Below are positions 1-64,000 of a stretch of 64,000 bases of DNA, one piece after another. The translations under genes and the position numbers were made by a program. Within the stretch, counting starts at the first letter, position 1. Every line of letters starts with the position of its first letter. The stretch lies in contig NZ_JAMTCS010000006.1 of assembly GCF_024171955.1 (NCBI RefSeq), positions 186,001 to 250,000 of the forward strand, written 5' to 3'. The notes beneath the pieces were generated by a model, which was not told the DNA's origin, did not search any database, and worked only from the letters and a program-made list of their open reading frames with translations. This stretch comes from Promicromonospora thailandica. Lineage in GTDB: Bacteria; Actinomycetota; Actinomycetes; Actinomycetales; Cellulomonadaceae.

Positions 1-275
1 GCGACCACGGCCGGCACCAGGAGCGAGCGCACGGCGCTCGGGGAGCCCGGCGCGCCGAACAGCAGCGTGGAGTCGAGCACGTAGGCGACCACCGCGGAGG
101 TGGCCACGACCACGGCGTCGGTGATGCGCAGCCGCGCCTGGTAGCGCGCCTGCCACCGGCTGCGGCCGAGCGTGGTCCGAAGATCGTGAAATCCGCGTGC
201 GGGGCGTTCATTCACCCGGACCCGGCTTTGTGGCGGATGAATCTCGAATTCGCCGTCCAGCGTCTGGCTAGCCAC
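1..275 (-). CDS. Polyprenyl-phosphate sugar-1-phosphate transferase, N-terminal part (partial)
   Basis: Only about 91 N-terminal residues are in the window; the gene runs off the left edge. The start is a GTG at 275 with a good ribosome site (AAGAAAGGA) a few bases upstream. The visible protein has a charged cytoplasmic leader, then WQARYQARLRITDAVVV followed by a hydrophobic stretch. This is the usual opening of the WcaJ/CpsE/EpsL-type membrane enzymes that put the first sugar phosphate on undecaprenyl phosphate. The catalytic C-terminal domain is outside the window, so the family call rests on the N-terminus and on the adjacent polysaccharide cluster. It is transcribed in the same direction as the acyl-activation operon but is separated from it by a 384-bp gap with its own likely promoter. 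Confidence 0.6.
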   Translation of the reverse strand, partial: MASQTLDGEFEIHPPQSRVRVNERPARGFHDLRTTLGRSRWQARYQARLRITDAVVVATSAVVAYVLDSTLLFGAPGSPSAVRSLLVPAVV

Positions 276-659
276 GTCGAATCCTTTCTTCCCTCTGTGT
301 CAAGGGCAGCACCAGTTCGTTTTCGAAAACGGCACGACGGCGCGCCGGATGAGGCCGTGGTGCTCGCACCGGGCCTGGTCAGGGGGGTTGTGGGGCGCTC
401 CTGGCGCCGCTTTGCTCTCGTCTTTCTCTGAGGTCAATACTAGGAGCGCTGATACATTCTGTCGTTCTGGGTCGTCCCTTTCACCCGAGTGTTCACCCGT
501 CTCCAGGAAAGGGGCGAAAAAAGCCTCGGTCGCATTCTTCTGGCCCTTATCTCGCGCGGAAAATAAAAGCCGGGGAAGGGGCTGGGACGAGCGCGCGTCA
601 GCAGATCGGCACGGCCGCCACCGGGTCGGTGGCGGCGTGCCGTGACCTGCTGGACGGAC
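276..659. other. 384-bp non-coding region upstream of the sugar transferase
   Basis: No convincing gene is seen here. The stretch is less GC-rich than its surroundings and has runs such as GAAAAAAG and AAAATAAAAG. On the minus strand a plausible -10 (TAGTAT, 437-442) has an ACGACA-like -35 about 17 nt upstream, which would give a leader of roughly 150 nt before the GTG at 275. Two TTCACCC elements (480-486 and 492-498) lie just upstream of that -35, where an activator would bind. The short frames that cross this stretch on the plus strand have no family resemblance. Confidence 0.5.
480..498 (-). promoter_or_regulatory. PHO-box-like tandem TTCACCC pair
   Basis: TTCACCC occurs at 480-486 and again at 492-498, a 12-nt direct repeat, just upstream of a candidate minus-strand promoter for the sugar transferase. 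A third element, GTTCATTCACC, lies at 207-217 inside the start of the gene. Streptomyces PhoP binds 11-nt direct repeats whose conserved part is GTTCACC. The assignment to PhoP is an inference from sequence similarity. Confidence 0.45.
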
Positions 660-1271
660 TCAGCCGGCGGACTCCGTCAGGGTGCCGTCGTGCTCCGCGT
701 ACTCGGCGCCCGTGGCCGGACATCGCCACGTGCCCGGACCCGTGCTCTCCAGGGGCACGCCCGCGCGCCCCACCCAGCGGATCCGCTTGGCGGGCACGCC
801 GGCCACGAGCGCGAAGTCGGGTACGTCCGCCGTCACGACCGCACCGGCCGCCACGGTGGCCCACCGGCCGATCGTCACCGGCGCCACGCAGACCGCACGG
901 GCGCCGATCGCGGCTCCCGTGCGCACCGTGACGCCGACGGCGTGCCAGTCGTCGGCGGTCTTGACGGCGCCGTCCGGGGTCACCGCGCGGGGGTAGAGGT
1001 CGTTGGTGAGCACCGCGGCGGGGCCGACGAACACGCCGTCCTCCAGCACGGCCGGCTCGTAGACCAGCGCGTAGTTCTGCAGCTTGCACCCGTCGCCCAC
1101 GCGGACGCCGGGCCCGACGTACGCGCCGCGGCCGACGATGCAGCCGGCGCCCACGACGGCGTCCTCCCGTACCTGGGCGAGGTGCCAGACGGTGGTGCCG
1201 GGGCCCACGGTGGAGCGCGGGTCGACGTCGGCGGTCGGCTCGACGTGGGGCGCGGTCACGGGGGTGCCCAC
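660..1271 (-). CDS. Left-handed beta-helix N-acyltransferase (WlbB/FdtC-like)
   Basis: This 203-residue protein has hexapeptide repeats (GPGTTVWHLAQV, GAGCIVGRGAYVGPGV, GDGCKLQNYALVY) typical of trimeric left-handed beta-helix acetyltransferases that N-acetylate 3-amino nucleotide sugars. Family members include WlbB, FdtC and QdtC. The N-terminal HVEPTADVDP and WHLAQVREDAVVG segments are characteristic of that group. The C-terminal 30 residues (WRCPATGAEY) look like the small zinc-ribbon-like tail often seen there. The start is a GTG at 1271, 3 nt after the ACP stop codon, so the two are probably co-translated. It is the last gene of the ligase-decarboxylase-ACP operon. It could acylate an amino sugar made by the DegT aminotransferases downstream in the cluster, or use the acyl group carried by the ACP. 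The latter is speculation. Confidence 0.75.
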   Translation of the reverse strand: MGTPVTAPHVEPTADVDPRSTVGPGTTVWHLAQVREDAVVGAGCIVGRGAYVGPGVRVGDGCKLQNYALVYEPAVLEDGVFVGPAAVLTNDLYPRAVTPDGAVKTADDWHAVGVTVRTGAAIGARAVCVAPVTIGRWATVAAGAVVTADVPDFALVAGVPAKRIRWVGRAGVPLESTGPGTWRCPATGAEYAEHDGTLTESAG

Positions 1272-1274
1272 GGC

Positions 1275-1580
1275 TCAGCGCACCCGGTCGCGGACGTAGT
1301 CGTGCAGGCTGCCCGCCGTCTCCAGCAGGCCGCCGCCGAGGTCCTCCTCGTCGACCGTGATGCCGAACCGGTCCTCGACCGCGGTCACGAGCTCCAGCAC
1401 GGCGAGCGAGTCCAGCTCCGGCAGCGTGCCGAACAGCGGGGTGGCGGCGTCGAACGTGCCGACGCGGTCCTCGATGCCGAGCGTCGTGCCGAGCACGTCC
1501 AGCACGTCGGCGAGCGTCACGCCCGCCTCCGCGGACGCCTCGGTGGTGGTGGCCGGTCCGGTGGTGGTGTCGCTGCTCAT
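1275..1580 (-). CDS. Acyl carrier protein
   Basis: This 101-residue acidic protein has the carrier-protein motif ELDSLAVLEL; Ser58 is the expected phosphopantetheine attachment site. A 20-residue Thr/Ala-rich extension precedes the four-helix core. The start ATG at 1580 has a strong ribosome site (GGGGAGAAGG). It sits between a PLP decarboxylase and an acyltransferase and downstream of an AMP-forming ligase. It therefore most likely carries the acyl or aminoacyl group activated by the ligase rather than serving fatty-acid synthesis. Comparable ACPs occur beside the ligase/decarboxylase pair of exosortase loci and as BtrI in butirosin biosynthesis. Confidence 0.85.
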   Translation of the reverse strand: MSSDTTTGPATTTEASAEAGVTLADVLDVLGTTLGIEDRVGTFDAATPLFGTLPELDSLAVLELVTAVEDRFGITVDEEDLGGGLLETAGSLHDYVRDRVR

Positions 1581-1650
1581 CCTTCTCCCCTGTCTGATGT
1601 GCGGTCTGATGTACGGGTGGTGCGCGGGTGGTTCGGTTCGGTGGCGGCGC

Positions 1651-2940
1651 TCACACGAGCACCTCCGCGGGCGCGGGGTGGCCGAGGAACGCCGTCGGGC
1701 TCGCGGTCAGGCCGTAGGCACCGGCCTGCAGGACGACGACGAGGTCGCCCGGCTCGGCGTCGGCCGGCAGCGGCACGTCGTCCGCGAGCAGGTCCAGCGG
1801 CGTGCACAGGCAGCCGACGACGGTCGCGGGCTGGGCGCCGTCGGCCGGGCCGCCGTCCACGCCGCCCGGTGTCATCCGGTCGCCGAGCAGCACCGGGTAG
1901 TTGCGCCGGATCACCTGTCCGAGGTTCCCGGACGCGGCGAGCTGGTGGTGCATGCCGCCGTCGACCACGAGGTAGGTGCGGCCGCGCGAGACCTTGCGGT
2001 CGATCACGCGGGTCACGTAGTAGCCGGCCTCGCCCACGAGGTAGCGGCCGAGCTCGAGGTGCACGTCGGCGTCCGGCAGGGCCGGCGCGAGGCGGTCGGC
2101 CACCACGGACGCGAGGCTCTCGCCCACGCGGGCCAGGTCGACGGGGCGGTCCTTGGGGAAGTAGGGGATGCCGAGGCCGCCGCCCAGGTTCACGTACCGC
2201 ACGGGGCCGGGCGCGTGCTCGGCCAGCGCGACCACGAGGTCGGCGGTGGCGCGCTGGGCGTGCGCGATCAGCTCCGCGTCGAGGTTCTGCGACCCGGCGA
2301 AGACGTGGAAGCCCGTCACGTCGGCTCCCGTGGCGCCCAGCCAGGCCAGCAGGTCGGGCACCTGCTCGGCGTCGACCCCGAACTGCTGCGGCCCGCCGGA
2401 CATGCGCATGCCCGAGCCGCGCACGGCGAAGTCCGGGTTCACGCGCACCGCCACGCGAGGGGTGACACCGAGGTCCTCGCCCGCAGCGACCACGCGGCGC
2501 GCCTCCGTCTCGGACTCGAGCTCGATCAGCACGCCCGCCGCGACCGCCGAGCGGATCTCCTGCGGCGTCTTGCCCGGGCCGGCGAAGCTGATCCGGTCCG
2601 GGTCGGTGCCCGTGTCCAGCGCGGTGTGCATCTCGTGCGCCGAGGCGACGTCGAGCGCGTCGACCAGCCCGGAGAGGTGCTGCACCACGGCGGGCATCGG
2701 GTTGGCCTTGACCGCGTAGCCGAGCCGCACGTCGCCCAGGGCGGCGCGGACCTCGGCGACGCGGTCGGTGATGCGGCGGCGGTCGTACGCGAAGAACGGT
2801 GTGGAGCCGACCCGCTCCGCGAGCCGGCGCAGCGGCACGCCGCCGACCAGGAGCTGGCCGTCGGCCACGGGGAGGTCGGGGACGCCGGGGTGGGAGGGGA
2901 TCTGCGGGGCGGCCGGGGGCGCGGGGGCGTCGGTGGTCAT
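1651..2940 (-). CDS. PLP-dependent (type III fold) amino-acid decarboxylase
   Basis: This 429-residue protein belongs to the ornithine/diaminopimelate/arginine decarboxylase family. The N-terminal TIM-barrel segment has the Schiff-base lysine in YAVKANP (Lys78), the glycine-rich phosphate-binding stretch NLGGGLGIPY, and the specificity region ending in the beta-sandwich domain (VVDGGMHHQLAASG, GCLCTPLDLL, GAYGLTASP). The subgroup resembles BtrK and the exosortase-A-associated decarboxylases more than LysA. The start ATG (2940) overlaps the ligase stop codon by 4 nt, so the two are translationally coupled; the ACP follows after 70 nt. The likely role is decarboxylation of an amino acid, perhaps while it is thioester-bound to the ACP, to yield an amine or omega-amino acyl group for the polysaccharide. 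The substrate cannot be read from the sequence. Confidence 0.8.
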   Translation of the reverse strand: MTTDAPAPPAAPQIPSHPGVPDLPVADGQLLVGGVPLRRLAERVGSTPFFAYDRRRITDRVAEVRAALGDVRLGYAVKANPMPAVVQHLSGLVDALDVASAHEMHTALDTGTDPDRISFAGPGKTPQEIRSAVAAGVLIELESETEARRVVAAGEDLGVTPRVAVRVNPDFAVRGSGMRMSGGPQQFGVDAEQVPDLLAWLGATGADVTGFHVFAGSQNLDAELIAHAQRATADLVVALAEHAPGPVRYVNLGGGLGIPYFPKDRPVDLARVGESLASVVADRLAPALPDADVHLELGRYLVGEAGYYVTRVIDRKVSRGRTYLVVDGGMHHQLAASGNLGQVIRRNYPVLLGDRMTPGGVDGGPADGAQPATVVGCLCTPLDLLADDVPLPADAEPGDLVVVLQAGAYGLTASPTAFLGHPAPAEVLV

Positions 2941-4538
2941 GCCGGCACCTCCGCCGTGACCTGCGCCCGGATGGCCGGGCGGTCCAGCTTGCCGTTGGGG
3001 TTGCGCGGCAGCGTGCCGGTCAGGCGTACCTCGGCGGGCAGCATGAACGTGGGCAGGCTCTGCCGCATCTCCTTGAGCAGCCGGTCGGTGTCGACGTCGT
3101 CGGGCGCGGCCGCGACGAGCACGATGCGCTGGCCCAGCCGGTCGTCGGGCACGCCGACGGCGACCGCCTCGCGCACCAGGCCCGTGCCCAGCGCGGCCTC
3201 CTCGACCTCCGTGGGGCTCACGCGGTACCCGGACGTCTTGATCATCTCGTCCGTGCGGCCCACGAAGTACAGGTAGCCCTCGGCGTCGCGCACCACGGTG
3301 TCGCCCGACCAGACGGCAGGCTCCGGCACCGCGCGCCACGGCTCGTCGTAGCCGGGTACGGGACGGAACCGGGCCGCCGTCCGCTCCGGGTCGTTCCAGT
3401 AGCCGAGCGCGACGAGGCTGCCGCGGTGCACCAGCTCGCCGGGCTCGTCGGGCGCGCACGGCGTGCCGTCCGGGCGCAGCACCAGCACCTCGGCGTTGGG
3501 GATCGCGCGGCCGATCGAGTCGGGCCGCTCGTCGACCTGCGCCGGGTCCAGGTAGGTGGACCGGAACGACTCGGTGAGCCCGTACATCAGGTACGGGGCG
3601 GCCGTCGGGAACAGGTCGCGCAGCTCGCTGAGCAGGGTGCGCGGCATGCGCCCGCCCGTGTTCGCGAAGTAGCGCAGCGTGCGCCGCGCGCGCTGCGGCC
3701 AGTCGGCGGTGGCGAGCTGCGTCCACAGCGGTGGTACGCCCGTGATGCCCGTGACGCCGTAGCGCTCGCACACGGCCGCGACGTCGCGCGGCAGCAGGTA
3801 GTCGAGCAGCACGGCGTGCGCGCCGACGGCGAACGCCGTGGTGAGCTGGCTCAGGCCCGCGTCGAAGCTCAGGGGCAGCACCGCGAGGAGCACGTCGTCG
3901 GCGGTGTTGCCCAGGTAGGTCGACACGCTGGTGGCGCCCACCACGAGGTTGCGGTGGGAGAGGACGACGCCCTTGGGCGCGCCCGTGCTGCCCGAGGTGT
4001 ACAGGATCGCGGCGATGTCGGTGTCGGGGCCGGGGCGCGCGAGGGCCACGTCGACCCCGTCGTCCGCCTCGTCCGTCGCAGCCGGCCAGGCCGCGACCGT
4101 CACGCCCGCGGGGACGTCGACGGAGGCGGGGTCGTCCGGCAGGTCGACGAGCAGCACGGTGGTGAGGCCGGCGTCGTCGAGCCGGTCGCGGACGGCGGCG
4201 AGCCGGCCGGCCGAGGTGACCAGCACGCGGGCCCCCGAGTCGCGCACGACGTGGGCCACCTGCCGGCCCTTGAGCAACGGGTTCACGGGCACGAAGACGC
4301 CGCCTGCCGCGGCCGCGCCCCACAGGGCGGCCACGGTCTCGAACCGCTTCTCCAGGTACACGGCCACCCGGTCGTGCCGGCCGACGCCGTGCGCGGCCAG
4401 GTGGTCCGCGGCCCGGCGCACGGCGCGCCACAGCTGCGCGTACGACAGGGTCGTGTTCCGGGCGGACAGCGCCGGGGCGTCGGGCCGGAGGCGCGCCTGG
4501 TGCTCCACAAGCTGCTGGATGGCGGTCACGAGGATCAC
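2937..4538 (-). CDS. AMP-forming acyl/aminoacyl ligase (exosortase-associated type)
   Basis: This 533-residue member of the ANL superfamily has the P-loop YTSGSTGAPKG (residues 180-190), YGLTE, the hinge region GRTDEMIKTSGYRVSPTEVE and the C-terminal catalytic lysine context NPNGKLDR. It should adenylate a carboxylic acid and transfer it to CoA or to the ACP encoded two genes downstream. Its closest recognisable relatives are the ligases found with a PLP decarboxylase and an ACP in exosortase loci. It is first in the operon ligase-decarboxylase-ACP-acyltransferase. The GTG at 4538 has no good ribosome site and a second GTG lies 12 nt downstream, so the start may be 4 residues off. Confidence 0.8.
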   Translation of the reverse strand: MILVTAIQQLVEHQARLRPDAPALSARNTTLSYAQLWRAVRRAADHLAAHGVGRHDRVAVYLEKRFETVAALWGAAAAGGVFVPVNPLLKGRQVAHVVRDSGARVLVTSAGRLAAVRDRLDDAGLTTVLLVDLPDDPASVDVPAGVTVAAWPAATDEADDGVDVALARPGPDTDIAAILYTSGSTGAPKGVVLSHRNLVVGATSVSTYLGNTADDVLLAVLPLSFDAGLSQLTTAFAVGAHAVLLDYLLPRDVAAVCERYGVTGITGVPPLWTQLATADWPQRARRTLRYFANTGGRMPRTLLSELRDLFPTAAPYLMYGLTESFRSTYLDPAQVDERPDSIGRAIPNAEVLVLRPDGTPCAPDEPGELVHRGSLVALGYWNDPERTAARFRPVPGYDEPWRAVPEPAVWSGDTVVRDAEGYLYFVGRTDEMIKTSGYRVSPTEVEEAALGTGLVREAVAVGVPDDRLGQRIVLVAAAPDDVDTDRLLKEMRQSLPTFMLPAEVRLTGTLPRNPNGKLDRPAIRAQVTAEVPA

Positions 4539-4576
4539 GGTAAAGCGCGCACAAGCCTTTTCGGCAGGCCGATGAC

Positions 4577-4604
4577 GGGTGAATAAGGCCCTGAAGAGGG
4601 TGAA
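4577..4604 (-). promoter_or_regulatory. PHO-box-like repeats upstream of the ligase operon
   Basis: GGGTGAA occurs at 4577-4583 and 4598-4604 (21-nt spacing). Read on the minus strand, a degenerate TTCAGGG lies between them in about the same 10-11-nt phase, giving three tandem units. They lie 39-66 nt upstream of the ligase start. A similar three-unit arrangement is seen at 25901-25930. Confidence 0.45.
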
Positions 4605-4779
4605 CCACGGACGTGGCGAAAAATGCCGCCGACCTGCCCTGTCGGGGTCGTTCTGTCAATCCCCGTGGTGATGTGCACGAGGTGAATGTCCGTGCCAGTG
4701 CGGAACGTCATCCGCCGCCGGAGGTGAAATGCATAGTGAATTGCGCGTCACATCGCTTCTTTCACCTTGCCGGTGCTTT

Positions 4780-5670
4780 TCACCACGGCACCTGCGTGAG
4801 CTCGCTGTAGAGGTAGGAGACGGCCTCCGGCGGCTGGCTGGTGCGGCTCAGGTACATGGCCGGGCGCTGCGTGCGCAGCGGCACGGAGTGCCAGGGACGA
4901 GGGCCGGAGACCCGGGTCTGCAGCAGGGTGAACGGCAGCCCGTGGGCGAGCAGCACGTGCCGGTACACCGCCGGCGCCGCGGCGCGGAACACGTCGGGGT
5001 CGCTCACGTGGAGCACCGACGCGAACAGCCGCAGCCCCTTGCGCCGCACGGTGCGGAACACCACCCAGCACGGCCGCCCGTCCACCACGGCGACGAGGTG
5101 GTGCGCCGCCGGGGAGCCGGCGTGGTCGCGGTAGGCGGCGAGGTCGGCTCCCGTGAGCAGTGCCTCGATGTTCGCGTGCCCCGTGACCAGGCGCGTTCCG
5201 CGCCGCGCGGGCAGCGGCAGGTTGACGGCGAGGGCGCCCGAGGTGTCCAGCCGGCGGAAGCCGAGCCGCTCGTTGAGGGGTACCACGGTGCCGCTCGGCG
5301 ACAGGTCGGTGAGCTCGCGGTCGCGCTGCGCGAGCATGGCGCGCACGAGGCGCAGCGAGTGGCCGCGGTACTCCTCGAGCACGCACCACGCGGCGAGGTT
5401 GCACACGGGCCGGTCCCGGCCGGGCCCGCCCGTCTCGGAGTAGAGCGCGGCGTACACCCCCACCACGAGCCCGTCGGCCTCCAGGAGGAACCCGTGGTCG
5501 GGGTGGGTCGTGCTCCACGTGGGGCGCAGGGACCGCGCCCACTGCGCGGGGGTCAGCGTGCCGTCGAGATGCACGCTGAGGAATTCGCCCGCCCGCGGCA
5601 GATCGTCGGTGGTGATCGGTGCCAGGCGCACCCGGGGGGAATCGTTCACGAGGGCGAGTATGGTCCCCAT
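4780..5670 (-). CDS. GNAT-family N-acyltransferase-like protein
   Basis: This 296-residue protein reads from ATG 5670, which has a GAGGAC ribosome site; an upstream in-frame start would add 25 poorly structured residues. The N-terminal half has a GNAT core: an acidic beta strand region (GFLLEADGLVVGVYAALY), then CNLAAWCVLEEYRGHSLRLV, which fits the acetyl-CoA-binding motif A (V-x-x-x-x-R-G-x-S). The C-terminal half (about residues 150-296) has no domain I recognise and ends in a Tyr/Ser-rich tail. It is transcribed in the same direction as the ligase operon, with a 241-bp gap that has PHO-box-like repeats. It may transfer the activated acyl group onto a sugar, but the acceptor is unknown. Confidence 0.6.
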   Translation of the reverse strand: MGTILALVNDSPRVRLAPITTDDLPRAGEFLSVHLDGTLTPAQWARSLRPTWSTTHPDHGFLLEADGLVVGVYAALYSETGGPGRDRPVCNLAAWCVLEEYRGHSLRLVRAMLAQRDRELTDLSPSGTVVPLNERLGFRRLDTSGALAVNLPLPARRGTRLVTGHANIEALLTGADLAAYRDHAGSPAAHHLVAVVDGRPCWVVFRTVRRKGLRLFASVLHVSDPDVFRAAAPAVYRHVLLAHGLPFTLLQTRVSGPRPWHSVPLRTQRPAMYLSRTSQPPEAVSYLYSELTQVPW

Positions 5671-5763
5671 GAAATGTCCTCGGAACGCCTCGTCGCGGGT
5701 GAAAGGGGCGCACCGGGGCCTTTTCATCCGGTGCTTTCCTGTCACATGGTGCCGGATGCATTT

Positions 5764-5781
5764 CTCACCCTGCGTTCACCC
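5764..5781 (+). promoter_or_regulatory. PHO-box-like 11-nt tandem repeat between divergent genes
   Basis: CTCACCC (5764-5770) and TTCACCC (5775-5781) form an exact 11-nt direct repeat, the spacing of Streptomyces PhoP boxes. They lie in the 157-bp gap between the divergent GNAT and glycosyltransferase genes. A single GGGTGAA lies at 5697-5703 in the opposite direction, close to the GNAT start. Confidence 0.5.
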
Positions 5782-5827
5782 CGTGTATTTGCTGCCCCGG
5801 CCGGTCGGTGCCGGTCACTATCGGGTG

Positions 5828-7093
5828 ATGGCCCACAACGAGCACGGTCGACCGGCCCGCGTGGCGCACGTGCTCCTCGTGGCGCCGGCCTGCGACGGGC
5901 ACGACGTCGGCGAGTCCTGGCTGGCGCACCAGTGGGCCGCCCGGCTCTCCGAGCGGTTCCACGTGACGCTCCTGTCCACCTACAAGCGCGGTCACGTGCC
6001 GCCGTCGCGCCAGCTGCCCCGCACCCGGGTGGTCGAGTGGGCCGAGCCGCCGGTGGTGCACCGGGCCGAACGGCTCAACAGCCTGCTCCAGCCCGCGTAC
6101 GCACCCTTCTACGTGCGCGCGCGGCGGTACGTCCGGCACCGGCTGACGGCGGGGGAGCGGTTCGACGTCGCCCACCAGGTGACGCCCGTGGCCCTGCGGT
6201 ACCCGTCGCCGCTCGTCGGCCTGGGCCTGCCGGTCGTGGTCGGGCCGGTGGGCGGCAGCCTGGAGTCCCCGCCCGCGTTCGCCCGCGAGGAGGGCGGCAC
6301 CCCCTGGTACCAGCGGCTGCGCCGCCTGGACCGGAGCCGGTTCCGGCACGACCCGCTGCTGCGGGCCACGTTCGAGACCGCCGACTGCGTGGTCGGCGTC
6401 GCGCCCTACGTGCGCGAGATCCTCGGCGACCTCACGCTGCGGCGGTTCGAGGCACTGGGTGACGTGGCGGTCCAGGAGGTGCGCCCCGCCGTCGACCGGT
6501 CCGGCCGCCGGGACCCCGTCCGGCTGCTGTTCGTCGGACGCCTCGTACGCACCAAGGGGGCCCGGGAAGCGATCCGCGCCCTGTCCCGGCTGCGCGACCT
6601 GCCGGTGCACCTCGACGTGGTGGGCGACGGCAACGACCGCGCGGCCTGCGCGGAGCTGGTCCACGACCTCGGGCTGGACGACCGGGTGACGCTGCACGGC
6701 GCGGTACCCCGGGCCGACGTCGACCGGTTCTACGAGCGCGCCGACGTCTTCCTCTTCCCGAGCTACCGCGAACCCGGCGGGGCGGTGGTCCTGGAGGCCA
6801 TGGCGTACGGCCTGCCGCTCGTCGTGTGCGACCGGGGCGGACCGGGCGCCAACGTGTCCGACGCGTGCGCCGTCCGGCTGCCCGTCCGGTCCCCGGACCA
6901 GCTCGCGGACGACGCCGCCGGTGCGGTGCGGCGCCTCGTCGCCGACCCCGGGCTGCGGCTCCGGATGGGGGCCGCGGCTCGCGAGCACGTGGCCGCCCAC
7001 CACCTCTGGTCCCGCCGGGTCGACCGGATGGCCGACCTCTACGAGCAGGTCGCCGCGGAGCGCGCGCGGACCCGGACGCGGGCCGCCGGATGA
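5828..7093 (+). CDS. GT4-family glycosyltransferase
   Basis: This 421-residue protein has a GT-B fold. The N-terminal acceptor domain begins VAHVLLVAPACDGHDVGESW; the donor domain has LLFVGRLVRTKGA, a GDGNDR loop and the EPGGAVVLEAMAYGLPLVV motif, with Glu contacting the nucleotide-sugar phosphate. The start is ATG 5828 (a GTG immediately precedes it in frame). It is divergent from the GNAT gene and followed 170 nt later by the beta-helix gene on the same strand. Donor and acceptor sugars cannot be deduced. Confidence 0.85.
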   Translation: MAHNEHGRPARVAHVLLVAPACDGHDVGESWLAHQWAARLSERFHVTLLSTYKRGHVPPSRQLPRTRVVEWAEPPVVHRAERLNSLLQPAYAPFYVRARRYVRHRLTAGERFDVAHQVTPVALRYPSPLVGLGLPVVVGPVGGSLESPPAFAREEGGTPWYQRLRRLDRSRFRHDPLLRATFETADCVVGVAPYVREILGDLTLRRFEALGDVAVQEVRPAVDRSGRRDPVRLLFVGRLVRTKGAREAIRALSRLRDLPVHLDVVGDGNDRAACAELVHDLGLDDRVTLHGAVPRADVDRFYERADVFLFPSYREPGGAVVLEAMAYGLPLVVCDRGGPGANVSDACAVRLPVRSPDQLADDAAGAVRRLVADPGLRLRMGAAAREHVAAHHLWSRRVDRMADLYEQVAAERARTRTRAAG

Positions 7094-7263
7094 GCGCGGC
7101 ACGAGGCGGGGCACGAGGCGGGGCACAGCGTGGTGCAGCCGGCGGGGCGCGGCACAAGGGCCCGCGGGGACGGCATGCGCGCGGCACGGCGCAGCGGGTG
7201 AATCCCGCGGGCGGGACCGGCCAGCGGATGAGCGACGGCGGGTCCGGTGCCACGATGGAGCGC

Positions 7264-8403
7264 ATGAGGACTCCGTCCCCGCGGAGGGTGCTCCGATGGG
7301 CAGTCGGCGCGCTGGCCGCGACGGTGCTCGCGACGCTCGCGCCGGTACTTCCCGAGCCGGCGCCGAGCGGGTTCGTGTCCGGGGCGCCCGGCCCGAGCAC
7401 GCCGCCCGACCCCTTCGTGTCCGGGCTGTTCACCACGGGCCGGCCGACTGCGTCGCCCTCGGCGTCGATGTCGCCGTCGCCGTCGCCCGCCGCCTCGGGA
7501 GAGCCGTCCGGGACGCCGTCCGCCGGACCCTCCGTGCGGCCCTCCCCGGAGCCCTCCGACGACCCGTCCGGGCGGCCGTCGGAGGAGCCGGTCCGCACGA
7601 GCGGCACGCCGATCACCTTCCCCACCTCGAAGTCGGCGGGGCTGCCCGCGGGGTGGACGCCGAAGCAGACCCGCACCGGCGATTTGTGGATCCGCAAGAA
7701 CGGGACCGTGGTGCAGGACCTGCGGATCACGAACGGCGTCATCCACGTCGCCGCGAAGAACGTCACGCTGCGCCGGGTGCACGCCGTCGGGTCGCAGGTG
7801 GTCAACGCCGGCGGTGACGCGTGCGGCACCGGGCTGCTCATCGAGTCGTCCACGTTCGTCGCCGGATCGGGCCAGACGCGGGACACCGACGTCCCCGTGG
7901 TCGGCGACGGCGGCCTCACCGTGCGCGACGTCGTCATCGACGGCGTGCCCGAGGGCATCCGGGTGGGCGCCAAGCAGTGCGGCGACGTGGTGGTGGAGAG
8001 CTCGTTCGTCCGCATCGTGCCGCCCGACGTCTGCGACGACTGGCACGGCGACGGCGTCCAGGGCTACGGCGGCGGCACCGTGACCGTGCGGCACACCCGG
8101 ATCATCATGCGCGAGACCGCGGACTGCTACGGCACCGCGCCCTTCTTCTACCCGAGCGGCCAGGGCAACACCGCGCTGACCGTCGACGGTCTGCTCGTCG
8201 AGGGCGGCGGCTACGCCTTCCGCGCCGGCACGCCGGGCACCGTGCGCAACCTGCAGGTGGTCCGGGACAGCTGGGGCTACGGCCCCGTCGACGTCGCCTG
8301 CTCCGCCCTGAGCCACTGGCAGGCCCACGTGGTCACGGTCAGCAGCTCGACCGGCCGCACGACCCCGGCGGAGGAGATCCGCTGCACGGGCGTCGGCAAC
8401 TGA
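7264..8403 (+). CDS. Secreted right-handed parallel beta-helix protein
   Basis: This 379-residue protein starts with a basic leader and a hydrophobic segment (about residues 10-30), a signal peptide or anchor. A Ser/Pro-rich linker follows (about 55-105; repeats such as SPSPSPAASG). From about residue 115 there are regularly spaced short beta strands (VVQDLRITNGVIHVAAK, NVTLRRVHAVG, LTVRDVVIDGV, VTVRHTRIIM) typical of a right-handed beta-helix. At least six cysteines in the helix domain could form disulfides, fitting an exported protein. DDWHGDGVQGYGG is a conserved-looking acidic/aromatic patch that could be a sugar-binding or catalytic site. Its place in the cluster suggests a polysaccharide-modifying or -binding role, for example a lyase or epimerase. 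No catalytic residue set could be assigned. Confidence 0.75.
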   Translation: MRTPSPRRVLRWAVGALAATVLATLAPVLPEPAPSGFVSGAPGPSTPPDPFVSGLFTTGRPTASPSASMSPSPSPAASGEPSGTPSAGPSVRPSPEPSDDPSGRPSEEPVRTSGTPITFPTSKSAGLPAGWTPKQTRTGDLWIRKNGTVVQDLRITNGVIHVAAKNVTLRRVHAVGSQVVNAGGDACGTGLLIESSTFVAGSGQTRDTDVPVVGDGGLTVRDVVIDGVPEGIRVGAKQCGDVVVESSFVRIVPPDVCDDWHGDGVQGYGGGTVTVRHTRIIMRETADCYGTAPFFYPSGQGNTALTVDGLLVEGGGYAFRAGTPGTVRNLQVVRDSWGYGPVDVACSALSHWQAHVVTVSSSTGRTTPAEEIRCTGVGN

Positions 8404-8454
8404 CGCTGCGCCTACCCGGGCCGAGCCCGGCTGGTGGCTGATGCCACGGAACTC

Positions 8455-8520
8455 CTCTTCGAGACCGAGGTTGCTTCGCTTTGAGGCCCTCCAAAGCGAA
8501 GCAACCTCGGTCTCGAAGAG
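8455..8520. repeat. Dispersed long palindrome, copy 1 (candidate terminator)
   Basis: A perfect 29-bp stem (8455-8483 with 8492-8520) with an 8-nt loop. It lies between the convergent ends of the beta-helix gene (stop 8403) and a glycosyltransferase (stop 8555). The core GAGACCGAGGTTGCTTCGCT is shared with copies near 28.9, 42.7 and 50.7 kb and, with changes, 32.5 kb. There is no T-run, but stem strength and position fit bidirectional termination. Confidence 0.8.
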
Positions 8521-8554
8521 AATCCGGGGCCGGACGGCGGCGGCCCCGGCGCCG

Positions 8555-9406
8555 TCAGGCGCGGGAGCTCGTGTCGCGCTCCCAGGTCGTGAAGTCGGCC
8601 GCGCGGACCGCCCGCCGGGCGCGCAGCCGGCCGGCGAGCACCACCGCGAGGAACACCGGGACGCGCGGCGCCAGGAGCGGGCGCTCGCGGACCACCTGCC
8701 AGAGGTCGCCCAGCCCCGTCCGGGCCTCGGCACCGCGCAGCCCGGCACGGTCGGCCTGCACGTTGCCCGTGGTCACGCGGGCGCGGCGGCGGACGAGGTC
8801 CCCCAGGGTGCGCGCCGGGTGCACCACGACGGCGACGTCCTGCACCACGACGCGCTCGGCGGGGGCGAATGCCTCGGACAGCACCAGGTCGTCGGCCATC
8901 ACCTGGGGGAGCGCGGCCACGCGGCGCACGCCCTCCCGGGACACCGCGAGCACCCCGCGCCCGAACAGCCCGGTCCGCACGGCGGGCAGCGCCTCCCAGA
9001 CGTCGTAGTACCAGCGGGCGAGGAGCGTGACCCCCGTCCGGGGCAGCGTCCGCGACGGCGCGGCGACGGCGACCCCGCCCGGCTCACCGCCGGCGACCAC
9101 CTCGGCCAGGCGCGCCACGCCCTGCGCCGTGATCTCGACGTCGGCGTCCAGGTACACCCGCGGGTACGTGCGCGCCGCGAGGTCCCCGGCGCGCAGGGCC
9201 GCCGCCTTGGACGGCTCCGGCAGGTCGAGCACCCGCACCGGGTACAGCCCGGCCACGCGCGCCGTGCCGTCGGTGCACCCGTTGCAGGCCACGACGATCT
9301 CCAGCAGCCCCGGATCGGCGCACAGCGCCTCCAGGAGGCGCCCGATCGTCCGCTCCTCGTCGTGCGCGGGGATCACCACGGACGCCACGGGCACCCGGCC
9401 GGTCAT
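8555..9406 (-). CDS. GT2-family glycosyltransferase
   Basis: This 283-residue GT-A enzyme begins VASVVIPAHDEERTIGRLLEA and has the metal-binding DxD in YLDADVEI. A C-terminal hydrophobic segment (APRVPVFLAVVLAGRL) may anchor it to the membrane. The start ATG 9406 overlaps the previous gene by 4 nt. It is the last gene of a deacetylase-GT2-GT2 operon and ends 34 nt from the shared palindrome. Confidence 0.85.
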   Translation of the reverse strand: MTGRVPVASVVIPAHDEERTIGRLLEALCADPGLLEIVVACNGCTDGTARVAGLYPVRVLDLPEPSKAAALRAGDLAARTYPRVYLDADVEITAQGVARLAEVVAGGEPGGVAVAAPSRTLPRTGVTLLARWYYDVWEALPAVRTGLFGRGVLAVSREGVRRVAALPQVMADDLVLSEAFAPAERVVVQDVAVVVHPARTLGDLVRRRARVTTGNVQADRAGLRGAEARTGLGDLWQVVRERPLLAPRVPVFLAVVLAGRLRARRAVRAADFTTWERDTSSRA

Positions 9407-10302
9407 CGGGGCAGCACCGCGTCGCTCGCGCCGAGCACCGGCGGGCGCAGGCTCGGGCGCAGGAGCGCCCGCAGCGTCGGCCAGGACGCCCTGTGGCCCA
9501 GCAGGCCCCGGCGCAGCTCCACGAGGAGGGTCGCGCCGTAGTACAGCCAGGCCGCACCGGTGCCGCGCCGCCGCCGGATCAGCCGCACCCGGTTCAGCAT
9601 CTGCATCGTGTGCGTCGCGTGGCTCGTGCCCGAGGCACCCCCCACGTGCATGCCGCCCGCCTCCGGGGTGTAGACCGAGGCCCACCCGCGGTCCCAGGCG
9701 CGGAGCGCGAAGTCCGTCTCCTCGGAGTAGAGGAAGTACGACTCGTCGAAGCCGCCCAGCTCGTCGTAGCACGCGCGGTCCACGAGCCAGATGGCGCCCA
9801 CCGCCCAGTCCACGGTCCGCTCGGTCCGGTACTCGCGCGGGTCGTCGATCCGCTCCGCGAGCATCGGCAGGCCCGTGAAGCTCAGCCCGCCGGCGCGGGC
9901 CACGGTCGGGGTGCGGCGCAGCGTCGGCGACAGGCTGCCGTCCTCCTCGCGCGTGCGCGGCACCACGACGCCGACGCCCGGGCGGCGCAGCACCTTCAGC
10001 ATCCGCGGCACGGCCTCGGCGTCGAGCTCCACGTCCGGGTTGAGCACCAGCACGGCGGACGTCTCGGGCGCGTGCCGCACCGCCCGGTTCATGCCCGCGC
10101 CGTAGCCGTCGTTGACGCTCTCCACCACCGTGCAGTCGCCGCGGCCGCGCAGCAGCGCCAGGGTGCCGTCCGTGGACCCGTTGTCCACCACGACCGTGAC
10201 GTAGGGGACGTCGCCGAACGCCGCGGGCAGGCTGTCCAGCAGGGCGCCGACGTGCCGCTCGCTGTTGTAGGTCACGACCACCGCTGCCACCTCGGCGCCC
10301 AT
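9403..10302 (-). CDS. GT2-family glycosyltransferase (rhamnosyltransferase-like)
   Basis: This 299-residue protein has the start VAAVVVTYNSERHVGALLDSL, then VVVDNGSTDGT, the donor site VLVLNPDVELD, and the acceptor-loop motif FDESYFLYSEETDFALRA. These are typical of WbbL/RfbN-type rhamnosyltransferases and related GT2 enzymes. The start ATG (10302) shares one base with the stop codon of the deacetylase gene upstream. The sugar specificity is a family-level guess. Confidence 0.85.
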   Translation of the reverse strand: MGAEVAAVVVTYNSERHVGALLDSLPAAFGDVPYVTVVVDNGSTDGTLALLRGRGDCTVVESVNDGYGAGMNRAVRHAPETSAVLVLNPDVELDAEAVPRMLKVLRRPGVGVVVPRTREEDGSLSPTLRRTPTVARAGGLSFTGLPMLAERIDDPREYRTERTVDWAVGAIWLVDRACYDELGGFDESYFLYSEETDFALRAWDRGWASVYTPEAGGMHVGGASGTSHATHTMQMLNRVRLIRRRRGTGAAWLYYGATLLVELRRGLLGHRASWPTLRALLRPSLRPPVLGASDAVLPR

Positions 10303-10955
10303 CAGCGCAGCCCCTTCACGAAGGTCCGGGCCGAGTCCGCGAGCCGCGTGGTGTACCGGTCGCCGTGCCGGAGCCACGTGGCGACGTCGTCGGCGGTGTC
10401 GTGCGCGCGCAGGCTGAACCGCGCCTGCCGCCACGTGCCCGGGCGGGCGAGCGCGCGGTCGCTCGTGTACACGCGGTCGTAGCGCAGGCGGCGCAGCGCG
10501 GTCAGCGTGCCGCGGTCGTACCGGCCCAGCGGGCAGGCCGCCGTCCGCACGGGCTCGCCGAGCACGTCCTGCAGCAGGTCGCGGGCCACCACGAGCTCCT
10601 CGTGCTGCTCGGCACGGCTCAGCCGGCGCCAGACGCGGTGGTGCATGCCGTGCGACCCGACACCCATGCCGGCCGCGCGGAGCCCGCGCACGTCGTCCGC
10701 CGAGAGCGAACCGGGCTCGCCGAGGCGGCCCGCGATGACGAAGAACTCCGCCGTCCGGCCGCGGTCGGCGAGCTCGGGCAGCGCCACGTCGACGTCGGAG
10801 GAGTTGCCGTCGTCGAACGAGAGCCGGACGTCCGGACGCTCGCCGACCAGGTCGAGCACGCGGCGGAACGTGTCGGCGCCGATCCAGTACGCGGCCTCCG
10901 CCGTCGGCACGCCGTGCGGGGGCGCGCCGATGCCGTGAAAGCAGAGATTGATCAT
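10302..10955 (-). CDS. Polysaccharide deacetylase (NodB-like)
   Basis: This 217-residue NodB-homology protein opens MINLCFHGIG, has motif 1 as SFDDG (catalytic Asp and metal-binding Asp) and motif 2 as GSHGMHHR (the two metal-binding histidines), followed by a helix and CPLGRYD. No signal peptide or membrane segment is visible, so it may act in the cytoplasm on lipid-linked intermediates or leave by another route. The start ATG 10955 has only a weak ribosome site. The 70-bp gap to the polymerase gene upstream contains a PHO-box-like pair. Confidence 0.85.
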   Translation of the reverse strand: MINLCFHGIGAPPHGVPTAEAAYWIGADTFRRVLDLVGERPDVRLSFDDGNSSDVDVALPELADRGRTAEFFVIAGRLGEPGSLSADDVRGLRAAGMGVGSHGMHHRVWRRLSRAEQHEELVVARDLLQDVLGEPVRTAACPLGRYDRGTLTALRRLRYDRVYTSDRALARPGTWRQARFSLRAHDTADDVATWLRHGDRYTTRLADSARTFVKGLR

Positions 10956-10999
10956 TCGTTCATCGTGAGGGAAGAGGTACGCGCACGGAATGCGGGAGC

Positions 11000-11018
11000 G
11001 GGTGAATATCGGGGTGAT
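11000..11018 (-). promoter_or_regulatory. PHO-box-like pair upstream of the deacetylase operon
   Basis: GGGTGAA (11000-11006) and GGGTGAT (11012-11018) are direct repeats 12 nt apart in the short gap between the polymerase stop (11026) and the deacetylase start (10955). This suggests a separate promoter for the last three genes of the run. Confidence 0.4.
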
Positions 11019-11025
11019 TCCCGGG

Positions 11026-12339
11026 TCATTCGGGATCCCGTAGCGCGCCGGCCAGACCGGTCACCAGAAAGAGGGCGCCCATGGTCATCGGAAAGGCGAA
11101 GGCGTCGAAGAAGGAGAGGCTGACGAAACCCACCACCACCGAGGCGATCAGGGCGAGCGCGAGGTCGTGCGTCCGCTGGTCGGTGAGGGCCGTGCGCGCG
11201 CGGGCACGCAGCAGCACCCGGACCGCCGCGACCCCGATGCCCGCGAACAGGACGGTGCCCACCACGCCGACCGTGACGGCCAGGAGCAGGTACTGGTTGT
11301 CGAAGATCCGGTAGGTCGGCAGGAACGTGCCGAGCCCTCGCCCGAAGAGCGGGTCGCGCACGATGAACTCGCCCGCCAGCGAGAACGACCCCGTGCGGGA
11401 GGCGACGCTCGGATCCTCCGAGGCCCCCGAGAACAGCCCGAGGATCGAGTTCAGCATCCCGGGCGCGACCACGATCCCGGTCACGCCGCCCGCCGCGGTG
11501 ACGCCCAGCATCCGGCGCCGGCGCGGCCCCTTCCAGCCGATCAGCAGGATCACCAGGCCCAGGGCTGCGCCCACGTAGGCGGACCGCGAGCCCGTCAGCG
11601 GCAGCAGCATCAGCGACGCCGCGGCGGGCGCCCACCGCAGCAGCGCCGGCCGGTGCGTGTGCTCGAAGCCGACGTGGAGACCGAGCGGCAGCAGCATCGT
11701 GACCAGCACGCCGAACTCGATCGGGTGCGTCGCCGTGCCCTGCGGGCGGATCCGGCCGTTGCGCTCGCCCAGCTCGTACGGCGAGGTCAGGGTCAGGCCG
11801 GGCACGTTGAGCCGGTCCACGAACAGCTCACCCAGCACGAACTGGGCGATGCCCAGCACGGCCATCGCGCCGCCGGCCAGCGCGAGCCGCCACACGAGCA
11901 GGTCGCGCCGGTCGGCCGAGACGATCCCGTCGTGCGCCAGCAGCAGCGTGCCCGACCAGGACAGCACCGACAGGAGGGCGACGTCGGCGGGGCTGACCTC
12001 GCTCGACACGATCGGCCGCGACATGGCGATCACGTACGAGAGGCCGACGCTGAGCAGGAACAGCCCGAGCGCCACCCGCACGAGCCGGGCACCGCCGAGG
12101 CCGGGCCGGGCCTTGCCGACACCGATGAGCACCCACAGCAGCAGGGCGGCCAGCCCGGCCACCATCGACGGCGCCCCCGCGCTGCCGAGCGGCCCGAGGA
12201 CCAGCTTCGACGGCACGGCGAACAGCAGCACGAGGTAGACCGAGAGCCACGTGACGACGTCGAACGGCAGCCGGCGCCGGAACATCGGCGGGGGCGGCGC
12301 CGCGTGCCGCTGGGTGGCCGGCGGCCGCGTCTGCGTCAC
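11026..12339 (-). CDS. Wzy-type O-antigen polymerase/ligase
   Basis: This 437-residue polytopic protein has about 10-12 membrane segments. The large outer loop contains GRIRPQGTATHPIEFGVLV, and a later segment has GRGLGTFLPTYRIFDNQYL, both typical of the Wzy_C/WaaL family. It should join lipid-linked repeat units or attach glycan at the outer membrane face. The start is a GTG at 12339 whose GTGA overlaps the stop codon of the Wzz-like gene; this coupling of polymerase with a chain-length regulator supports both calls. Confidence 0.8.
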   Translation of the reverse strand: MTQTRPPATQRHAAPPPPMFRRRLPFDVVTWLSVYLVLLFAVPSKLVLGPLGSAGAPSMVAGLAALLLWVLIGVGKARPGLGGARLVRVALGLFLLSVGLSYVIAMSRPIVSSEVSPADVALLSVLSWSGTLLLAHDGIVSADRRDLLVWRLALAGGAMAVLGIAQFVLGELFVDRLNVPGLTLTSPYELGERNGRIRPQGTATHPIEFGVLVTMLLPLGLHVGFEHTHRPALLRWAPAAASLMLLPLTGSRSAYVGAALGLVILLIGWKGPRRRRMLGVTAAGGVTGIVVAPGMLNSILGLFSGASEDPSVASRTGSFSLAGEFIVRDPLFGRGLGTFLPTYRIFDNQYLLLAVTVGVVGTVLFAGIGVAAVRVLLRARARTALTDQRTHDLALALIASVVVGFVSLSFFDAFAFPMTMGALFLVTGLAGALRDPE

Positions 12340-13190
12340 CGGGGCTCCGCGGTGGAGGCCCGGGCGGCCGCGTCGTCCCTCCGCCGGTCACGAGGGTCGG
12401 GTGCGGGGTTGTGCCACGCGGGCGCCACGCTGGGCAGGCGGACGGTCGGCGGCTTGCCCGACGCCGGGTTGCCGACCGGCGGCTTGCCCACCACCGGCTT
12501 GCCCGACGGCGTGGCCCCGCCCTTCGGGGCACCCTGGGGCTCGATCGACGGCGGGCCGACCACGGGCGGCCCGGTGACCGGACGGCGCCCGCGGGCCCGG
12601 CTGCGCTGCACGCCGTCGATCGCCACGGCGCCGACCACGGTGACCACGAGCCCGACGCCCACGGCGGCGATCAGCATGCGCACGGTGCCGCTCATGTCGG
12701 TCTCCGCCTGCTCGTCCTTGGCCAGGACCAGCGTCGACACGATGGTGTCCGGCGGCGCGTCGACCTCCTCCTGGAGCCGGCGCAGCTCGTCGGGCACGGA
12801 CGACGTGATGAGGTTCAGGGTCTCGAGCGCGCGCCCGGGCGTCGCGTCCGTGACGTCGACGGCGATCACCGGGCCGCGGGTCGACTCCTCGATGGCGACG
12901 ACGTACTCGGTGTCGGCCGAGCCACCGGTGAACCGTGCCTTGGCGACGTCGCTCTCGTAGTAGGCGACCACCACGCGCGCGGGCAGGTCGAGGCCGCCGA
13001 GCGCGAGGAACGGGTTGCCGCCCACGCCCACGGCCTGCTCGGAGGGCACCAGCAGCACCAGCGCCCGGGCGGTGTACACGGGGGGCTCCATCGTGGTGGC
13101 GCCCCAGCCGAGCGCGGCGGTCGCCAGGACGCCCACCACGGCCACGATCCACTGGCGCCCCACGGCTGCGATCACGTCGAGGAATGACAT
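12336..13190 (-). CDS. Wzz-like chain-length determinant with proline-rich tail
   Basis: This 284-residue protein reads from ATG 13190, which has an AAAGGG ribosome site. A first membrane segment lies near residues 14-34 (WIVAVVGVLATAALGWGA). An extracytoplasmic domain of about 130 residues follows (VYTARALVLLVPSEQAVG), then a second membrane segment near 170-195. The cytoplasmic tail is unusual: short repeats such as GKPVVGKPPVGNPASGKPP. No Walker motif or tyrosine-kinase domain is fused. It is coupled to the polymerase gene. A second Wzz-like gene is divergently transcribed. Confidence 0.7.
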   Translation of the reverse strand: MSFLDVIAAVGRQWIVAVVGVLATAALGWGATTMEPPVYTARALVLLVPSEQAVGVGGNPFLALGGLDLPARVVVAYYESDVAKARFTGGSADTEYVVAIEESTRGPVIAVDVTDATPGRALETLNLITSSVPDELRRLQEEVDAPPDTIVSTLVLAKDEQAETDMSGTVRMLIAAVGVGLVVTVVGAVAIDGVQRSRARGRRPVTGPPVVGPPSIEPQGAPKGGATPSGKPVVGKPPVGNPASGKPPTVRLPSVAPAWHNPAPDPRDRRRDDAAARASTAEPR

Positions 13191-13279
13191 GTGTTCACCC
13201 TTTCCGGGCGTTTCACGCCACGCTCGACAAAGGTATCGTGCCAAGGGCCGGGAATGGAGAGGGCAGTGCGATATCCGCG

Positions 13280-13313
13280 CGAATTTCGCCCGCCCGGCCC
13301 GAATTTCGCCCGC
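13280..13313. repeat. 14-nt direct repeat between divergent Wzz-like genes
   Basis: CGAATTTCGCCCGC occurs at 13280-13293 and again at 13300-13313, a 20-nt period (two helical turns), in the 146-bp gap between the divergent Wzz-like genes. A TTCACCC (13194-13200) with a weaker TTCACGC (13212-13218) sits near the minus-strand start. It could be an operator; the binding protein is unknown. Confidence 0.4.
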
Positions 13314-13336
13314 ACTCGACAAATGGCGGAGAACCG

Positions 13337-14056
13337 ATGACGCTGTGGGACCTGGTGCGTGCTGCGCTGCGGCGCTGGCCCGTGCTCGTGGTGGGCGCCG
13401 TCGTGACCCTGGGCGGGGTCTACGCCACCACGCTGGACGAGGGCGTGTACTGGAGCCGCACGCAGGTGGTCTTCCTCGCGCCGCCGAGCACCGCCTACCC
13501 CAACGCCCTGCGCACCACGTCCGAGGACCTCATCATCACCGCGGGCGTGGTCGCCAAGGCGGTGTCCGGCCCGGACGCCGTCACGAAGTACGCCTCGCCG
13601 GACGCGACGCTCGTGGGCGAGGGCGTGCGGGACGGCTGGTCCGTGCGGCTGCCCGACACGGGCGGCCAGTGGGCCACCCACTTCGCCGAGCAGGTGCTGT
13701 ACGTCGAGGTGGTCGCCGCGACCGCCGAGGAGGTCGAGGAGCGGCAGCACGCGATCATCGCGCAGATCGCCCACGAGCTCGACGCGCTCCAGCGGGACGC
13801 CCGCGTGGAGCCCGTCAACGACATCACGGTGACGGTCGCCCCCGAGTCGACGGTCGTGCACCAGGTCAAGGGTTCGCGGGCCCGGGCAGCTGGCATGGCA
13901 GGCGTGCTGGGCGTCGCGGTGACGCTGTCGCTGATCGTCGTGCTGGAGACGCGCGCCCGTCTCGGCCTCGGGCGCGCCGGCGCCGTGACCCCCCTCAGCC
14001 CTGCGACCGGCCACGGACCTCGTCCTCCACGATCCGGGCGACCTGCCGCTGCGTGA
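13337..14056 (+). CDS. Second Wzz-like membrane protein
   Basis: This 239-residue protein starts at ATG 13337 with a GGCGGAG ribosome site. The architecture matches the divergent neighbour: MTLWDLVRAALRRWPVLVV leads into membrane segment 1, an outer domain of about 140 residues follows (SRTQVVFLAPPSTAYPN), then segment 2 near 185-205 and a short Pro/Arg-rich tail. No kinase motif. Its 3' end overlaps the 3' end of the convergent glycosyltransferase by 62 bp. The Wzz relation is structural and weak in sequence. Confidence 0.6.
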   Translation: MTLWDLVRAALRRWPVLVVGAVVTLGGVYATTLDEGVYWSRTQVVFLAPPSTAYPNALRTTSEDLIITAGVVAKAVSGPDAVTKYASPDATLVGEGVRDGWSVRLPDTGGQWATHFAEQVLYVEVVAATAEEVEERQHAIIAQIAHELDALQRDARVEPVNDITVTVAPESTVVHQVKGSRARAAGMAGVLGVAVTLSLIVVLETRARLGLGRAGAVTPLSPATGHGPRPPRSGRPAAA

Positions 14057-15212
14057 GCTCCCACGACCGCCCGGTCACGCTCGCCGCGGCCTTCTCCGCC
14101 TGCCCGGCCACGTCGGCGTGCGTCACGGCGGACGAGAGCCGGGCGGCGATGCCCTCGGCCGTCGGCTCCGCCCACGCGACGTACGGGTTCGGCAGGTCGG
14201 CCCGGGCCAGGGGCGAGTCGTTGACCACGGGGACCACGCCGGCGGCGAGCATCTCCTCCGCGACGAGCGAGATGTTCGTGAACGACATGGCCAGACCCGC
14301 CACGGCCGTCCCGTACAGGGCGTTGAGCCCGTCCGGCGTGAGGCGCCCGTGGTAGGTCACCGGGAACGGCAGGTCCGTCGGCCGGGAGCCGTAGACGTGG
14401 ATCGGCTGGTCCGGGTGCTCCCGGTGGAAGCGCTCGAGGGCCAGGACGGCGAGCAGGTAGCCGCGGCGTCCGACGTCGGGCTTCGCGTACAGCACCACGC
14501 CGGACCGCGGCACGGCGGGCTCGGGCAGCCGGTACGTGGCCGTGTCGCAGCCGAACGGGACCAGGTCGCTGTCCTGGCCCAGCTCCGACCGCAGGCAGCC
14601 CGCGACCATGTCCCCGAGGGCGATGCGCCGGAACGGGAACCGGTACGTCATGGCCGCCAGCTCGTACTCCGAGCCCCGCGGGTAGAAGTACGGCTCGTAG
14701 TCCTGGATGAAGTACAGCCGGTGCGTGGGCGTGTCGTCGTAGGCGAGCATGACGTGGGCCGACTCCCAGGACGACGCCACCACGGCGTCCAGCCCGGCGA
14801 AGCCCTCGCGCGCGTCGCGGACCTCCGCGCGCACCCCGGGCCAGCCCGCGCGGAGCTCGGCCGTGCGCTGCGCGACGTCGAGCCCGTGCCGGTCGTACAG
14901 CAGCACCACGCACCTGTGCCCGCGCGCCTCCAGGCCCTCGACCATGCGGAACAGCGTGGTGTGGCCGCCCGACCCCGCCGCGGGCGGCGACGTGACCCAG
15001 CCGACCGTGAGCGGGCGGTTGCCGGGCACGGGCTCCGGCGTCGCGAGCGTGGCCGGGACCGCGCGGGCGACGTCGGCGACGTCGAGGTGGAAGGTGAGGT
15101 CGCGCGCGTCGGTCGCGCGGTAGGCGCGGGCGGCGACGCGCTGGGCCAGCCCGCGCGGCCCCACCTGCCGCAGGCGGCGGATCGTCGCGGTGGCCCTGGT
15201 CAGCCGGTTCAT
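13995..15212 (-). CDS. GT4-like glycosyltransferase (WsaF-type)
   Basis: This 405-residue protein is similar in layout to WsaF-type rhamnosyltransferases. An N-terminal helical stretch precedes a GT-B core with PLTVGWVTSPPAAGSGGHTT, the hallmark FIQDYEPYFYPRGSEYELA and a donor-side loop GLAMSFTNISLVAEEMLAAG. ATG 15212 is the only good start. It is the last gene of the long minus-strand operon, 64 nt after the preceding GT2 gene, and overlaps the convergent Wzz-like gene by 62 bp. Confidence 0.75.
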   Translation of the reverse strand: MNRLTRATATIRRLRQVGPRGLAQRVAARAYRATDARDLTFHLDVADVARAVPATLATPEPVPGNRPLTVGWVTSPPAAGSGGHTTLFRMVEGLEARGHRCVVLLYDRHGLDVAQRTAELRAGWPGVRAEVRDAREGFAGLDAVVASSWESAHVMLAYDDTPTHRLYFIQDYEPYFYPRGSEYELAAMTYRFPFRRIALGDMVAGCLRSELGQDSDLVPFGCDTATYRLPEPAVPRSGVVLYAKPDVGRRGYLLAVLALERFHREHPDQPIHVYGSRPTDLPFPVTYHGRLTPDGLNALYGTAVAGLAMSFTNISLVAEEMLAAGVVPVVNDSPLARADLPNPYVAWAEPTAEGIAARLSSAVTHADVAGQAEKAAASVTGRSWELTQRQVARIVEDEVRGRSQG

Positions 15213-15276
15213 CGGTAGGTCTCCTCGCTCGTGGTGGTCCGCAGCGTGGTGGTCCGCGGCGTCGTGGTCCGTGTCG

Positions 15277-16512
15277 TCACAGGCCGGACGTCGCCCAGCG
15301 CAGGTAGGTCAGCTCGGTCCGTGCACGGCGCACGACCCGGCGCACGGCGGCGCCGCGCGGGTGCCGACCGGTCCGCGCCGCCCGCTGCGCGCGCCCCGCG
15401 ATGCGCGCGGTCGCGAACCAGGCGGCCGACTTCGGCCACGACTCGGCCGCCAGGTCCAGGTACTGCGCCGGCGACTCGCCGCGGTCGGCGGCCGCGGCGG
15501 CGTACCGCAGGGCGTCGCGGGCCAGCGCGGCGCGCGCCCGGTCGTGCAGGTCGCGGGCGTCCGGGAGCCGGTCGCCCACGTTGGCGAACAGCCGGTCGTA
15601 GGCGTCGGCGCGGGCGCGCAGGTCGAGCAGCGCGCCGGACCCCTCGTTCACGCTCAGGCTCCCGGCGTGCTCGCGGTGCAGCGCCTGGTCGGCGCCGCCC
15701 ACGTACGCGACGTCGCTGACGGCGGCGAGCCGCAGCCACATCTCGACGTCCATCGTGAAGCTCAGCTCCGGGTCCAGCGGCCCCACGTCGTGCAGCAGCG
15801 CGGACCGCATGACCACCTCGGGGGAGGTGATGCAGCTGACGCCGGTACGGCACCGCTCGGCGAGCCAGGCGTGCCCGTCCCAGACCGTCCAGGTGAGCCC
15901 GCCGAGGGCGGGCCGCGGGTCGGTGCCGTCGTCGAAGTGCTGCGGGTGGCCGTAGACCAGGCCCACCTCGGGGTGCTGCTCCAGGACCGCCGCCGCCCGC
16001 GCGAGCGCGCCCGGCGGCAGCAGGTCGTCGGCGTCGAGCCGCACCACGAGCTCGCCCGTGCTCTGCGCCCAGCCGCGGTTGAACGACTCGACCTGCCCGG
16101 CGTTGTGCTCGTTGGCGACCACGCGCACCTGCGGGTACCGCCCGGCCAGGCCGTGCGCGACGGCGAGGCTGTCGTCCGTCGAGGCGTCGTCGACCACGAT
16201 CACCTCGACCTCCACGCCCTCCTGCGTCACCAGGCTGCCGACCGTCTCCGGCAGGAAGTGGCCGTAGTTGTAGCAGGGCACCACCACGGAGACCGTCGGG
16301 CGGTGGTGCGGCGCCGCGGGCGCGGCGCGCCGCACCTCGCGCGGCCGCAGCGGCGACCGCACCCACGAGCCGAGCACCCGCACCAGGCCGCCGGTGGCGC
16401 CGCGGTCCGGGCCCGGGGCGCCGGTCGCGTTCCGGTCCACCCAGGCGCGCCACGCGGTCACCGCGCGGTCGAGCGTCCCCGGGTGAGCGGCCGGGGCCGC
16501 GGGGGCGCTCAT
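15277..16512 (-). CDS. GT2-family glycosyltransferase
   Basis: This 411-residue GT-A protein has about 70 extra N-terminal residues, then PTVSVVVPCYNYGHFLPETV, EVIVVDDASTDDS and the DxD in VVRLDADDLLPPGA, and an acceptor region SFTMDVEMWLRLA. The C-terminal 100 residues are Arg/Ala-rich and helical. ATG 16512 overlaps the aminotransferase stop by 4 nt. Confidence 0.85.
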   Translation of the reverse strand: MSAPAAPAAHPGTLDRAVTAWRAWVDRNATGAPGPDRGATGGLVRVLGSWVRSPLRPREVRRAAPAAPHHRPTVSVVVPCYNYGHFLPETVGSLVTQEGVEVEVIVVDDASTDDSLAVAHGLAGRYPQVRVVANEHNAGQVESFNRGWAQSTGELVVRLDADDLLPPGALARAAAVLEQHPEVGLVYGHPQHFDDGTDPRPALGGLTWTVWDGHAWLAERCRTGVSCITSPEVVMRSALLHDVGPLDPELSFTMDVEMWLRLAAVSDVAYVGGADQALHREHAGSLSVNEGSGALLDLRARADAYDRLFANVGDRLPDARDLHDRARAALARDALRYAAAAADRGESPAQYLDLAAESWPKSAAWFATARIAGRAQRAARTGRHPRGAAVRRVVRRARTELTYLRWATSGL

Positions 16513-17717
16513 CCGACCACGGCGCGGTCGCGCCCGCCCGGCGCCCCGGCCCGGGCCGTGCGGACCGCCGCGTGCAGCGCGCCGACGACCCGCTCCTGCT
16601 GCGCCGCCGTGATGCCGGGGAACATCGGCAGCGACAGGATCTCGCCCGCGTGCGCCTCGGCCCGGGGCGCCGTGCCCGGGCCGAGGCCCAGGTGCGCGGT
16701 GGCGGGCAGCAGGTGCACGGGTGCGGGGTAGTGGATGCCGTGGCCGATACCCGCGGCGGACAGGGCCTCCGACACCGCGGCCCGCCCCGGCACGCGCACC
16801 ACGTACAGGTGCCACACGTGCACCGCCCCGGGTACCTCGCGGGGCACCACGACCTCGGGCACGTCCGCGAACGCCTCGGCCAGCAGCGCGGCGTACCGGC
16901 CGGCGGCCGCCGACCGGAGGGCGTTCCAGCCGTCCAGGCGGGTCAGCTTCACCGACAGCGCCGCGGCCTGCAGCGCGTCGAGGCGCGAGTTCGTCCCGAC
17001 CTCCAGGTGCTCGTACCGGCCGACGCCGCCGTGGTTGCGCAGGCGCCGGGCACGCAGGGCGACGTCGTCCCGCGACGTGAGGACCGCGCCGCCGTCGCCG
17101 AACGCGCCCAGGTTCTTGCCCGGGTAGAAGCTCGTGGCGGCCACGTCGCCCGCGCCGCCCGAGCGCAGGCCGTCACGGCTCGCGCCCTGCGACTGGGCGG
17201 CGTCCTCGACCAGCAGCACGTCGGGACCGACCACCTCGCGCAGCCGCGCCACCGGCGCCATCTGCCCGTACAGGTGCACGGCCACCACGGCGCGGGTGCG
17301 CGGCGTCAGGTGCGCGGCCACGTCCTGCGGGTCGATCAGGTAGTCGTCGTCGACGTCGACGGGCACGAGCGTCGCGCCGCAGCGCAGCACCGCCTCCGCC
17401 GTCGCGAAGAACGTGTTGGCCGGGACGATCACCTCGTCGCCCGGGCCGATCCCGGCCGCCTGCAGCGCGATCTCCAGCGCGTCCGTGCCGTTGCCGACGC
17501 CGACGGCGTGCCGCGCGCCCGTGTGCTCGGCGAGCTCCCGCTCGAACCGGTCCACCGCCGGGCCCAGCACGAACGCGGACGTGCGCAGGATCTCGTCCCA
17601 GCGCTCGCGGACCTCGGGCGCGACCTCGTCGGTCTGCGCCTGGAGGTCGAGGAAGGGCACGGGCTGGTCTGCGGCCGCGGGCTGGGCGGGCGCCGCGTTC
17701 GTCGTGGTCTCGGTCAT
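16509..17717 (-). CDS. DegT/DnrJ/EryC1 sugar aminotransferase (FdtB/QdtB-like)
   Basis: This 402-residue PLP enzyme has the family start PVPFLDLQAQ, GNGTDALEIALQAAGIGPGDEV, the Asp in LLVEDAAQSQGA, and the PLP lysine in SFYPGKNLGAFGDGGA. It should transaminate a keto nucleotide sugar using glutamate. The segment VWHLYVVRVPGR and the IHYPAPVHL ending match the 3-aminotransferase group (FdtB, QdtB, DesV). Such enzymes usually work with a 3-N-acyltransferase like the one at 660-1271. The dTDP-glucose dehydratase and ketoisomerase that would make the substrate are not in the window. It overlaps both neighbours by 4 nt. Confidence 0.85.
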   Translation of the reverse strand: MTETTTNAAPAQPAAADQPVPFLDLQAQTDEVAPEVRERWDEILRTSAFVLGPAVDRFERELAEHTGARHAVGVGNGTDALEIALQAAGIGPGDEVIVPANTFFATAEAVLRCGATLVPVDVDDDYLIDPQDVAAHLTPRTRAVVAVHLYGQMAPVARLREVVGPDVLLVEDAAQSQGASRDGLRSGGAGDVAATSFYPGKNLGAFGDGGAVLTSRDDVALRARRLRNHGGVGRYEHLEVGTNSRLDALQAAALSVKLTRLDGWNALRSAAAGRYAALLAEAFADVPEVVVPREVPGAVHVWHLYVVRVPGRAAVSEALSAAGIGHGIHYPAPVHLLPATAHLGLGPGTAPRAEAHAGEILSLPMFPGITAAQQERVVGALHAAVRTARAGAPGGRDRAVVG

Positions 17718-19300
17718 CGGGTCGTTCCTCTCGGTCGGGTGGCCGGGGCGGCGGGCCCGGCGGCGTGTGCCGGTTCCGGGACCGGCGCCGCACCGGCGCC
17801 GGGGTCGTCGTCCGTCGTGCGTGCGGCGGGGTCCTGGACGGCGGGGTCCTGGACGGCGGGGTCGTCGTCCGCGGGCCCCGGGCCGTCGAGCGCCGCGCGG
17901 GCGGCGCGCCAGCGCGGCACGGCCCAGGCGAGCGTGGTGGCGAGGTAGACGACGAGGGTGACCACGCCGCCGAGGAGCCCGCCGAGCAGCGGGTCCCCGG
18001 CGCGGCCCGCGACGAGGATGCCCAGGGCGACCGCGCCCGCCCCGGCGAGGGCGGGCACCGCGAGCGCGAGGGCGAGCGCGCCCACCTCGTCGCGCGAGCG
18101 GCGCAGCAGCACCAGGTAGGCGGGGACCAGCACCCCGACGCCGACGGCGGCCTGCGCCACGCCCACGCCGAGGCTGCCGCCGAGCCGCGCACCCGCCAGC
18201 ACGGCGGGCACCAAAGCGGCGAGCCACACGACCTGCACCACGAGCACGCCGCGCGAGCGGCCCAGCGCGTAGAGGTAGCCGGCCACGACGTCGGCCAGCA
18301 CGCGGACCGCCCCGGCGGCGGCCAGGGGCACGAGGATCCCGGCGGCCGGCTCCCACCGGGCGCCGTAGACCAGCACGACCACGGGGTGGGCCAGGGCCGC
18401 GAGCATCGCCGCGGCCGCGACGACGGCCCACCAGACCGGCCCGAGCAGCGGTACGAGGGTGGCGCGCGCCCGCTCCCGGACCTGGGAGAACGCGGGCAGG
18501 GTCACCGAGCGCAACGCCGAGCCCACCAGGGTCATGGGCCAGGTCGAGATGTTCGCGGCGAGCACGTAGTAGCCGAGCTCCACGGCGCCCGCGGCGTTCC
18601 CCAGCACCACGCGGTCGACCGACAGCAGCACCCAGGAGAGCAGGTTCGCCGCCGCGACCGGCAGCCCGAAGGCCAGCACGGACCGCGCCACGGTGGGGTC
18701 CCACGAGAGGCGCAGGCCCGTGCGCGCGATCCAGAACTGCAGCGCGACGCCGCACGCCTGCCCGGCCACGCGCCCCACGGCCAGGCCGATCAGCCCGTGC
18801 CCGAGGGCCGCGAGCACGAGCGTGACCACGGCGCCGACGCCGAAGTCGACGGCGGTCGAGCGGAACAGGCCGCGCTGGTCCAGCCGCCGCTGCAGCGCGG
18901 CGAACGGGACCACGCCGAGGCCGGCGAGCAGGAACGTGCCCGCGAGGATCGCGATCGGTCCGGCCGCGCCCGGCCCGCCCATCGCGGTCGCGAGCGCGGG
19001 CGCGGCGAGCGCGGTGCCGACGGCGAGGGTGCTGCCCGTGGCCAGGCCGAGCACCGCGACCGGCCCGGTGCGGCGCTCGAAGTCCGGGCTGCGCACCAGG
19101 TCGGCGCTCAGCCCGAGGTCGGCCAGGGCCATGACCACGCTCTGCACCGTGAGTGCGATCGCGTACAGGCCGAACTCCTCGGGCGACACGATGCGGGCGA
19201 TGACGATGCCGAGCCCGAGGTTGCCGAGCCGCACCACCAGCGTGCCGGTGGTGCTCCAGCGCAGGGCACGGGCGACGCGCCCGCTCAGCTCCTCAGCCAT
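17714..19300 (-). CDS. Wzx-type polysaccharide flippase (MOP superfamily)
   Basis: This 528-residue protein starts MAEELSGRVARALRWS and has about 12-14 membrane segments, with the early motif IARIVSPEEFGLYAIALTV typical of RfbX/TuaB/Wzx exporters. It should flip lipid-linked repeat units across the membrane for polymerisation by the Wzy protein. The last 60 residues form an acidic tail with repeated DPAVQ units encoded by a short DNA repeat (about 17835-17865). The ATG at 19300 overlaps the upstream glycosyltransferase by 8 nt and the stop overlaps the aminotransferase start by 4 nt. Confidence 0.85.
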   Translation of the reverse strand: MAEELSGRVARALRWSTTGTLVVRLGNLGLGIVIARIVSPEEFGLYAIALTVQSVVMALADLGLSADLVRSPDFERRTGPVAVLGLATGSTLAVGTALAAPALATAMGGPGAAGPIAILAGTFLLAGLGVVPFAALQRRLDQRGLFRSTAVDFGVGAVVTLVLAALGHGLIGLAVGRVAGQACGVALQFWIARTGLRLSWDPTVARSVLAFGLPVAAANLLSWVLLSVDRVVLGNAAGAVELGYYVLAANISTWPMTLVGSALRSVTLPAFSQVRERARATLVPLLGPVWWAVVAAAAMLAALAHPVVVLVYGARWEPAAGILVPLAAAGAVRVLADVVAGYLYALGRSRGVLVVQVVWLAALVPAVLAGARLGGSLGVGVAQAAVGVGVLVPAYLVLLRRSRDEVGALALALAVPALAGAGAVALGILVAGRAGDPLLGGLLGGVVTLVVYLATTLAWAVPRWRAARAALDGPGPADDDPAVQDPAVQDPAARTTDDDPGAGAAPVPEPAHAAGPAAPATRPRGTTR

Positions 19301-20471
19301 GCGCCGGCCTCTCGCGCAGGCGCCCGCGGGCGGTGTCGCGGGCGACGAGGGCGGCCGTGCGGGCGAGGGCGCGCGCCGAGCGGCGGCCGGCCGCGGGGGC
19401 CTCGCGGTAGATCTGCTCCAGGTGCTGCGCCGACGACGCGAGCGAGAACCGGTCGGTGACGACCCGCTGGCCGAAGGTGCCGAGGGTCGCGCGCAGCAGC
19501 GGGCGGCGCACGAGCGGCTCGAGCGCGTCGGCCAGCGCCGCGACGCCGTCCCCACCCGACCCGTACCAGCCCTGCTCCAGGAACACGGGCAGGCTCTGCT
19601 CGTCGAGGCGGCGCCAGAAACCGCGCTCGCCCTGGACCACCACGGGCTTGCCGAAGGCCATGCCCTTGAGCACCGAGCTGCCCATGCCGAGCACCACGTC
19701 CGCGGCCTCGTACGCGGGGCGGGGGTCGTCCAGCGCCCCGGCGACGACGACGGCGCGCCGTCCCGCGGCGGCGTTGATCTCGGCGGCGCGCGCGGCGACG
19801 TCGGCCGAGCGTGGGCCCTCGCCCGCCACCAGCAGGCACAGCGCACCGGTCCACCCGCCGCGGCCCACGAGCTCCATCGCCTCGAGCACGCCCGCGGTCT
19901 TGTCGAGGTCGTCGGACAGCCGGCAGACCACCGACAGCACCACGTCCTGGGGGCCGAACCCCCAGCGGTCCCGCGCCGCGGCGCCTCCGCCGGTGCCGGG
20001 CGCGTTCGCCGTCGTGTCGATGGGCGGCTCCATGAGCCGCACGTCGCGATGCCGGGCGGCCGCCTCCTGCGCGAGCAGACGCGTGCCCACGATGAGCGGC
20101 ACGTGCCGGGGGATGTAGCCCGACACGTACATCGACAGCGTGGTCACCACCGCGGGCGTGCCGAGCAGCAGGTGCGGCCCGAGCGCGACGTCGATCGCGG
20201 GGCCCCACTCGTAGGCGTGCACGACGTCGGCGCGCAGCCGGCGCACCGCCGAGACGGCGTGCGCCATGTTCCGGGGCGACGGCCAGGTCAGGTGCGTCGG
20301 CAGCGTCTCCAGCTCCAGGCCGAACCCGCGGGCGACGTCCCACAGCGCGCCGCCGGGCGGGGCGAGCACCACGACGTCGTGCCCCCGCGCGGCGGTCTCG
20401 CGGGCCAGCTCCAGCGCGTTGAGCTGGCTGCCGCCGATCTCCATGTGGTGCACGTACACGACGACCCTCAT
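19293..20471 (-). CDS. GT4-family glycosyltransferase
   Basis: This 392-residue GT-B protein opens MRVVVYVHHMEIGGSQLNAL, with the GGSQ loop of GT4 enzymes, and has VVCRLSDDLDKTAGVLEAM as donor-domain start and a GMGSSVLKGMAFGKPVVV motif in place of the classical E-x7-E. The ending is Arg-rich. It is coupled by 4-nt overlap to the NeuD-like acetyltransferase gene upstream. Confidence 0.8.
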   Translation of the reverse strand: MRVVVYVHHMEIGGSQLNALELARETAARGHDVVVLAPPGGALWDVARGFGLELETLPTHLTWPSPRNMAHAVSAVRRLRADVVHAYEWGPAIDVALGPHLLLGTPAVVTTLSMYVSGYIPRHVPLIVGTRLLAQEAAARHRDVRLMEPPIDTTANAPGTGGGAAARDRWGFGPQDVVLSVVCRLSDDLDKTAGVLEAMELVGRGGWTGALCLLVAGEGPRSADVAARAAEINAAAGRRAVVVAGALDDPRPAYEAADVVLGMGSSVLKGMAFGKPVVVQGERGFWRRLDEQSLPVFLEQGWYGSGGDGVAALADALEPLVRRPLLRATLGTFGQRVVTDRFSLASSAQHLEQIYREAPAAGRRSARALARTAALVARDTARGRLRERPAHG

Positions 20472-21136
20472 CGCCGGCCTCCCACGGCGGTGCGCGGGGT
20501 CGCGCGGGGGGTCAGGGCACGCGCGGGCACGCCGGCCCAGGTCTCGCCGTCCGGCACGTCGGCCAGGACGACGGCGCCCATGCCCACGACGGCGCCCGCG
20601 CCGATCCGGACGCCGGGGCGCACGGAGGCGTTCATGCCGAGGTAGGCCGCGCGGCCCACCCGCACGCCGCCGCCGAGGGACACCCCGGCCGCGAACGTCG
20701 CGAAGTCCTCCACCACGCAGTCGTGGGTCACGGTCACCCCGGGCATCGCGACCACGTGCGCGCCCAGCCGCGCGTCGGCCGTGATCGTCACGCCGGCCAG
20801 CAGCACCGCGCCCTCGCCCACGGGGCACGTGCCGGGGTTGCGCACCGACGGGTCGACGACGCTCCCGAAGCGCGGGCCGTGGGTCAGCCGCTCGTGCACG
20901 GCGGCGCGGGTGCGGCTGGGTCCGACGCACAGCACGAGCTCGGCGTCCGGGTGGGCGGCCGCCTCGGAGACGGGGCCCAGCACGGGCACGCCGCCCACCG
21001 ACGGCGGCAGGTCGGCGTGCCGGTCGTCGAGCACGCCCAGCACGGGCCGCCCCGCCTCCCGCGCCACGGCCAGCGCCTCGCGCGCGAGCCCGCTCGCACC
21101 GACCAGCAGCAGCGGCCCGCCCCACGCCGCTCCCAT
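20468..21136 (-). CDS. NeuD/PglD-family sugar acyltransferase
   Basis: This 222-residue protein has an N-terminal Rossmann-like PglD_N domain (LLLVGASGLAREALAV), then a left-handed beta-helix of hexapeptide repeats (VGEGAVLLAGVTI, GAHVVAMPGVTVTHDCVVEDF with the catalytic-type His). It should acetylate an amino sugar. ATG 21136 has GGGGAG at the right distance; a GTG at 21142 overlaps the upstream stop and could also be used. It follows a DegT aminotransferase, the same pairing as PglE/PglD in bacillosamine synthesis. Confidence 0.8.
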   Translation of the reverse strand: MGAAWGGPLLLVGASGLAREALAVAREAGRPVLGVLDDRHADLPPSVGGVPVLGPVSEAAAHPDAELVLCVGPSRTRAAVHERLTHGPRFGSVVDPSVRNPGTCPVGEGAVLLAGVTITADARLGAHVVAMPGVTVTHDCVVEDFATFAAGVSLGGGVRVGRAAYLGMNASVRPGVRIGAGAVVGMGAVVLADVPDGETWAGVPARALTPRATPRTAVGGRR

Positions 21137-21138
21137 GG

Positions 21139-22293
21139 TCACCGCTCCCCGGGTGCGCGGACCGCCTCGACCACGCGGTCCAGCTCGGCGTCCGTCATCT
21201 GGTGGAACAGGGGCAGGATCAGGGTGGCGCCCGTGAGGCGCTCGGTGACGGGCAGCGGCACGTGGTCCCGGCCGGCGTGCGCCGGCTGCAGGTGCGCGGC
21301 CATGATGCCGCGCCGCGCGGAGATGCCCGCGGCGGCGAGCGAGCGCAGCAGCCCCTCGCGGTCGACGGGGTACGGGGGCCGCACCTCCGCCCACAGCGAC
21401 TGCACGTTGCCGGCGCCCCAGGCGGGGTCCTCGACGAGGCGTAGCCCGGGCACGTCAGCGAGGCGGTCCCGGTAGCGGGCGGCGATCTCGCGCCGCCGCG
21501 CCACGATCTCGGGGAGCCGGCCGAGCTGCACGAGCCCGACGGCGGCCTGCAGGTCGGTCATCCGGAAGTTGAACCCGATCTCGCCGTACTCCTCGGGCGG
21601 CGAGACGAGCGACGCGTGGCGGTCGGCCGCCGAGACGCTCATCGCGTGCTCGCGCAGCCGCCGGGCGCGGTCGGCCCACTCCGGGCGGCTCGTGGTGAGC
21701 ATGCCGCCCTCGCCCGTGGTCAGGATCTTGCGGGGGTGGAACGACCAGGCGGCGATCTCCGCGCCCGCGCCGACGGGGCGGCCGCGGTACGTCGACCCGG
21801 CGCCGCACGCGGCGTCCTCGACCACGACGATCCCGAGCGGGTCGCACAGGGCGCGGATCGGGTCGAGGTCCACGGGTACGCCGCCCTGGTCGACGGCGAT
21901 CACGGCGCGCGTGGCGGGCGTGAGGGCGGCGGCGACCGTCTCGGCCGTGACGTTGCCGGTGGCGGCGTCGACGTCGGCGAAGACGGGGCGGGCGCCCACG
22001 TAGGTGGGGGCGTTGGCGGTGGCGACGAACGAGAACGACGGCACCACGACGTCGTCGCCCGGGCCGATGCCGGCCACGACGAGGGCGAGGTGCAGCGCCG
22101 TCGTGCAGCTCGACGTCGCCACGGCGGCGCGGGCGTCCATGGCGCTCGCGAACGCGGCCTCGAAGGCCGCGACGCGCGGTCCCTGCGCCACCCAGCCCGA
22201 CTCGATCACCTCGGCCACCGCGGCGATCTCCTCGGGGCCGAGCCACGGCCGCATGACGTCGACGCGCGGCAGGCCCGTCTCGACGGCGGTCAT
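21139..22293 (-). CDS. DegT/DnrJ/EryC1 sugar aminotransferase
   Basis: This 384-residue PLP enzyme starts at ATG 22293 and has RPWLGPEEIAAVAEVIESGWV, TSSCTTALHLAL, the PLP contact VVVEDAACGAGS and the lysine in SFHPRKILTTGEGGM. It is the second aminotransferase of the cluster and differs from the 16.5-kb one in the lysine region (HPRK versus YPGK), so they probably act on different sugars. It is coupled to the epimerase gene upstream and followed by the NeuD-like acetyltransferase. Confidence 0.85.
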   Translation of the reverse strand: MTAVETGLPRVDVMRPWLGPEEIAAVAEVIESGWVAQGPRVAAFEAAFASAMDARAAVATSSCTTALHLALVVAGIGPGDDVVVPSFSFVATANAPTYVGARPVFADVDAATGNVTAETVAAALTPATRAVIAVDQGGVPVDLDPIRALCDPLGIVVVEDAACGAGSTYRGRPVGAGAEIAAWSFHPRKILTTGEGGMLTTSRPEWADRARRLREHAMSVSAADRHASLVSPPEEYGEIGFNFRMTDLQAAVGLVQLGRLPEIVARRREIAARYRDRLADVPGLRLVEDPAWGAGNVQSLWAEVRPPYPVDREGLLRSLAAAGISARRGIMAAHLQPAHAGRDHVPLPVTERLTGATLILPLFHQMTDAELDRVVEAVRAPGER

Positions 22294-23309
22294 GCGGTCA
22301 CCCCCGCGCCCGCCGCGACCCAGTTGCGGTCCTCGATGCGGCCCAGCATCTCCTGCGGGCTCTCCGGGCGGCCGCGGAACCACTCCACCAGGTCGGCCAC
22401 GCCCTGCTCGAAGCTGGTGCGCGGCTCGAAGCCGGTCAGCTCCCGCACCAGCGTGTTGTCCACGAGCAGGCGGCGCACGTCGCCCGGGCGGGCCTCCAGG
22501 CGCTCGGGCTCGAGGTCGGGCCGGCCGGCGAGGCGGGCGACCGTGGAGACCAGGTCGTTGATGGTCACCTCGGCGCCGGAGCCCACGTTGACGGTGCGGC
22601 CGACGGCGGCGTCGCACCCCGCGATGTCGGCCAGCGCCCGGGCGGTGTCGGTGACGTGCAGGAAGTCGCGCGTCTGCTCGCCGTCGCCGTACACGAAGGC
22701 GGGCAGGCCGCACAGCGCGCGCACGATCGTGCGGGGCAGCACCTCGCCGCTGTCGCCCTCGAAGTGGCTGCGCGGGCCGAAGGTGTTGAACGGGCGCACC
22801 ACCACGACGGGCATGCCGTGGGTGCGGTACGCGGCCCGGGCGTACGCCTCGCCCGCGAGCTTGGAGCCGCCGTAGACCGTCTCGGGCCAGGTGGGGTGCT
22901 TCTCGTCCATGGGGGCGTACTGCGCGGTGCCGAACACCTCGCTGGAGCTGACGTGCACGAACCGGCCGACGCCGGCGGCCCGGGCCCGCTCGAGCAGCTC
23001 GAGCGTCGCGGTCGCGTTGACCTCGTGGTTCTCGCGCGGGTCGTGCAGGCTGTGCCGCACGCCGAGGCAGGCGAGGTGGAACACGACGTCCGCGTCGTCG
23101 ACCAGGGCGAGCGCGGCGGCGCTGCGGACGTCCTCGGCCACGAGCCGCACGCGGGCGTCGTCCGCCACGTTCTCGCGCCGCCCGTTGACGAGGTTGTCGA
23201 CGACGGTGACCGAGGCGGCGTCGCGGCGCAGCAGCTCGTCCACGAGGTGGCTGCCGATGAACCCGGCGCCGCCGGTGACCAGCACGCGCGCGTCCTGCAG
23301 GGCGGTCAT
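22290..23309 (-). CDS. NAD-dependent epimerase/dehydratase
   Basis: This 339-residue extended SDR protein has the NAD site VLVTGGAGFIGSHLV, the SSS of the catalytic triad (VHVSSSEVFGT) and YGGSK (YxxxK), and RPFNTFGPRSH. It is most similar in motif to UDP-glucose/GlcNAc 4-epimerases and 4,6-dehydratases. The Asp-Glu pair of dehydratases is not obvious after the serines, so epimerase or 4-keto chemistry is uncertain. It sits between a Gfo/Idh/MocA oxidoreductase and a DegT aminotransferase, so it takes part in making an amino sugar. Confidence 0.8.
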   Translation of the reverse strand: MTALQDARVLVTGGAGFIGSHLVDELLRRDAASVTVVDNLVNGRRENVADDARVRLVAEDVRSAAALALVDDADVVFHLACLGVRHSLHDPRENHEVNATATLELLERARAAGVGRFVHVSSSEVFGTAQYAPMDEKHPTWPETVYGGSKLAGEAYARAAYRTHGMPVVVVRPFNTFGPRSHFEGDSGEVLPRTIVRALCGLPAFVYGDGEQTRDFLHVTDTARALADIAGCDAAVGRTVNVGSGAEVTINDLVSTVARLAGRPDLEPERLEARPGDVRRLLVDNTLVRELTGFEPRTSFEQGVADLVEWFRGRPESPQEMLGRIEDRNWVAAGAGVTA

Positions 23310-24376
23310 GCGGCACCTCCGGCGAGCTCGAGGGCCTCGGACCCGAGGGGGGAGACGCCGCCGCCGGCCGCGAGGCTGCGGTCGGCCGCCTCCAGCACGT
23401 CGAGCACGCGCAGGCCCGCGGCCCCGTCGGTCAGGGCGGGGCGCCCCTCCTGGATGGCGTCGGCGAGCTCGGCCACCATGGTGCCGAGGGCCTCGCGCTC
23501 CTCCAGGGCGGGGGACCAGGTGTCGCCCAGCCGGTAGGAGATGGTCGCGGCCCGGCGCTCGAGGCTGTCGAGCGCCTGGGTCTCCAGGTCCACGCCGCGG
23601 TCGTAGACGCTGATGCGCTGCTGCGGGTTCAGGTCGTCCCAGACGAGCGTGCGGCGCGAGCCGCCGATCGTCATGCGGCGGATCTTGGTGGGGCTGAGCC
23701 AGTTGACGTGCACGCTGGCCACGGCGCCGCCGTCGAGCGGCAGCACGAGGTAGCCCACGCAGGACCGGCCCGCGCCGATGGGGTCGGCGCCGTGCGCGGC
23801 GACCGAGCGGGGGCGCAGCCCGCCCGGCAGCACGAAGTCGATGATCGACAGGTCGTGGGGCGCGAGGTCCCAGAACACGTCGACGTCGGGCTGCACGAGG
23901 CCCAGGTTGATGCGCACCGAGTCGATGTAGAGGATGTCGCCGAGCTCGCCGTCCGCCACGAGCTGGCGGATCTTGCGGGCCGCGGGCGTGTAGCAGTAGG
24001 TGTGGTCGGTCATCAGCACCAGGCCCCGGGCGTCCGCCTCCGCGACCATCTCGGCCGCCGAGCCGGCCCGGTCCGCGATGGGCTTCTCGACCACCACGTG
24101 CTTGCCGGCGCGCAGCGCGGCCAGGGCGATGGCGTGGTGCGTGCCCGCGGGGGTGGCCACCGCCACCGCGTCGATGTCGTCGCGCTCGAGCAGGGCGGCG
24201 AGCGACGTCTCGACGTCGGCCCCGCCGTTCGCCGCGGCGACGCGCGCGGCGCGGTCCGCGTCGAGGTCGCACACGGCGGCCAGCTCCCAGCGGTCCGACG
24301 CCGCGAAGTTGCGCGCCAGGTTGGGTCCCCAGTACCCGGCGCCCACCACTGCCGCGCGCAAGATGTCGTGGTCCAT
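23306..24376 (-). CDS. Gfo/Idh/MocA-family sugar oxidoreductase
   Basis: This 356-residue protein has the NAD(P) motif AAVVGAGYWGPNLARN, VATPAGTHHAIALAAL and the EKP signature in VVVEKPIA. The C-terminal domain carries DVFWDLAPHDLSIIDFV, with the catalytic-type histidine. Members such as WlbA/WbpB oxidise the 3-position of UDP-GlcNAc-derived sugars ahead of a DegT transaminase, which fits the gene order here. ATG 24376 has an AGAAGG ribosome site and opens the nine-gene minus-strand operon. Confidence 0.85.
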   Translation of the reverse strand: MDHDILRAAVVGAGYWGPNLARNFAASDRWELAAVCDLDADRAARVAAANGGADVETSLAALLERDDIDAVAVATPAGTHHAIALAALRAGKHVVVEKPIADRAGSAAEMVAEADARGLVLMTDHTYCYTPAARKIRQLVADGELGDILYIDSVRINLGLVQPDVDVFWDLAPHDLSIIDFVLPGGLRPRSVAAHGADPIGAGRSCVGYLVLPLDGGAVASVHVNWLSPTKIRRMTIGGSRRTLVWDDLNPQQRISVYDRGVDLETQALDSLERRAATISYRLGDTWSPALEEREALGTMVAELADAIQEGRPALTDGAAGLRVLDVLEAADRSLAAGGGVSPLGSEALELAGGAA

Positions 24377-24493
24377 GCTGCCTTCTTCCGGTATCAGCTC
24401 GGATCGGCCCGGCGGGTGTTTTTCGTCCCCCGCCCCGGGCTTCGGTCAAATGTACGTCCCGGCCCCGTGGCGCTACTGCCGGTGCGTTTCGAT

Positions 24494-24569
24494 ATCACCC
24501 CGCGGTGCCGCACATTCACCCGGAGACTGCTTTTTGCCGGGTGAACTCAGAAATGGCGCACGGGGTGAT
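24494..24569. promoter_or_regulatory. Cluster of PHO-box-like elements upstream of the Gfo/Idh operon
   Basis: Four elements lie in the 215-bp gap: ATCACCC 24494-24500, TTCACCC 24515-24521 (21 nt apart, same direction), then GGGTGAA 24539-24545 and GGGTGAT 24563-24569 in the opposite direction (24 nt apart). This is the densest set in front of the longest operon, 118-193 nt upstream of its start codon. Confidence 0.45.
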
Positions 24570-24591
24570 AAAGAATGTCGTGCCCGGGTAT

Positions 24592-25827
24592 TCACCCGAG
24601 CGGTGCGGCGTCCGCCGTCGTGCGCTCGCCGGTGCGTCCGGTGAGGCGGTCGAAGACCCCCACGTAGGTGGCCGCCTGCCGGCGCCAGGACAGCTCGCCC
24701 TCGATCCGGGCGCGGCCTACGGCACCCATCGCGCGGGCGCGCTCCGGGTCGTCGAGCACCTCGAGGATCGCGTCGCCGAGGGCGGCCGGGTCGGTACCCG
24801 GCACGTACCGCGCCGCCTCGCCCGCGCTGCGCCGCGTCTCGGTCAGGTCCGAGGCGACGACGGGCAGCTCGTGGGCCATGTACTCGAGCGTCTTGTTCAT
24901 GGTGGAGCGGTCGTTGAACTCGCTCGGCGGGTCGGGGGTGACGCCCAGGTCGGCGCTGGACAGCCAGCGGCCGATCGCGGCGTGGTCGACCTTGCCGGTG
25001 AAGGTCACGAACGGGTCCAGGCCGCGGCGCGTGCAGTCGGCCCGCAGGTCGTCGAGGGCGTCACCGAACCCCAGCAGCGCGAACCGCACGTCGGTGCGCC
25101 CGCGCTCGTGCACCACGTGGTCGGCGGCGGCCAGGAGGCGGTCCACGCCGTCCTGCGCGCCCATGATGCCCACGTACGCGACGAGGTGCTTGGCCTGGTC
25201 ACGAGCCCCGGGCTCGGTGTCGCCGCGGCGCATGAGGTCGGCGTCCGGCGTGCTCAGCACCACCGAGCTGCGCGCGGGGTCGACCCGGCCGCGGCGCTGC
25301 GCGATCTCCTGGTAGGAGCCGTTGGTCGAGATGACGTGGTCGGCCGTCCGGTAGGTCGCGCGCTCCAGGAGCAGCAGGGCCCGGTAGAGCAGGTCGCGGC
25401 GGCCGAACTTGGCCAGGTACACCTCGGGGCACAGGTCGTGCTGGTCGTACACGAACCGCACGCCGCGGCGCAGCCGCCACAGCAGGGCCAGGAGCCAGAA
25501 GGTGTCCGGCGGGTTGCAGGCCTGGATCACGTCGAACGGGGCGGTGCGGTGCACGCGCGCCGCGGCGCGCGCGGTGCGCCACCAGCAGACGGCGAACTCC
25601 CGCACGTACCCCACGGCGCCCCGGGACGGGGGCGGCGGGGCGTACGAGTGCACGGTGACCTCGTCCACCTGGAACCGGGCCGGCTCGTCGGGGGTCTCCT
25701 GCGGGCAGACGACGCTCACGCGGTAGCCCGCGTCCGTCAGCGCGCGGCACTCGGAACGGACCCTGCGGTCGATCCGGAAAGGCAGGTTCTGGATGATCAC
25801 CAGCACGTGCGGGGCGGCGGGAGGCAT
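24592..25827 (-). CDS. GT4-family glycosyltransferase
   Basis: This 411-residue protein reads from ATG 25827. It opens HVLVIIQNLPFRIDRRVRSE, typical of GT4 enzymes related to WbuB-like transferases, and has YVGIMGAQDGVDRLLAAADH for the donor domain and DRSTMNKTLEYMAHELPVVA, with the donor-binding Glu. An in-frame GTG/ATG extension to 25899 would add 24 residues of low quality. There is little ribosome site at 25827; AAGAAT seven nt upstream could be a -10 of a leaderless mRNA. PHO-box-like repeats lie 47-92 nt upstream. Confidence 0.85.
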   Translation of the reverse strand: MPPAAPHVLVIIQNLPFRIDRRVRSECRALTDAGYRVSVVCPQETPDEPARFQVDEVTVHSYAPPPPSRGAVGYVREFAVCWWRTARAAARVHRTAPFDVIQACNPPDTFWLLALLWRLRRGVRFVYDQHDLCPEVYLAKFGRRDLLYRALLLLERATYRTADHVISTNGSYQEIAQRRGRVDPARSSVVLSTPDADLMRRGDTEPGARDQAKHLVAYVGIMGAQDGVDRLLAAADHVVHERGRTDVRFALLGFGDALDDLRADCTRRGLDPFVTFTGKVDHAAIGRWLSSADLGVTPDPPSEFNDRSTMNKTLEYMAHELPVVASDLTETRRSAGEAARYVPGTDPAALGDAILEVLDDPERARAMGAVGRARIEGELSWRRQAATYVGVFDRLTGRTGERTTADAAPLG

Positions 25828-25873
25828 GTGCGAAATTCTTGCCCGGCCCGGCGGGGGCAGAAAGCGCGGGAGG

Positions 25874-25919
25874 GGGTGAACCAGCGTTTCACCCGGCATT
25901 GTTCATCCACAGATCACCC
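25874..25919. promoter_or_regulatory. PHO-box-like repeat cluster between divergent glycosyltransferase and pcrA
   Basis: GGGTGAA (25874-25880) is followed by TTCACCC (25888-25894), GTTCATCC (25901-25908) and ATCACCC (25913-25919). The last two form units exactly 11 nt apart, and a degenerate TTCAGGG follows in the same phase. This is the best match in the window to a multi-unit PhoP box. It could serve the minus-strand glycosyltransferase or, less likely, pcrA. Confidence 0.5.
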
Positions 25920-26036
25920 GGGTTCAGGGGTGGCATTTTCCGGGGTGGTATGGCAGGGCGGTGGTGAAGCACAGAAATGGCGTCGTGATATCGCAGCGGT
26001 GATAGCGGGCGGTGCGGCGGCCGGTCGGCCGGGCCG

Positions 26037-26102
26037 CGTGGCCCGTCGGCAGTGCGCGTGGCCCGTCGGCAGTGTCGGTGAGCCCGCCTAGGCTTAGGGG
26101 CG
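26037..26102 (+). promoter_or_regulatory. pcrA promoter region with tandem repeat
   Basis: An 18-nt sequence is repeated at 26037-26054 and 26057-26074 (20-nt period). A TAGGCT -10-like hexamer (26089-26094) lies 8 nt before the pcrA ATG at 26103, with no ribosome site between, so a leaderless transcript is likely. Confidence 0.45.
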
Positions 26103-28829
26103 ATGACTTCCCTCTTCGACAGCCTGTCCCTGCCCGGCCTCGAACCCGCCGCGCCGGGCGACGAGGCGCGCCTGCCCAGCACGGCACCGCGCTGGGACGA
26201 CGACGCGCCGGACGGCGACCCGGGCGAGTCGGCGCTGCCCGCGGAGCCCGAGTGGCTGGCGGGCCTGCCCCACGAGTCCGAGGCGCCGCGCGCCCGGGGC
26301 GCCTACGCGCACCTCGACCCGGAGGAGCTCCTGGACGGGCTCAACCCGCAGCAGCGGGCCGCCGTCGTGCACGAGGGCGGGCAGCTGCTCATCGTCGCGG
26401 GCGCCGGGTCGGGCAAGACGCGCGTGCTGACGCACCGCATCGCCTACCTGCTGGCCACCGGGCGGGCGCGGGCGGGGGAGATCCTCGCGATCACGTTCAC
26501 GAACAAGGCCGCCGCCGAGATGCGCGAGCGTGTCGAGGGCCTGGTCGGGCCCGCGGCGAACCGCATGTGGGTGTCCACGTTCCACTCCGCGTGCGTGCGC
26601 ATCCTGCGCCGGGAGGCGACGAACCTGGGTCTGCGGTCGAGCTTCAGCATCTACGACGCGGCGGACAGCCAGCGCCTCATCACGCTGGTCACGCGCGAGC
26701 TCAACCTCGACCCCAAGAAGTACCCGGCGCGCGGGCTGTCCAACAAGATCAGCGACCTGAAGAACGAGCTGGTCGACCCGGAGACCTACGCGCGCCAGGC
26801 GAGCGCCCACGCCGAGCAGGAGGCGCAGGCCGAGCCGGCGGGCGGCATCCGCAGGCCCTGGGGCGGGCAGTCGGCGGACGAGCGCAACGCGGCGACGCCG
26901 AAGTTCGACCAGGTGCTGGCCGACGTCTACACGCGCTACCAGGCGCGCCTGGCGCAGGCGAACGCGCTGGACTTCGACGACATCATCATGACCACGGTGA
27001 ACCTGCTCCAGGCGTTCCCGAACGTCGCCGAGCACTACCGCCGCCGGTTCCGGCACATCATGGTCGACGAGTACCAGGACACCAACCACGCGCAGTACAC
27101 GCTGGTGCGGGAGCTGGCGGGCGTGGGCGTGTCCGACGAGACGGGCCTGGACCCGGCCGAGCTCACCGTCGTGGGCGACTCGGACCAGTCCATCTACGCC
27201 TTCCGCGGCGCCACGATCCGCAACATCCTGGAGTTCGAGAAGGACTACCCGGCCGCCACCACCATCCTGCTGGAGCAGAACTACCGCTCCACGCAGAACA
27301 TCCTGACCGCGGCCAACGCGGTGATCTCGCGCAACGCGGGCCGCACGCCCAAGCGCCTGTGGACCGACTCCGGGGCCGGGGCCAAGATCGTCGGCTACGT
27401 GGCGGACGACGAGCACCAGGAGGCCCGGTTCGTCGCCGACGAGATCGACAAGCTCGGGGACGCCGAGGGCGTGCGCCCGGGCGACGTCGCGATCTTCTAC
27501 CGCACCAACGCCCAGTCGCGGGCGCTGGAGGAGGTGCTGGTGCGCGTCGGGCTGCCGTACAAGGTGGTCGGCGGCACGCGCTTCTACGAGCGCCGCGAGG
27601 TGAAGGACGCGGTCGCCTACCTGCGCGCGCTGGCCAACGAGGACGACGACGTGAACCTGCGCCGCATCCTCAACGTGCCCAAGCGTGGCCTGGGCGACCG
27701 TGCGGAGTCGCTCGTGGCGACGTTCGCCGACCGGGAGCGCATCTCGTTCGGTGCCGCCCTGGAGCGTGCCGACGAGATCCCGGGCATGACCACCCGGTCG
27801 CTCAAGCCGCTGCTCGCGTTCCGCGACCTCATGCGGGAGCTGCGCGGCCTGGTCGACGACGGCGCGGCGCCCGCCGTCGTGCTCGGCGCCGTGCTCGACC
27901 GCACCGGGTACCTCGCGGAGCTGCGCGCGAGCGAGGACCCGCAGGACGAGGGCCGCGTGGAGAACCTCGCCGAGCTGCACGCGGTCGCCGTCGACTTCGG
28001 GGAGACCGACCCCGAGGGCTCGCTCGCGGACTTCCTCGAGCGGGTGTCGCTGGTCGCGGACAGCGACCAGATCCCCGACGAGGACGTGGCCGACGGCGCC
28101 GCGGAGGAGGCCCCCCGCGAGAACCAGGGCGTCGTCACGCTCATGACCCTGCACACGGCCAAGGGGCTGGAGTTCCCGGTCGTGTTCCTCACGGGCATGG
28201 AGGACGGCACGTTCCCCCACATGCGCTCGCTGCACGACGACACGGAGCTCGCCGAGGAGCGCCGGCTGGCGTATGTAGGCATCACCCGGGCGCGCGAGCG
28301 GCTCTACATCACGCGGTCCTCGACCCGGGCGGCCTTCGGCATGTCCAACGAGTTCCCCGAGAGCCGGTTCCTCCAGGAGATCCCCGAGGACCTGTGGGAC
28401 TGGCGGCGCCGGGAGTCGTCCACAGCGGCCATCCGCGCGGGCCGCGGCGGCTGGGGCGGCGGGTACGGCTCGGGCGGCTACGGCTCCGGGCGGGGCCCGC
28501 GCGGGTCCGGGTCCGGGTCCGGCTCGTCCTGGTCGGGCGGCCGGACGGGCGGGTCGCGCGGGTCCGGCGCGTCCGGCTCGGGCGCCTCGGGCGGTGGTCA
28601 GACCAACGCGTTCTCGCCGCAGCGCAAGGCGGGCGCGAAGGGCGGGTTCGGCGGCATCGACGTCCAGAAGAACGTCCCCAGCCTGGAGATCGGTGACCGC
28701 GTCACCCACGACTCGTACGGTCTCGGCACCGTCGTGGACGTCGAGGCGAACGCCGTCGTCAAGATCGACTTCGGCACCAACGGCACCAAGCGCATCGCGC
28801 TGAAGTACACGGCGATCACGAAGCTCTGA
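26103..28829 (+). CDS. pcrA: ATP-dependent DNA helicase PcrA/UvrD1
   Basis: This 908-residue superfamily 1A helicase acts in nucleotide excision repair and replication-fork maintenance. It has motif I GAGSGKT (about residue 100), motif II VDEYQDTNHAQY (about 320), motif III GDSDQSIYAFRGA, motif IV QNYRSTQNI, motif V TLHTAKGLEFPVVF and motif VI YVGITRARERLYI (about 725). The usual acidic N-terminal extension of about 75 residues comes first. A Gly/Ser/Arg-rich linker (about 780-835) leads to the C-terminal Tudor-like RNA-polymerase-binding domain (GDRVTHDSYGLGTVVDVE). Length and order match actinobacterial UvrD1/PcrA. It is monocistronic. Confidence 0.95.
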   Translation: MTSLFDSLSLPGLEPAAPGDEARLPSTAPRWDDDAPDGDPGESALPAEPEWLAGLPHESEAPRARGAYAHLDPEELLDGLNPQQRAAVVHEGGQLLIVAGAGSGKTRVLTHRIAYLLATGRARAGEILAITFTNKAAAEMRERVEGLVGPAANRMWVSTFHSACVRILRREATNLGLRSSFSIYDAADSQRLITLVTRELNLDPKKYPARGLSNKISDLKNELVDPETYARQASAHAEQEAQAEPAGGIRRPWGGQSADERNAATPKFDQVLADVYTRYQARLAQANALDFDDIIMTTVNLLQAFPNVAEHYRRRFRHIMVDEYQDTNHAQYTLVRELAGVGVSDETGLDPAELTVVGDSDQSIYAFRGATIRNILEFEKDYPAATTILLEQNYRSTQNILTAANAVISRNAGRTPKRLWTDSGAGAKIVGYVADDEHQEARFVADEIDKLGDAEGVRPGDVAIFYRTNAQSRALEEVLVRVGLPYKVVGGTRFYERREVKDAVAYLRALANEDDDVNLRRILNVPKRGLGDRAESLVATFADRERISFGAALERADEIPGMTTRSLKPLLAFRDLMRELRGLVDDGAAPAVVLGAVLDRTGYLAELRASEDPQDEGRVENLAELHAVAVDFGETDPEGSLADFLERVSLVADSDQIPDEDVADGAAEEAPRENQGVVTLMTLHTAKGLEFPVVFLTGMEDGTFPHMRSLHDDTELAEERRLAYVGITRARERLYITRSSTRAAFGMSNEFPESRFLQEIPEDLWDWRRRESSTAAIRAGRGGWGGGYGSGGYGSGRGPRGSGSGSGSSWSGGRTGGSRGSGASGSGASGGGQTNAFSPQRKAGAKGGFGGIDVQKNVPSLEIGDRVTHDSYGLGTVVDVEANAVVKIDFGTNGTKRIALKYTAITKL

Positions 28830-28922
28830 GCGACCCCCGGCCCAGCCGGGCCGGCCCAGCTGGGCCGGTCGCCACGGGCGTCGCTGACGCGGCCTGAGGT
28901 CCGCCGTCGTCCCCTCCTTTTC

Positions 28923-28982
28923 TTCGAGACCGAGGTTGCTTCGCTTTCGAGGCCTCCAAAGCGAAGCAACCTCGGTCTCGAA
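28923..28982. repeat. Dispersed long palindrome, copy 2 (candidate terminator)
   Basis: A perfect 25-bp stem (28923-28947 with 28958-28982). Flanking CCCCTCC (about 28911) and GGGAGGGG (to 28990) can extend it with a small bulge. It lies 94 nt after the pcrA stop codon and shares the core of copies 1, 4 and 5. Confidence 0.8.
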
Positions 28983-29060
28983 AGGGAGGGGACCACGGCC
29001 CGCCCCGTCCCGCGGGCAGGCTTGGCGCCCGGTGCCCGGTATGGGCCACTATGTGTCGCC

Positions 29061-30362
29061 ATGAGGATCCTGCTCTCGGCCGGCCGCCTGTTCGTGGCGC
29101 ACTGGCCCGCGCTCCTGACGCTCGGGCTGCTGGGCGTCGCCGTGCGCAACGGCGCGATGTGGGGCGCCGTCGAGCTGAGCGACTGGAACTCGTTCGTGGC
29201 CCAGCTCCTGCTGATCGTCAGCCCGCTGGGCTACCTCCTGCCCGTGGTCGGGATGCTCTGGGTGTGCCGCGGCTCGCTCCCGGTCCTGCGCCCGGACCCG
29301 GCCCCCGCGCGCGGCGGGGTCCCCGGCCTGCTGCCCGGCTCGGGCGCACCGATGATGCCGTCCGAGAAGCGCGAGCGGCGCCTCGTCGACGTCGCCCTCT
29401 CCGTGCTGGTGCCCTTCCTCGTGGTGTACGAGGTCGAGGGCCTCATGGACGCCGACCGCGCCCGGTTCCTCAACGAGGCCGCCGCCGACGAGCTGTTCAA
29501 CGACACGTTCACCACGCAGGGCGTGGACTTCACGGCCCGGCTCGGGGTCTGGTCCGGCTGGACGCTGTGCGCCATCGTCGCCGTCGCGTTCCTGCTCCGC
29601 TGGCTGCTGGGCCGGCTCGAGGGGCGGGTGGGGTTCCTCGGCATCGCGGTGCTCGGCGCGGTCCTGGAGATCTACTGGACCGGTCAGGTGGCCGGCCAGA
29701 TCGAGACCGTGCAGCAGCGTCTCTGGGGTGTCGCGGAGGACCGGCAGCTCGTCGCGGCGGCGACCGGCTCGATCGGCTCGGCGCGCGAGGCGCTGGGGGA
29801 GACCGCGAACGAGACCGCGTCCGTCGCCGCCGACAACGCGGTCACCGTCCTGGAGTCGCTCGACGTGGTCCTGGTCGCGCCCCTGGCCTGGCTCGCGATC
29901 GGCGCCGTGGTGCTGGGCCACCGCCTCATGGAGCCGCCGTCCACCGAGCACCGCTGGCTCGACCGCATGACCTGGATCCCGTCCGGCCTGCGCTCGCTGC
30001 TGGAGTCGCTCACCGAGGACCTGCGCGCCCGGCTCTCCGCCCTGTGGGACGGGCTGAAGATGATCGTGCACGGCGGCCTCGGCCCCATGCTCGTCTTCTG
30101 CCTCGGCTACCTCGTGGTCATGCGGGCGCCGTACGCCGTCGGCTGGCTGGTGCGTGCCGTCACCGGCCCCGTGGACAGCGACACCTGGCTCGCCTTCAGC
30201 CCCATGGAGGCTGCGGCCGGGCTCGCGATCTCGCTGGCGCTCGCGGCGGCGCTCGTGGCGGCGACCGTCGCACGGCTGGTCGAGCACGGCCTCGCGGTCC
30301 GCGCGGAGGAGGCGGAGGAGCGCGCCGCCGGCCCGGTCACCGCGGCGGCAGGTCGGTCCTGA
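29061..30362 (+). CDS. Polytopic membrane protein of unknown function
   Basis: This 433-residue protein starts at ATG 29061 (an upstream in-frame start adds 13 residues). About eight hydrophobic segments are visible: near residues 8-28, 40-62, 110-130, 160-180, 185-203, 270-292, 340-362 and 385-408. A soluble stretch between segments 5 and 6 is rich in Glu/Ala and may be extracytoplasmic. I do not recognise a family. The gene is alone on its strand; its 3' end overlaps the convergent exported-protein operon by 26 bp. Confidence 0.65.
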   Translation: MRILLSAGRLFVAHWPALLTLGLLGVAVRNGAMWGAVELSDWNSFVAQLLLIVSPLGYLLPVVGMLWVCRGSLPVLRPDPAPARGGVPGLLPGSGAPMMPSEKRERRLVDVALSVLVPFLVVYEVEGLMDADRARFLNEAAADELFNDTFTTQGVDFTARLGVWSGWTLCAIVAVAFLLRWLLGRLEGRVGFLGIAVLGAVLEIYWTGQVAGQIETVQQRLWGVAEDRQLVAAATGSIGSAREALGETANETASVAADNAVTVLESLDVVLVAPLAWLAIGAVVLGHRLMEPPSTEHRWLDRMTWIPSGLRSLLESLTEDLRARLSALWDGLKMIVHGGLGPMLVFCLGYLVVMRAPYAVGWLVRAVTGPVDSDTWLAFSPMEAAAGLAISLALAAALVAATVARLVEHGLAVRAEEAEERAAGPVTAAAGRS

Positions 30363-31068
30363 CGTACTCCGGGCCCCCGAACGCGAGCCAGACCTGGGTG
30401 ATCGTCGCGTCGGCGTCCACCAGCACGTACGACGTCACGTCCCACGACGGCTGCACGCTGAGCGAGTCCTCGGCGTCGGGCGGCAGGCAGCGGTAGACCG
30501 AGCCGAGCAGCAGGTCCGACGTGTCCTCCCCGTACCGCGTGCCGTCGTCGGCCACGAGGACGATCTGGCAGCCCGACAGGTCCGTCTGCGGCTCCGCCGC
30601 GAGCTGCAGCTGCACCTGGTACGCGACCGACCCGTCGGGGACCTCCACCGGGTCGCCGAACTGGGGCGCCGGCAGGGTCGCCACCTGCTCGACGTTCGTC
30701 ACCGTCATGTCGACCTCGCGCAGCACGTCGGTGTTCGCCCGCTCGGGCAGGCTGAGGCCGAGGTCGTAGTACTCACCCGCGTAGTGCGCCACGCCGCCCT
30801 GCGTGACGCGGTCCACCTCGTGGTGCAGCCCCGTCGGCCACCAGAAGGCCCACACCCGGAACGACGACGCCCCCGCCGCCACCACGACCGCCACCGGCAG
30901 CAGCACGAGCCAGACCACGTTGCGCCGCCACCAGCCCGCCCGCGCGGCCTGCGGCGGCGGGCTCGGCGGGATCGTGCCGGGCAGCATGCCCGGCGGCAGG
31001 CTCGGCGCCGGGCGCTCGTCCTGCTCCCCGCCCGGCCCCGGTACGGCCGGGGTCACCAGCGTGGTCAT
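30337..31068 (-). CDS. Membrane-anchored protein of unknown function
   Basis: This 243-residue protein has a Pro-rich cytoplasmic leader of 48 residues, one membrane segment (about 51-70, VVWLVLLPVAVVVAAG) and an outer domain of about 165 residues with two cysteines (SGCQIV, YRCLPP) that could pair. No domain is recognised. It is the third gene of an operon with two other exported proteins; its ATG at 31068 overlaps the preceding stop by 4 nt. All three seem to display beta-rich outer domains, so they may form one surface complex. Confidence 0.6.
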   Translation of the reverse strand: MTTLVTPAVPGPGGEQDERPAPSLPPGMLPGTIPPSPPPQAARAGWWRRNVVWLVLLPVAVVVAAGASSFRVWAFWWPTGLHHEVDRVTQGGVAHYAGEYYDLGLSLPERANTDVLREVDMTVTNVEQVATLPAPQFGDPVEVPDGSVAYQVQLQLAAEPQTDLSGCQIVLVADDGTRYGEDTSDLLLGSVYRCLPPDAEDSLSVQPSWDVTSYVLVDADATITQVWLAFGGPEYVRTDLPPR

Positions 31069-31736
31069 GCGTCCCCTCCAGCGTCTCCTGTGCTCGCGTC
31101 TCCTGTGCTCGCGTCTCCCGTAGCCGCGTCTCCCGCGCCCGGCACGGCGAACCCCTGCGGCTCGGGCCGCACGGTCTCGGCCGCGTCCCACAGGGTGCGC
31201 GCCGCGCCCGCGGTGATCCCGAGGTCGACGACGGCGACGGCGTCGCGCCGCTGCTCCGCGTGCTCCTCGGACTGGCTGCCGCGGGCGAGCCGTACGGTCG
31301 CGCCCGCCAGGGCGTCCTCCGGCACGTCGAAGCAGTACGTGGCACGCCAGGCGTAACCCGGCTGGGACGTGGCGGACGCCGCGCAGTCGCCCAGGGCGGA
31401 CGGCCAGAACCGACGGCCCTGGCTGTCGGTGACCTCGGCCCCCGCGAAGGTCGTCTGCGTCCGCGTGGCCCGCCACGTCACGTCGACGACGAGGAACGTG
31501 CCGCCGGCCACCGCCGTCTCCGTCGTGCCCTCCAGCGTGTCGGCGACGCGCACGTCGGTCACGGTGAGCTCCGCGTACGTGAGGTCGAGGGTCTCGCCCG
31601 GGACGCCCTCGACGACGACGGGCGTGTCCAGGCCCTGGTCCTGCGGCAGGTAGGTGACCAGCGCGCACCCCGCGGTCACGGCGCCGAGCACGAGCGCGGT
31701 GCCCGACCAGGTGATGCGGCGGCGTCCGTGCCTCAC
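31065..31736 (-). CDS. Putative lipoprotein of unknown function (DUF4352-like)
   Basis: This 223-residue protein starts at GTG 31736, overlapping the previous stop by 4 nt. The leader has RHGRRR, then a hydrophobic run ending VTAGC (Cys24), an imperfect lipobox. The body has strands such as LTYAELTVTDVRVADTL and GTFLVVDVTWRATRTQTTF, resembling the telokin-like DUF4352 fold, with a Cys pair (LGDCAAS, TYCFDV). The C-terminus ends in a TGDAS repeat from a 15-bp tandem DNA repeat (31081-31135). Its role is unknown. Confidence 0.6.
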   Translation of the reverse strand: MRHGRRRITWSGTALVLGAVTAGCALVTYLPQDQGLDTPVVVEGVPGETLDLTYAELTVTDVRVADTLEGTTETAVAGGTFLVVDVTWRATRTQTTFAGAEVTDSQGRRFWPSALGDCAASATSQPGYAWRATYCFDVPEDALAGATVRLARGSQSEEHAEQRRDAVAVVDLGITAGAARTLWDAAETVRPEPQGFAVPGAGDAATGDASTGDASTGDAGGDA

Positions 31737-32434
31737 TGCTGCCCTGCCTCTGTGCCGGGCCCCGCCTGCCCGACCGGGACGTCGCCCGAGAAGGCCGCCT
31801 CGCCGACGTACCAGTGGCCGTCGTCCAGGCCCGCCAGGTCCTCCTCGACCCAGCCGAGGTCGATCAGCTCCAGCGGCACGGTCTCGCCCGCGAAGTCGCC
31901 GCTCTGCTCCCAGATGAACGCGAGGCGGTAGGTCACCCCGGGGTTCAGGATGCTGCGGCTCGTCCCGTCCGCGATGTTCACGATCGTGGGGGAGGGCAGG
32001 TCGGCCTCGCCGCCCGTCTCTGCCGCCGGCTCGCCGAACGGCTCCTCGGGAACGATGCCGACGCCGCGCGGGGCGGGCATGGTGTCGCCCAGCGTGACGC
32101 TGTACTCGGGCACCTCGCCGGTGTTGGTCACGCTCGCGACGACGGCGAGCATCTGGTTGCCCGGCTCCGGCACCAGCAGGCCCAGGTCGTCGGCGACGGC
32201 GGCCTTCTCGACGGTCACCTCGAACGGCCCGACCTCGACGGCGGTGCCGGTCACCAGCGGGGCGGTCTGCGCCTGGGCCGGGCTCCACGCCCCGAACGGT
32301 GTGAGGGCGACGAGCGCCCCGACGACGCCGACACCGACGCGCTGCGCGGTCGACATGTCATCGGCGACGGCCGCGACCACCCGGCGGCCGATCCGGAACG
32401 CGAGGTCGGGTCCGTCGCTGCGGGCGTGCTTCAT
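31733..32434 (-). CDS. Secreted protein of unknown function
   Basis: This 233-residue protein reads from ATG 32434. A long n-region (about 30 residues) precedes a hydrophobic stretch (VGVGVVGALVALTPFG) and a likely signal-peptidase site after AQA (about residue 55). The mature part has a beta-rich layout (FEVTVEKAAVADDLGLLV, MLAVVASVTNTGEV), again DUF4352-like, and an acidic C-terminal end. It is the first gene of the three-gene exported operon. No enzyme motif is seen. Confidence 0.6.
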   Translation of the reverse strand: MKHARSDGPDLAFRIGRRVVAAVADDMSTAQRVGVGVVGALVALTPFGAWSPAQAQTAPLVTGTAVEVGPFEVTVEKAAVADDLGLLVPEPGNQMLAVVASVTNTGEVPEYSVTLGDTMPAPRGVGIVPEEPFGEPAAETGGEADLPSPTIVNIADGTSRSILNPGVTYRLAFIWEQSGDFAGETVPLELIDLGWVEEDLAGLDDGHWYVGEAAFSGDVPVGQAGPGTEAGQQ

Positions 32435-32533
32435 GGCGCCCGATCGTAGCGGGGCACACAGGACGTTCCGGGCGAAAGTCCACGATGTCGACGTGACTGC
32501 GGCGGCGGCCCCGCCGTCGTCCGCCCCGATCCG

Positions 32534-32595
32534 CTTCGAGGCCGAGGTCGCTTCGCTTTGAGCGGCCTCAAAGCGAAGCAACCTCGGCCTCGAAG
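32534..32595. repeat. Dispersed long palindrome, copy 3 (variant with compensatory change)
   Basis: A 29-bp stem (32534-32562 with 32567-32595) with a 4-nt loop and one mismatch. Relative to the other copies, GAGACC is GAGGCC in the left arm and GGTCTC is GGCCTC in the right arm, a paired change that keeps the stem. It lies 22 nt past the stop codon of the minus-strand protease gene. Confidence 0.8.
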
Positions 32596-32617
32596 GTGAT
32601 TGCCGGGGTGCCGCGTG

Positions 32618-35600
32618 TCAGCGGAGGCCGAAGGCCCGCGTCAGCGTCTGCGTCACCCCGTTGCCCTCGCTGTCGGTGACCGACGTCCGCAGCGTGGCGA
32701 ACGCGGCCCCCTTCGGCGCCGACAGCCGCCCCGACCAGGAGCCACGGTCACGCGTGAGGTCGAGCCGCCGCCACGTGGCGCCGTCGTCGTACGAGACCTC
32801 GACCGTCGGGCGGCCCACCGTCGCGGTGATGCCGGTCAGGTGCGACGGCGTCACCGACAGCCGGGCGGTGCGCGCGGCCCGTCCGGCGGAGTCGGTGTCG
32901 ATGCCGTAGTCGAGCTGGACCAGCGGCAGCGGCTCGGCCGCGTCGGGCCCCGTCGCGCCCGACGTGAACGTCCACTCCGTGCGCGTGTGCGTCGAGTACG
33001 TCCCCGTCCAGCCGGCCCGGTCGTTGTCGACCACGACGCGGTAGGGCAGCCGCTCGTCCGGCAGGCCCGTGACCGGCAGGAACTCCGCGTTGCTCCACTG
33101 CAGCTCGGTGTCGCCCTGGTAGAGCGCCGCCCAGTTGCGGACGGCGAAGTTGCCGCCGCCGGTGGACCCCAGGTGCCCGCTGCCGGAGTCGCCCCAGCCC
33201 GGCACCCGCACGTACATCTGGTCCAGGTACCGGACCGGCTGCAGGTCCAGCTCGCCCATGCGCGGGCGCAGGATCGGCCCGAAGAACGTCACCTCGCTGG
33301 TCGAGCGGGCCGCGTACCGCAGCACCTCGAGGGACGACTGCCCCATCTCGCCCGGCAGGTGGGCGCTCTGCGTCCACGACGTGTCCGCGTCCACCCAGTC
33401 CGTGCGCTCACCCTGCGCCGGGGCGGCGAGCTGGTTGCCCGCGGTCCAGCCGTGCCACAGGTCGAACCGGGACTCCAGGGCCGGGCCCGGACGCTCGTGC
33501 AGGAACGAGACGTCGACCCGGGCGAGGTCCCGCTTGGTCGTGGTCCATGTGGGCCGGGCCGGCACGGCGCCGGTCCAGTGGTGCACCACGTCGTAGGCGT
33601 ACTCGGTGGTGGGGCTGGAGGTGACCGTGACCTCCGGCCGCCGGCCGTCCAGCGACCGCAGCAGCCGGTCGCCCTGGCCGGACGTCAGCGTCGCCACGGT
33701 CAGGGGTGCCGGCGCACCGGGGGTCCACGGCGCCTCGTCCCACGGGGCCAGGCGTCCGGTGCCCTCGTGCACGACGAGCAGCAGGCGCGCCCCGGCGTCG
33801 GCGGCCGCGTCGGCCAGCGGCGCGATCTCCTCGACCGTGCTCGCGTGCGCCACGACGGCGCTGCCCTTCACCGCGGGCGGCTTCGGGCCGTGCCCGGGCC
33901 CACCGGCCCCGGGTGAGGCCGCCGCCCGAGCCAGGTCGGCCACCCCCTCGACCTCGACCACCGGCAGCGTGCGCCGCCCGGCCGGCAGCGGCGTGGACCC
34001 GCGCCTGACGCGCAGGTCACCCAGCTCGGCCCGGCCCTGGTCGATCGTGAGGGCAGGCTGCTCCAGGCGGAGCTGCGTGCCGAACTCGAACAGCCCGTCC
34101 GTCACCTTCCGGTCCGTCGGCAGCGCCCACAGGCTGTCGTACTCCGGCCCCGGGAACATGGAGCTGGCCGTGAGGCCGCCGTTCGGGTACGAGCGCAGCA
34201 CGTCCAGGCGCATCACCGCGGGATCGGTCTCCTGCGGCACCACGGCCTGCACCTGGACCACCTTGCGGGCGTCCAGCACGACGGCGCGGTCCTGGCTCAG
34301 GTCCACGTCGGTGAAGCTCAGCAGCGCCGCACCCTGCGAGCCCGGCCCGTTCGCGCCCTCGACGTCGACGCTCAGCCAGCCGCTGTAGCTGTCCACCGGC
34401 AGGCGCAGCACGGCGGTGCCGTCCTCGTCCAGGTCGGCACCCGCGAAGATGTCGTCCGACGTGACGATCACCTTGCCGCCCGCCGGGCGCCCCGCGCCGT
34501 CCTTCACCGTGATGGTGAGGTCCTGACGCTGCCCCTCCCGGGTCGCGCCCGTCAGGGTGCGGGCGCGCACCGCGCCCGAGCCGTCCGTCGCCACCACGCG
34601 CGCGGAGAGGTCGGCGTCCGCGGGCAGCAGCGAGAGGTCGGCCGTGAGCGTCACCGACGCCGTGCCGTGCGCCGGCACCGTGACCGAGTCCGCCGACAGG
34701 GCCAGGAAACCGTCCGGCACCGCGCCCTCGACCGCCAGGTCCAGGTCGACCGCCTCGTCCCCGAGGTTGGTGTACGTGATCGGCTTCGACGCCGGCTCGT
34801 CGGGCTCCTCGCCCCAGACGTGGAAGCCGAAGCCGGCGCTCGCGGTGCCGAACACGGTCGCGTCCACGGCCGCGACCGCGTCGACCCGGCCGCTGCCGGT
34901 CTCGAAGGCGGTGTGGTCCGGGGTGGCGACGGCCGTGCTGACGATCGCCTCCTTGATCTGCTCCGCCGTCCAGTCCGGGTGCGCCGCCGCGACGAGCGCC
35001 GCGGTGCCCGCCACGTGCGGGGTCGCCATCGAGGTGCCGCTCATGGTCGTGTACAGCCCCGAGCCGCGGGTGAGCTGCGAGCGGGCGGCCAGGATGTCGA
35101 CGCCGGGGGCGCTGACCTCCGGCTTCATGCCGCCGTCGAGCGCAGGTCCGGTGCTGGAGAACTCGGCCAGGGCGTCCGACGCGTCGACGGCGCCGACCGC
35201 GAGGGCCGACGTCGCCATCGCCGGGGTGCCGACCGAGCGCGGGCCGGAGTTGCCCGACGCCACCACGAACAGCGCGCCGGTCTCGGCACTGAGCTCGTCG
35301 ACCGCGGCGGCCATCGGGTCGTCGGTGCCCGCGGGCGCGCCGCCGAGGCTCATGCTGACCACGCGGGCGTCCTGGTCGCGGGCGGCCCACTCCATGCCGG
35401 CGATGATCCAGGACTCGTAGCCCCGGCCGTCGCTGTCCAGCACCTTGCCGACGTGCAGGCGTGCGCCGGGTGCGACACCCCGCTCGACGCCGTCGGAGGC
35501 GGCGCCGGTACCGACGATCGTCGAGGCCACGTGGGTGCCGTGCCCCGCGTAGTCCTCGATGAAGCTCTCGCCCTCGACGAACGACTCGGCCGCGGCCACC

Positions 35601-36402
35601 TGGTCCGCGAGGTCCGGGTGGGTCGGGTCGATGCCGGTGTCCAGGACGGCGACGTCGACCCCTTCGCCGGTGTTGCCGCCGGACCACACCTCGGGCGCGC
35701 CGATCTGGGCGGTCGACTCGGCGAGGTCAGTGGTGACCGGGCCGTCGAGCCAGACCTTCTCGATGCCGTGGGCGAAGGCGGGCGTGCCGTCCGCGCCCCG
35801 GGCGGTCTCGGCGCCCGACGTGGCGCCCGGAGTGCCGGTCAGCGCGGTCCAGAACGCGGCCGCGTCGTCGCGGTCCTGCGCGACGGCGGCGCCGTCGACA
35901 CTGGGCAGCGCGCGCACGACGTCGGAGCCGTCGAGCGGGGTCGTGGCGCGCGACCGCGCCGCCGCCTCGGTATACCGCACGATCAGCGGCAGCGCGTCGG
36001 TGCGAGCGTCGTCGTACCCGTCGCCAGGAGCTGCGTCACGTTGAACAGGCGGTCGTCGAGGGTGCCGGCGGTGACGTAGGGCAGCACGGCGTCCGGGTAG
36101 ACGTACGTGCTGCCGTCCCGCTCGGTGCGGTGGTAGGACGAGGCGACGCCGCCGGGTCCCGTGACCGTGGTGACGGTCGAGCCGTCCGCCGCGGTCGCGA
36201 GGGTGACGGTGTCGCCGGTGATCAGGGTGACGCTGCGCGAGCCGGGCGACGACGGCGGGAGCGCCGCCGTCGTGCCGCCCGGTGCGGCGGGGCCGCCGGG
36301 GCTCGCGGGTGCCGCGACGGAAGCCGTCGCGGCACCGACCGCCAGGGCGGCCGTCACGCCTGCGGCGACGAGCCCCCTGACGGGGGTGGAGATGGTGAGC
36401 AC
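32618..36402 (-). pseudogene. Secreted S8 (subtilisin-like) serine protease, split by a one-base frameshift
   Basis: A start at GTG 36402 (ribosome site AAAGGGA) gives a signal peptide (VRGLVAAGVTAALAVGAATASVAA) and a propeptide with VTLITGDTVTLA. The frame breaks near 36021-36025 and ends at a stop about 35980. Reading LLA then shifting by one base gives DGYDDARTDALPLIVRYTEAA and an open frame to 32618. One added base would make a 1261-residue protein (the span is one base short of a multiple of three). The catalytic triad is intact: Asp in VAVLDTGID (about 35643), His in GHGTHVAS (about 35530), Ser in GTSMATPHVAG (about 35034). A long C-terminal beta-rich region follows. It may be a real pseudogene, a phase-variable site or a sequencing error. 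Confidence 0.8.
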
Positions 36403-36527
36403 AGAAGTCCCTTTCGAGAGAACGTGCCCTTTTCCTAGTGCCGGGGGTCGGACCACTGGGTTTCGCGCGTGTAACAGCAGGCCGGAAACCTGGCCGATAC
36501 CAGTCAGATGGCAGGTTCCGGACGGCG

Positions 36528-37070
36528 TCAGGCCGCCTCGGCCGAGCCCTCCGCGAGGTGCCGGACGCGGTCGAGGTCGGCGCCGCCGTCGGCCAGGAGA
36601 CGGCGGGCGGGGGAGTCGGCGCGGGTGAGCCCGAGCAGCAGGTGCCCGCCGGTGATCTCGCGCGAGCCCAGCCGGATCGCCTCGCGCAGCGCGAGCTCCA
36701 GCGACTTCTTGGCGTCCGGCGTGAACGGGATGTGCCCGCGGCGCCCGCGCAGCGCCCGGCCCGCCCGGGCCAGCGCGCCCTCGCCGAACGTGGCCTCGGT
36801 GCGGCGCGTCACCTCGTCCAGGTCGATGCCGACGGCGGCGAGCGCTGCCGGGTCGAGCGCGTCGCCGGCCGTGAGGCCGTTCCGCGCCCGTCCGAGGAGC
36901 TCGGCGACGTCGACCCCCGCGGCGGCCAGGGCCTCGCGGGCCGGACCGGGCCGCGACGCGAGCGCGACGAGGAGGTGGCGGCCGTCGATCTGGTCGTTGT
37001 GGGCGTCACGCGCCACGACCTGGGCCTCGACGACGGTGGCGCGGGCGTCCTTCGTGAACTTCTCGAACAT
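36528..37070 (-). CDS. Clp N-terminal domain protein (standalone)
   Basis: This 180-residue protein starts at ATG 37070 with GGAGGATCTG as ribosome site. It contains two Clp_N repeats like those of ClpC/ClpA: FEKFTKDARATVVEAQVVAR and RHLLVALASRPG, then FTPDAKKSLELALREAIRL and GGHLLLGLTRADSP. There is no AAA+ ATPase domain. Such proteins are common in actinobacteria beside a small HTH gene, as here, and may act as adaptors or decoys for ClpC substrates. It shares one base with the HTH stop codon, so translation is coupled. Confidence 0.85.
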   Translation of the reverse strand: MFEKFTKDARATVVEAQVVARDAHNDQIDGRHLLVALASRPGPAREALAAAGVDVAELLGRARNGLTAGDALDPAALAAVGIDLDEVTRRTEATFGEGALARAGRALRGRRGHIPFTPDAKKSLELALREAIRLGSREITGGHLLLGLTRADSPARRLLADGGADLDRVRHLAEGSAEAA

Positions 37071-37279
37071 CAGATCCTCCGGTTGTACTTCTTGTGGACC
37101 GCCTGCCGGGAGACCCCGAGTGCGCCGGCGATGTCCTGCCAGGACCAGCCGAGCCGCCGGGCGCGCTCCACCTGGAGCGCCTCGAGGCGGTCGGCCAGCT
37201 CGCGCAGGGCCCGGACGGCGCGCAGCCCCTCGGCCGGGTCGTCCCCGGCGGCGGATGCGGCGAGTGCTTGCTGGGTCAT
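37070..37279 (-). CDS. Small helix-turn-helix regulator
   Basis: This 69-residue protein has an N-terminal helix (EGLRAVRALRELADRLEAL) and a C-terminal HTH (WSWQDIAGALGVSRQAVHKKY). It is first of a two-gene operon with the Clp-N protein. Two near-identical palindromes lie just upstream of its ATG; the nearer one covers the ribosome site, so autorepression is likely. Confidence 0.8.
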   Translation of the reverse strand: MTQQALAASAAGDDPAEGLRAVRALRELADRLEALQVERARRLGWSWQDIAGALGVSRQAVHKKYNRRI

Positions 37280-37281
37280 GT

Positions 37282-37325
37282 GTCAACCTTGGTTGACGCA
37301 ACGGAGCGTGTCAACCCTGGTTGAC
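37282..37325. promoter_or_regulatory. Double operator upstream of HTH/Clp-N operon
   Basis: GTCAACC-N2-GGTTGAC occurs at 37282-37297 and 37310-37325, both perfect 7-bp inverted repeats, 28 nt apart. The first starts 3 nt from the HTH start codon and includes its AAGG ribosome site. The most likely ligand is the HTH protein itself. Confidence 0.7.
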
Positions 37326-37413
37326 ACATTGCCCTGACGCAGGCTGTGGTGACCGCCACGTAGAGAGCCGCGGAATACCGCCGCTTCGTTCGGAACCACA
37401 AGCAATACGGGGC

Positions 37414-37447
37414 TACCCTGTACCGGGATGTCTTGACGTCGAGACAT
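37414..37447 (+). promoter_or_regulatory. sucC promoter and palindromic operator
   Basis: A TACCCT -10-like hexamer (37414-37419) is followed by a 20-nt near-palindrome (37428-37447) with core TCTTGACGTCGAGA (37431-37444), placed at or just after the expected transcription start. The same core with TA for CG is found upstream of icd at 57910-57923. A shared repressor of TCA-cycle genes is inferred. Confidence 0.55.
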
Positions 37448-37514
37448 CGCTTCAGCCGGGCTCCGGGCGACTACGACGTCTGAGGGCCGCATCCCGATGG
37501 AAGGACGCAGCAGG

Positions 37515-38684
37515 GTGGACCTGTTCGAATACCAGGCGCGCGACATCTTCGAGAAGCACGGCGTGCCCGTGCTGGGTGGGGTTGTCGCGACGACCCCCGA
37601 GGAAGCTCGCGAAGGCGCCGAGAAGCTGGGCGGCGGTACTGTCGTCGTGAAGGCCCAGGTCAAGACCGGTGGTCGCGGCAAGGCGGGCGGCGTCAAGCTG
37701 GCCCACTCGCCCGCGGAGGCCGCCGAGAAGGCCGCCGAGATCCTCGGCATGGACATCAAGGGCCACACCGTGCACCGCGTGATGATCGCCCAGGGCGCCA
37801 AGATCGCCGAGGAGTTCTACTTCTCGGTGCTCCTGGACCGGTCCAACCGCAACTACCTCGCGATGTGCTCGGTCGAGGGCGGCATGGAGATCGAGCAGCT
37901 CGCCGTCGAGCGTCCCGAGGCCCTCGCCCGCATCGCCGTCGACCCGGCCGTCGGCATCGACGAGGCCAAGGCCGCCGAGATCGTGGACGCCGCGGGCTTC
38001 GCGGACGACATCAAGGGCAAGGTCGCCGCCGTCATCCAGCAGCTCTGGACGGTCTTCGAGGCCGAGGACGCCACGCTGGTCGAGGTGAACCCGCTGGTCC
38101 GCACCGAGGACGGCGAGATCGTCGCCCTCGACGGCAAGGTCACCCTCGACGAGAACGCGGGCTTCCGCCACGCGGACCACGCCGAGCTCGAGGACTCCGC
38201 CGCGGCCGACCCGCTGGAGGCGAAGGCCAAGGAGAACGACCTCAACTACGTCAAGCTCGACGGCGAGGTCGGCATCATCGGCAACGGCGCGGGCCTGGTC
38301 ATGTCCACGCTCGACGTCGTCGCGTACGCCGGCGAGAAGCACGGCGGCGTCAAGCCCGCCAACTTCCTCGACATCGGTGGCGGCGCCAACGCGCAGGTCA
38401 TGGCGAACGGTCTCGACGTGATCCTGAACGACGAGCAGGTCAAGTCGGTGTTCGTGAACGTGTTCGGCGGCATCACCGCGTGCGACGAGGTCGCGAACGG
38501 CATCGTGGGCGCGCTCGACATCCTCGGCGACGAGGCCTCCAAGCCGCTGGTCGTCCGTCTCGACGGCAACAACGTCGAGCTCGGCCGCCAGATCCTGAAC
38601 GAGCGCAACCACCCGCTCGTCACCCTCGCCGACACCATGGACGGTGGCGCCGACCTCGCCGCCGCCAAGGCTGCCGCCGCCTGA
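37515..38684 (+). CDS. sucC: Succinyl-CoA synthetase (ADP-forming) beta subunit
   Basis: 389 residues from GTG 37515, the normal family length (an ATG at 37497 would add 6 residues). The N-terminus [22 protein letters not shown] is the ATP-grasp domain; [19 protein letters not shown] and [21 protein letters not shown] are ATP/Mg sites. The C-terminal ligase domain has [12 protein letters not shown] and [18 protein letters not shown], with the glycine loop of the phosphohistidine site. It makes succinate and ATP from succinyl-CoA together with SucD, encoded 39 nt downstream. Confidence 0.97.
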
Positions 38685-38723
38685 TCGCCCGCTGAAGACT
38701 TCGAAAGCAGAGACTCCACAACA

Positions 38724-39620
38724 ATGTCGATCTACCTGAACAAGGACTCGAAGATCATCGTCCAGGGCATCACGGGCGGCATGGGTGCCAAGCACACCGC
38801 CCTGATGCTCGACTCGGGCGCGCAGATCGTCGGCGGCGTGAACGCCCGCAAGGCCGGCACCACGGTGACCCACAAGGACCAGGCCGGCAACGACGTGACC
38901 CTGCCGGTGTACGGCACGGTCAAGGAGGCCATGGCCGAGACCGGCGCGGACGTCTCCGTCGTCTTCGTGCCGCCGGCCTTCACCAAGGACGCCGCCATCG
39001 AGGCCATCGACGCGGGCATCGGCCTGCTCGTGGTCATCACCGAGGGCGTGCCGGTGCAGGACACCGCCGAGGTGTGGTCGTACCTGCAGGGCAAGGAGAC
39101 CCGGATGATCGGGCCGAACTGCCCGGGCATCATCACGCCGGGCGAGTCGCTCGCCGGCATCACCCCGCACACCATCACGGGCAAGGGCCCGATCGGCCTC
39201 GTGTCCAAGTCGGGCACGCTGACCTACCAGATGATGTACGAGCTGAAGGACTTCGGCTTCTCGACCGCCATCGGCATCGGCGGCGACCCGATCGTCGGCA
39301 CCACGCACATCGACGCGCTCGAGGCCTTCGAGAACGACCCGGAGACCAAGGCGATCGTGATGATCGGCGAGATCGGCGGCGACGCCGAGGAGCGGGCCGC
39401 CGCGTACATCAAGGAGCACGTCACCAAGCCGGTCGTCGGCTACGTCGCGGGCTTCACCGCCCCCGAGGGCAAGACGATGGGCCACGCGGGCGCGATCGTG
39501 TCCGGCTCGTCCGGCACCGCCGCCGCCAAGAAGGAGGCCCTCGAGGCCGTCGGCGTCAAGGTCGGCAAGACGCCGTCCGAGACCGCCGACCTCATGCGCG
39601 AGATCCTGCAGTCGCTCTGA
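38724..39620 (+). CDS. sucD: Succinyl-CoA synthetase alpha subunit
   Basis: 298 residues, standard length. It has the CoA-binding fold ([19 protein letters not shown]), [31 protein letters not shown] and the phosphorylated histidine in [17 protein letters not shown] (His254). It forms the alpha-beta complex with SucC. A strong hairpin terminator follows the stop codon. Confidence 0.97.
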
Positions 39621-39633
39621 CGACTCGCTGACC

Positions 39634-39675
39634 ACGAGGCCCCTCGCCCCGGCCGCGCCGGGCGAGGGGCCTCGT
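39634..39675 (+). terminator. Hairpin terminator after sucCD
   Basis: An inverted repeat of about 19-20 bp with one bulged G and a loop of a few bases (CGC), starting 14 nt past the sucD stop. GC-rich, no T-run, typical of actinobacterial terminators. It is unrelated to the dispersed palindrome family. Confidence 0.75.
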
Positions 39676-39809
39676 CGCGTGGCGAACCGGGCTTTTACCC
39701 CAGACCACTCCGTCAGATCCATGTCCGGCCGTGATATCCGGGCAGGTTCACCCGGGCGCGCCGAAGGATGTCCCCCGTGTGACACCGGGGGGCGGGTGAA
39801 GATGAGGGC

Positions 39810-41324
39810 GTGAGCGCACCACCCCGCCCGACCACCGCCCCTCGCGCCCCGGGCGCCCGGACGAGCCGTCCGGCGAGCAGGCCGGCCGCCCGGCGGAGCC
39901 GGCTGGTCGACGAGCCCGCGCAGCCCGCCGGGCCGTCGACCCTCGCCCAGCTCGTCGCCGGCGCCGTCGCGTCGGCGCAGGCGCTGGTGCTGTCCCTCGC
40001 GGTCGTGGTCCTGCCCGCCGTCGTCGCCTACCTCGTCGGGACGGCGGCCCAGGCCGCCCCGGCCGACGGCGCCGCCGACGCCGTCCAGGTGCGCTCCGCG
40101 GTCGAGATCGCGGCGGGCCTGTGGCTCCTCGGGCACGGCGTGCCGCTCACCGCGGACGACGTCACCGTCTCCCTCGCCCCGCTCGGCATCGCGGTGCTCG
40201 CGCTGTTCGCCGTCTACGCGTCGGCCAAGCGGTTCGCCGTGACCACCGTGCGCTGCTGGGCCGCCGGCACGGTCGCGTACGCGCTGGGCGCCACGGGCGT
40301 CGCCCTGCTCGCCGGCAGCGCACCGGGCTGGTCGCTCGCGCTCGCGGCCGTGGGCGGCCTGGTCATGGGCGGGCTCGGCACCGGCCTGGGGCTCCTTGCC
40401 CGTCCTGACGCGCCCGGACCCGCAGCCCTGGGCGAACGCGCGGAGGTCTTCGCCCTGCGCCGTACCGGCCGCGACCTCGTGCCCGCGACGCTCCGGCTCG
40501 GCCTGCGCGCGGGCACGGTGGCGACGGCGCTGCTCGTGGGTGCGTCAGCGCTGCTGGTGGTCGCGTGGGCGGTGGCGGGCCGGGCGACGTCGTCCGACAT
40601 CATCACCGCCCTCGAACCCGGCTGGACCGGCGGCATCGTGTTCGCCGTGGCCCAGCTCGCGCTGCTGCCCAACCTCGTGCTCTGGGCGGCTTCTTGGCTC
40701 GCCGGTGCGGGTTTCGCCGTCGGGGAGGGCACGAGCTTCACGCCCTTCGGCACGATCTCCGGGCCGCTGCCCGCGATCCCGCTGCTCGGCGCGCTGCCCG
40801 GCGAGGACTGGGCCAACGCGGTCAGCGCCTGGGCGCCGGTGCTCGTGATCGCGTGCGGCGTCGTGGCCGGGCTGTTCGCCTGGCGACGGCTCGAGCCGGA
40901 GCTGGTGCGCTGGACCGACGTCGCCTGGGTGCTCGCCGGTGTGCTCCTCACGCCGGGGGTGCTCATGCTGGCCGGCCAGTGGGTCGCCGCGGGTGCGGGC
41001 GGGCCGGGGCGGCTGTCGGAGGTCGGCGCGAACCCGCTGGCGTCCGCGGGACTGATCGCCGGCGAGGTGGTCGCGGGGGCCGCGGCGGTGCTGGTCGGCG
41101 CCACGGCGGACGCCTCGGGCATGCTGGCCCGGGTGCGGGAGAACGCGCAGGACACGCGCCTCGGCGCGGGCGTCGGGGCGATCTTCGCCACGGGTGACGA
41201 CGTGGGCGGAGCGGCGCCGGACCACGTGCCGGACCGGGCGCCGGACCGCGTGCCGGATGCGGACGAGGGCGAGGCCGGGCGGGACGAGTCCTCCGCCGAC
41301 GGTCAGGTGCCCGCCGACGCCTGA
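39810..41324 (+). CDS. DUF6350 / PerM-like polytopic membrane protein
   Basis: 504 residues from GTG 39810. A Pro/Arg-rich cytoplasmic leader of about 45 residues is followed by about ten membrane segments and an acidic tail with repeated D-x-V/A-P-D units (DHVPDRAPDRVPDADEGE). Position between sucD and purN matches Mycobacterium tuberculosis perM (Rv0955), an integral membrane protein linked to cell division. The call rests on synteny plus topology, not on a motif. Single TTCACCC (39747-39753) and GGGTGAA (39794-39800) elements lie upstream. The 3' end overlaps the convergent gene by 22 bp. Confidence 0.75.
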   Translation: MSAPPRPTTAPRAPGARTSRPASRPAARRSRLVDEPAQPAGPSTLAQLVAGAVASAQALVLSLAVVVLPAVVAYLVGTAAQAAPADGAADAVQVRSAVEIAAGLWLLGHGVPLTADDVTVSLAPLGIAVLALFAVYASAKRFAVTTVRCWAAGTVAYALGATGVALLAGSAPGWSLALAAVGGLVMGGLGTGLGLLARPDAPGPAALGERAEVFALRRTGRDLVPATLRLGLRAGTVATALLVGASALLVVAWAVAGRATSSDIITALEPGWTGGIVFAVAQLALLPNLVLWAASWLAGAGFAVGEGTSFTPFGTISGPLPAIPLLGALPGEDWANAVSAWAPVLVIACGVVAGLFAWRRLEPELVRWTDVAWVLAGVLLTPGVLMLAGQWVAAGAGGPGRLSEVGANPLASAGLIAGEVVAGAAAVLVGATADASGMLARVRENAQDTRLGAGVGAIFATGDDVGGAAPDHVPDRAPDRVPDADEGEAGRDESSADGQVPADA

Positions 41325-41941
41325 CCGAGCCGCCGGCGCAGCTCCGGCATGCCGTCGCCGTCGAGGTCGGGCAGGAACGCCGGCCGCCCCGCCATCACCA
41401 TGACGAGGGAGAGCAGCGGTCCCACGACCTCCGGGCCCCGGCCCGTGCGGAAGCCGGCGTCGGACGCCTCCAGGCGCAGGCCCTTGACCACGGTCCGGCT
41501 GTTCACCGCGAAGTCCTTGGTCGCGAAGAAGCGGGCCACCGCCGCGAGTGCCCCGGGGTCGGGGGCGTGCACCAGGCCGAGCGGCCGGCGGATGTCCTCC
41601 GCGTGGACGATCAGCTCGCCCAGCCCGCCCGGGCTCTCCCGGAACGGCAGCCGGATGGGTCCTGCCTCGGCGAACCGGTCCAGGGTCCCGCGCGGCGTGG
41701 CCCCGAGGAACTCCTCCAGGCGCCGCTGGTTGTGCACGTCCGGGTCGAACCGCGCCTCGGCCATGCTCCGCAGCCAGCGCACCGGGCCCAGCAGCGACGC
41801 GGCACCGAGGTGCGCGACGACCTCCTCCACCGTCCACTCGCCGCACAGCGACGGCGAACGCCACTGCTCGGCGGTCAGGGTGTGCAGGTCCGCCACCAGC
41901 GCGGCGTGCTCCCGGGCCTGGGCGGCGGACAGGTGCTCCAT
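41303..41941 (-). CDS. Maleylpyruvate isomerase-like (mycothiol-dependent, DinB fold) protein
   Basis: This 212-residue protein has the TIGR03083-type layout: LTAEQWRSPSLCGEWTVEEVVAHLGA (helix with a metal-binding His) and a later GGLGELIVHAEDIRRPLG with a second His, followed by a C-terminal SCP2-like half. Family members isomerise or use mycothiol, the actinobacterial thiol; the substrate here is unknown. ATG 41941 has TAGGGT seven nt upstream and no ribosome site, suggesting a leaderless mRNA. It is divergent from purN. Confidence 0.75.
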   Translation of the reverse strand: MEHLSAAQAREHAALVADLHTLTAEQWRSPSLCGEWTVEEVVAHLGAASLLGPVRWLRSMAEARFDPDVHNQRRLEEFLGATPRGTLDRFAEAGPIRLPFRESPGGLGELIVHAEDIRRPLGLVHAPDPGALAAVARFFATKDFAVNSRTVVKGLRLEASDAGFRTGRGPEVVGPLLSLVMVMAGRPAFLPDLDGDGMPELRRRLGQASAGT

Positions 41942-41948
41942 GCCACAG

Positions 41949-42010
41949 ACCCTAGAGGGTCTTCCGTGGCGGCCGGATACCACGGGGTTCGACGACGTAG
42001 GCTGTTCGCC
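41949..42010. promoter_or_regulatory. Divergent leaderless promoters for isomerase-like gene and purN
   Basis: On the minus strand TAGGGT (41949-41954) lies 7 nt from ATG 41941; on the plus strand TAGGCT (41998-42003) lies 7 nt from GTG 42011. Both have -10 spacing that puts the first transcribed base at the start codon. -35 sites are not clear. Confidence 0.5.
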
Positions 42011-42655
42011 GTGCAGACGCCCTCCGGTCACCCCGTCGAGTCCAGCTCCGCCAAGCGCCTCGTGGTCCTCGCCTCGGGCGGCGGCTCCAACCTCGGGGCG
42101 CTCCTCGCGGCGCACGGCGACCCGGCCTACGGGGCGCGCGTCGTCGGCGTCGTCTCGGACCGACCCGGCGCGGGCGCGCTCGACCTGGCCCGGGACGCCG
42201 GTGTGGCCTCCGCCGTCGTCGCGATGAAGGACTTCGAGGACCGCACCGCCTGGAACGCCGGCGTGCTCGAGGCGATCTCGGTGTTCCAGCCGGACTACGT
42301 GGTCCTCGCCGGGTTCATGCGCATCCTGGCGCCGGAGGTGGTGCGGCGGTTCGAGGGCCGCATGGTCAACACCCACCCCGCGCTGCTGCCGAGCTTCCCG
42401 GGCGCGCACGGCGTCCGCGACGCGCTCGCCCACGGCGTCAAGGTCACCGGCTGCACGGTGCACCTGGTCGACGACGGCGTCGACACCGGCCCGATCCTCG
42501 CCCAGGCCGCCGTCCCCGTGCAGGACGGCGACGACGAGCCGACCCTCACCGACCGGATCAAGGTCGCCGAGCGCGCCCTGCTGGTCGAGACGGTGGGCCG
42601 CATCGCCCGCGAGGGCCTCTACGTCACGGGCCGCCGAGCCACGATAGGCCGCTGA
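42011..42655 (+). CDS. purN: Phosphoribosylglycinamide formyltransferase
   Basis: 214 residues from GTG 42011. The formyl-THF-dependent GAR transformylase fold has RLVVLASGGGSNLGALLAA (phosphate loop), VVLAGFMRIL, the catalytic segment MVNTHPALLPSFPGAHG (Asn, His) and VDDGVDTGPIL (Asp). It performs the third step of IMP synthesis. In Mycobacterium it is next to purH; here 6.4 kb of accessory genes lie between. Confidence 0.93.
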   Translation: MQTPSGHPVESSSAKRLVVLASGGGSNLGALLAAHGDPAYGARVVGVVSDRPGAGALDLARDAGVASAVVAMKDFEDRTAWNAGVLEAISVFQPDYVVLAGFMRILAPEVVRRFEGRMVNTHPALLPSFPGAHGVRDALAHGVKVTGCTVHLVDDGVDTGPILAQAAVPVQDGDDEPTLTDRIKVAERALLVETVGRIAREGLYVTGRRATIGR

Positions 42656-42699
42656 CGGGCCGGGCCGGGCCGGGCCGCCGTCCCCCTGCCGTCCCGCCG

Positions 42700-42773
42700 G
42701 ATCCTCTTCGAGACCGAGGTTGCTTCGCTTTGAGCCGCCTCAAAGCGAAGCAACCTCGGTCTCGAAGAGGATC
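42700..42773. repeat. Dispersed long palindrome, copy 4 (longest)
   Basis: A perfect 35-bp stem (42700-42734 with 42739-42773) closed by a 4-nt loop, 45 nt after the purN stop codon. It is the longest and cleanest member of the family. Confidence 0.85.
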
Positions 42774-42868
42774 GGGCGGATGGCCTCCGGCGAGTCGGGC
42801 CACGGAGTTATCCACAAATGATGGTTGTTGATGTGAGTTAGCGGGTCTTGCATGGTCCGATAGGTCTC

Positions 42869-43888
42869 ATGCGACCGCTCAAGCCTCTCCCCGTGCAGCT
42901 GGAAGTCATCGCCTCCCGGCAGGAGGGGTTGATCTCCGGGGCGCAGCTCGAGGAGATCGGGGTCGATGCGTCCTGGCGGCACCGGCTGGTGCGGCAGTGC
43001 CGGCTGATCCGGGTCGCCCGGGGCGTGTTCGACACGTACGTCGTACCGCCCCACCTGCGGACACATCCTGGAGTGCTCGACCATCTCCGACGCCGTGCGG
43101 CGTGGATCGGCCTGCTCGCGGGCGGCCCGGGGTCGACCGCCGTCGGCCTGTGCGCCCTCGCGCTGTACACGGTCAAGGGTCTGCCGCGCACGATCCGTCC
43201 CGAGGTGGTGGTACCCGGCGGGGGATGGCGGCCCGCGCGGGACGGGATCGTGTTCCGCGCGGCGGGTGACATGGTGACAGCCAGGTTCGCCGGGGAGTTC
43301 CGCATCGCGAGCATCACGGACGCGCTCGCCCTCGGCGTCGGCCAGATGCGCCGGGACGACGCCGTGGCCGCGATGGACGACCTGCTGCACACGCGGACCG
43401 CCACCGTCGACGACCTGGTGACGGCGCACGACCTGGCCCGAGGTCACCGGCACGTGGAGACCACGCATCCCTGGTGGCAGCTGGCGGACGGTCGCTCGGA
43501 GTCGCCGCTCGAGTCCCGGGCACGGTTGGCGTGCGTCGATGCCGGGATCCCGCCGGACACCCTGCAGCTGGAGGCGGTGGACGGGGACGGCGTCTTCCTC
43601 GGCCGCGTCGACCTCGCGTGGCACCTGCCCGACGGCACCTGGCTGCTGGCCGAGGTCGACGGGGCCGAGGTCCACGACACCCCTGAGGCCGTGTTCCGGG
43701 ACAGGCGGCGGCAGAACGCACTCGTCGCGGTCGGCGGGTCGCGGCTGCTGCGGTTCACCGCCACGGACGTGCGGGGGGCGATGGTCGAGACCCTGTCGGC
43801 AGTGCTGCGAGCGGCGGGCTGGATGCCGGGCAGGTACGACGACGACGGCCGCCCCGCGACTCTCGGCGCAGTAGGAACTCTCCTGTGA
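42869..43888 (+). CDS. AbiEi-like N-terminal domain / endonuclease-like protein
   Basis: 339 residues from ATG 42869. The N-terminal 60 residues (EVIASRQEGLISGAQLEEIG, VRQCRLIRVARGVFDTY) match the winged-helix domain of AbiEi-type antitoxin-like proteins. The C-terminal third has a restriction-nuclease-like outline: SPLESRARLACVDAGIP (Glu), VDLAWHLPDGTWLLAEVDG (D and E-x-D) and RRRQNALVAVGGSRLLRFTATDV, as in DUF559/Vsr-type nucleases. No AbiEii toxin gene is adjacent. Its role is unknown; such proteins are frequent and variable in actinobacteria. Confidence 0.65.
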   Translation: MRPLKPLPVQLEVIASRQEGLISGAQLEEIGVDASWRHRLVRQCRLIRVARGVFDTYVVPPHLRTHPGVLDHLRRRAAWIGLLAGGPGSTAVGLCALALYTVKGLPRTIRPEVVVPGGGWRPARDGIVFRAAGDMVTARFAGEFRIASITDALALGVGQMRRDDAVAAMDDLLHTRTATVDDLVTAHDLARGHRHVETTHPWWQLADGRSESPLESRARLACVDAGIPPDTLQLEAVDGDGVFLGRVDLAWHLPDGTWLLAEVDGAEVHDTPEAVFRDRRRQNALVAVGGSRLLRFTATDVRGAMVETLSAVLRAAGWMPGRYDDDGRPATLGAVGTLL

Positions 43889-43938
43889 GACCAAGGGGAG
43901 GGGCGGGGAGCGAGGGCGGATTTCACCCTGGTGCCCGA

Positions 43939-43944
43939 TATGTT
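43939..43944 (+). promoter_or_regulatory. Leaderless -10 for MFS exporter
   Basis: TATGTT lies 7 nt before GTG 43952, the same spacing as at purN and the second MFS gene. This supports GTG 43952 over the GTG 43931 and ATG 43940 as the start. A TTCACCC (43922-43928) lies upstream. Confidence 0.45.
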
Positions 43945-43951
43945 GTGCGCC

Positions 43952-45265
43952 GTGACCGTCGAGACGCCGCCCGCGCCGCCGCTGCGGAGGAACAGTGCCT
44001 ACGTGCTCCTCACCACCGGGCGGTTCGCCCAGGCGATCGGGGCCGGAGTCGGCACCTTCGCGATCCCGCTGCTCGCGTTCGAGGTGACCGGGTCGGTCGG
44101 GCAGGCCGGGCTGATCAGCGGTCTCGGGCAGGTGGGCGCCCTCCTGGCGACCCTGCCGGCCGGCGTCGTCGCGGACCGCGTGAACCGGCGCGCGCTCCTG
44201 CTGGTCGCCGCCGCCACGGGCACGGCGCTGTGGGCGACGGTCGTCGCGGCGGGGCTCGCGGGCGGCCTGAGCGCGTGGCACCTGGCGGCGGTCCTGTTCG
44301 GGTCGTCGGCGGTGAGCGCGTTCGTGAACCCGGCGTCCGGCGGGGCGCTGCGCGCCGTCGTCCCCGCGGCCCAGATGCCGAACGCGATGGCCGTCAACCA
44401 GGGGCGGATGGCTGCGGTGGCCCTGTTCGCGGGGCCGGTCGGCGGGTTCCTGTACGGCATGGCCCACGTGCTGCCGTTCGTCGGCTCGGTGGTCGGGCAC
44501 GCGGTCGAGCTGGTGGCGGTGGCGTTCGTGCGCCGTCCGCTCAACGAGGTCCGCACCGAACCCACCCACCCGCTGGACGACCTGCGCGAGGGCCTGCGGT
44601 TCGTCGGGCGCGTGCCGCTGTTCCGCGCCGTGCTCGTGCTGATCACGCTGCTCAACCTGACGTCGATCGCGCTGGTCGTGGCGATCAACCTGGAGCTGGT
44701 GCGCACCGGCACCGACCCGCGGCTGATCGGGCTCGTCGACGCCTGTGCGGGGATCAGCATGCTCGCGGGCGCGATCGTCGCGGGCCCGATCGTGCGGCAC
44801 ACCCGCGTGGGCCGGTTCGGGGTGCTGACCGTCGGGGTGCTCGCCGGGGCGCTCGCGGTGATGGCGCTCGCGCCGACCTACTGGGTGTTCGTCGCGATGC
44901 TCGCCCTGGGCGTGTTCCTCTACCCGGCGCTCAACGCGGGGTTCACCGGCTACCTCACGGTGATCGTGCCCGACCGCATGATGGGGCGCGCCACGTCGCT
45001 GCTCGGCCTGACCGGCCTGGTCGCCGCGCCCGCGGCTCCGGTCCTGGGCAGCGCGCTCCTGGAGGGCTGGGGCATCGGCGCCACCCTGTGGGTGATGGTG
45101 GGTGCGATGGTGGTGCTGCTCGTGGCGCTCGCGCTCACCCGGCCGCTGATGCGCATCGGGACGCCGGACACCTGGGCGGCCGACGCGCTGGCACAGGGGA
45201 CAGGGGCTCAGGCATCCGGCTCGGCCGCCAGGTCCCGCGGGCCGACGGCCAGGAGAATCTGGTAG
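43952..45265 (+). CDS. MFS transporter (putative drug exporter)
   Basis: 437 residues from GTG 43952. It has about 12 membrane segments with the MFS motif-A region GVVADRVNRRALLLV between segments 2 and 3, and a second loop VRHTRVGRFGVL mid-protein. It is similar throughout to the MFS gene at 45863, so the two are probable duplicates. The last 58 bp overlap the convergent ArsR-type gene. The substrate is unknown. Confidence 0.85.
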   Translation: MTVETPPAPPLRRNSAYVLLTTGRFAQAIGAGVGTFAIPLLAFEVTGSVGQAGLISGLGQVGALLATLPAGVVADRVNRRALLLVAAATGTALWATVVAAGLAGGLSAWHLAAVLFGSSAVSAFVNPASGGALRAVVPAAQMPNAMAVNQGRMAAVALFAGPVGGFLYGMAHVLPFVGSVVGHAVELVAVAFVRRPLNEVRTEPTHPLDDLREGLRFVGRVPLFRAVLVLITLLNLTSIALVVAINLELVRTGTDPRLIGLVDACAGISMLAGAIVAGPIVRHTRVGRFGVLTVGVLAGALAVMALAPTYWVFVAMLALGVFLYPALNAGFTGYLTVIVPDRMMGRATSLLGLTGLVAAPAAPVLGSALLEGWGIGATLWVMVGAMVVLLVALALTRPLMRIGTPDTWAADALAQGTGAQASGSAARSRGPTARRIW

Positions 45266-45780
45266 TACTTCCGCTCGGGGTCGTCGGGGTCGGCACGCTT
45301 GGCCGCCGCCGTCCGGTCCCACCACTTCTCCATGACGGCGAAGACCTCCTCCATCATCTGCTCCGCCTCCTCGCGGGTGAAGAAGGCGCCGCTGGCCGTG
45401 CCCTGGTGGAAGTCGTCCCGGGAGCCGGGGGCGTCGCGGTCGCGCAGGAACATCTCCCGCGTCCACCGCAGGATCGGGTCGAGCATCTGGTCCTCGTCGC
45501 CGACCTTCCCGTCGAGGAGGAAGCGTTCCACGAGCGGGCGCCACACCCGGTCGCGCTTGTCGCGTGCGAGCTCGGGCGCCTCCTCGATGAACCTGTGCTT
45601 CGCGAGCACCCGCAGGTGAAAGCTGATCGCGTTGGCCGGCTCCCCGAGCGTCCTGGCGAGGTCGGCCGCGCGGGCGTGCTCACGGACGTTGAGCTCGACC
45701 ATGATCCGCTGCCGCAGCGGGTGGGCCAGGGCCCGCATGGTCTCCGGATCCGTGATGCGGAAGGGCTCCTTCGTCGCCAT
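45208..45780 (-). CDS. ArsR-type winged-helix repressor
   Basis: This 190-residue protein has the N-terminal winged helix DPETMRALAHPLRQRIMVELN and ARTLGEPANAISFHLRVLAKHRFI. The C-terminal half (about 100 residues) has many Glu/Arg/Trp and likely dimerises or binds a ligand. No metal-binding cysteine motif. It is divergent from the MFS gene at 45863 and separated by TTGCGCAA inverted repeats, so it most likely represses that exporter and itself. Confidence 0.85.
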   Translation of the reverse strand: MATKEPFRITDPETMRALAHPLRQRIMVELNVREHARAADLARTLGEPANAISFHLRVLAKHRFIEEAPELARDKRDRVWRPLVERFLLDGKVGDEDQMLDPILRWTREMFLRDRDAPGSRDDFHQGTASGAFFTREEAEQMMEEVFAVMEKWWDRTAAAKRADPDDPERKYYQILLAVGPRDLAAEPDA

Positions 45781-45811
45781 CGGACCAGGTTAACAAAGTT
45801 CCGCACCACCA

Positions 45812-45855
45812 GTTGCGCAATCCTCATTGCGCAACTGCAGTTGCGCATCTACGGT
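45812..45855. promoter_or_regulatory. Operator and promoter between ArsR-type gene and MFS gene
   Basis: A 10-bp inverted repeat GTTGCGCAAT-N4-ATTGCGCAAC (45812-45835) is followed by a third half-site TTGCGCAT (45841-45848). The exporter promoter reads TTGCGC (-35, 45827-45832), 17-nt spacer, TACGGT (-10, 45850-45855), 7 nt, ATG. The -35 is therefore inside the operator, a simple steric repression design. Confidence 0.7.
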
Positions 45856-45862
45856 GGTGGCC

Positions 45863-47113
45863 ATGACGACGCTCTGGAGAAACCGCTCCTACCGGCTGCT
45901 GCTCACCGGCGCCACGGCCGAGGACGTCGGCGCGGCCGTCGGGGCGTTCGCCGTCCCGCTGGCGGCCTACGCGGTCACGGGGTCGGTGGTCGAGGCCGGT
46001 GTGATCGCGTTCGTCGGCCAGCTCGGGTCCGTGCTCATGACGCTGCCCGCGGGGGTGGTCGTGGACCGGGTGGACCGCCGTCGGCTCCTGATGGTCGGCG
46101 GTGCCGTCGCGGCGCTCGCCTGGATCAGCGTGGTCGTGGCGGGGCTCGCCGACGGCCTCGCGATCACCGCGCCGCACCTGGCCGGCGCCCTGTTCGTGTC
46201 GTCGGTGGTGGGCTCGCTCCTGGACCCCGCGGGGACCGCCGCCCTGCACGCGGTGGTGCCCACGGAGCAGCTCGGCGAGGCCATGTCGGTGGCGCAGGGG
46301 CGCGACGCCGCCGCGACCCTGCTCCAGGGGCCGATCGGTGGGCTGCTCTACGGGATGAGCGCGGTGCTGCCGTTCGCGGTCTCGGCCGCAGGCCGGCTGG
46401 TCTCGGTGGCGACGGCGGCGCTGGTGCGCGAGCCCCTCAACGGCGACCTCCGCGACGCCCGGACGGAGCGCCCCCTGGCCGCGCTCGGCGACGGGCTGCG
46501 GTACGTCTTCGGCGTACCCCTGCTGCGCACCATGATCTGGGTGTTCATGCTGGTCAACGTGGTTCTGAACGGTGCCATGACAGCGATCACGCTGCACCTC
46601 GTCCAGATCGGGACGGCGCCCGCGCTCGTGGGTCTGGTCAGCACGGCGGTCGGCATCGGGGTGCTCGCCGGTGCGGTCCTCGCGGGCGTCCTGGTCAAGC
46701 GGGTCCGCGTGGGTGCGCTGACGGCGCTGACGATCGGGATGTTCGGCCTGGCGCTCGCGGTGATGGCGGTGCTGCCGACCTTCTGGGGCTTCGTCGGAGC
46801 GCTGACCGGCGCGATGCTGTTCGCCCCCGCGCTCAACGCGGGGATGCTCGCGTACGTCACGGCGATCACCCCGGGCCACCTGCAGGGCCGGATGTCGGCG
46901 ACGATGGGCCTCACCAGCCTCGTGGCGGGCCCGGCGGCGCCCCTGGTGGGCAGCCTGCTGCTCGCCCACCTCGGCATCGGGCCCGCGCTGGGTGTGCTCG
47001 CCGGCGTGTGGGCCTGCCTGTTCGTGGCCCTGTTCCTGGTGCGACCCCTGTGGCGCATCGGCCTGCCGGACACGTGGGAGCACGACGTGGTCGAGTGGAC
47101 CGCGGCGGCATGA
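45863..47113 (+). CDS. MFS transporter (putative drug exporter), ArsR-controlled
   Basis: 416 residues from ATG 45863. About 12 membrane segments; motif A as GVVVDRVDRRRLLMV. It shares with the 43.9-kb paralogue long similar stretches (for example AVTGSVVEAGVIAFVGQLGS versus EVTGSVGQAGLISGLGQVGA) and the ending RPLWRIGLPDTW. The leaderless promoter is within ArsR operator sites. It probably exports a toxic compound sensed by the repressor. Confidence 0.88.
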   Translation: MTTLWRNRSYRLLLTGATAEDVGAAVGAFAVPLAAYAVTGSVVEAGVIAFVGQLGSVLMTLPAGVVVDRVDRRRLLMVGGAVAALAWISVVVAGLADGLAITAPHLAGALFVSSVVGSLLDPAGTAALHAVVPTEQLGEAMSVAQGRDAAATLLQGPIGGLLYGMSAVLPFAVSAAGRLVSVATAALVREPLNGDLRDARTERPLAALGDGLRYVFGVPLLRTMIWVFMLVNVVLNGAMTAITLHLVQIGTAPALVGLVSTAVGIGVLAGAVLAGVLVKRVRVGALTALTIGMFGLALAVMAVLPTFWGFVGALTGAMLFAPALNAGMLAYVTAITPGHLQGRMSATMGLTSLVAGPAAPLVGSLLLAHLGIGPALGVLAGVWACLFVALFLVRPLWRIGLPDTWEHDVVEWTAAA

Positions 47114-47117
47114 GCCG

Positions 47118-47708
47118 TCAGGACGGTGCCAGTGCCCGGCGCACCGCCTCCCGCAGGAGCTCCCGCCGTCGGTCGTGGTCCGCCGGGTCCTCGCCGGGGT
47201 GCGCCGCGTACACGGTGCTCACCGGCGACCAGGCCATCGACATCGCGATCACCAGGGTCATGATGTCGAAGGGGTCGCCCTGGCGCACGACGCCGGCCTC
47301 CTGGGCGGCGGCGATGGCGGCCAGCTTCTCGGCGTCCTGCCGGTCGGACTCGTCGACGAGGTAGCCCTGGGGGCGCCGCTCGAGCCGGGTCCAGGTCGCC
47401 AGCCGCACGATGTCCGGGTGCTCGAGGTACTCGTCGTAGAGGCGCACCGCCCAACCGGGCAGGTCGCCCGCGTCGATGGTGGCGAGGTCGATGATCTGCC
47501 GGAACGACTCGGCGAGCACGGCGTCGAAGAGGGCGTCCTTGGTCCCGAAGTAGCCGTAGAGCTGCGCCTTGTTCGTGCGGGCGGCGCTCGTGATCCGCTC
47601 GATCCGGGCGCCGGCGAACCCGAACTGGGCGAACTCGGCGTACGCGGCGTCGAGGATGCGGTGCCACGTCGCCGCGCCGCGAGCGGTCGGGGGCTTCCTG
47701 TCGGGCAC
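47118..47708 (-). CDS. TetR-family transcriptional regulator
   Basis: 196 residues from GTG 47708. The N-terminal HTH is RILDAAYAEFAQFGFAGARIERITSAARTNKAQLYGYF shortened here to its two ends: RILDAAYAEF and NKAQLYGYFG. The C-terminal ligand domain resembles TetR_C regulators of the AcrR group. TATCCT six nt upstream of the start suggests a leaderless mRNA. It is divergent from a zinc alcohol dehydrogenase with an imperfect palindrome in between, its probable operator. Confidence 0.85.
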   Translation of the reverse strand: MPDRKPPTARGAATWHRILDAAYAEFAQFGFAGARIERITSAARTNKAQLYGYFGTKDALFDAVLAESFRQIIDLATIDAGDLPGWAVRLYDEYLEHPDIVRLATWTRLERRPQGYLVDESDRQDAEKLAAIAAAQEAGVVRQGDPFDIMTLVIAMSMAWSPVSTVYAAHPGEDPADHDRRRELLREAVRRALAPS

Positions 47709-47763
47709 GTGGCGAGGATACCCGGCGGCCGCTTGCCGGACGGGGCGTGGCTGCCGTAGCCTC

Positions 47764-47786
47764 AAACCAGACCGAACAGTCTGTTT
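47764..47786. promoter_or_regulatory. TetR operator upstream of alcohol dehydrogenase
   Basis: AAACCAGAC and GTCTGTTT are inverted arms with 6 nt between, centred about 27 nt before the dehydrogenase ATG at 47802 and upstream of the TetR start at 47708. Typical size for a TetR dimer site. Confidence 0.55.
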
Positions 47787-47801
47787 ATTTGAGGAGCTGT
47801 C

Positions 47802-48851
47802 ATGCGCACCACCCGCGCCTACGGGGCACAGGGTTCCGAGAAGGAGCTCACGCTCCGCACCATCGAGCGCCGGGACCCCCGCCTGGACGACGTCGCGGTC
47901 CGCGTCACCTACTGCGGCGTCTGCCACTCCGACCTGTCCGCGCTGCACGCCCACGCGGCCGACGGCGACGGACTGCTGGTCCCGGGGCACGAGTTCGTCG
48001 GCGAGGTCGTCGCCGTCGGCGACGCCGTGACGCGGTTCGCCGTCGGCGACCAGGTCGCCGTCGGCAACATCGTCGACTCGTGCGGCACGTGCGCGATGTG
48101 CCGGGCGGGGCAGGAGAACTTCTGCGCCGAGTTCCCGACGCTGACCTACGGGGGCCGCGACCGGCACGACGGTTCGACCACGCTCGGCGGGTACTCCGGC
48201 GAGTACGTGGTCCGCGAAAACTTCGTCTACCACCGGCCCGCCCACCTCGACCCGGCAGCCGTGGCCCCGCTGCTCTGCGCCGGGGTCACCGTGTGGGAGC
48301 CGCTGCGCCGGTGGGCGGCGGGCCCGGGCATGACCGTCGGCGTGGCCGGGCTCGGGGGGCTCGGGCACCTCGCGGTGCGGCTCGCCGCGGCGCTGGGTGC
48401 GCGCGTCGTCGTGCTCACCCGCACGCCCGGAAAGGCGGACGACGCCCGCGCCCTCGGGGCCGACGACGTCGTGGTCACCACCGACGACACGGACCTCGCC
48501 CGCGCCGCCGGCACGATCGACCTGCTGATCGACACCATCTCGGCGCGGCACGACCTCGGCCCGCTGCTGCGGCTCGTCGCGCTGGACGGCACCCTCGTCT
48601 CGCTCGGCTGGCTCGGGCCGGTCTCGCTGGAGACCCCGGACCTGCTCATCGGGCGCAAGAGCCTCGCCTCAGCGGGCAGCGGCGGGCGCCCGCGCACGCA
48701 GGAGCTGCTCGACTTCTGCGGCGAGCGCGGCATCACCGCCGACGTCGAGGTGCTCCCCTCGGCGCAGGTCGCGACCGCGCTGCGCCGGCTGGCCGCGAAC
48801 GACGTGCGCTACCGGTTCGTGCTGGACCTCTCCGACCTGTCGGCGGCGTGA
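47802..48851 (+). CDS. Zinc-dependent alcohol dehydrogenase (CAD/YahK-like)
   Basis: 349 residues with a GAGGAG ribosome site. The catalytic zinc site has Cys38 (YCGVCHSDL) and His63-Glu64 (PGHEFVGEV). The structural zinc cysteines are in CGTCAMCRAGQENFC, and the NADP fold in GVAGLGGLGHLAVRLAAALG. It resembles cinnamyl-alcohol-dehydrogenase-type aldehyde reductases, so aldehyde detoxification under TetR control is likely. Confidence 0.9.
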   Translation: MRTTRAYGAQGSEKELTLRTIERRDPRLDDVAVRVTYCGVCHSDLSALHAHAADGDGLLVPGHEFVGEVVAVGDAVTRFAVGDQVAVGNIVDSCGTCAMCRAGQENFCAEFPTLTYGGRDRHDGSTTLGGYSGEYVVRENFVYHRPAHLDPAAVAPLLCAGVTVWEPLRRWAAGPGMTVGVAGLGGLGHLAVRLAAALGARVVVLTRTPGKADDARALGADDVVVTTDDTDLARAAGTIDLLIDTISARHDLGPLLRLVALDGTLVSLGWLGPVSLETPDLLIGRKSLASAGSGGRPRTQELLDFCGERGITADVEVLPSAQVATALRRLAANDVRYRFVLDLSDLSAA

Positions 48852-48902
48852 CCCCCGAGGCCGCCGGGCGGGACGGCCCGGCGGCCTCGACCGGCCGCCC
48901 GG

Positions 48903-48908
48903 TAGACT
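48903..48908 (+). promoter_or_regulatory. -10 element for purH
   Basis: TAGACT sits 6-7 nt before the expected 5' end of the riboswitch RNA. No good -35 is seen. Confidence 0.5.
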
Positions 48909-48910
48909 GC

Positions 48911-48995
48911 GACCGGCCGTGACTGGCGAGGGTGGGTCACCACCGGGGAGCGGCCGAGCGACCCGTGATGCGCGCCGCCCGCCTGGGTGCCAGGG
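48911..48995 (+). ncRNA. ZTP (pfl) riboswitch upstream of purH
   Basis: The leader contains the conserved ZTP-aptamer parts in order: GTGACTGGCG (48919-48928), a short hairpin GGTGG/CCACC (48931-48944), CCGGGGAGCG, a variable arm, and CCGCCCGCCTGGGTGCC (48975-48991), the conserved 3' pseudoknot side. This RNA class senses ZTP/ZMP, made when 10-formyl-THF is short, and often precedes purH, as here. The ribosome site and ATG lie about 20-35 nt further, so expression platform control of translation or elongation is possible. Confidence 0.88.
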
Positions 48996-49028
48996 TTTTC
49001 CGCGAAGCTACCTCCGAGGAGAACCGCC

Positions 49029-50681
49029 ATGTCCGGCGCCCCGTCCACCCCTGACGTCCAGCTCACCGACGACTCGCAGCGCCCCGTGCGGCGCGCGCTG
49101 CTCAGCGTCTACGACAAGACCGGCCTGATCGAGCTCGCCACCGCGCTGCACGAGGCCGGCGTGGAGCTCGTCTCCACCGGCTCCACCGCGTCGAAGATCG
49201 CCGACGCGGGCATCCCCGTCACCCCGGTCGAGGAGCTCACGGGCTTCCCCGAGTGCCTCGAGGGCCGCGTCAAGACGCTGCACCCCCGCGTGCACGCCGG
49301 CATCCTCGCCGACACCCGCAAGCAGGACCACCTCGACCAGCTCGCGCAGCTCGACATCGCGCCGTTCGAGCTGGTCGTCGTCAACCTCTACCCGTTCGCC
49401 GCGACCGTCGCGTCGGGCGCCGGGCCGGACGCCGTGGTCGAGCAGATCGACATCGGCGGACCCTCCATGGTCCGCGCCGCGGCGAAGAACCACCCGTCGG
49501 TCGCCGTCGTCGTCGACCCGGCGCGGTACGACGACGTCGTGGCCGCCGTGCGGGCGGGCGGGTTCACCTACGCCCAGCGCAAGGCGCTCGCGGCCGCGGC
49601 GTTCGTGCACACCGCGACGTACGACGTCGCCGTCGCGTCCTGGATGGGCTCCGTCGTGTCGCCCACGGACGTCGTGGAGGCCGCCGACGGCCCCGTCGCC
49701 ACCGGCTTCCCCGCCTGGGTCGGCGGCACCTGGGAGCGCGCCGACGTGCTGCGCTACGGCGAGAACCCGCACCAGCGCGCGGCCCTCTACACGCGCGGCG
49801 ACGGCGTGACCGGCCTCGCGCAGGCGGAGCAGCTGCACGGCAAGGCCATGAGCTACAACAACTACGTGGACGCCGACGCCGCCTGGCGTGCCGCCTGGGA
49901 CCACGAGGGCCCGGCCGTGGCGATCATCAAGCACGCCAACCCGTGCGGCATCGCCGTCGGCTCCGACATCGCCGCCGCCCACGCCAAGGCGCACGCGACC
50001 GACCCCGTCAGCGCGTACGGCGGCGTGATCGCGGCCAACCGCACCGTCACGGCCGAGGCGGCGCGGCAGATCGCGCCGGTGTTCACCGAGGTCGTCGTGG
50101 CGCCGGGCTTCGAGCCCGAGGCCCTGGAGATCCTCCAGGCCAAGAAGAACCTGCGCCTGCTGGTCGTGCCCTCGGCGCCCGCGACGCAGGTCGAGTCCCG
50201 GCCGATCTCCGGCGGCCTCCTGCTGCAGGCGACCGACCGCTTCCAGGCCGACGGCGACGACCCCGCGAGCTGGACGCTGGCCACCGGCGAGGCCGCGTCG
50301 CCCGAGGTGCTCGCCGACCTCACGTTCGCGTGGAAGGCCGTGCGCGCCGCCAAGTCGAACGCGATCCTGCTGGCGCGCGACGGGGCCGCGGTCGGCATCG
50401 GCATGGGCCAGGTGAACCGCGTGGACTCGTGCCGCCTGTCGGTGGAGCGCGCCAACACGCTGGCCGAGGGTGAGTCCGGTCCGGTCGAGCGTGCGCGGGG
50501 GGCCGTCGCGGCGTCGGACGCGTTCTTCCCGTTCGCCGACGGCCTCCAGGTGCTGCTCGACGCCGGGGTCACCGCCGTCGTGCAGCCGGGCGGCTCGATC
50601 CGGGACGAGGAGGTCGTCAAGGCGGCCGAGGCCGCCGGGATCACGATGTACCTCACGGGCACGCGCCACTTCGCGCACTGA
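49029..50681 (+). CDS. purH: Bifunctional AICAR transformylase/IMP cyclohydrolase
   Basis: 550 residues from ATG 49029 (GAGGAGAACC ribosome site). The N-terminal IMP cyclohydrolase has [41 protein letters not shown]. The C-terminal AICAR transformylase has [10 protein letters not shown], the KHANPCG motif (Lys, His) and [19 protein letters not shown]. It performs the last two steps of IMP synthesis. The ZTP riboswitch in its leader responds to its own substrate imbalance. Confidence 0.97.
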
Positions 50682-50698
50682 CCCGCCCCGCACCCTCT

Positions 50699-50774
50699 CC
50701 CTCCTCTTCGAGACCGAGGTTGCTTCGCTCTGGAGCCGCTGAAAGCGAAGCAACCTCGGTCTCGAAGAGGAGGG
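50699..50774. repeat. Dispersed long palindrome, copy 5 (candidate bidirectional terminator)
   Basis: A perfect 31-bp stem (50699-50729 with 50744-50774), loop of 14 nt with changed inner bases. It is 18 nt after the purH stop and 43 nt before the stop of the convergent flavoprotein gene. Confidence 0.82.
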
Positions 50775-50817
50775 GCGGCGGGGTCCGGGCGGACGCCGGC
50801 GCCGGGGCCGGGGCCGG

Positions 50818-52209
50818 TCAGACGACGGCGTCCCGCAGGCGGACCGCCGGGTCCAGGGCGCGGTCCAGGTCGACCTCCAGCGGGACGCCGCGGTTCATGA
50901 GCTTGCGCACCTGTCCGACCTCCCGCGGGGAGTCGACCAGCAGCACGGCCCGGACGGTGGCCACGCGGTGGCCCTCGGCGGTGCGTCGCGGGTGCCGGTC
51001 GAGCGCCCGCTCCAGGTAGAGCGCCGCCCAGCCGCCCGTCCCGCCCGGGGTTCCCCGCAGCACCACCTCGTCGAACGGGGAGGGCAGCCCGAACAGCGCC
51101 AGGTCGTGGCCGAGCTGCTGCGAGAAGACGTAGGGCGCGTGCGCCGGCACGGGCGCCAGCCCGAGGCGCTCGCGCACGTGCTCCGGCTCGGCGGCCCGCT
51201 CGTCGAGGCCGAGCAGGGCGCGGACGGTCGGCTCCGGGTCGTGCAGCGCGGCCGACCAGTGCCCGCCCGGCACCGGGCCGAACACCGGGTGCTCACGCGT
51301 GGCGACGTCGCCCACCGCCCACACCCGCCGCAGGGCGTCGAGGTGCAGGTGCCCCGCCGGGTCGGTGGGGGCGTGCAGGCCCATGAACCGGCCCGCGCGG
51401 TTGACCCGCAGCGCGCCGTTCGACTCCATCGGCAGCGAGCCGGCCAGCCACCGAGTCGCGGGGCGCGCCCCCACGGCGGCCAGCACCAGGTCGGCCTCCA
51501 GCACGCGGCCGTCGGCGAGGACCACGCGCGTGCCGTCGTCCGCGCCGTCGCCGGGCTCGGTCACCTGGTCCACGGCGACGCCCGTGACCAGGGTGACCCC
51601 GGCGTCGTCGTACCAGGGGGCGAGCAGGCCGCCGACGCGGCGGCCGAGCTGGCGCTCCAGGGGCACCGGGCCCGCCTCGACGACCGTGACGCGGGCGCCC
51701 GCCCCGGCCGCGACCCCGGCGACCTCGGCCCCGATCCAGCCCGCGCCCACCACGACGAGCCGCGCGCCCGGCACCAGCGCGGCGCGGAGCCGCTCGGCGT
51801 CCTCGGCGGTGTGCAGGGTCACGGCGGCGTCCCAGCCGTCCGGGCGTACGGGCACGCTGCCGCAGGCGAGCACGACGGCGTCGGCCACCACCTCGTCGCC
51901 CGACGCCGTCCGCACCACCACGCGCTCCCGGTCCACCTGCAGCCGGACCGCCGGGTCGGTGAGCCGCACGTCGTCCGCGAGGGCCGTGAGGTCCACGCCG
52001 AGGTCGTCGGCGAGCCAGACCGGCTCGGTGCGCTTGAGCAGCTCCTTGGACAGCGGTGGGCGGTCGTACGGTGGCACGCCCTCCGCGCCGAGCACCGTCA
52101 GCCGGCCGGTGAAGCCGTGCGTCCGCAGGGCGGCCGCGGTCTGCGCGCCCGCCAGGCCCGCACCCACGACCACGACGCTGCTGGGAACCTGTGCTGAGGG
52201 TGAGGGCAT
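50818..52209 (-). CDS. FAD-dependent ferredoxin-reductase-like oxidoreductase
   Basis: 463 residues from ATG 52209. The FAD site VVVVGAGLAGAQTAAALR, YDRPPLSKELL, the NAD site LVVVGAGWIGAEVAGVA, the FAD-binding VWAVGDVA and a C-terminal reductase domain are typical of ferredoxin reductases such as those for P450 or Rieske systems. No ferredoxin or oxygenase gene is adjacent. TACCGT lies 7 nt upstream of the start (leaderless pattern), with GAGG also present. Confidence 0.88.
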   Translation of the reverse strand: MPSPSAQVPSSVVVVGAGLAGAQTAAALRTHGFTGRLTVLGAEGVPPYDRPPLSKELLKRTEPVWLADDLGVDLTALADDVRLTDPAVRLQVDRERVVVRTASGDEVVADAVVLACGSVPVRPDGWDAAVTLHTAEDAERLRAALVPGARLVVVGAGWIGAEVAGVAAGAGARVTVVEAGPVPLERQLGRRVGGLLAPWYDDAGVTLVTGVAVDQVTEPGDGADDGTRVVLADGRVLEADLVLAAVGARPATRWLAGSLPMESNGALRVNRAGRFMGLHAPTDPAGHLHLDALRRVWAVGDVATREHPVFGPVPGGHWSAALHDPEPTVRALLGLDERAAEPEHVRERLGLAPVPAHAPYVFSQQLGHDLALFGLPSPFDEVVLRGTPGGTGGWAALYLERALDRHPRRTAEGHRVATVRAVLLVDSPREVGQVRKLMNRGVPLEVDLDRALDPAVRLRDAVV

Positions 52210-52318
52210 GGACCTCACGGTAGCCCGCGGGCCGCCAACCTGGGAACGCGCTGGCATTCAGGTTGCAAGGAGGTCACGGATCTCCTGGATCGTGACGTTT
52301 CGGCTGTAGTCTCGTGGC

Positions 52319-52765
52319 GTGGATCTCAGTGTGATGCGGACCGCCCCCGGCGCGTCGGGTGGCGCCACGACGCTCCTCGAGCCAGGCCCCGCCGGAACCG
52401 CTACGCTCGAACGCGTCGAGCAGGCAGCCCTGACCGGGCCCACCACGATCACCCGGGAGCCCGATCGCAGTGAGTCAGCGAGCGGTGAGGCCTCCGACAT
52501 GACGCTCCCGGAGCTGCAGCGCAGCAACCTCGCGATCTGGATGGTGCTCGTCGGCATCGTCCTGTCGGTGCTGCTCGGCCTGGTCGCCGGGGCGCGCGCC
52601 GGGGCGATCGGCATCGGCGTGGTGCTCGTGGTCTGCGCGATCTTCCGCGCGGTGCTCGACAACCCCGTGGGCCTGGTGATCCGCACGCGGACCATCGACA
52701 TCGTGCTGTACGGCGCGACCGCCGTGGTCATCGGCGTCCTCGCGGTCGCGACGCCGAGCATCTGA
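52319..52765 (+). CDS. DUF3017 membrane protein
   Basis: 148 residues from GTG 52319 with TAGTCT six nt upstream. A 65-residue soluble leader of low complexity precedes three membrane segments (NLAIWMVLVGIVLSVLLG, GAIGIGVVLVVCAIFR, TIDIVLYGATAVVIGVL). DUF3017 proteins commonly follow purH/folD in actinobacteria. The function is unknown. A shorter start (ATG 52334 or 52499) is possible. Confidence 0.7.
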   Translation: MDLSVMRTAPGASGGATTLLEPGPAGTATLERVEQAALTGPTTITREPDRSESASGEASDMTLPELQRSNLAIWMVLVGIVLSVLLGLVAGARAGAIGIGVVLVVCAIFRAVLDNPVGLVIRTRTIDIVLYGATAVVIGVLAVATPSI

Positions 52766-52783
52766 CGCCCGGGCCTACCGGGC

Positions 52784-53896
52784 TCAGCGCTCCGCGTCGC
52801 GCAGCGTGCCCGTGACCGGGGTCTCCGACTCGACGACGCACAGGATGCGCCGGTCGCCCTTGGCCCAGCTCTCCTCGGACGGCGCGATCGGCCAGTACTG
52901 CAGCTCCGACCGGGCCCACCGCAGGCCCACGAACGTGGCGAACTGCGGGTAGCAGTAGGCGTCGGCGGCATCCCACAGGGCCTGCTGCGTGGGGGCCTGC
53001 CCCTTCTTCGCCAGGTCGTCCGGAGCCGTGGTCTCCGCGTAGATCTCGCCGCCGTGCGCGGTGGTGCAGGGCACCACCGGGATCCGGTACAGCGTGGACC
53101 GGCCCGCCGTGGCCGCGGTGTCGAAGCAGTCGCCCACCTCGAGGTCGGGGATCTCGGCGCCGGTCGTCGCGGTCGTGTCCCCGCCGGGGGTCGGCTCGTC
53201 GGACGTCGCCTCCGAGCCGTCGTCGAGGTCACCGGCCTCGGCGTAGGGGTCCTCGGCGTACGGGTCCTCGGCGTAGGGATCCTGCGCGTACGGGTCGTCG
53301 GCGTAGGGATCGGTCTCGTACGGGTCGGTCTCGAACGGGTCGTCGGACGGCGCGGCGGTCGGCGACGGCGCGGCGAGGTCGGCACCGTCGTCGGACGAGA
53401 GGCCGAGCGGGCCCGCCAGGGCCGGCGGCACGAGCTCCCGGGCGGCGGAGACGAGGCCGGGCGGGAGCGACGACGCGTACGTCGGCGCGGCCACGACACC
53501 GAGCACGAGCGCGACGAGTGCGACCACGCCGACCGTCACGCCGCCCAGCGCGAAGTCGAGGGTGTGTACCGACGACTTCCTGGCCCGGCGGAAGCTGCCC
53601 GTGGCGTTGGCCTCGGCCGTGCGCATCGAGAGCACGAGCGCGGGGATCGCCAGCGGCCAGAAGAACAGGAACGCGGCCACCACCCAGCCGATCCGCGTGG
53701 GGGAGGGCCCTGTGGGGGTGTCGTCGTCGGCGGTCTCGGGTTCCGGGCCGTCGGACTCCGGGGCCGGCTCGGGCCCTGCCTCCGCCGTCGCGGTCTCCGA
53801 CCCGCCGGTCTCCGGGCTGTCCGGGCTCTCGCCCGGCGTCGGCTCGACCTCCTCGGGGCCGTCGGCATCGCGAGCGGTCTGCGTGGTGTCGGCCAT
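52784..53896 (-). CDS. Septum-formation-type membrane protein with repeat linker
   Basis: 370 residues. An acidic 65-residue leader precedes a membrane segment (GWVVAAFLFFWPLAIPALVL), a dispanin-like loop (MRTAEANATGSFRRARKSS), a second segment (VGVVALVALVLGVVAA), and a linker of tandem DPYAE/DPYET units from a 15-bp DNA repeat (about 53240-53342). The C-terminal domain begins LEVGDCFD and has PCTTAHGGEIYA and a final CVVESE: the conserved Cys pattern of septum-formation family proteins. It is the third of three tandem paralogues. Confidence 0.75.
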   Translation of the reverse strand: MADTTQTARDADGPEEVEPTPGESPDSPETGGSETATAEAGPEPAPESDGPEPETADDDTPTGPSPTRIGWVVAAFLFFWPLAIPALVLSMRTAEANATGSFRRARKSSVHTLDFALGGVTVGVVALVALVLGVVAAPTYASSLPPGLVSAARELVPPALAGPLGLSSDDGADLAAPSPTAAPSDDPFETDPYETDPYADDPYAQDPYAEDPYAEDPYAEAGDLDDGSEATSDEPTPGGDTTATTGAEIPDLEVGDCFDTAATAGRSTLYRIPVVPCTTAHGGEIYAETTAPDDLAKKGQAPTQQALWDAADAYCYPQFATFVGLRWARSELQYWPIAPSEESWAKGDRRILCVVESETPVTGTLRDAER

Positions 53897-53941
53897 GATG
53901 CGCGATCGTAGCGGTGCGAGGTTTCACCACGGAAGACCGGG

Positions 53942-54736
53942 CTACCGGTCCCCGACCTGCCCGGTCAGCGCGGTGTCGGACTCGGCCAGGCACGCGATCC
54001 GCCGGCCCTCCGCGCGCCAGTCCCACGCGTCCGGGGCCGTGTGCCAGAGGTGCAGCCCGGCGTCGTCGGCCGGTGAACCGGTGTGCTCCTCGAACGAGTC
54101 CCGGCACACCTGCGCCGCGTACCGCGCCATCCACGGGTCACCGGGGTACTCCGGGTCACCGGCGTCGTCGGCCGGCTCGAGCGCGGACGCGGCCACGTAG
54201 GTGATGTCGAACAGCTCGCCGCCGTGCGGCTGGTCGCAGGGCACGACGGCGACGGTGCGCACCACGTCGGTCAGGCCGTCGGTGAGGTAGCAGTCGCCCT
54301 CGTGCAGCTCCCACACGCTGGTGCCCTCGGCGGGGCCCGACCCGGGGACGTCGTCCGCCGGGTAGCTGGTCGCCGACTGCGGCCGGTCCGCCGCGGGGCC
54401 CAGCTGCCGCTCGAGCCACACGGCGAGCCCGACCGTGCCGGCGGTGAGCGCGACCGTCAGGACACAGGTGAGCACGATCGCGACGACGAGGCCGGCGATC
54501 CCGGCCCGGCGCGCCCGCGCGCCCTCGGCGGCGGCCTGCTCGAGGTCACCCGCGGCGAGCGCCGCCGTCGCCCGCTGCGTGTGCGGGTAGGCGAGGAGGC
54601 CGAACGGCCACAGGGAGAGCAGGGCGACCACCGTCCAGCCGGCGCCGGTGGACGGCGGGGCGGGCGGGCGGGGCACGGGAGCGGGACCGGGCGCGGGACG
54701 GTAGGCGTCCGGGACGGGAGCGTACGGGTCGGTCAT
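53942..54736 (-). CDS. Septum-formation-type membrane protein
   Basis: 264 residues. A short Pro-rich leader, membrane segment 1 (GWTVVALLSLWPFGLLAY), a loop rich in Ala/Glu (dispanin-like), segment 2 (IAGLVVAIVLTCVLTVALTAG) and an outer domain with LHEGDCYLTD, PCDQPHGGELFD and the final CLAESD. It shares the architecture of both neighbours but lacks the DPYAE linker. ATG 54736 overlaps the upstream gene by 4 nt. Confidence 0.75.
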   Translation of the reverse strand: MTDPYAPVPDAYRPAPGPAPVPRPPAPPSTGAGWTVVALLSLWPFGLLAYPHTQRATAALAAGDLEQAAAEGARARRAGIAGLVVAIVLTCVLTVALTAGTVGLAVWLERQLGPAADRPQSATSYPADDVPGSGPAEGTSVWELHEGDCYLTDGLTDVVRTVAVVPCDQPHGGELFDITYVAASALEPADDAGDPEYPGDPWMARYAAQVCRDSFEEHTGSPADDAGLHLWHTAPDAWDWRAEGRRIACLAESDTALTGQVGDR

Positions 54737-55500
54737 GACGTGGGCCTCGGGAGCAGGACCTGCGGGTGCTCGGAGAACTCGCCCTCCTCGGGGTAGAGCG
54801 CCTCGATATAGCAGACGCTCGACCGCTCGCCGGTGCGCCAGTCCTCGGCGTCGGGGTGCAGCACCCAGAGGGGCGCGACCTCACCCAGCGGCCGCCCGGT
54901 GTAGGCCCGGTACCGGGACTCGCAGTCGTACCAGACGCCGTCGTCGAGCGCTGCGGTGCCCGGGAACTCGTCGTAGGCGTGCTCGGTCACGCTGACCACC
55001 AGGCCGTCGTGCGGCCTGCTGCAGGGGATCACGTCGACATCCCCGACGAACCCGTCGCCGCTCGGCACCATGAAGCAGTCGCCCACCTGCAGCCGCAGCG
55101 GGTCGACGGCGATGGGGTCGCGCTCGGGGGCCGCGGCGCTCCGGTACGCCGGTGCCGCGGTGGACGTCTCGGCCGACTGGGCCGGGGGCGTCGGCCGGCC
55201 GAGCCACTCGAGCACGGCGGGCCCGTGCTGCACGCCCAGCACGACGAGCGCGATGTCGAACGTCAGGGCGAGGCCCGTCCACACGCCGCCGATCAGCACG
55301 CCGAGCCGGGCGTGACCGCGTGCGGCGCGTGCCTCGCGCTCCGCCGTCGGGGTGTCGCCCGCGCCCAGCGCCGCGGCCGCACGGTTGGCGGCGAGCACCG
55401 CGGCGATCGCGAGCGGCCAGAAGAGGATCATCGAGGCGACGACCCAGCCGCGGTGCAGGGGCACCCGCAACGGTCCGGCGGGGGTCGGGGGAGCGGTCAC
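54733..55500 (-). CDS. Septum-formation-type membrane protein
   Basis: 255 residues from GTG 55500. Segment 1 (GWVVASMILFWPLAIAAVLA), a loop with AAAALGAGDTPTAEREARAA, segment 2 (LGVLIGGVWTGLALTFDIALV) and an outer domain with LQVGDCFMVP, PCSRPHDGLVVS and CYIEAL. It is first of the three paralogues in the operon. The conserved cysteines suggest one or two disulfides in the outer domain. The exact role in septation is not established. Confidence 0.75.
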   Translation of the reverse strand: MTAPPTPAGPLRVPLHRGWVVASMILFWPLAIAAVLAANRAAAALGAGDTPTAEREARAARGHARLGVLIGGVWTGLALTFDIALVVLGVQHGPAVLEWLGRPTPPAQSAETSTAAPAYRSAAAPERDPIAVDPLRLQVGDCFMVPSGDGFVGDVDVIPCSRPHDGLVVSVTEHAYDEFPGTAALDDGVWYDCESRYRAYTGRPLGEVAPLWVLHPDAEDWRTGERSSVCYIEALYPEEGEFSEHPQVLLPRPTS

Positions 55501-55587
55501 GGCGGGATGTCTACCAGGTACTTCGTTGTTTCCGGGGCCACGTGACCAGATCGTGAGGCGACTTCACCCGGTGCGTCCTCGCTCCCG

Positions 55588-55641
55588 GTACGACGACGGG
55601 GCCGCACCTCCCGTACGAGAGGTGCGGCCCCGCCGTCGTAC
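55588..55641 (-). terminator. Hairpin terminator after aquaporin gene
   Basis: A 23-bp inverted repeat (55588-55610 with 55619-55641) with one mismatch and an 8-nt loop, 7 nt from the aquaporin stop codon. Its sequence is not of the dispersed palindrome family. Confidence 0.8.
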
Positions 55642-55647
55642 CGCAGC

Positions 55648-56634
55648 TCAGGCCTTGTCGCCGGCCTTCTTCTCCTCCGGCTCAGCAGTCTCCGGCTCGG
55701 CAGTCCCCGGATCGGTGGCCTCGGCCTCGGTGGTCTCGACCTCCGTGACCGTCTCGGTCTCGACGACCTCGGCCGGCTCGTCGTCGTCCTCGTCGTCCTC
55801 CACCAGCTCGAGCTCCTCCTCCGGGTCCACCGTGGCGAACGCGCGGTAGAACAGCGCGGCCAGGGCGGCGCCGACGAGGGGCGCGAGCCAGAAGAGCCAG
55901 AGCTGGCGACCCGCGCCGCCGGAGCCCCAGTCGTTGGCGAACAGGGCGGCGGCCGTGGAGCGGGCCGGGTTCATGCCCGTGTTGGTCACGAAGCTCGAGA
56001 TCAGGGTCAGCGCGGTGATGGCGGCGCCCACCGCGACGGGGCCGTAGGAGACGCGGCGCAGCGGGTTGTTGGCGCCGAGGTACACGCCCACCAGCACGGC
56101 GGAGATGATGACCTCGACCAGCAGGGCGGCGAGCCAGCCGAACTGGGCCCCGCCCTGCGTCAGCAGGTAGAGCGGGGAGCCCTCGCCGAAGCCGTTGACG
56201 GCGCCGCCGAAGGCGTCGGAGACGCCCGTCATGTCGGGGTTCTGGTTCTGGAGCAGCGTGACGAGGTCGCGCGGGTAGGTCGCGAAGAGCACGGCCGCGG
56301 CGATGACCGCGCCGACGAGCTGCGCGCCCCAGTAGCTGAAGGCGGTGCCGGCGGAGATCCGCCCGCCCAGCCAGGCACCCAGCGAGATCGCCGGGTTGAA
56401 GTGCGCGCCGGAGACCCGGTACACGGCCGCGGCGGCAGCGAGGTAGGCGAAGCCCGCACCGAGCGCCACGCCCATCAGGCCGGTGCTGTTCAGCTGGCTG
56501 TAGACGAGCAGGCCCACGCTCACGAGCACCAGCAGGAACGTGCCGAAGGTCTCGGCGAGCAGCCGGGAGAGCAGTCCGTGCGACCGCTCCTCGACCTCGG
56601 TGACGCCGCTGGTCGCGGCGAGGTCCTGGGACAT
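55648..56634 (-). CDS. Aquaporin (MIP family)
   Basis: 328 residues with six membrane segments and both NPA boxes: GAHFNPAISLG (Asn80-Ala82) and GMNPARSTAAALF (Asn222-Ala224). The Arg after the second NPA is the selectivity-filter residue. A loop of about 30 residues between segments 3 and 4 (LQNQNPDMTGVSDAFGGAV) is longer than in AqpZ. The last 65 residues form a very acidic tail (Glu/Asp/Thr), unusual for the family. It probably conducts water or small solutes. Confidence 0.93.
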   Translation of the reverse strand: MSQDLAATSGVTEVEERSHGLLSRLLAETFGTFLLVLVSVGLLVYSQLNSTGLMGVALGAGFAYLAAAAAVYRVSGAHFNPAISLGAWLGGRISAGTAFSYWGAQLVGAVIAAAVLFATYPRDLVTLLQNQNPDMTGVSDAFGGAVNGFGEGSPLYLLTQGGAQFGWLAALLVEVIISAVLVGVYLGANNPLRRVSYGPVAVGAAITALTLISSFVTNTGMNPARSTAAALFANDWGSGGAGRQLWLFWLAPLVGAALAALFYRAFATVDPEEELELVEDDEDDDEPAEVVETETVTEVETTEAEATDPGTAEPETAEPEEKKAGDKA

Positions 56635-56735
56635 GAAGTCAGTTCCTTTCAGTGGCGCACCCTCCGGTGCGCGTCATGGCGGCGTGCGTGCGATGTCGCG
56701 CACATCCTGCCATTACCGGGCTGAACAAAACCTGA

Positions 56736-57797
<1,062 letters not shown>

Positions 57798-57811
57798 CGG
57801 CCGCCCCGACG

Positions 57812-57853
57812 TGTCGGACGCTCGGGTCGCCCGGGTGACCTGAGCGTCCGACA
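57812..57853 (+). terminator. Hairpin terminator after mdh
   Basis: A 17-bp inverted repeat with one mismatch (57812-57828 with 57837-57853) and an 8-nt loop, 14 nt after the mdh stop codon. Confidence 0.75.
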
Positions 57854-57868
57854 GCTCGTGGCGCGTGA

Positions 57869-60175
<2,307 letters not shown>

Positions 60176-60187
60176 CAAAGGAGAACC

Positions 60188-60293
60188 CTGGCGAAGTAGA
60201 ACTGGGGCGAAGTAGAACTGGGGCGAGATAGAACTCTGGCGAGGTAGAACCACAGCGACCGCTGCGGTTCTACCTCGCCAGGGTTCTATCTCG
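60188..60293. repeat. 16-bp tandem repeat array with 34-bp hairpin after icd
   Basis: TAGAAC recurs at 60197, 60213, 60229 and 60245, an exact 16-nt period, within units of the type CTGGGGCGAAGTAGAA. Two more copies follow in inverted orientation. As a result 60224-60257 pairs with 60260-60293 in a 34-bp stem with one G-U type pair and one mismatch. It lies between icd (stop 60175) and the ABC exporter and probably ends icd transcription. Confidence 0.75.
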
Positions 60294-60372
60294 GCGGGAC
60301 GAGGTGACCTTGGTCGCTCCCGTGGAAAAAGAGGCCGGGAGTGTCGGTGTCCCGTCGTAGCCTCAGGAAACG

Positions 60373-63300
60373 ATGATCGACGCACCGCACACCCCCGAGA
60401 CCACGCCCCTTCCCGGGGCGTCGCCCCGCCCTGCGCCCGTGATGCCGGCCGACCCGGCGCGCCGGCTCGACTGGCGGCGGCTGCGCGGGCCCGCCGCGGT
60501 CGTCGCCCTGCTCGCCCTCACCGCCGGTGCCGTGGGTCAGGCCCTCGGCACGGCGGCGGCCGGTGCGCTGGCGGAGCACGCCACGGCGCTGGGGCTGGCG
60601 CTGCTGGCCCTGTGCGTGGTGGGCGGCGCGCTGTTCGACGGCGTGGGCCAGGTGGTCTGGGCCGGTGTCGTGGACCGCGCCGAGGGCAGGCTCCGCAGCG
60701 ACCTGCTCAGCGCCGCGCTGCGTCAGCCGCTCGCCACGCTCTCCGAGCAGGCCGTGGGCGAGGTGCTCGACCGGGTCGACGACGACACCCACGCCGTGGG
60801 CACGCTGGTGCGACGTCAGCTCTGGAGCGCCGGGCGCACCGTCGTGGGCACCGTGCCGATGTGGATCGTCGCGGGCGTCACGTGGTGGCCCGCCTGGGTG
60901 ATCTTCCCGGTGCTGGGCGGGCTCGTCGCCGTGCTCACCCGGCCTCTGCTCGGTGAGATCGCGCGGCGCAAGGTGGTCGAGGAGGCCGCGTGGACCGACC
61001 ACGCCGCGGCCTTCGAGGAGGCCGTCGCCGCTCGCAACGACCTGCGCACCAGCCTGGGCCAGGCGTTCGCCGTGCGCCGGCTGGCCCAGCTCTCGGCCGC
61101 CGTGCACGAGAAGTTCCGCGCCGTGGTCCGGGTCGAGGAACGGCTGCTGCGCCGGGCCGGCCTGGTGATGTACGCGCTGCTGGCGGGCACCGCGGTGGTC
61201 TGCGCCGTGCTCGCCTCCGGTGGCGGCCTGTCGGTCCAGCAGCTCGTCACGCTGTTCCTGGTGACCGCGATGTTCGTGGGCCAGATGGACAACCTGGTGC
61301 ACCACCTGCCGGACATCCAGGAGGGCCTCGGCGCGGTGCTGCGCATCCGCCAGATGCTGGCGGTGGAGCCCGAGCCCGAGGGCGGCGACGACGTGCCGCC
61401 CGGCCCGCTCTCACTAGAGCTGCGGGACCTGAGCTTCGCCTACGCGGAGGGCACGTTCGCCCTGACCGACGTGGACCTCATGGTCCCGGCGGGGGAGACC
61501 GTGGCGCTCGTGGGCCGCACCGGTTCCGGCAAGTCGACGTTGGCCGCGCTGCTGTCCCGGGCGGTGGAGCCCGCCCCCGGAACGGTGTTCCTCGGCGGTG
61601 CGGACGTGCGCGACCTGGACCTGCAGAAGCTGCGCGCCGCCGTGGGCGTCGTCACGCAGCGCACCGAGATCATCGCGGGCACGCTCGCGGAGAACATCGC
61701 ACTGTTCGCCGACGTGCCCCGGGCCGACGTCGAGGGCGCCGTGCGCGAGCTCGGCCTGACCGAGTGGGTCGCCGGGATGCCCGAGGGGCTCGACACGCTG
61801 CTCGGCCCCGGCGGCACCACGCTGTCGGCGGGTGAGGAGCAGCTCGTCGCGTTCGCCCGGCTCCTGGTCCGCGACGTGCAGCTCGTCGTGCTCGACGAGG
61901 CGACCGCGCGGATGGACCCGCTCACCGAGGCCCGTGTCGTGGCCGCGTCCGACCGTCTGCTCTCCGGGCGCACCGGCGTGCTGATCGCGCACCGCCTGGG
62001 CACGATCGAGCGGGCCGGCCTCGTGGCGGTGCTCGACCACGGCCGCGTGGTGCAGCAGGGGCGGCGGACGACGCTCGCCCGCACCCCCGGGCCGTTCCGC
62101 ACCCTCCTGGAGGCAGGCGCGAGCGACGGTGCGCTGGACGAGAGCGGGCACACCAGCGACGCCCGCGCGGCAGGGACAGGGGGCAACACGGCCGTGTCGT
62201 CGGACGCCGAGGCGTCCGACGACGCCGCAGCGCCAGACGACGCCGCAGCGCCAGACGACGCCGCAGACGCCGCAGCGCCCGAGACCGACGCCGTCGGCGG
62301 GCGCCGGCGCCTCGGCACCCCGCCGGACCTGCCCGAGCCGGGCACCGGCCCGAGCCTGGCGCGTGGCGTGCTGCACGCCCTGTTCGTGCGGCCGCGCTGG
62401 GGAGCGTTCGGCGCGCTCCTGTTCCTGCTGTCGAGCCTGGTGGCGGCGCAGGGCGCGGTCAGCGGCTTCCTGTGGGGCCGCACCGTCGAGGAGCTGCAGC
62501 AGGGCGTGCTGCCCGTCGGCGTCCTCGTCGCGCTCGCCGTCCTGCTGCTCCTGCAGCCGCTGTTCATCTCCCGCGCGCTCGGCGTCTACCCGCGCTGGTG
62601 GGTCGAGGTGCTGCTGCGCATCCGCATGACGGTCATGCACGGCCAGACCCGCCAGTACCGGCTGCCCGCCACGCCGCCGGGCGAGGTCGTGGCCCGCTCG
62701 ATGGACGCGGACCGGTTCGTCCGGTACGCCGACCGCTGGGTCGACTTCGTCAACGGCCTGCTGATCGTCGTGGCGACCGCCGTGATCAGCGGGACGTGGA
62801 CCGCGGGTGCCGTGCTGCTCGCCGTCATGGTGATCTCGGCGGGCGCCTCGGCCATCGGCCGCCCCATCGCGGGCCGCTCGGCCGCCGGCTCCTCCGCGGC
62901 GCGCGCCCGGTTCGGCCGCGCCCTCGTCTCGGCGCTGGACTCGGCCCGCACGGTGAAGCTCGCCGCGCGCACGCCCGACGTGCGCAGGCACCTCGGCGAG
63001 GTGGACTCCGGCCGCGTCAAGGCCGCCATCTTCGAGCACCGGGTGCAGGCCGTGCTCGACGCGGTGCCGCACGTGACGCTGTACGTGGGCGTCGTCGCGG
63101 CCTGGGCGTTCCTGCTCACCGGCCGCTGGGACCTGGCCACGACGCTGCTGGTCGCGAACGCCGTGACCGGCTTCGCGTGGTTCGGCGTGGTCGCGGGGGC
63201 CGTCGTCACCGAGGCGCCCGGCACCCGGGCGTGGCAGGTGGCCACGGCCCGCTTCGCCGACGGCGCCGACCTGGTCTCGCGGCAGCACCAGGTCGACCTG

Positions 63301-64000
63301 GTCGCGGGCACGGCCCCCGCTCCGGAGCCCGCCCCGCGCGAGCCGCTGGATCGGCTGCAGCTGCGCGACCTGACCGCGGTGCACGACGACGGCACGATCG
63401 GCGTCTCCGGCGTCGACCTCGAGATCCGCCGGGGCGAGCTGGTGCTGCTGCTCGGTCAGGTCGGCTCGGGCAAGTCGTCCCTGCTGTCGGCGCTCGCCGG
63501 GCTCATGGAGCACACCGGCGAGGTGCGGTGGAACGGCACCGAGGTCACCGACGCGCAGGCCTTCCTGCGCCCGGGCCAGGTGGCGCACGTGGCCCAGGTG
63601 CCGCGCGTGCTGTCCGGGTCGTTCTCGGACAACGTGCAGCTCGACCACGCCCGCGACATCGACGGCCCGGTCCGGGGCGCACGGCTCGAGCAGGACATGC
63701 GGGACGCGGGCGGCCCCCACGCCCTCGTCGGGCACCGCGGCGTGCGACTCTCCGGCGGCCAGGTGCAGCGGCTCGCCCTCGCCCGGGCGCTCGCCGCCGA
63801 CACGGAGCTGCTGCTCGCGGACGACGTGTCCAGCGCCCTGGACGCGTCGACCGAGATCGAGCTGTGGGCCGCCTTGCGCGAGCGGGGCACCACGGTGGTC
63901 GGGGCCACGTCCAAGCGGGCTGCGCTCGCCCGCGCCGACCGCGTCGTGGTGCTGGTCGACGGCGCGGTGGCGGACGTCGGGCCGTGGGCTGGTCTCGCCC
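60373..64000 (+). CDS. Fused double ABC exporter (TMD-NBD-TMD-NBD), 3' end outside window
   Basis: 1209 codons are visible from ATG 60373 (AGGAAA ribosome site). The first half is a membrane domain (about residues 40-330) and NBD1: Walker A GRTGSGKST (about 380), LSAGEEQ signature, Walker B LVVLDEATARMD and H-loop LIAHRLGT. An Asp/Ala-rich repeat linker (about 595-640) follows. The second half is a membrane domain (about 660-960) and NBD2: Walker A GQVGSGKSS (about 1030), LSGGQVQRLALARAL and LLADDVSSALD, then GATSKRAALA. NBD2 lacks the catalytic Glu and the H-loop His; NBD1 lacks a canonical signature. One site should be active and one degenerate, as in heterodimeric exporters (TmrAB, BmrCD type). 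The substrate is unknown. Confidence 0.88.
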   Translation, partial: MIDAPHTPETTPLPGASPRPAPVMPADPARRLDWRRLRGPAAVVALLALTAGAVGQALGTAAAGALAEHATALGLALLALCVVGGALFDGVGQVVWAGVVDRAEGRLRSDLLSAALRQPLATLSEQAVGEVLDRVDDDTHAVGTLVRRQLWSAGRTVVGTVPMWIVAGVTWWPAWVIFPVLGGLVAVLTRPLLGEIARRKVVEEAAWTDHAAAFEEAVAARNDLRTSLGQAFAVRRLAQLSAAVHEKFRAVVRVEERLLRRAGLVMYALLAGTAVVCAVLASGGGLSVQQLVTLFLVTAMFVGQMDNLVHHLPDIQEGLGAVLRIRQMLAVEPEPEGGDDVPPGPLSLELRDLSFAYAEGTFALTDVDLMVPAGETVALVGRTGSGKSTLAALLSRAVEPAPGTVFLGGADVRDLDLQKLRAAVGVVTQRTEIIAGTLAENIALFADVPRADVEGAVRELGLTEWVAGMPEGLDTLLGPGGTTLSAGEEQLVAFARLLVRDVQLVVLDEATARMDPLTEARVVAASDRLLSGRTGVLIAHRLGTIERAGLVAVLDHGRVVQQGRRTTLARTPGPFRTLLEAGASDGALDESGHTSDARAAGTGGNTAVSSDAEASDDAAAPDDAAAPDDAADAAAPETDAVGGRRRLGTPPDLPEPGTGPSLARGVLHALFVRPRWGAFGALLFLLSSLVAAQGAVSGFLWGRTVEELQQGVLPVGVLVALAVLLLLQPLFISRALGVYPRWWVEVLLRIRMTVMHGQTRQYRLPATPPGEVVARSMDADRFVRYADRWVDFVNGLLIVVATAVISGTWTAGAVLLAVMVISAGASAIGRPIAGRSAAGSSAARARFGRALVSALDSARTVKLAARTPDVRRHLGEVDSGRVKAAIFEHRVQAVLDAVPHVTLYVGVVAAWAFLLTGRWDLATTLLVANAVTGFAWFGVVAGAVVTEAPGTRAWQVATARFADGADLVSRQHQVDLVAGTAPAPEPAPREPLDRLQLRDLTAVHDDGTIGVSGVDLEIRRGELVLLLGQVGSGKSSLLSALAGLMEHTGEVRWNGTEVTDAQAFLRPGQVAHVAQVPRVLSGSFSDNVQLDHARDIDGPVRGARLEQDMRDAGGPHALVGHRGVRLSGGQVQRLALARALAADTELLLADDVSSALDASTEIELWAALRERGTTVVGATSKRAALARADRVVVLVDGAVADVGPWAGLA

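Follow-up and report, generated by a model that had tools for sequence, protein, structure and literature searches.

Dlt, the system for D-alanylation of teichoic acids, uses an AMP-forming amino acid ligase and a free carrier protein to place amines onto a surface polymer, and differs from the module described below in that it forms a D-Ala ester, relies on a membrane acyltransferase, and works without a decarboxylase. In Burkholderia, the sets AfcQ-AfcK-AfcP (AFC-BC11) and BolO-BolC-BolN (bolagladin) place L-aspartate on a free-standing acyl carrier protein (ACP) and decarboxylate it there to beta-alanine, as tested for Afc and proposed for Bol, and the beta-alanyl-ACP feeds a lipopeptide. 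According to the part of the AFC-BC11 study on which we draw, AfcQ activates L-Asp but not beta-Ala in vitro and loads L-Asp onto its ACP, AfcP decarboxylates the AfcK-bound residue to beta-alanine, and activation through the beta-carboxylate is the authors' own inference (PMC12186527). VinN-VinL-VinO (vicenistatin) and FlvN (fluvirucin) likewise load an amino acid of the aspartate type by means of an AMP-forming enzyme and then decarboxylate it on the ACP (PMC11284099, in the portion cited), although the substrate of the VinN system is 3-methylaspartate and its product primes a polyketide synthase. In the butirosin set BtrJ-BtrI-BtrK, the carrier-protein logic recurs with a different loader and a different amino acid, an ATP-grasp enzyme (excerpted from PMC4431377) and glutamate (excerpted from PMC7857480).

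The window, a stretch of 64,000 nucleotides from the soil actinobacterium Promicromonospora thailandica, carries five minus-strand genes within a Wzx/Wzy-type exopolysaccharide (EPS) cluster: a GNAT-like acyltransferase (4780..5745 from a GTG start, or 4780..5670 from an ATG that gives the better family fit), an AMP-forming ligase (2937..4538), a PLP decarboxylase of the DAP/BtrK type (1651..2940), an ACP (1275..1580), and a left-handed beta-helix (LbH) sugar N-acyltransferase (660..1271). Ligase and decarboxylase genes overlap by 4 bases, and the remaining gaps are 70 bases (decarboxylase-ACP), 3 bases (ACP-LbH), and 241 bases (GNAT-ligase); the last of these holds one terminator-like site, and the total of 2 such sites in the stretch against 1.3 expected is near chance. 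This layout agrees with the original prediction, which had described the ligase, decarboxylase, ACP, and LbH genes as one coupled operon with a GNAT beside them. Nor is the module a chance grouping, because its ACP is one of only 2 PF00550 matches in the 5.38-Mb genome and because the gene-neighborhood comparison proposed at the outset places ligase and decarboxylase side by side in 78 of the 80 related loci and an ACP of the same kind in 72.

We favor, on balance, the view that four of these genes (ligase, decarboxylase, ACP, and GNAT) supply beta-alanyl groups and transfer them onto a sugar amine of the EPS. Specifically, i) the ligase would adenylate the beta-carboxylate of L-aspartate and load the residue onto the ACP phosphopantetheine, a step we consider very probable; ii) the BtrK-like decarboxylase would strip the alpha-carboxylate of the ACP-bound residue to give beta-alanyl-ACP, which is probable almost to the same degree; iii) the GNAT would acylate an amino group with the beta-alanyl residue carried by the ACP, a role that, judged by gene conservation, is somewhat more likely than not; and iv) the acceptor, for which we put the chances at about even, would be a sugar amine, exposed by a deacetylase or provided by amino-sugar genes, in a repeat unit linked to a lipid or nucleotide. 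The outcome would be an EPS bearing free, positively charged beta-alanyl amines, and since AfcQ is iterative, short oligo-beta-alanyl chains are possible by analogy. The first two steps are proposed because homologous enzymes have been tested in vitro.

The ligase passes the TIGR03098 model (727 bits, cut-off 592), has the PF00501 AMP-binding fold, and finds VinN as the best solved relative of its pocket region. The Asp for the amino group and the Ser/Thr and Arg for the alpha-carboxylate are present as D226, T294, and R326, aligned with VinN D230, S299, and R331; VinN F231 and K330 are not kept, and are replaced by A227 and F325. The same two replacements occur in an AfcQ-like protein encoded in an afc-type cluster (locus L143), which is identical to the Promicromonospora ligase at 280 of 514 aligned residues (about 54%) and at 13 of the 13 pocket positions chosen, and which itself passes TIGR03098 with 631 bits. 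That an AfcQ-like aspartate:ACP ligase belongs to this family, with the same pocket residues, is a newly drawn link. Across 87 ligases, K517 is kept in all and D226 together with R326 in 86, the single exception being a wrongly clustered protein of 907 residues. Since the ligase is AMP-forming and VinN/AfcQ-like, its predicted substrate is L-aspartate, activated at the beta-carboxylate, and the predicted product route leads to beta-alanyl-ACP rather than GABA-ACP. The name borne by the ligase family in current databases is 'acyl-CoA ligase', and the NCBI name of the decarboxylase family is 'decarboxylase, exosortase A system-associated'.

The decarboxylase passes TIGR03099 (552 bits, cut-off 478), and BtrK is its best solved relative (226 bits, followed by 6knh at 151 and a DAP decarboxylase at 149), which bears out its earlier placement in the BtrK/exosortase-associated group; K78, H212, R299, C379-T380-P381-x-D383, and Y409 are invariant in 109 of 109 aligned rows. 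The ACP matches PF00550 with 27.5 bits (cut-off 20.8), and its Ser58 lies intact within an LDSL motif, as had also been foreseen. The decarboxylase of the afc cluster scores only 97 bits against TIGR03099 and is thus a distant relative, so that the assignment of the decarboxylation step, with isoaspartyl-ACP as the predicted substrate, draws on BtrK-like sequence and adjacency to the ligase. The original prediction had reasoned from butirosin that an amino acid is loaded on the carrier and decarboxylated there to an omega-amino acyl group; by homology that scheme stands, but the likeness to BtrJ does not, the Promicromonospora loader being a PF00501 enzyme and BtrJ an ATP-grasp one.

Two other views of the substrate bear on these data. 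If the ligase instead loaded L-Glu through its gamma-carboxylate, decarboxylation would yield GABA-ACP, as happens in butirosin synthesis, and the transfer step would be unchanged; BtrK, the closest solved structure to the decarboxylase, does act on glutamyl-BtrI (PMC7857480, excerpt), but the ligase pocket positions are those of the AfcQ-like protein and are VinN-like, and the butirosin loader has a different fold (PMC4431377, excerpt), so that we regard a glutamate substrate as decidedly improbable. Very improbable indeed is an ordinary acyl-CoA ligase beside a diaminopimelate-type decarboxylase, both acting on free substrates. The current database name would suit such a ligase, and the original prediction had named a fatty acyl-CoA ligase with a decarboxylase of free diaminopimelate or ornithine as the finding that would overturn it; against this stand the near-universal D226 and R326, the presence in the same family of an AfcQ-like protein, AfcQ itself having been tested as an aspartate loader (PMC12186527, in the part cited), and the score of the decarboxylase against the lysA family TIGR01048, which at 222 bits lies under the cut-off of 298.

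Which enzyme would take the beta-alanyl group from the ACP is a matter on which we depart from the original prediction, where the beta-helix enzyme was the module's acyltransferase. LbH contains Hexapep repeats, and its best solved relative is 3mqg (139 bits), an LPS acetyltransferase which we take to be WlbB, so that LbH is presumably WlbB/WbpD-like. One could suppose that beta-alanyl-ACP serves LbH as the donor for acylating an amino sugar nucleotide and that the GNAT has some other role: the LbH gene begins 3 bases past the ACP gene, the solved structure closest to its product is that of a sugar acetyltransferase, the cluster includes a DegT sugar aminotransferase (16509..17717, minus strand; PF01041, 336 bits) and an oxidoreductase resembling UDP-GlcNAc 3-dehydrogenase (23306..24376, minus strand; NF040723, 137 bits, under its cut-off of 450), and two Actinoplanes loci (L086 and L123) hold relatives of 74-78% identity, about 9 kb from the module. 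However, WlbB-type enzymes use acetyl-CoA as donor, just 8 of 80 loci have an LbH no more than 3.5 kb from the decarboxylase (7 from Promicromonospora and one weak match), and relatives of at least 60 bits occur anywhere in the locus in 13, as against 62 for the GNAT. Apart from the two Actinoplanes exceptions, LbH is therefore a neighbor of the module in Promicromonospora rather than a core partner, and its use of beta-alanyl-ACP is about as improbable as a glutamate substrate.

The GNAT, not the beta-helix enzyme, is the widely conserved transferase of the module. It has no Pfam or NCBIfam match at 0.01 and its profile finds no solved structure at E 1; of the 45 members of the family, 9 match Acetyltransf_1 at E 0.1 or better, the strongest at 4e-4 and the window member weakly at 0.05. 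Our A3 family profile recognizes the GNAT with 405 bits, as a single copy in the genome, and among 59 relatives it occurs in 11, precisely those with the decarboxylase. The 18 loci of the 80 that lack it comprise 6 of NRPS/PKS type and 12 others, several of these on short contigs, and on the Afc/Bol side no GNAT was found by tblastn in loci L141-L143. In a distant clade (f19), an ACP of its own and a GNAT occur in 7 of 7 loci sampled from 22, and these GNATs match the profile of the window GNAT with E 6e-6 over 128 columns. Kinship of the GNAT with FemAB was considered but received no support in an hhalign comparison, where the probability was 0.2% and the FemAB side consisted of just 4 aligned FemAB-like proteins from that clade. 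In one further genome (G030), a GNAT relative adjoins an ACP while ligase and decarboxylase are missing from the 9.5-kb contig, which suggests that the GNAT works together with the ACP.

The context of the module favors a glycan as acceptor. The surrounding cluster includes, all on the minus strand, a Wzy-type polymerase/ligase (11026..12339; PF04932), a Wzx-type flippase (17714..19300; PF13440), and a polysaccharide deacetylase without a hydrophobic N-terminus (10302..10955; PF01522, 66.5 bits), the candidate for freeing the amino group. Leaving aside the loci of NRPS/PKS type, Wzy, Wzx, or deacetylase relatives accompany the module in 64 of 65 full-length loci, and in 13 of 13 congeners Wzy and the module are present (10) or absent together. 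Deacetylase relatives are found in 51 of 80 loci and are missing from 15 of the 65. A product of another kind, a small molecule or lipid such as an N-acyl-beta-alanine that lies beside EPS genes by coincidence, is suggested by the occurrence of the same ligase and decarboxylase families in NRPS/PKS-type clusters (with Condensation or KS domains) of Streptomyces, Actinacidiphila, and Herbidospora, and by the part that this type of ligase plays in making bolagladin and AFC-BC11; yet EPS relatives are found in 0 of 6 such NRPS/PKS-type loci, and coincidence fits poorly with the matched occurrence of Wzy, so we think this improbable. Decoration of the EPS, the preferred reading, has a partial parallel in the Wbp/Vim genes for the linking sugar of type IX secretion, where aminoacylation of a diamino sugar has been proposed for VimA, which resembles N-acyltransferases, together with a putative deacetylase; there the residue is seryl or glycyl, and the portion of the source cited mentions no carrier-protein amino acid source (PMC7468200). 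General literature searches returned no glycan structure for these bacteria, and the matches listed for beta-alanine in polysaccharides included no useful literature.

We found no exosortase (PF09721, E 1) in the genome and therefore reject an exosortase-coupled reading here; a FemAB protein (TIGR03019, 1e-20) was not found either. The original prediction had made the same point about the exosortase and had favored a glycan role, as do we given the EPS company just described. Among 30 genome entries holding relatives of the module (f19 included, L074 left out, and at least one genome entered twice, L059 being G400), 2 match PF09721 along part of its length (93-95 of 254 positions), namely Promicromonospora sukumoe at 30.5 bits, which exceeds the cut-off of 25.7, and a Saccharothrix at 21 bits. 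XrtA/PEP-CTERM loci are similar in part: that of Sphingomonas parapaucimobilis has a ligase passing TIGR03098 (602 bits), a decarboxylase passing TIGR03099 (504 bits), an ACP, a deacetylase, and GTs, and the D226, R326, and K517 positions are identical in 20 of 20 proteobacterial ligases, as compared from tblastn stretches. Exosortase genomes have FemAB and lack the GNAT, whereas Promicromonospora has the GNAT instead. We found no paper naming TIGR03098 or TIGR03099 by accession, and among the matches listed for exosortase together with ligase, decarboxylase, or ACP nothing relevant appeared, apart from one paper in which the terms are incidental.

Key pocket residues recur in ligases from exosortase genomes, and beta-alanyl groups may have a place in exosortase systems as well. 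We wish to stress that a broader scheme is speculative and unlikely as a whole: TIGR03098, TIGR03099, and ACP would supply beta-alanyl groups for surface glycans in general; where an exosortase is present, a beta-alanyl amine set on EPS by FemAB would be the nucleophile that exosortase joins to PEP-CTERM proteins, and in actinobacteria and rhizobia that lack exosortase, a GNAT dedicated to the task would make the same decoration for cationic charge, a Dlt-like device. With the present analysis, the TIGR03098 and TIGR03099 families, so far known mainly through exosortase company, gain a concrete guess at function. If it is true, the exosortase acceptor would gain a testable candidate, and many soil and plant-associated bacteria, including strains of Sinorhizobium meliloti (on pSymB), would beta-alanylate their exopolysaccharide by way of a carrier protein.

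The window corresponds to positions 186001-250000 of its contig. The four module genes and the adjoining left-handed beta-helix acyltransferase (LbH) gene all lie on its minus strand, in the transcription order GNAT (4780-5670/5745), AMP-forming ligase (2937-4538), PLP decarboxylase (1651-2940), ACP (1275-1580), and LbH (660-1271); a 241-base gap separates the GNAT from the ligase downstream of it, and the ligase gene shares four bases with the decarboxylase gene. The cluster runs on to ~25900 and encodes glycosyltransferases, a deacetylase, Wzy, Wzx, two DegT aminotransferases, a PglD-like acetyltransferase, and both 4,6-dehydratase-like and UDP-GlcNAc 3-dehydrogenase-like proteins. A bacillosamine-type set (PglD-like acetyltransferase, DegT aminotransferase, and 4,6-dehydratase-like gene) occupies 20468-23309, and the serine protease domain of a 1120-residue protein at 32618-35980 is mycosin-like, although its TIGR03921 score of 165 bits does not reach the cut-off of 279. 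Ligase and decarboxylase score above the curated thresholds for TIGR03098 and TIGR03099, respectively, families whose names both refer to the exosortase A system; the original observation that an exosortase is missing is borne out, as none was found in the 5.38 Mb host genome.

A decarboxylase scan gave 225 relatives, the best 80 of which were used for neighborhood counts. Within these 80, all seven relatives at 81-88% identity are from Promicromonospora (the next is at 73%), and the proposed ligase-decarboxylase-ACP linkage holds: the decarboxylase is adjoined by the ligase in 78 loci and by a relative of this ACP in 72. The GNAT lies within 3.5 kb in 55 of the best 80, and in 62 when the whole locus is counted. 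Of the 18 loci that lack it, 6 are NRPS/PKS-type and 12 are not, several of the latter being on short contigs. LbH had also been counted as an operon member, and only three bases separate it from the ACP in the window, but it is found within 3.5 kb in only 8 of the best 80 loci. LbH relatives of at least 60 bits occur anywhere in 13/80: seven Promicromonospora loci, Actinoplanes L086 and L123 (78% and 74%, ~9 kb away), L078 (truncated at the edge), and L082, L089, and L114 (40-45%). Four Nocardioides loci (L084, L088, L111, L112) keep ligase, decarboxylase, and ACP without the GNAT, with an upstream Asn-synthase gene in L112 and an NAD-synthase-like gene in L084.

Among 59 relatives, GNAT profile matches coincide exactly with the 11 decarboxylase-bearing genomes. 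A 396-genome draw of the phylum contained the decarboxylase at 1e-80 in 24 genomes, over cut-off in only 2, and the GNAT in 3, namely those 2 and genome G030. In G030 the GNAT relative (locus L149) adjoins an ACP on a 9.5-kb contig that also carries Asn-synthase and 2-oxoacid dehydrogenase E1/E2 genes and has neither ligase nor decarboxylase; transferases of this type perhaps draw on a different source of acyl groups there. The remaining 22 of the 24 form a single family, the distant clade f19, with a different ACP and a different GNAT in 7/7 loci taken (L050-L056); confirmed genes include FemAB (L050, L056) and MurJ (L050). For this distant ligase-decarboxylase-ACP-GNAT set with FemAB/MurJ, peptidoglycan-bridge beta-alanine is an idea worth testing.

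A deacetylase, Wzy, or Wzx related to that of the window occurs in 64 of 65 full-length non-NRPS/PKS loci and in none of the 6 NRPS/PKS-type loci; the latter were sorted by reading (L104, L108, L110, L121, L134, L136), with Condensation or KS domains confirmed in four (L104, L108, L121, L134), and L110 and L136 assigned by reading (the single L136 protein scanned is a helicase). These clusters hold ligase and decarboxylase (L121 the decarboxylase alone), L108 also has, by reading, an acyl-CoA dehydrogenase-like gene, and they perhaps yield dehydro-beta-alanine products. Among 13 congeners (own genome counted), 10 carry both Wzy and the module and 3 carry neither; G429, from another genus, has the module without a close Wzy. 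A quick tree unites the six NRPS/PKS-type decarboxylases in a single clade (SH-aLRT 99), and in it 5 of 7 rhizobial decarboxylases nest among actinobacterial ones (two from Devosia fall outside), which speaks for horizontal transfer. The decarboxylase of L126 (Stenotrophomonas maltophilia P13 contig_9) falls inside the Microbacterium group; a mislabelled contig, contamination, or recent transfer is the probable cause. On plasmids, 131 records match the ligase at 1e-60 (Sinorhizobium 75) and 68 the decarboxylase at 1e-40 (Sinorhizobium 27); S. meliloti ml28 pSymB retains the order GNAT (48% identical, annotated as hypothetical), ligase, decarboxylase, ACP amid glycosyltransferases, and in Aureimonas AU20 the GNAT, ligase, and decarboxylase occur with a divergent ACP in a capsule-type cluster.

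Two comparisons bear on the ligase substrate: i) for the pocket-bearing 171-residue stretch, the best solved relative is the vicenistatin ligase VinN (3wv4/3wvn, so named in PMC11253843; 80 bits, next protein 63), in which, according to PMC7756342, D230, S299, and R331 contact the amino group and the alpha-carboxyl group of the substrate; these three align with D226, T294, and R326 of the window ligase, and VinN F231 and K330 with A227 and F325 (the solved chain is numbered 16 higher); D226 and R326 are carried by 86 of 87 ligase rows, the exception being an L052 protein of 907 residues that was clustered wrongly, and K517 by 87/87; and ii) an afc-type cluster of Burkholderia arboris (L143) contains an AMP-binding protein, a carrier protein, a weak ACP synthase III, a PLP decarboxylase, a ligase, citrate synthase, and a methyltransferase, in agreement with the afc cluster of PMC12186527. 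The L143 ligase exceeds the TIGR03098 cut-off (631 bits), has 13/13 chosen positions and 280/514 aligned residues in common with the window ligase, and is a putative AfcQ orthologue, its R309 and K501 showing the spacing of AfcQ Arg311 and Lys503. In the passages of PMC12186527 that describe them, AfcQ activates L-Asp, not beta-Ala, and loads AfcK, AfcP decarboxylates the AfcK-bound residue, and loading is iterative; beta-carboxyl activation is those authors' inference.

The window decarboxylase is closest to BtrK (226 bits versus 151), and CTPxD and the catalytic-type K, H, R, and Y are present in 109/109 rows (H331 in 100/109); the afc decarboxylase is distant from this family (97 bits to TIGR03099). 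A second Burkholderia locus (L141) has TIGR03098 and TIGR03099 members, both over cut-off; this B. cenocepacia record lies, by reading, outside any EPS cluster.

On the window side, genomes with module relatives gave partial exosortase (PF09721) matches in 2/30 entries, one over cut-off. The ligase search at 1e-120 picked out 53 of 398 genomes belonging to the same phylum as a Rhizobium relative, and 29 of the 53 score over cut-off. An exosortase (1e-10) was found in 26 of these 29; nine of the 24 lower-scoring genomes were tested and 3 had one, as did 4 of 20 tested genomes without a ligase match. In twenty loci from this set, ligase positions 226, 318, 325, 326, 327, and 517 are kept in 20/20, 294 is T or S, and 227 is either Y (15 ligases) or A (5); 18/20 loci contain an ACP relative and 1/20 (G580) a GNAT relative. 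FemAB TIGR03019 was found in 18 of 21 proteobacterial genomes tested, exactly the exosortase-bearing ones, and in neither the three exosortase-less ones (G580, G464, G869) nor the 11 genomes of the window's family that bear the module; G580 and G464 (locus L087) have the GNAT, which was not found in the 20-kb stretch of G869. Because of this complementary presence across genomes, GNAT and FemAB-exosortase look like alternative partners to one supply unit. In the one open-licence library searched, we found no published beta-alanyl reading of TIGR03098/TIGR03099.

The deacetylases carry H[GST]xxH in 48/48 and [SA]FDDG in 39/48 and, because a hydrophobic N-terminus was found in 0/48 (by the measure used here), deacetylase, ACP, and GNAT would have a common cytosolic location. 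PMC7468200 describes a precedent, the Wbp/Vim pathway, for which it is proposed that VimA and a putative deacetylase add serine or glycine to a diamino sugar; cargo proteins are joined to this sugar by an amide bond. Its authors noted that VimA matches the exosortase-associated FemAB family, and they speculated that exosortase systems too use an amino-acid-modified sugar. By analogy, the module would supply an activated amino acid of the Wbp/Vim-like kind, as beta-alanine.
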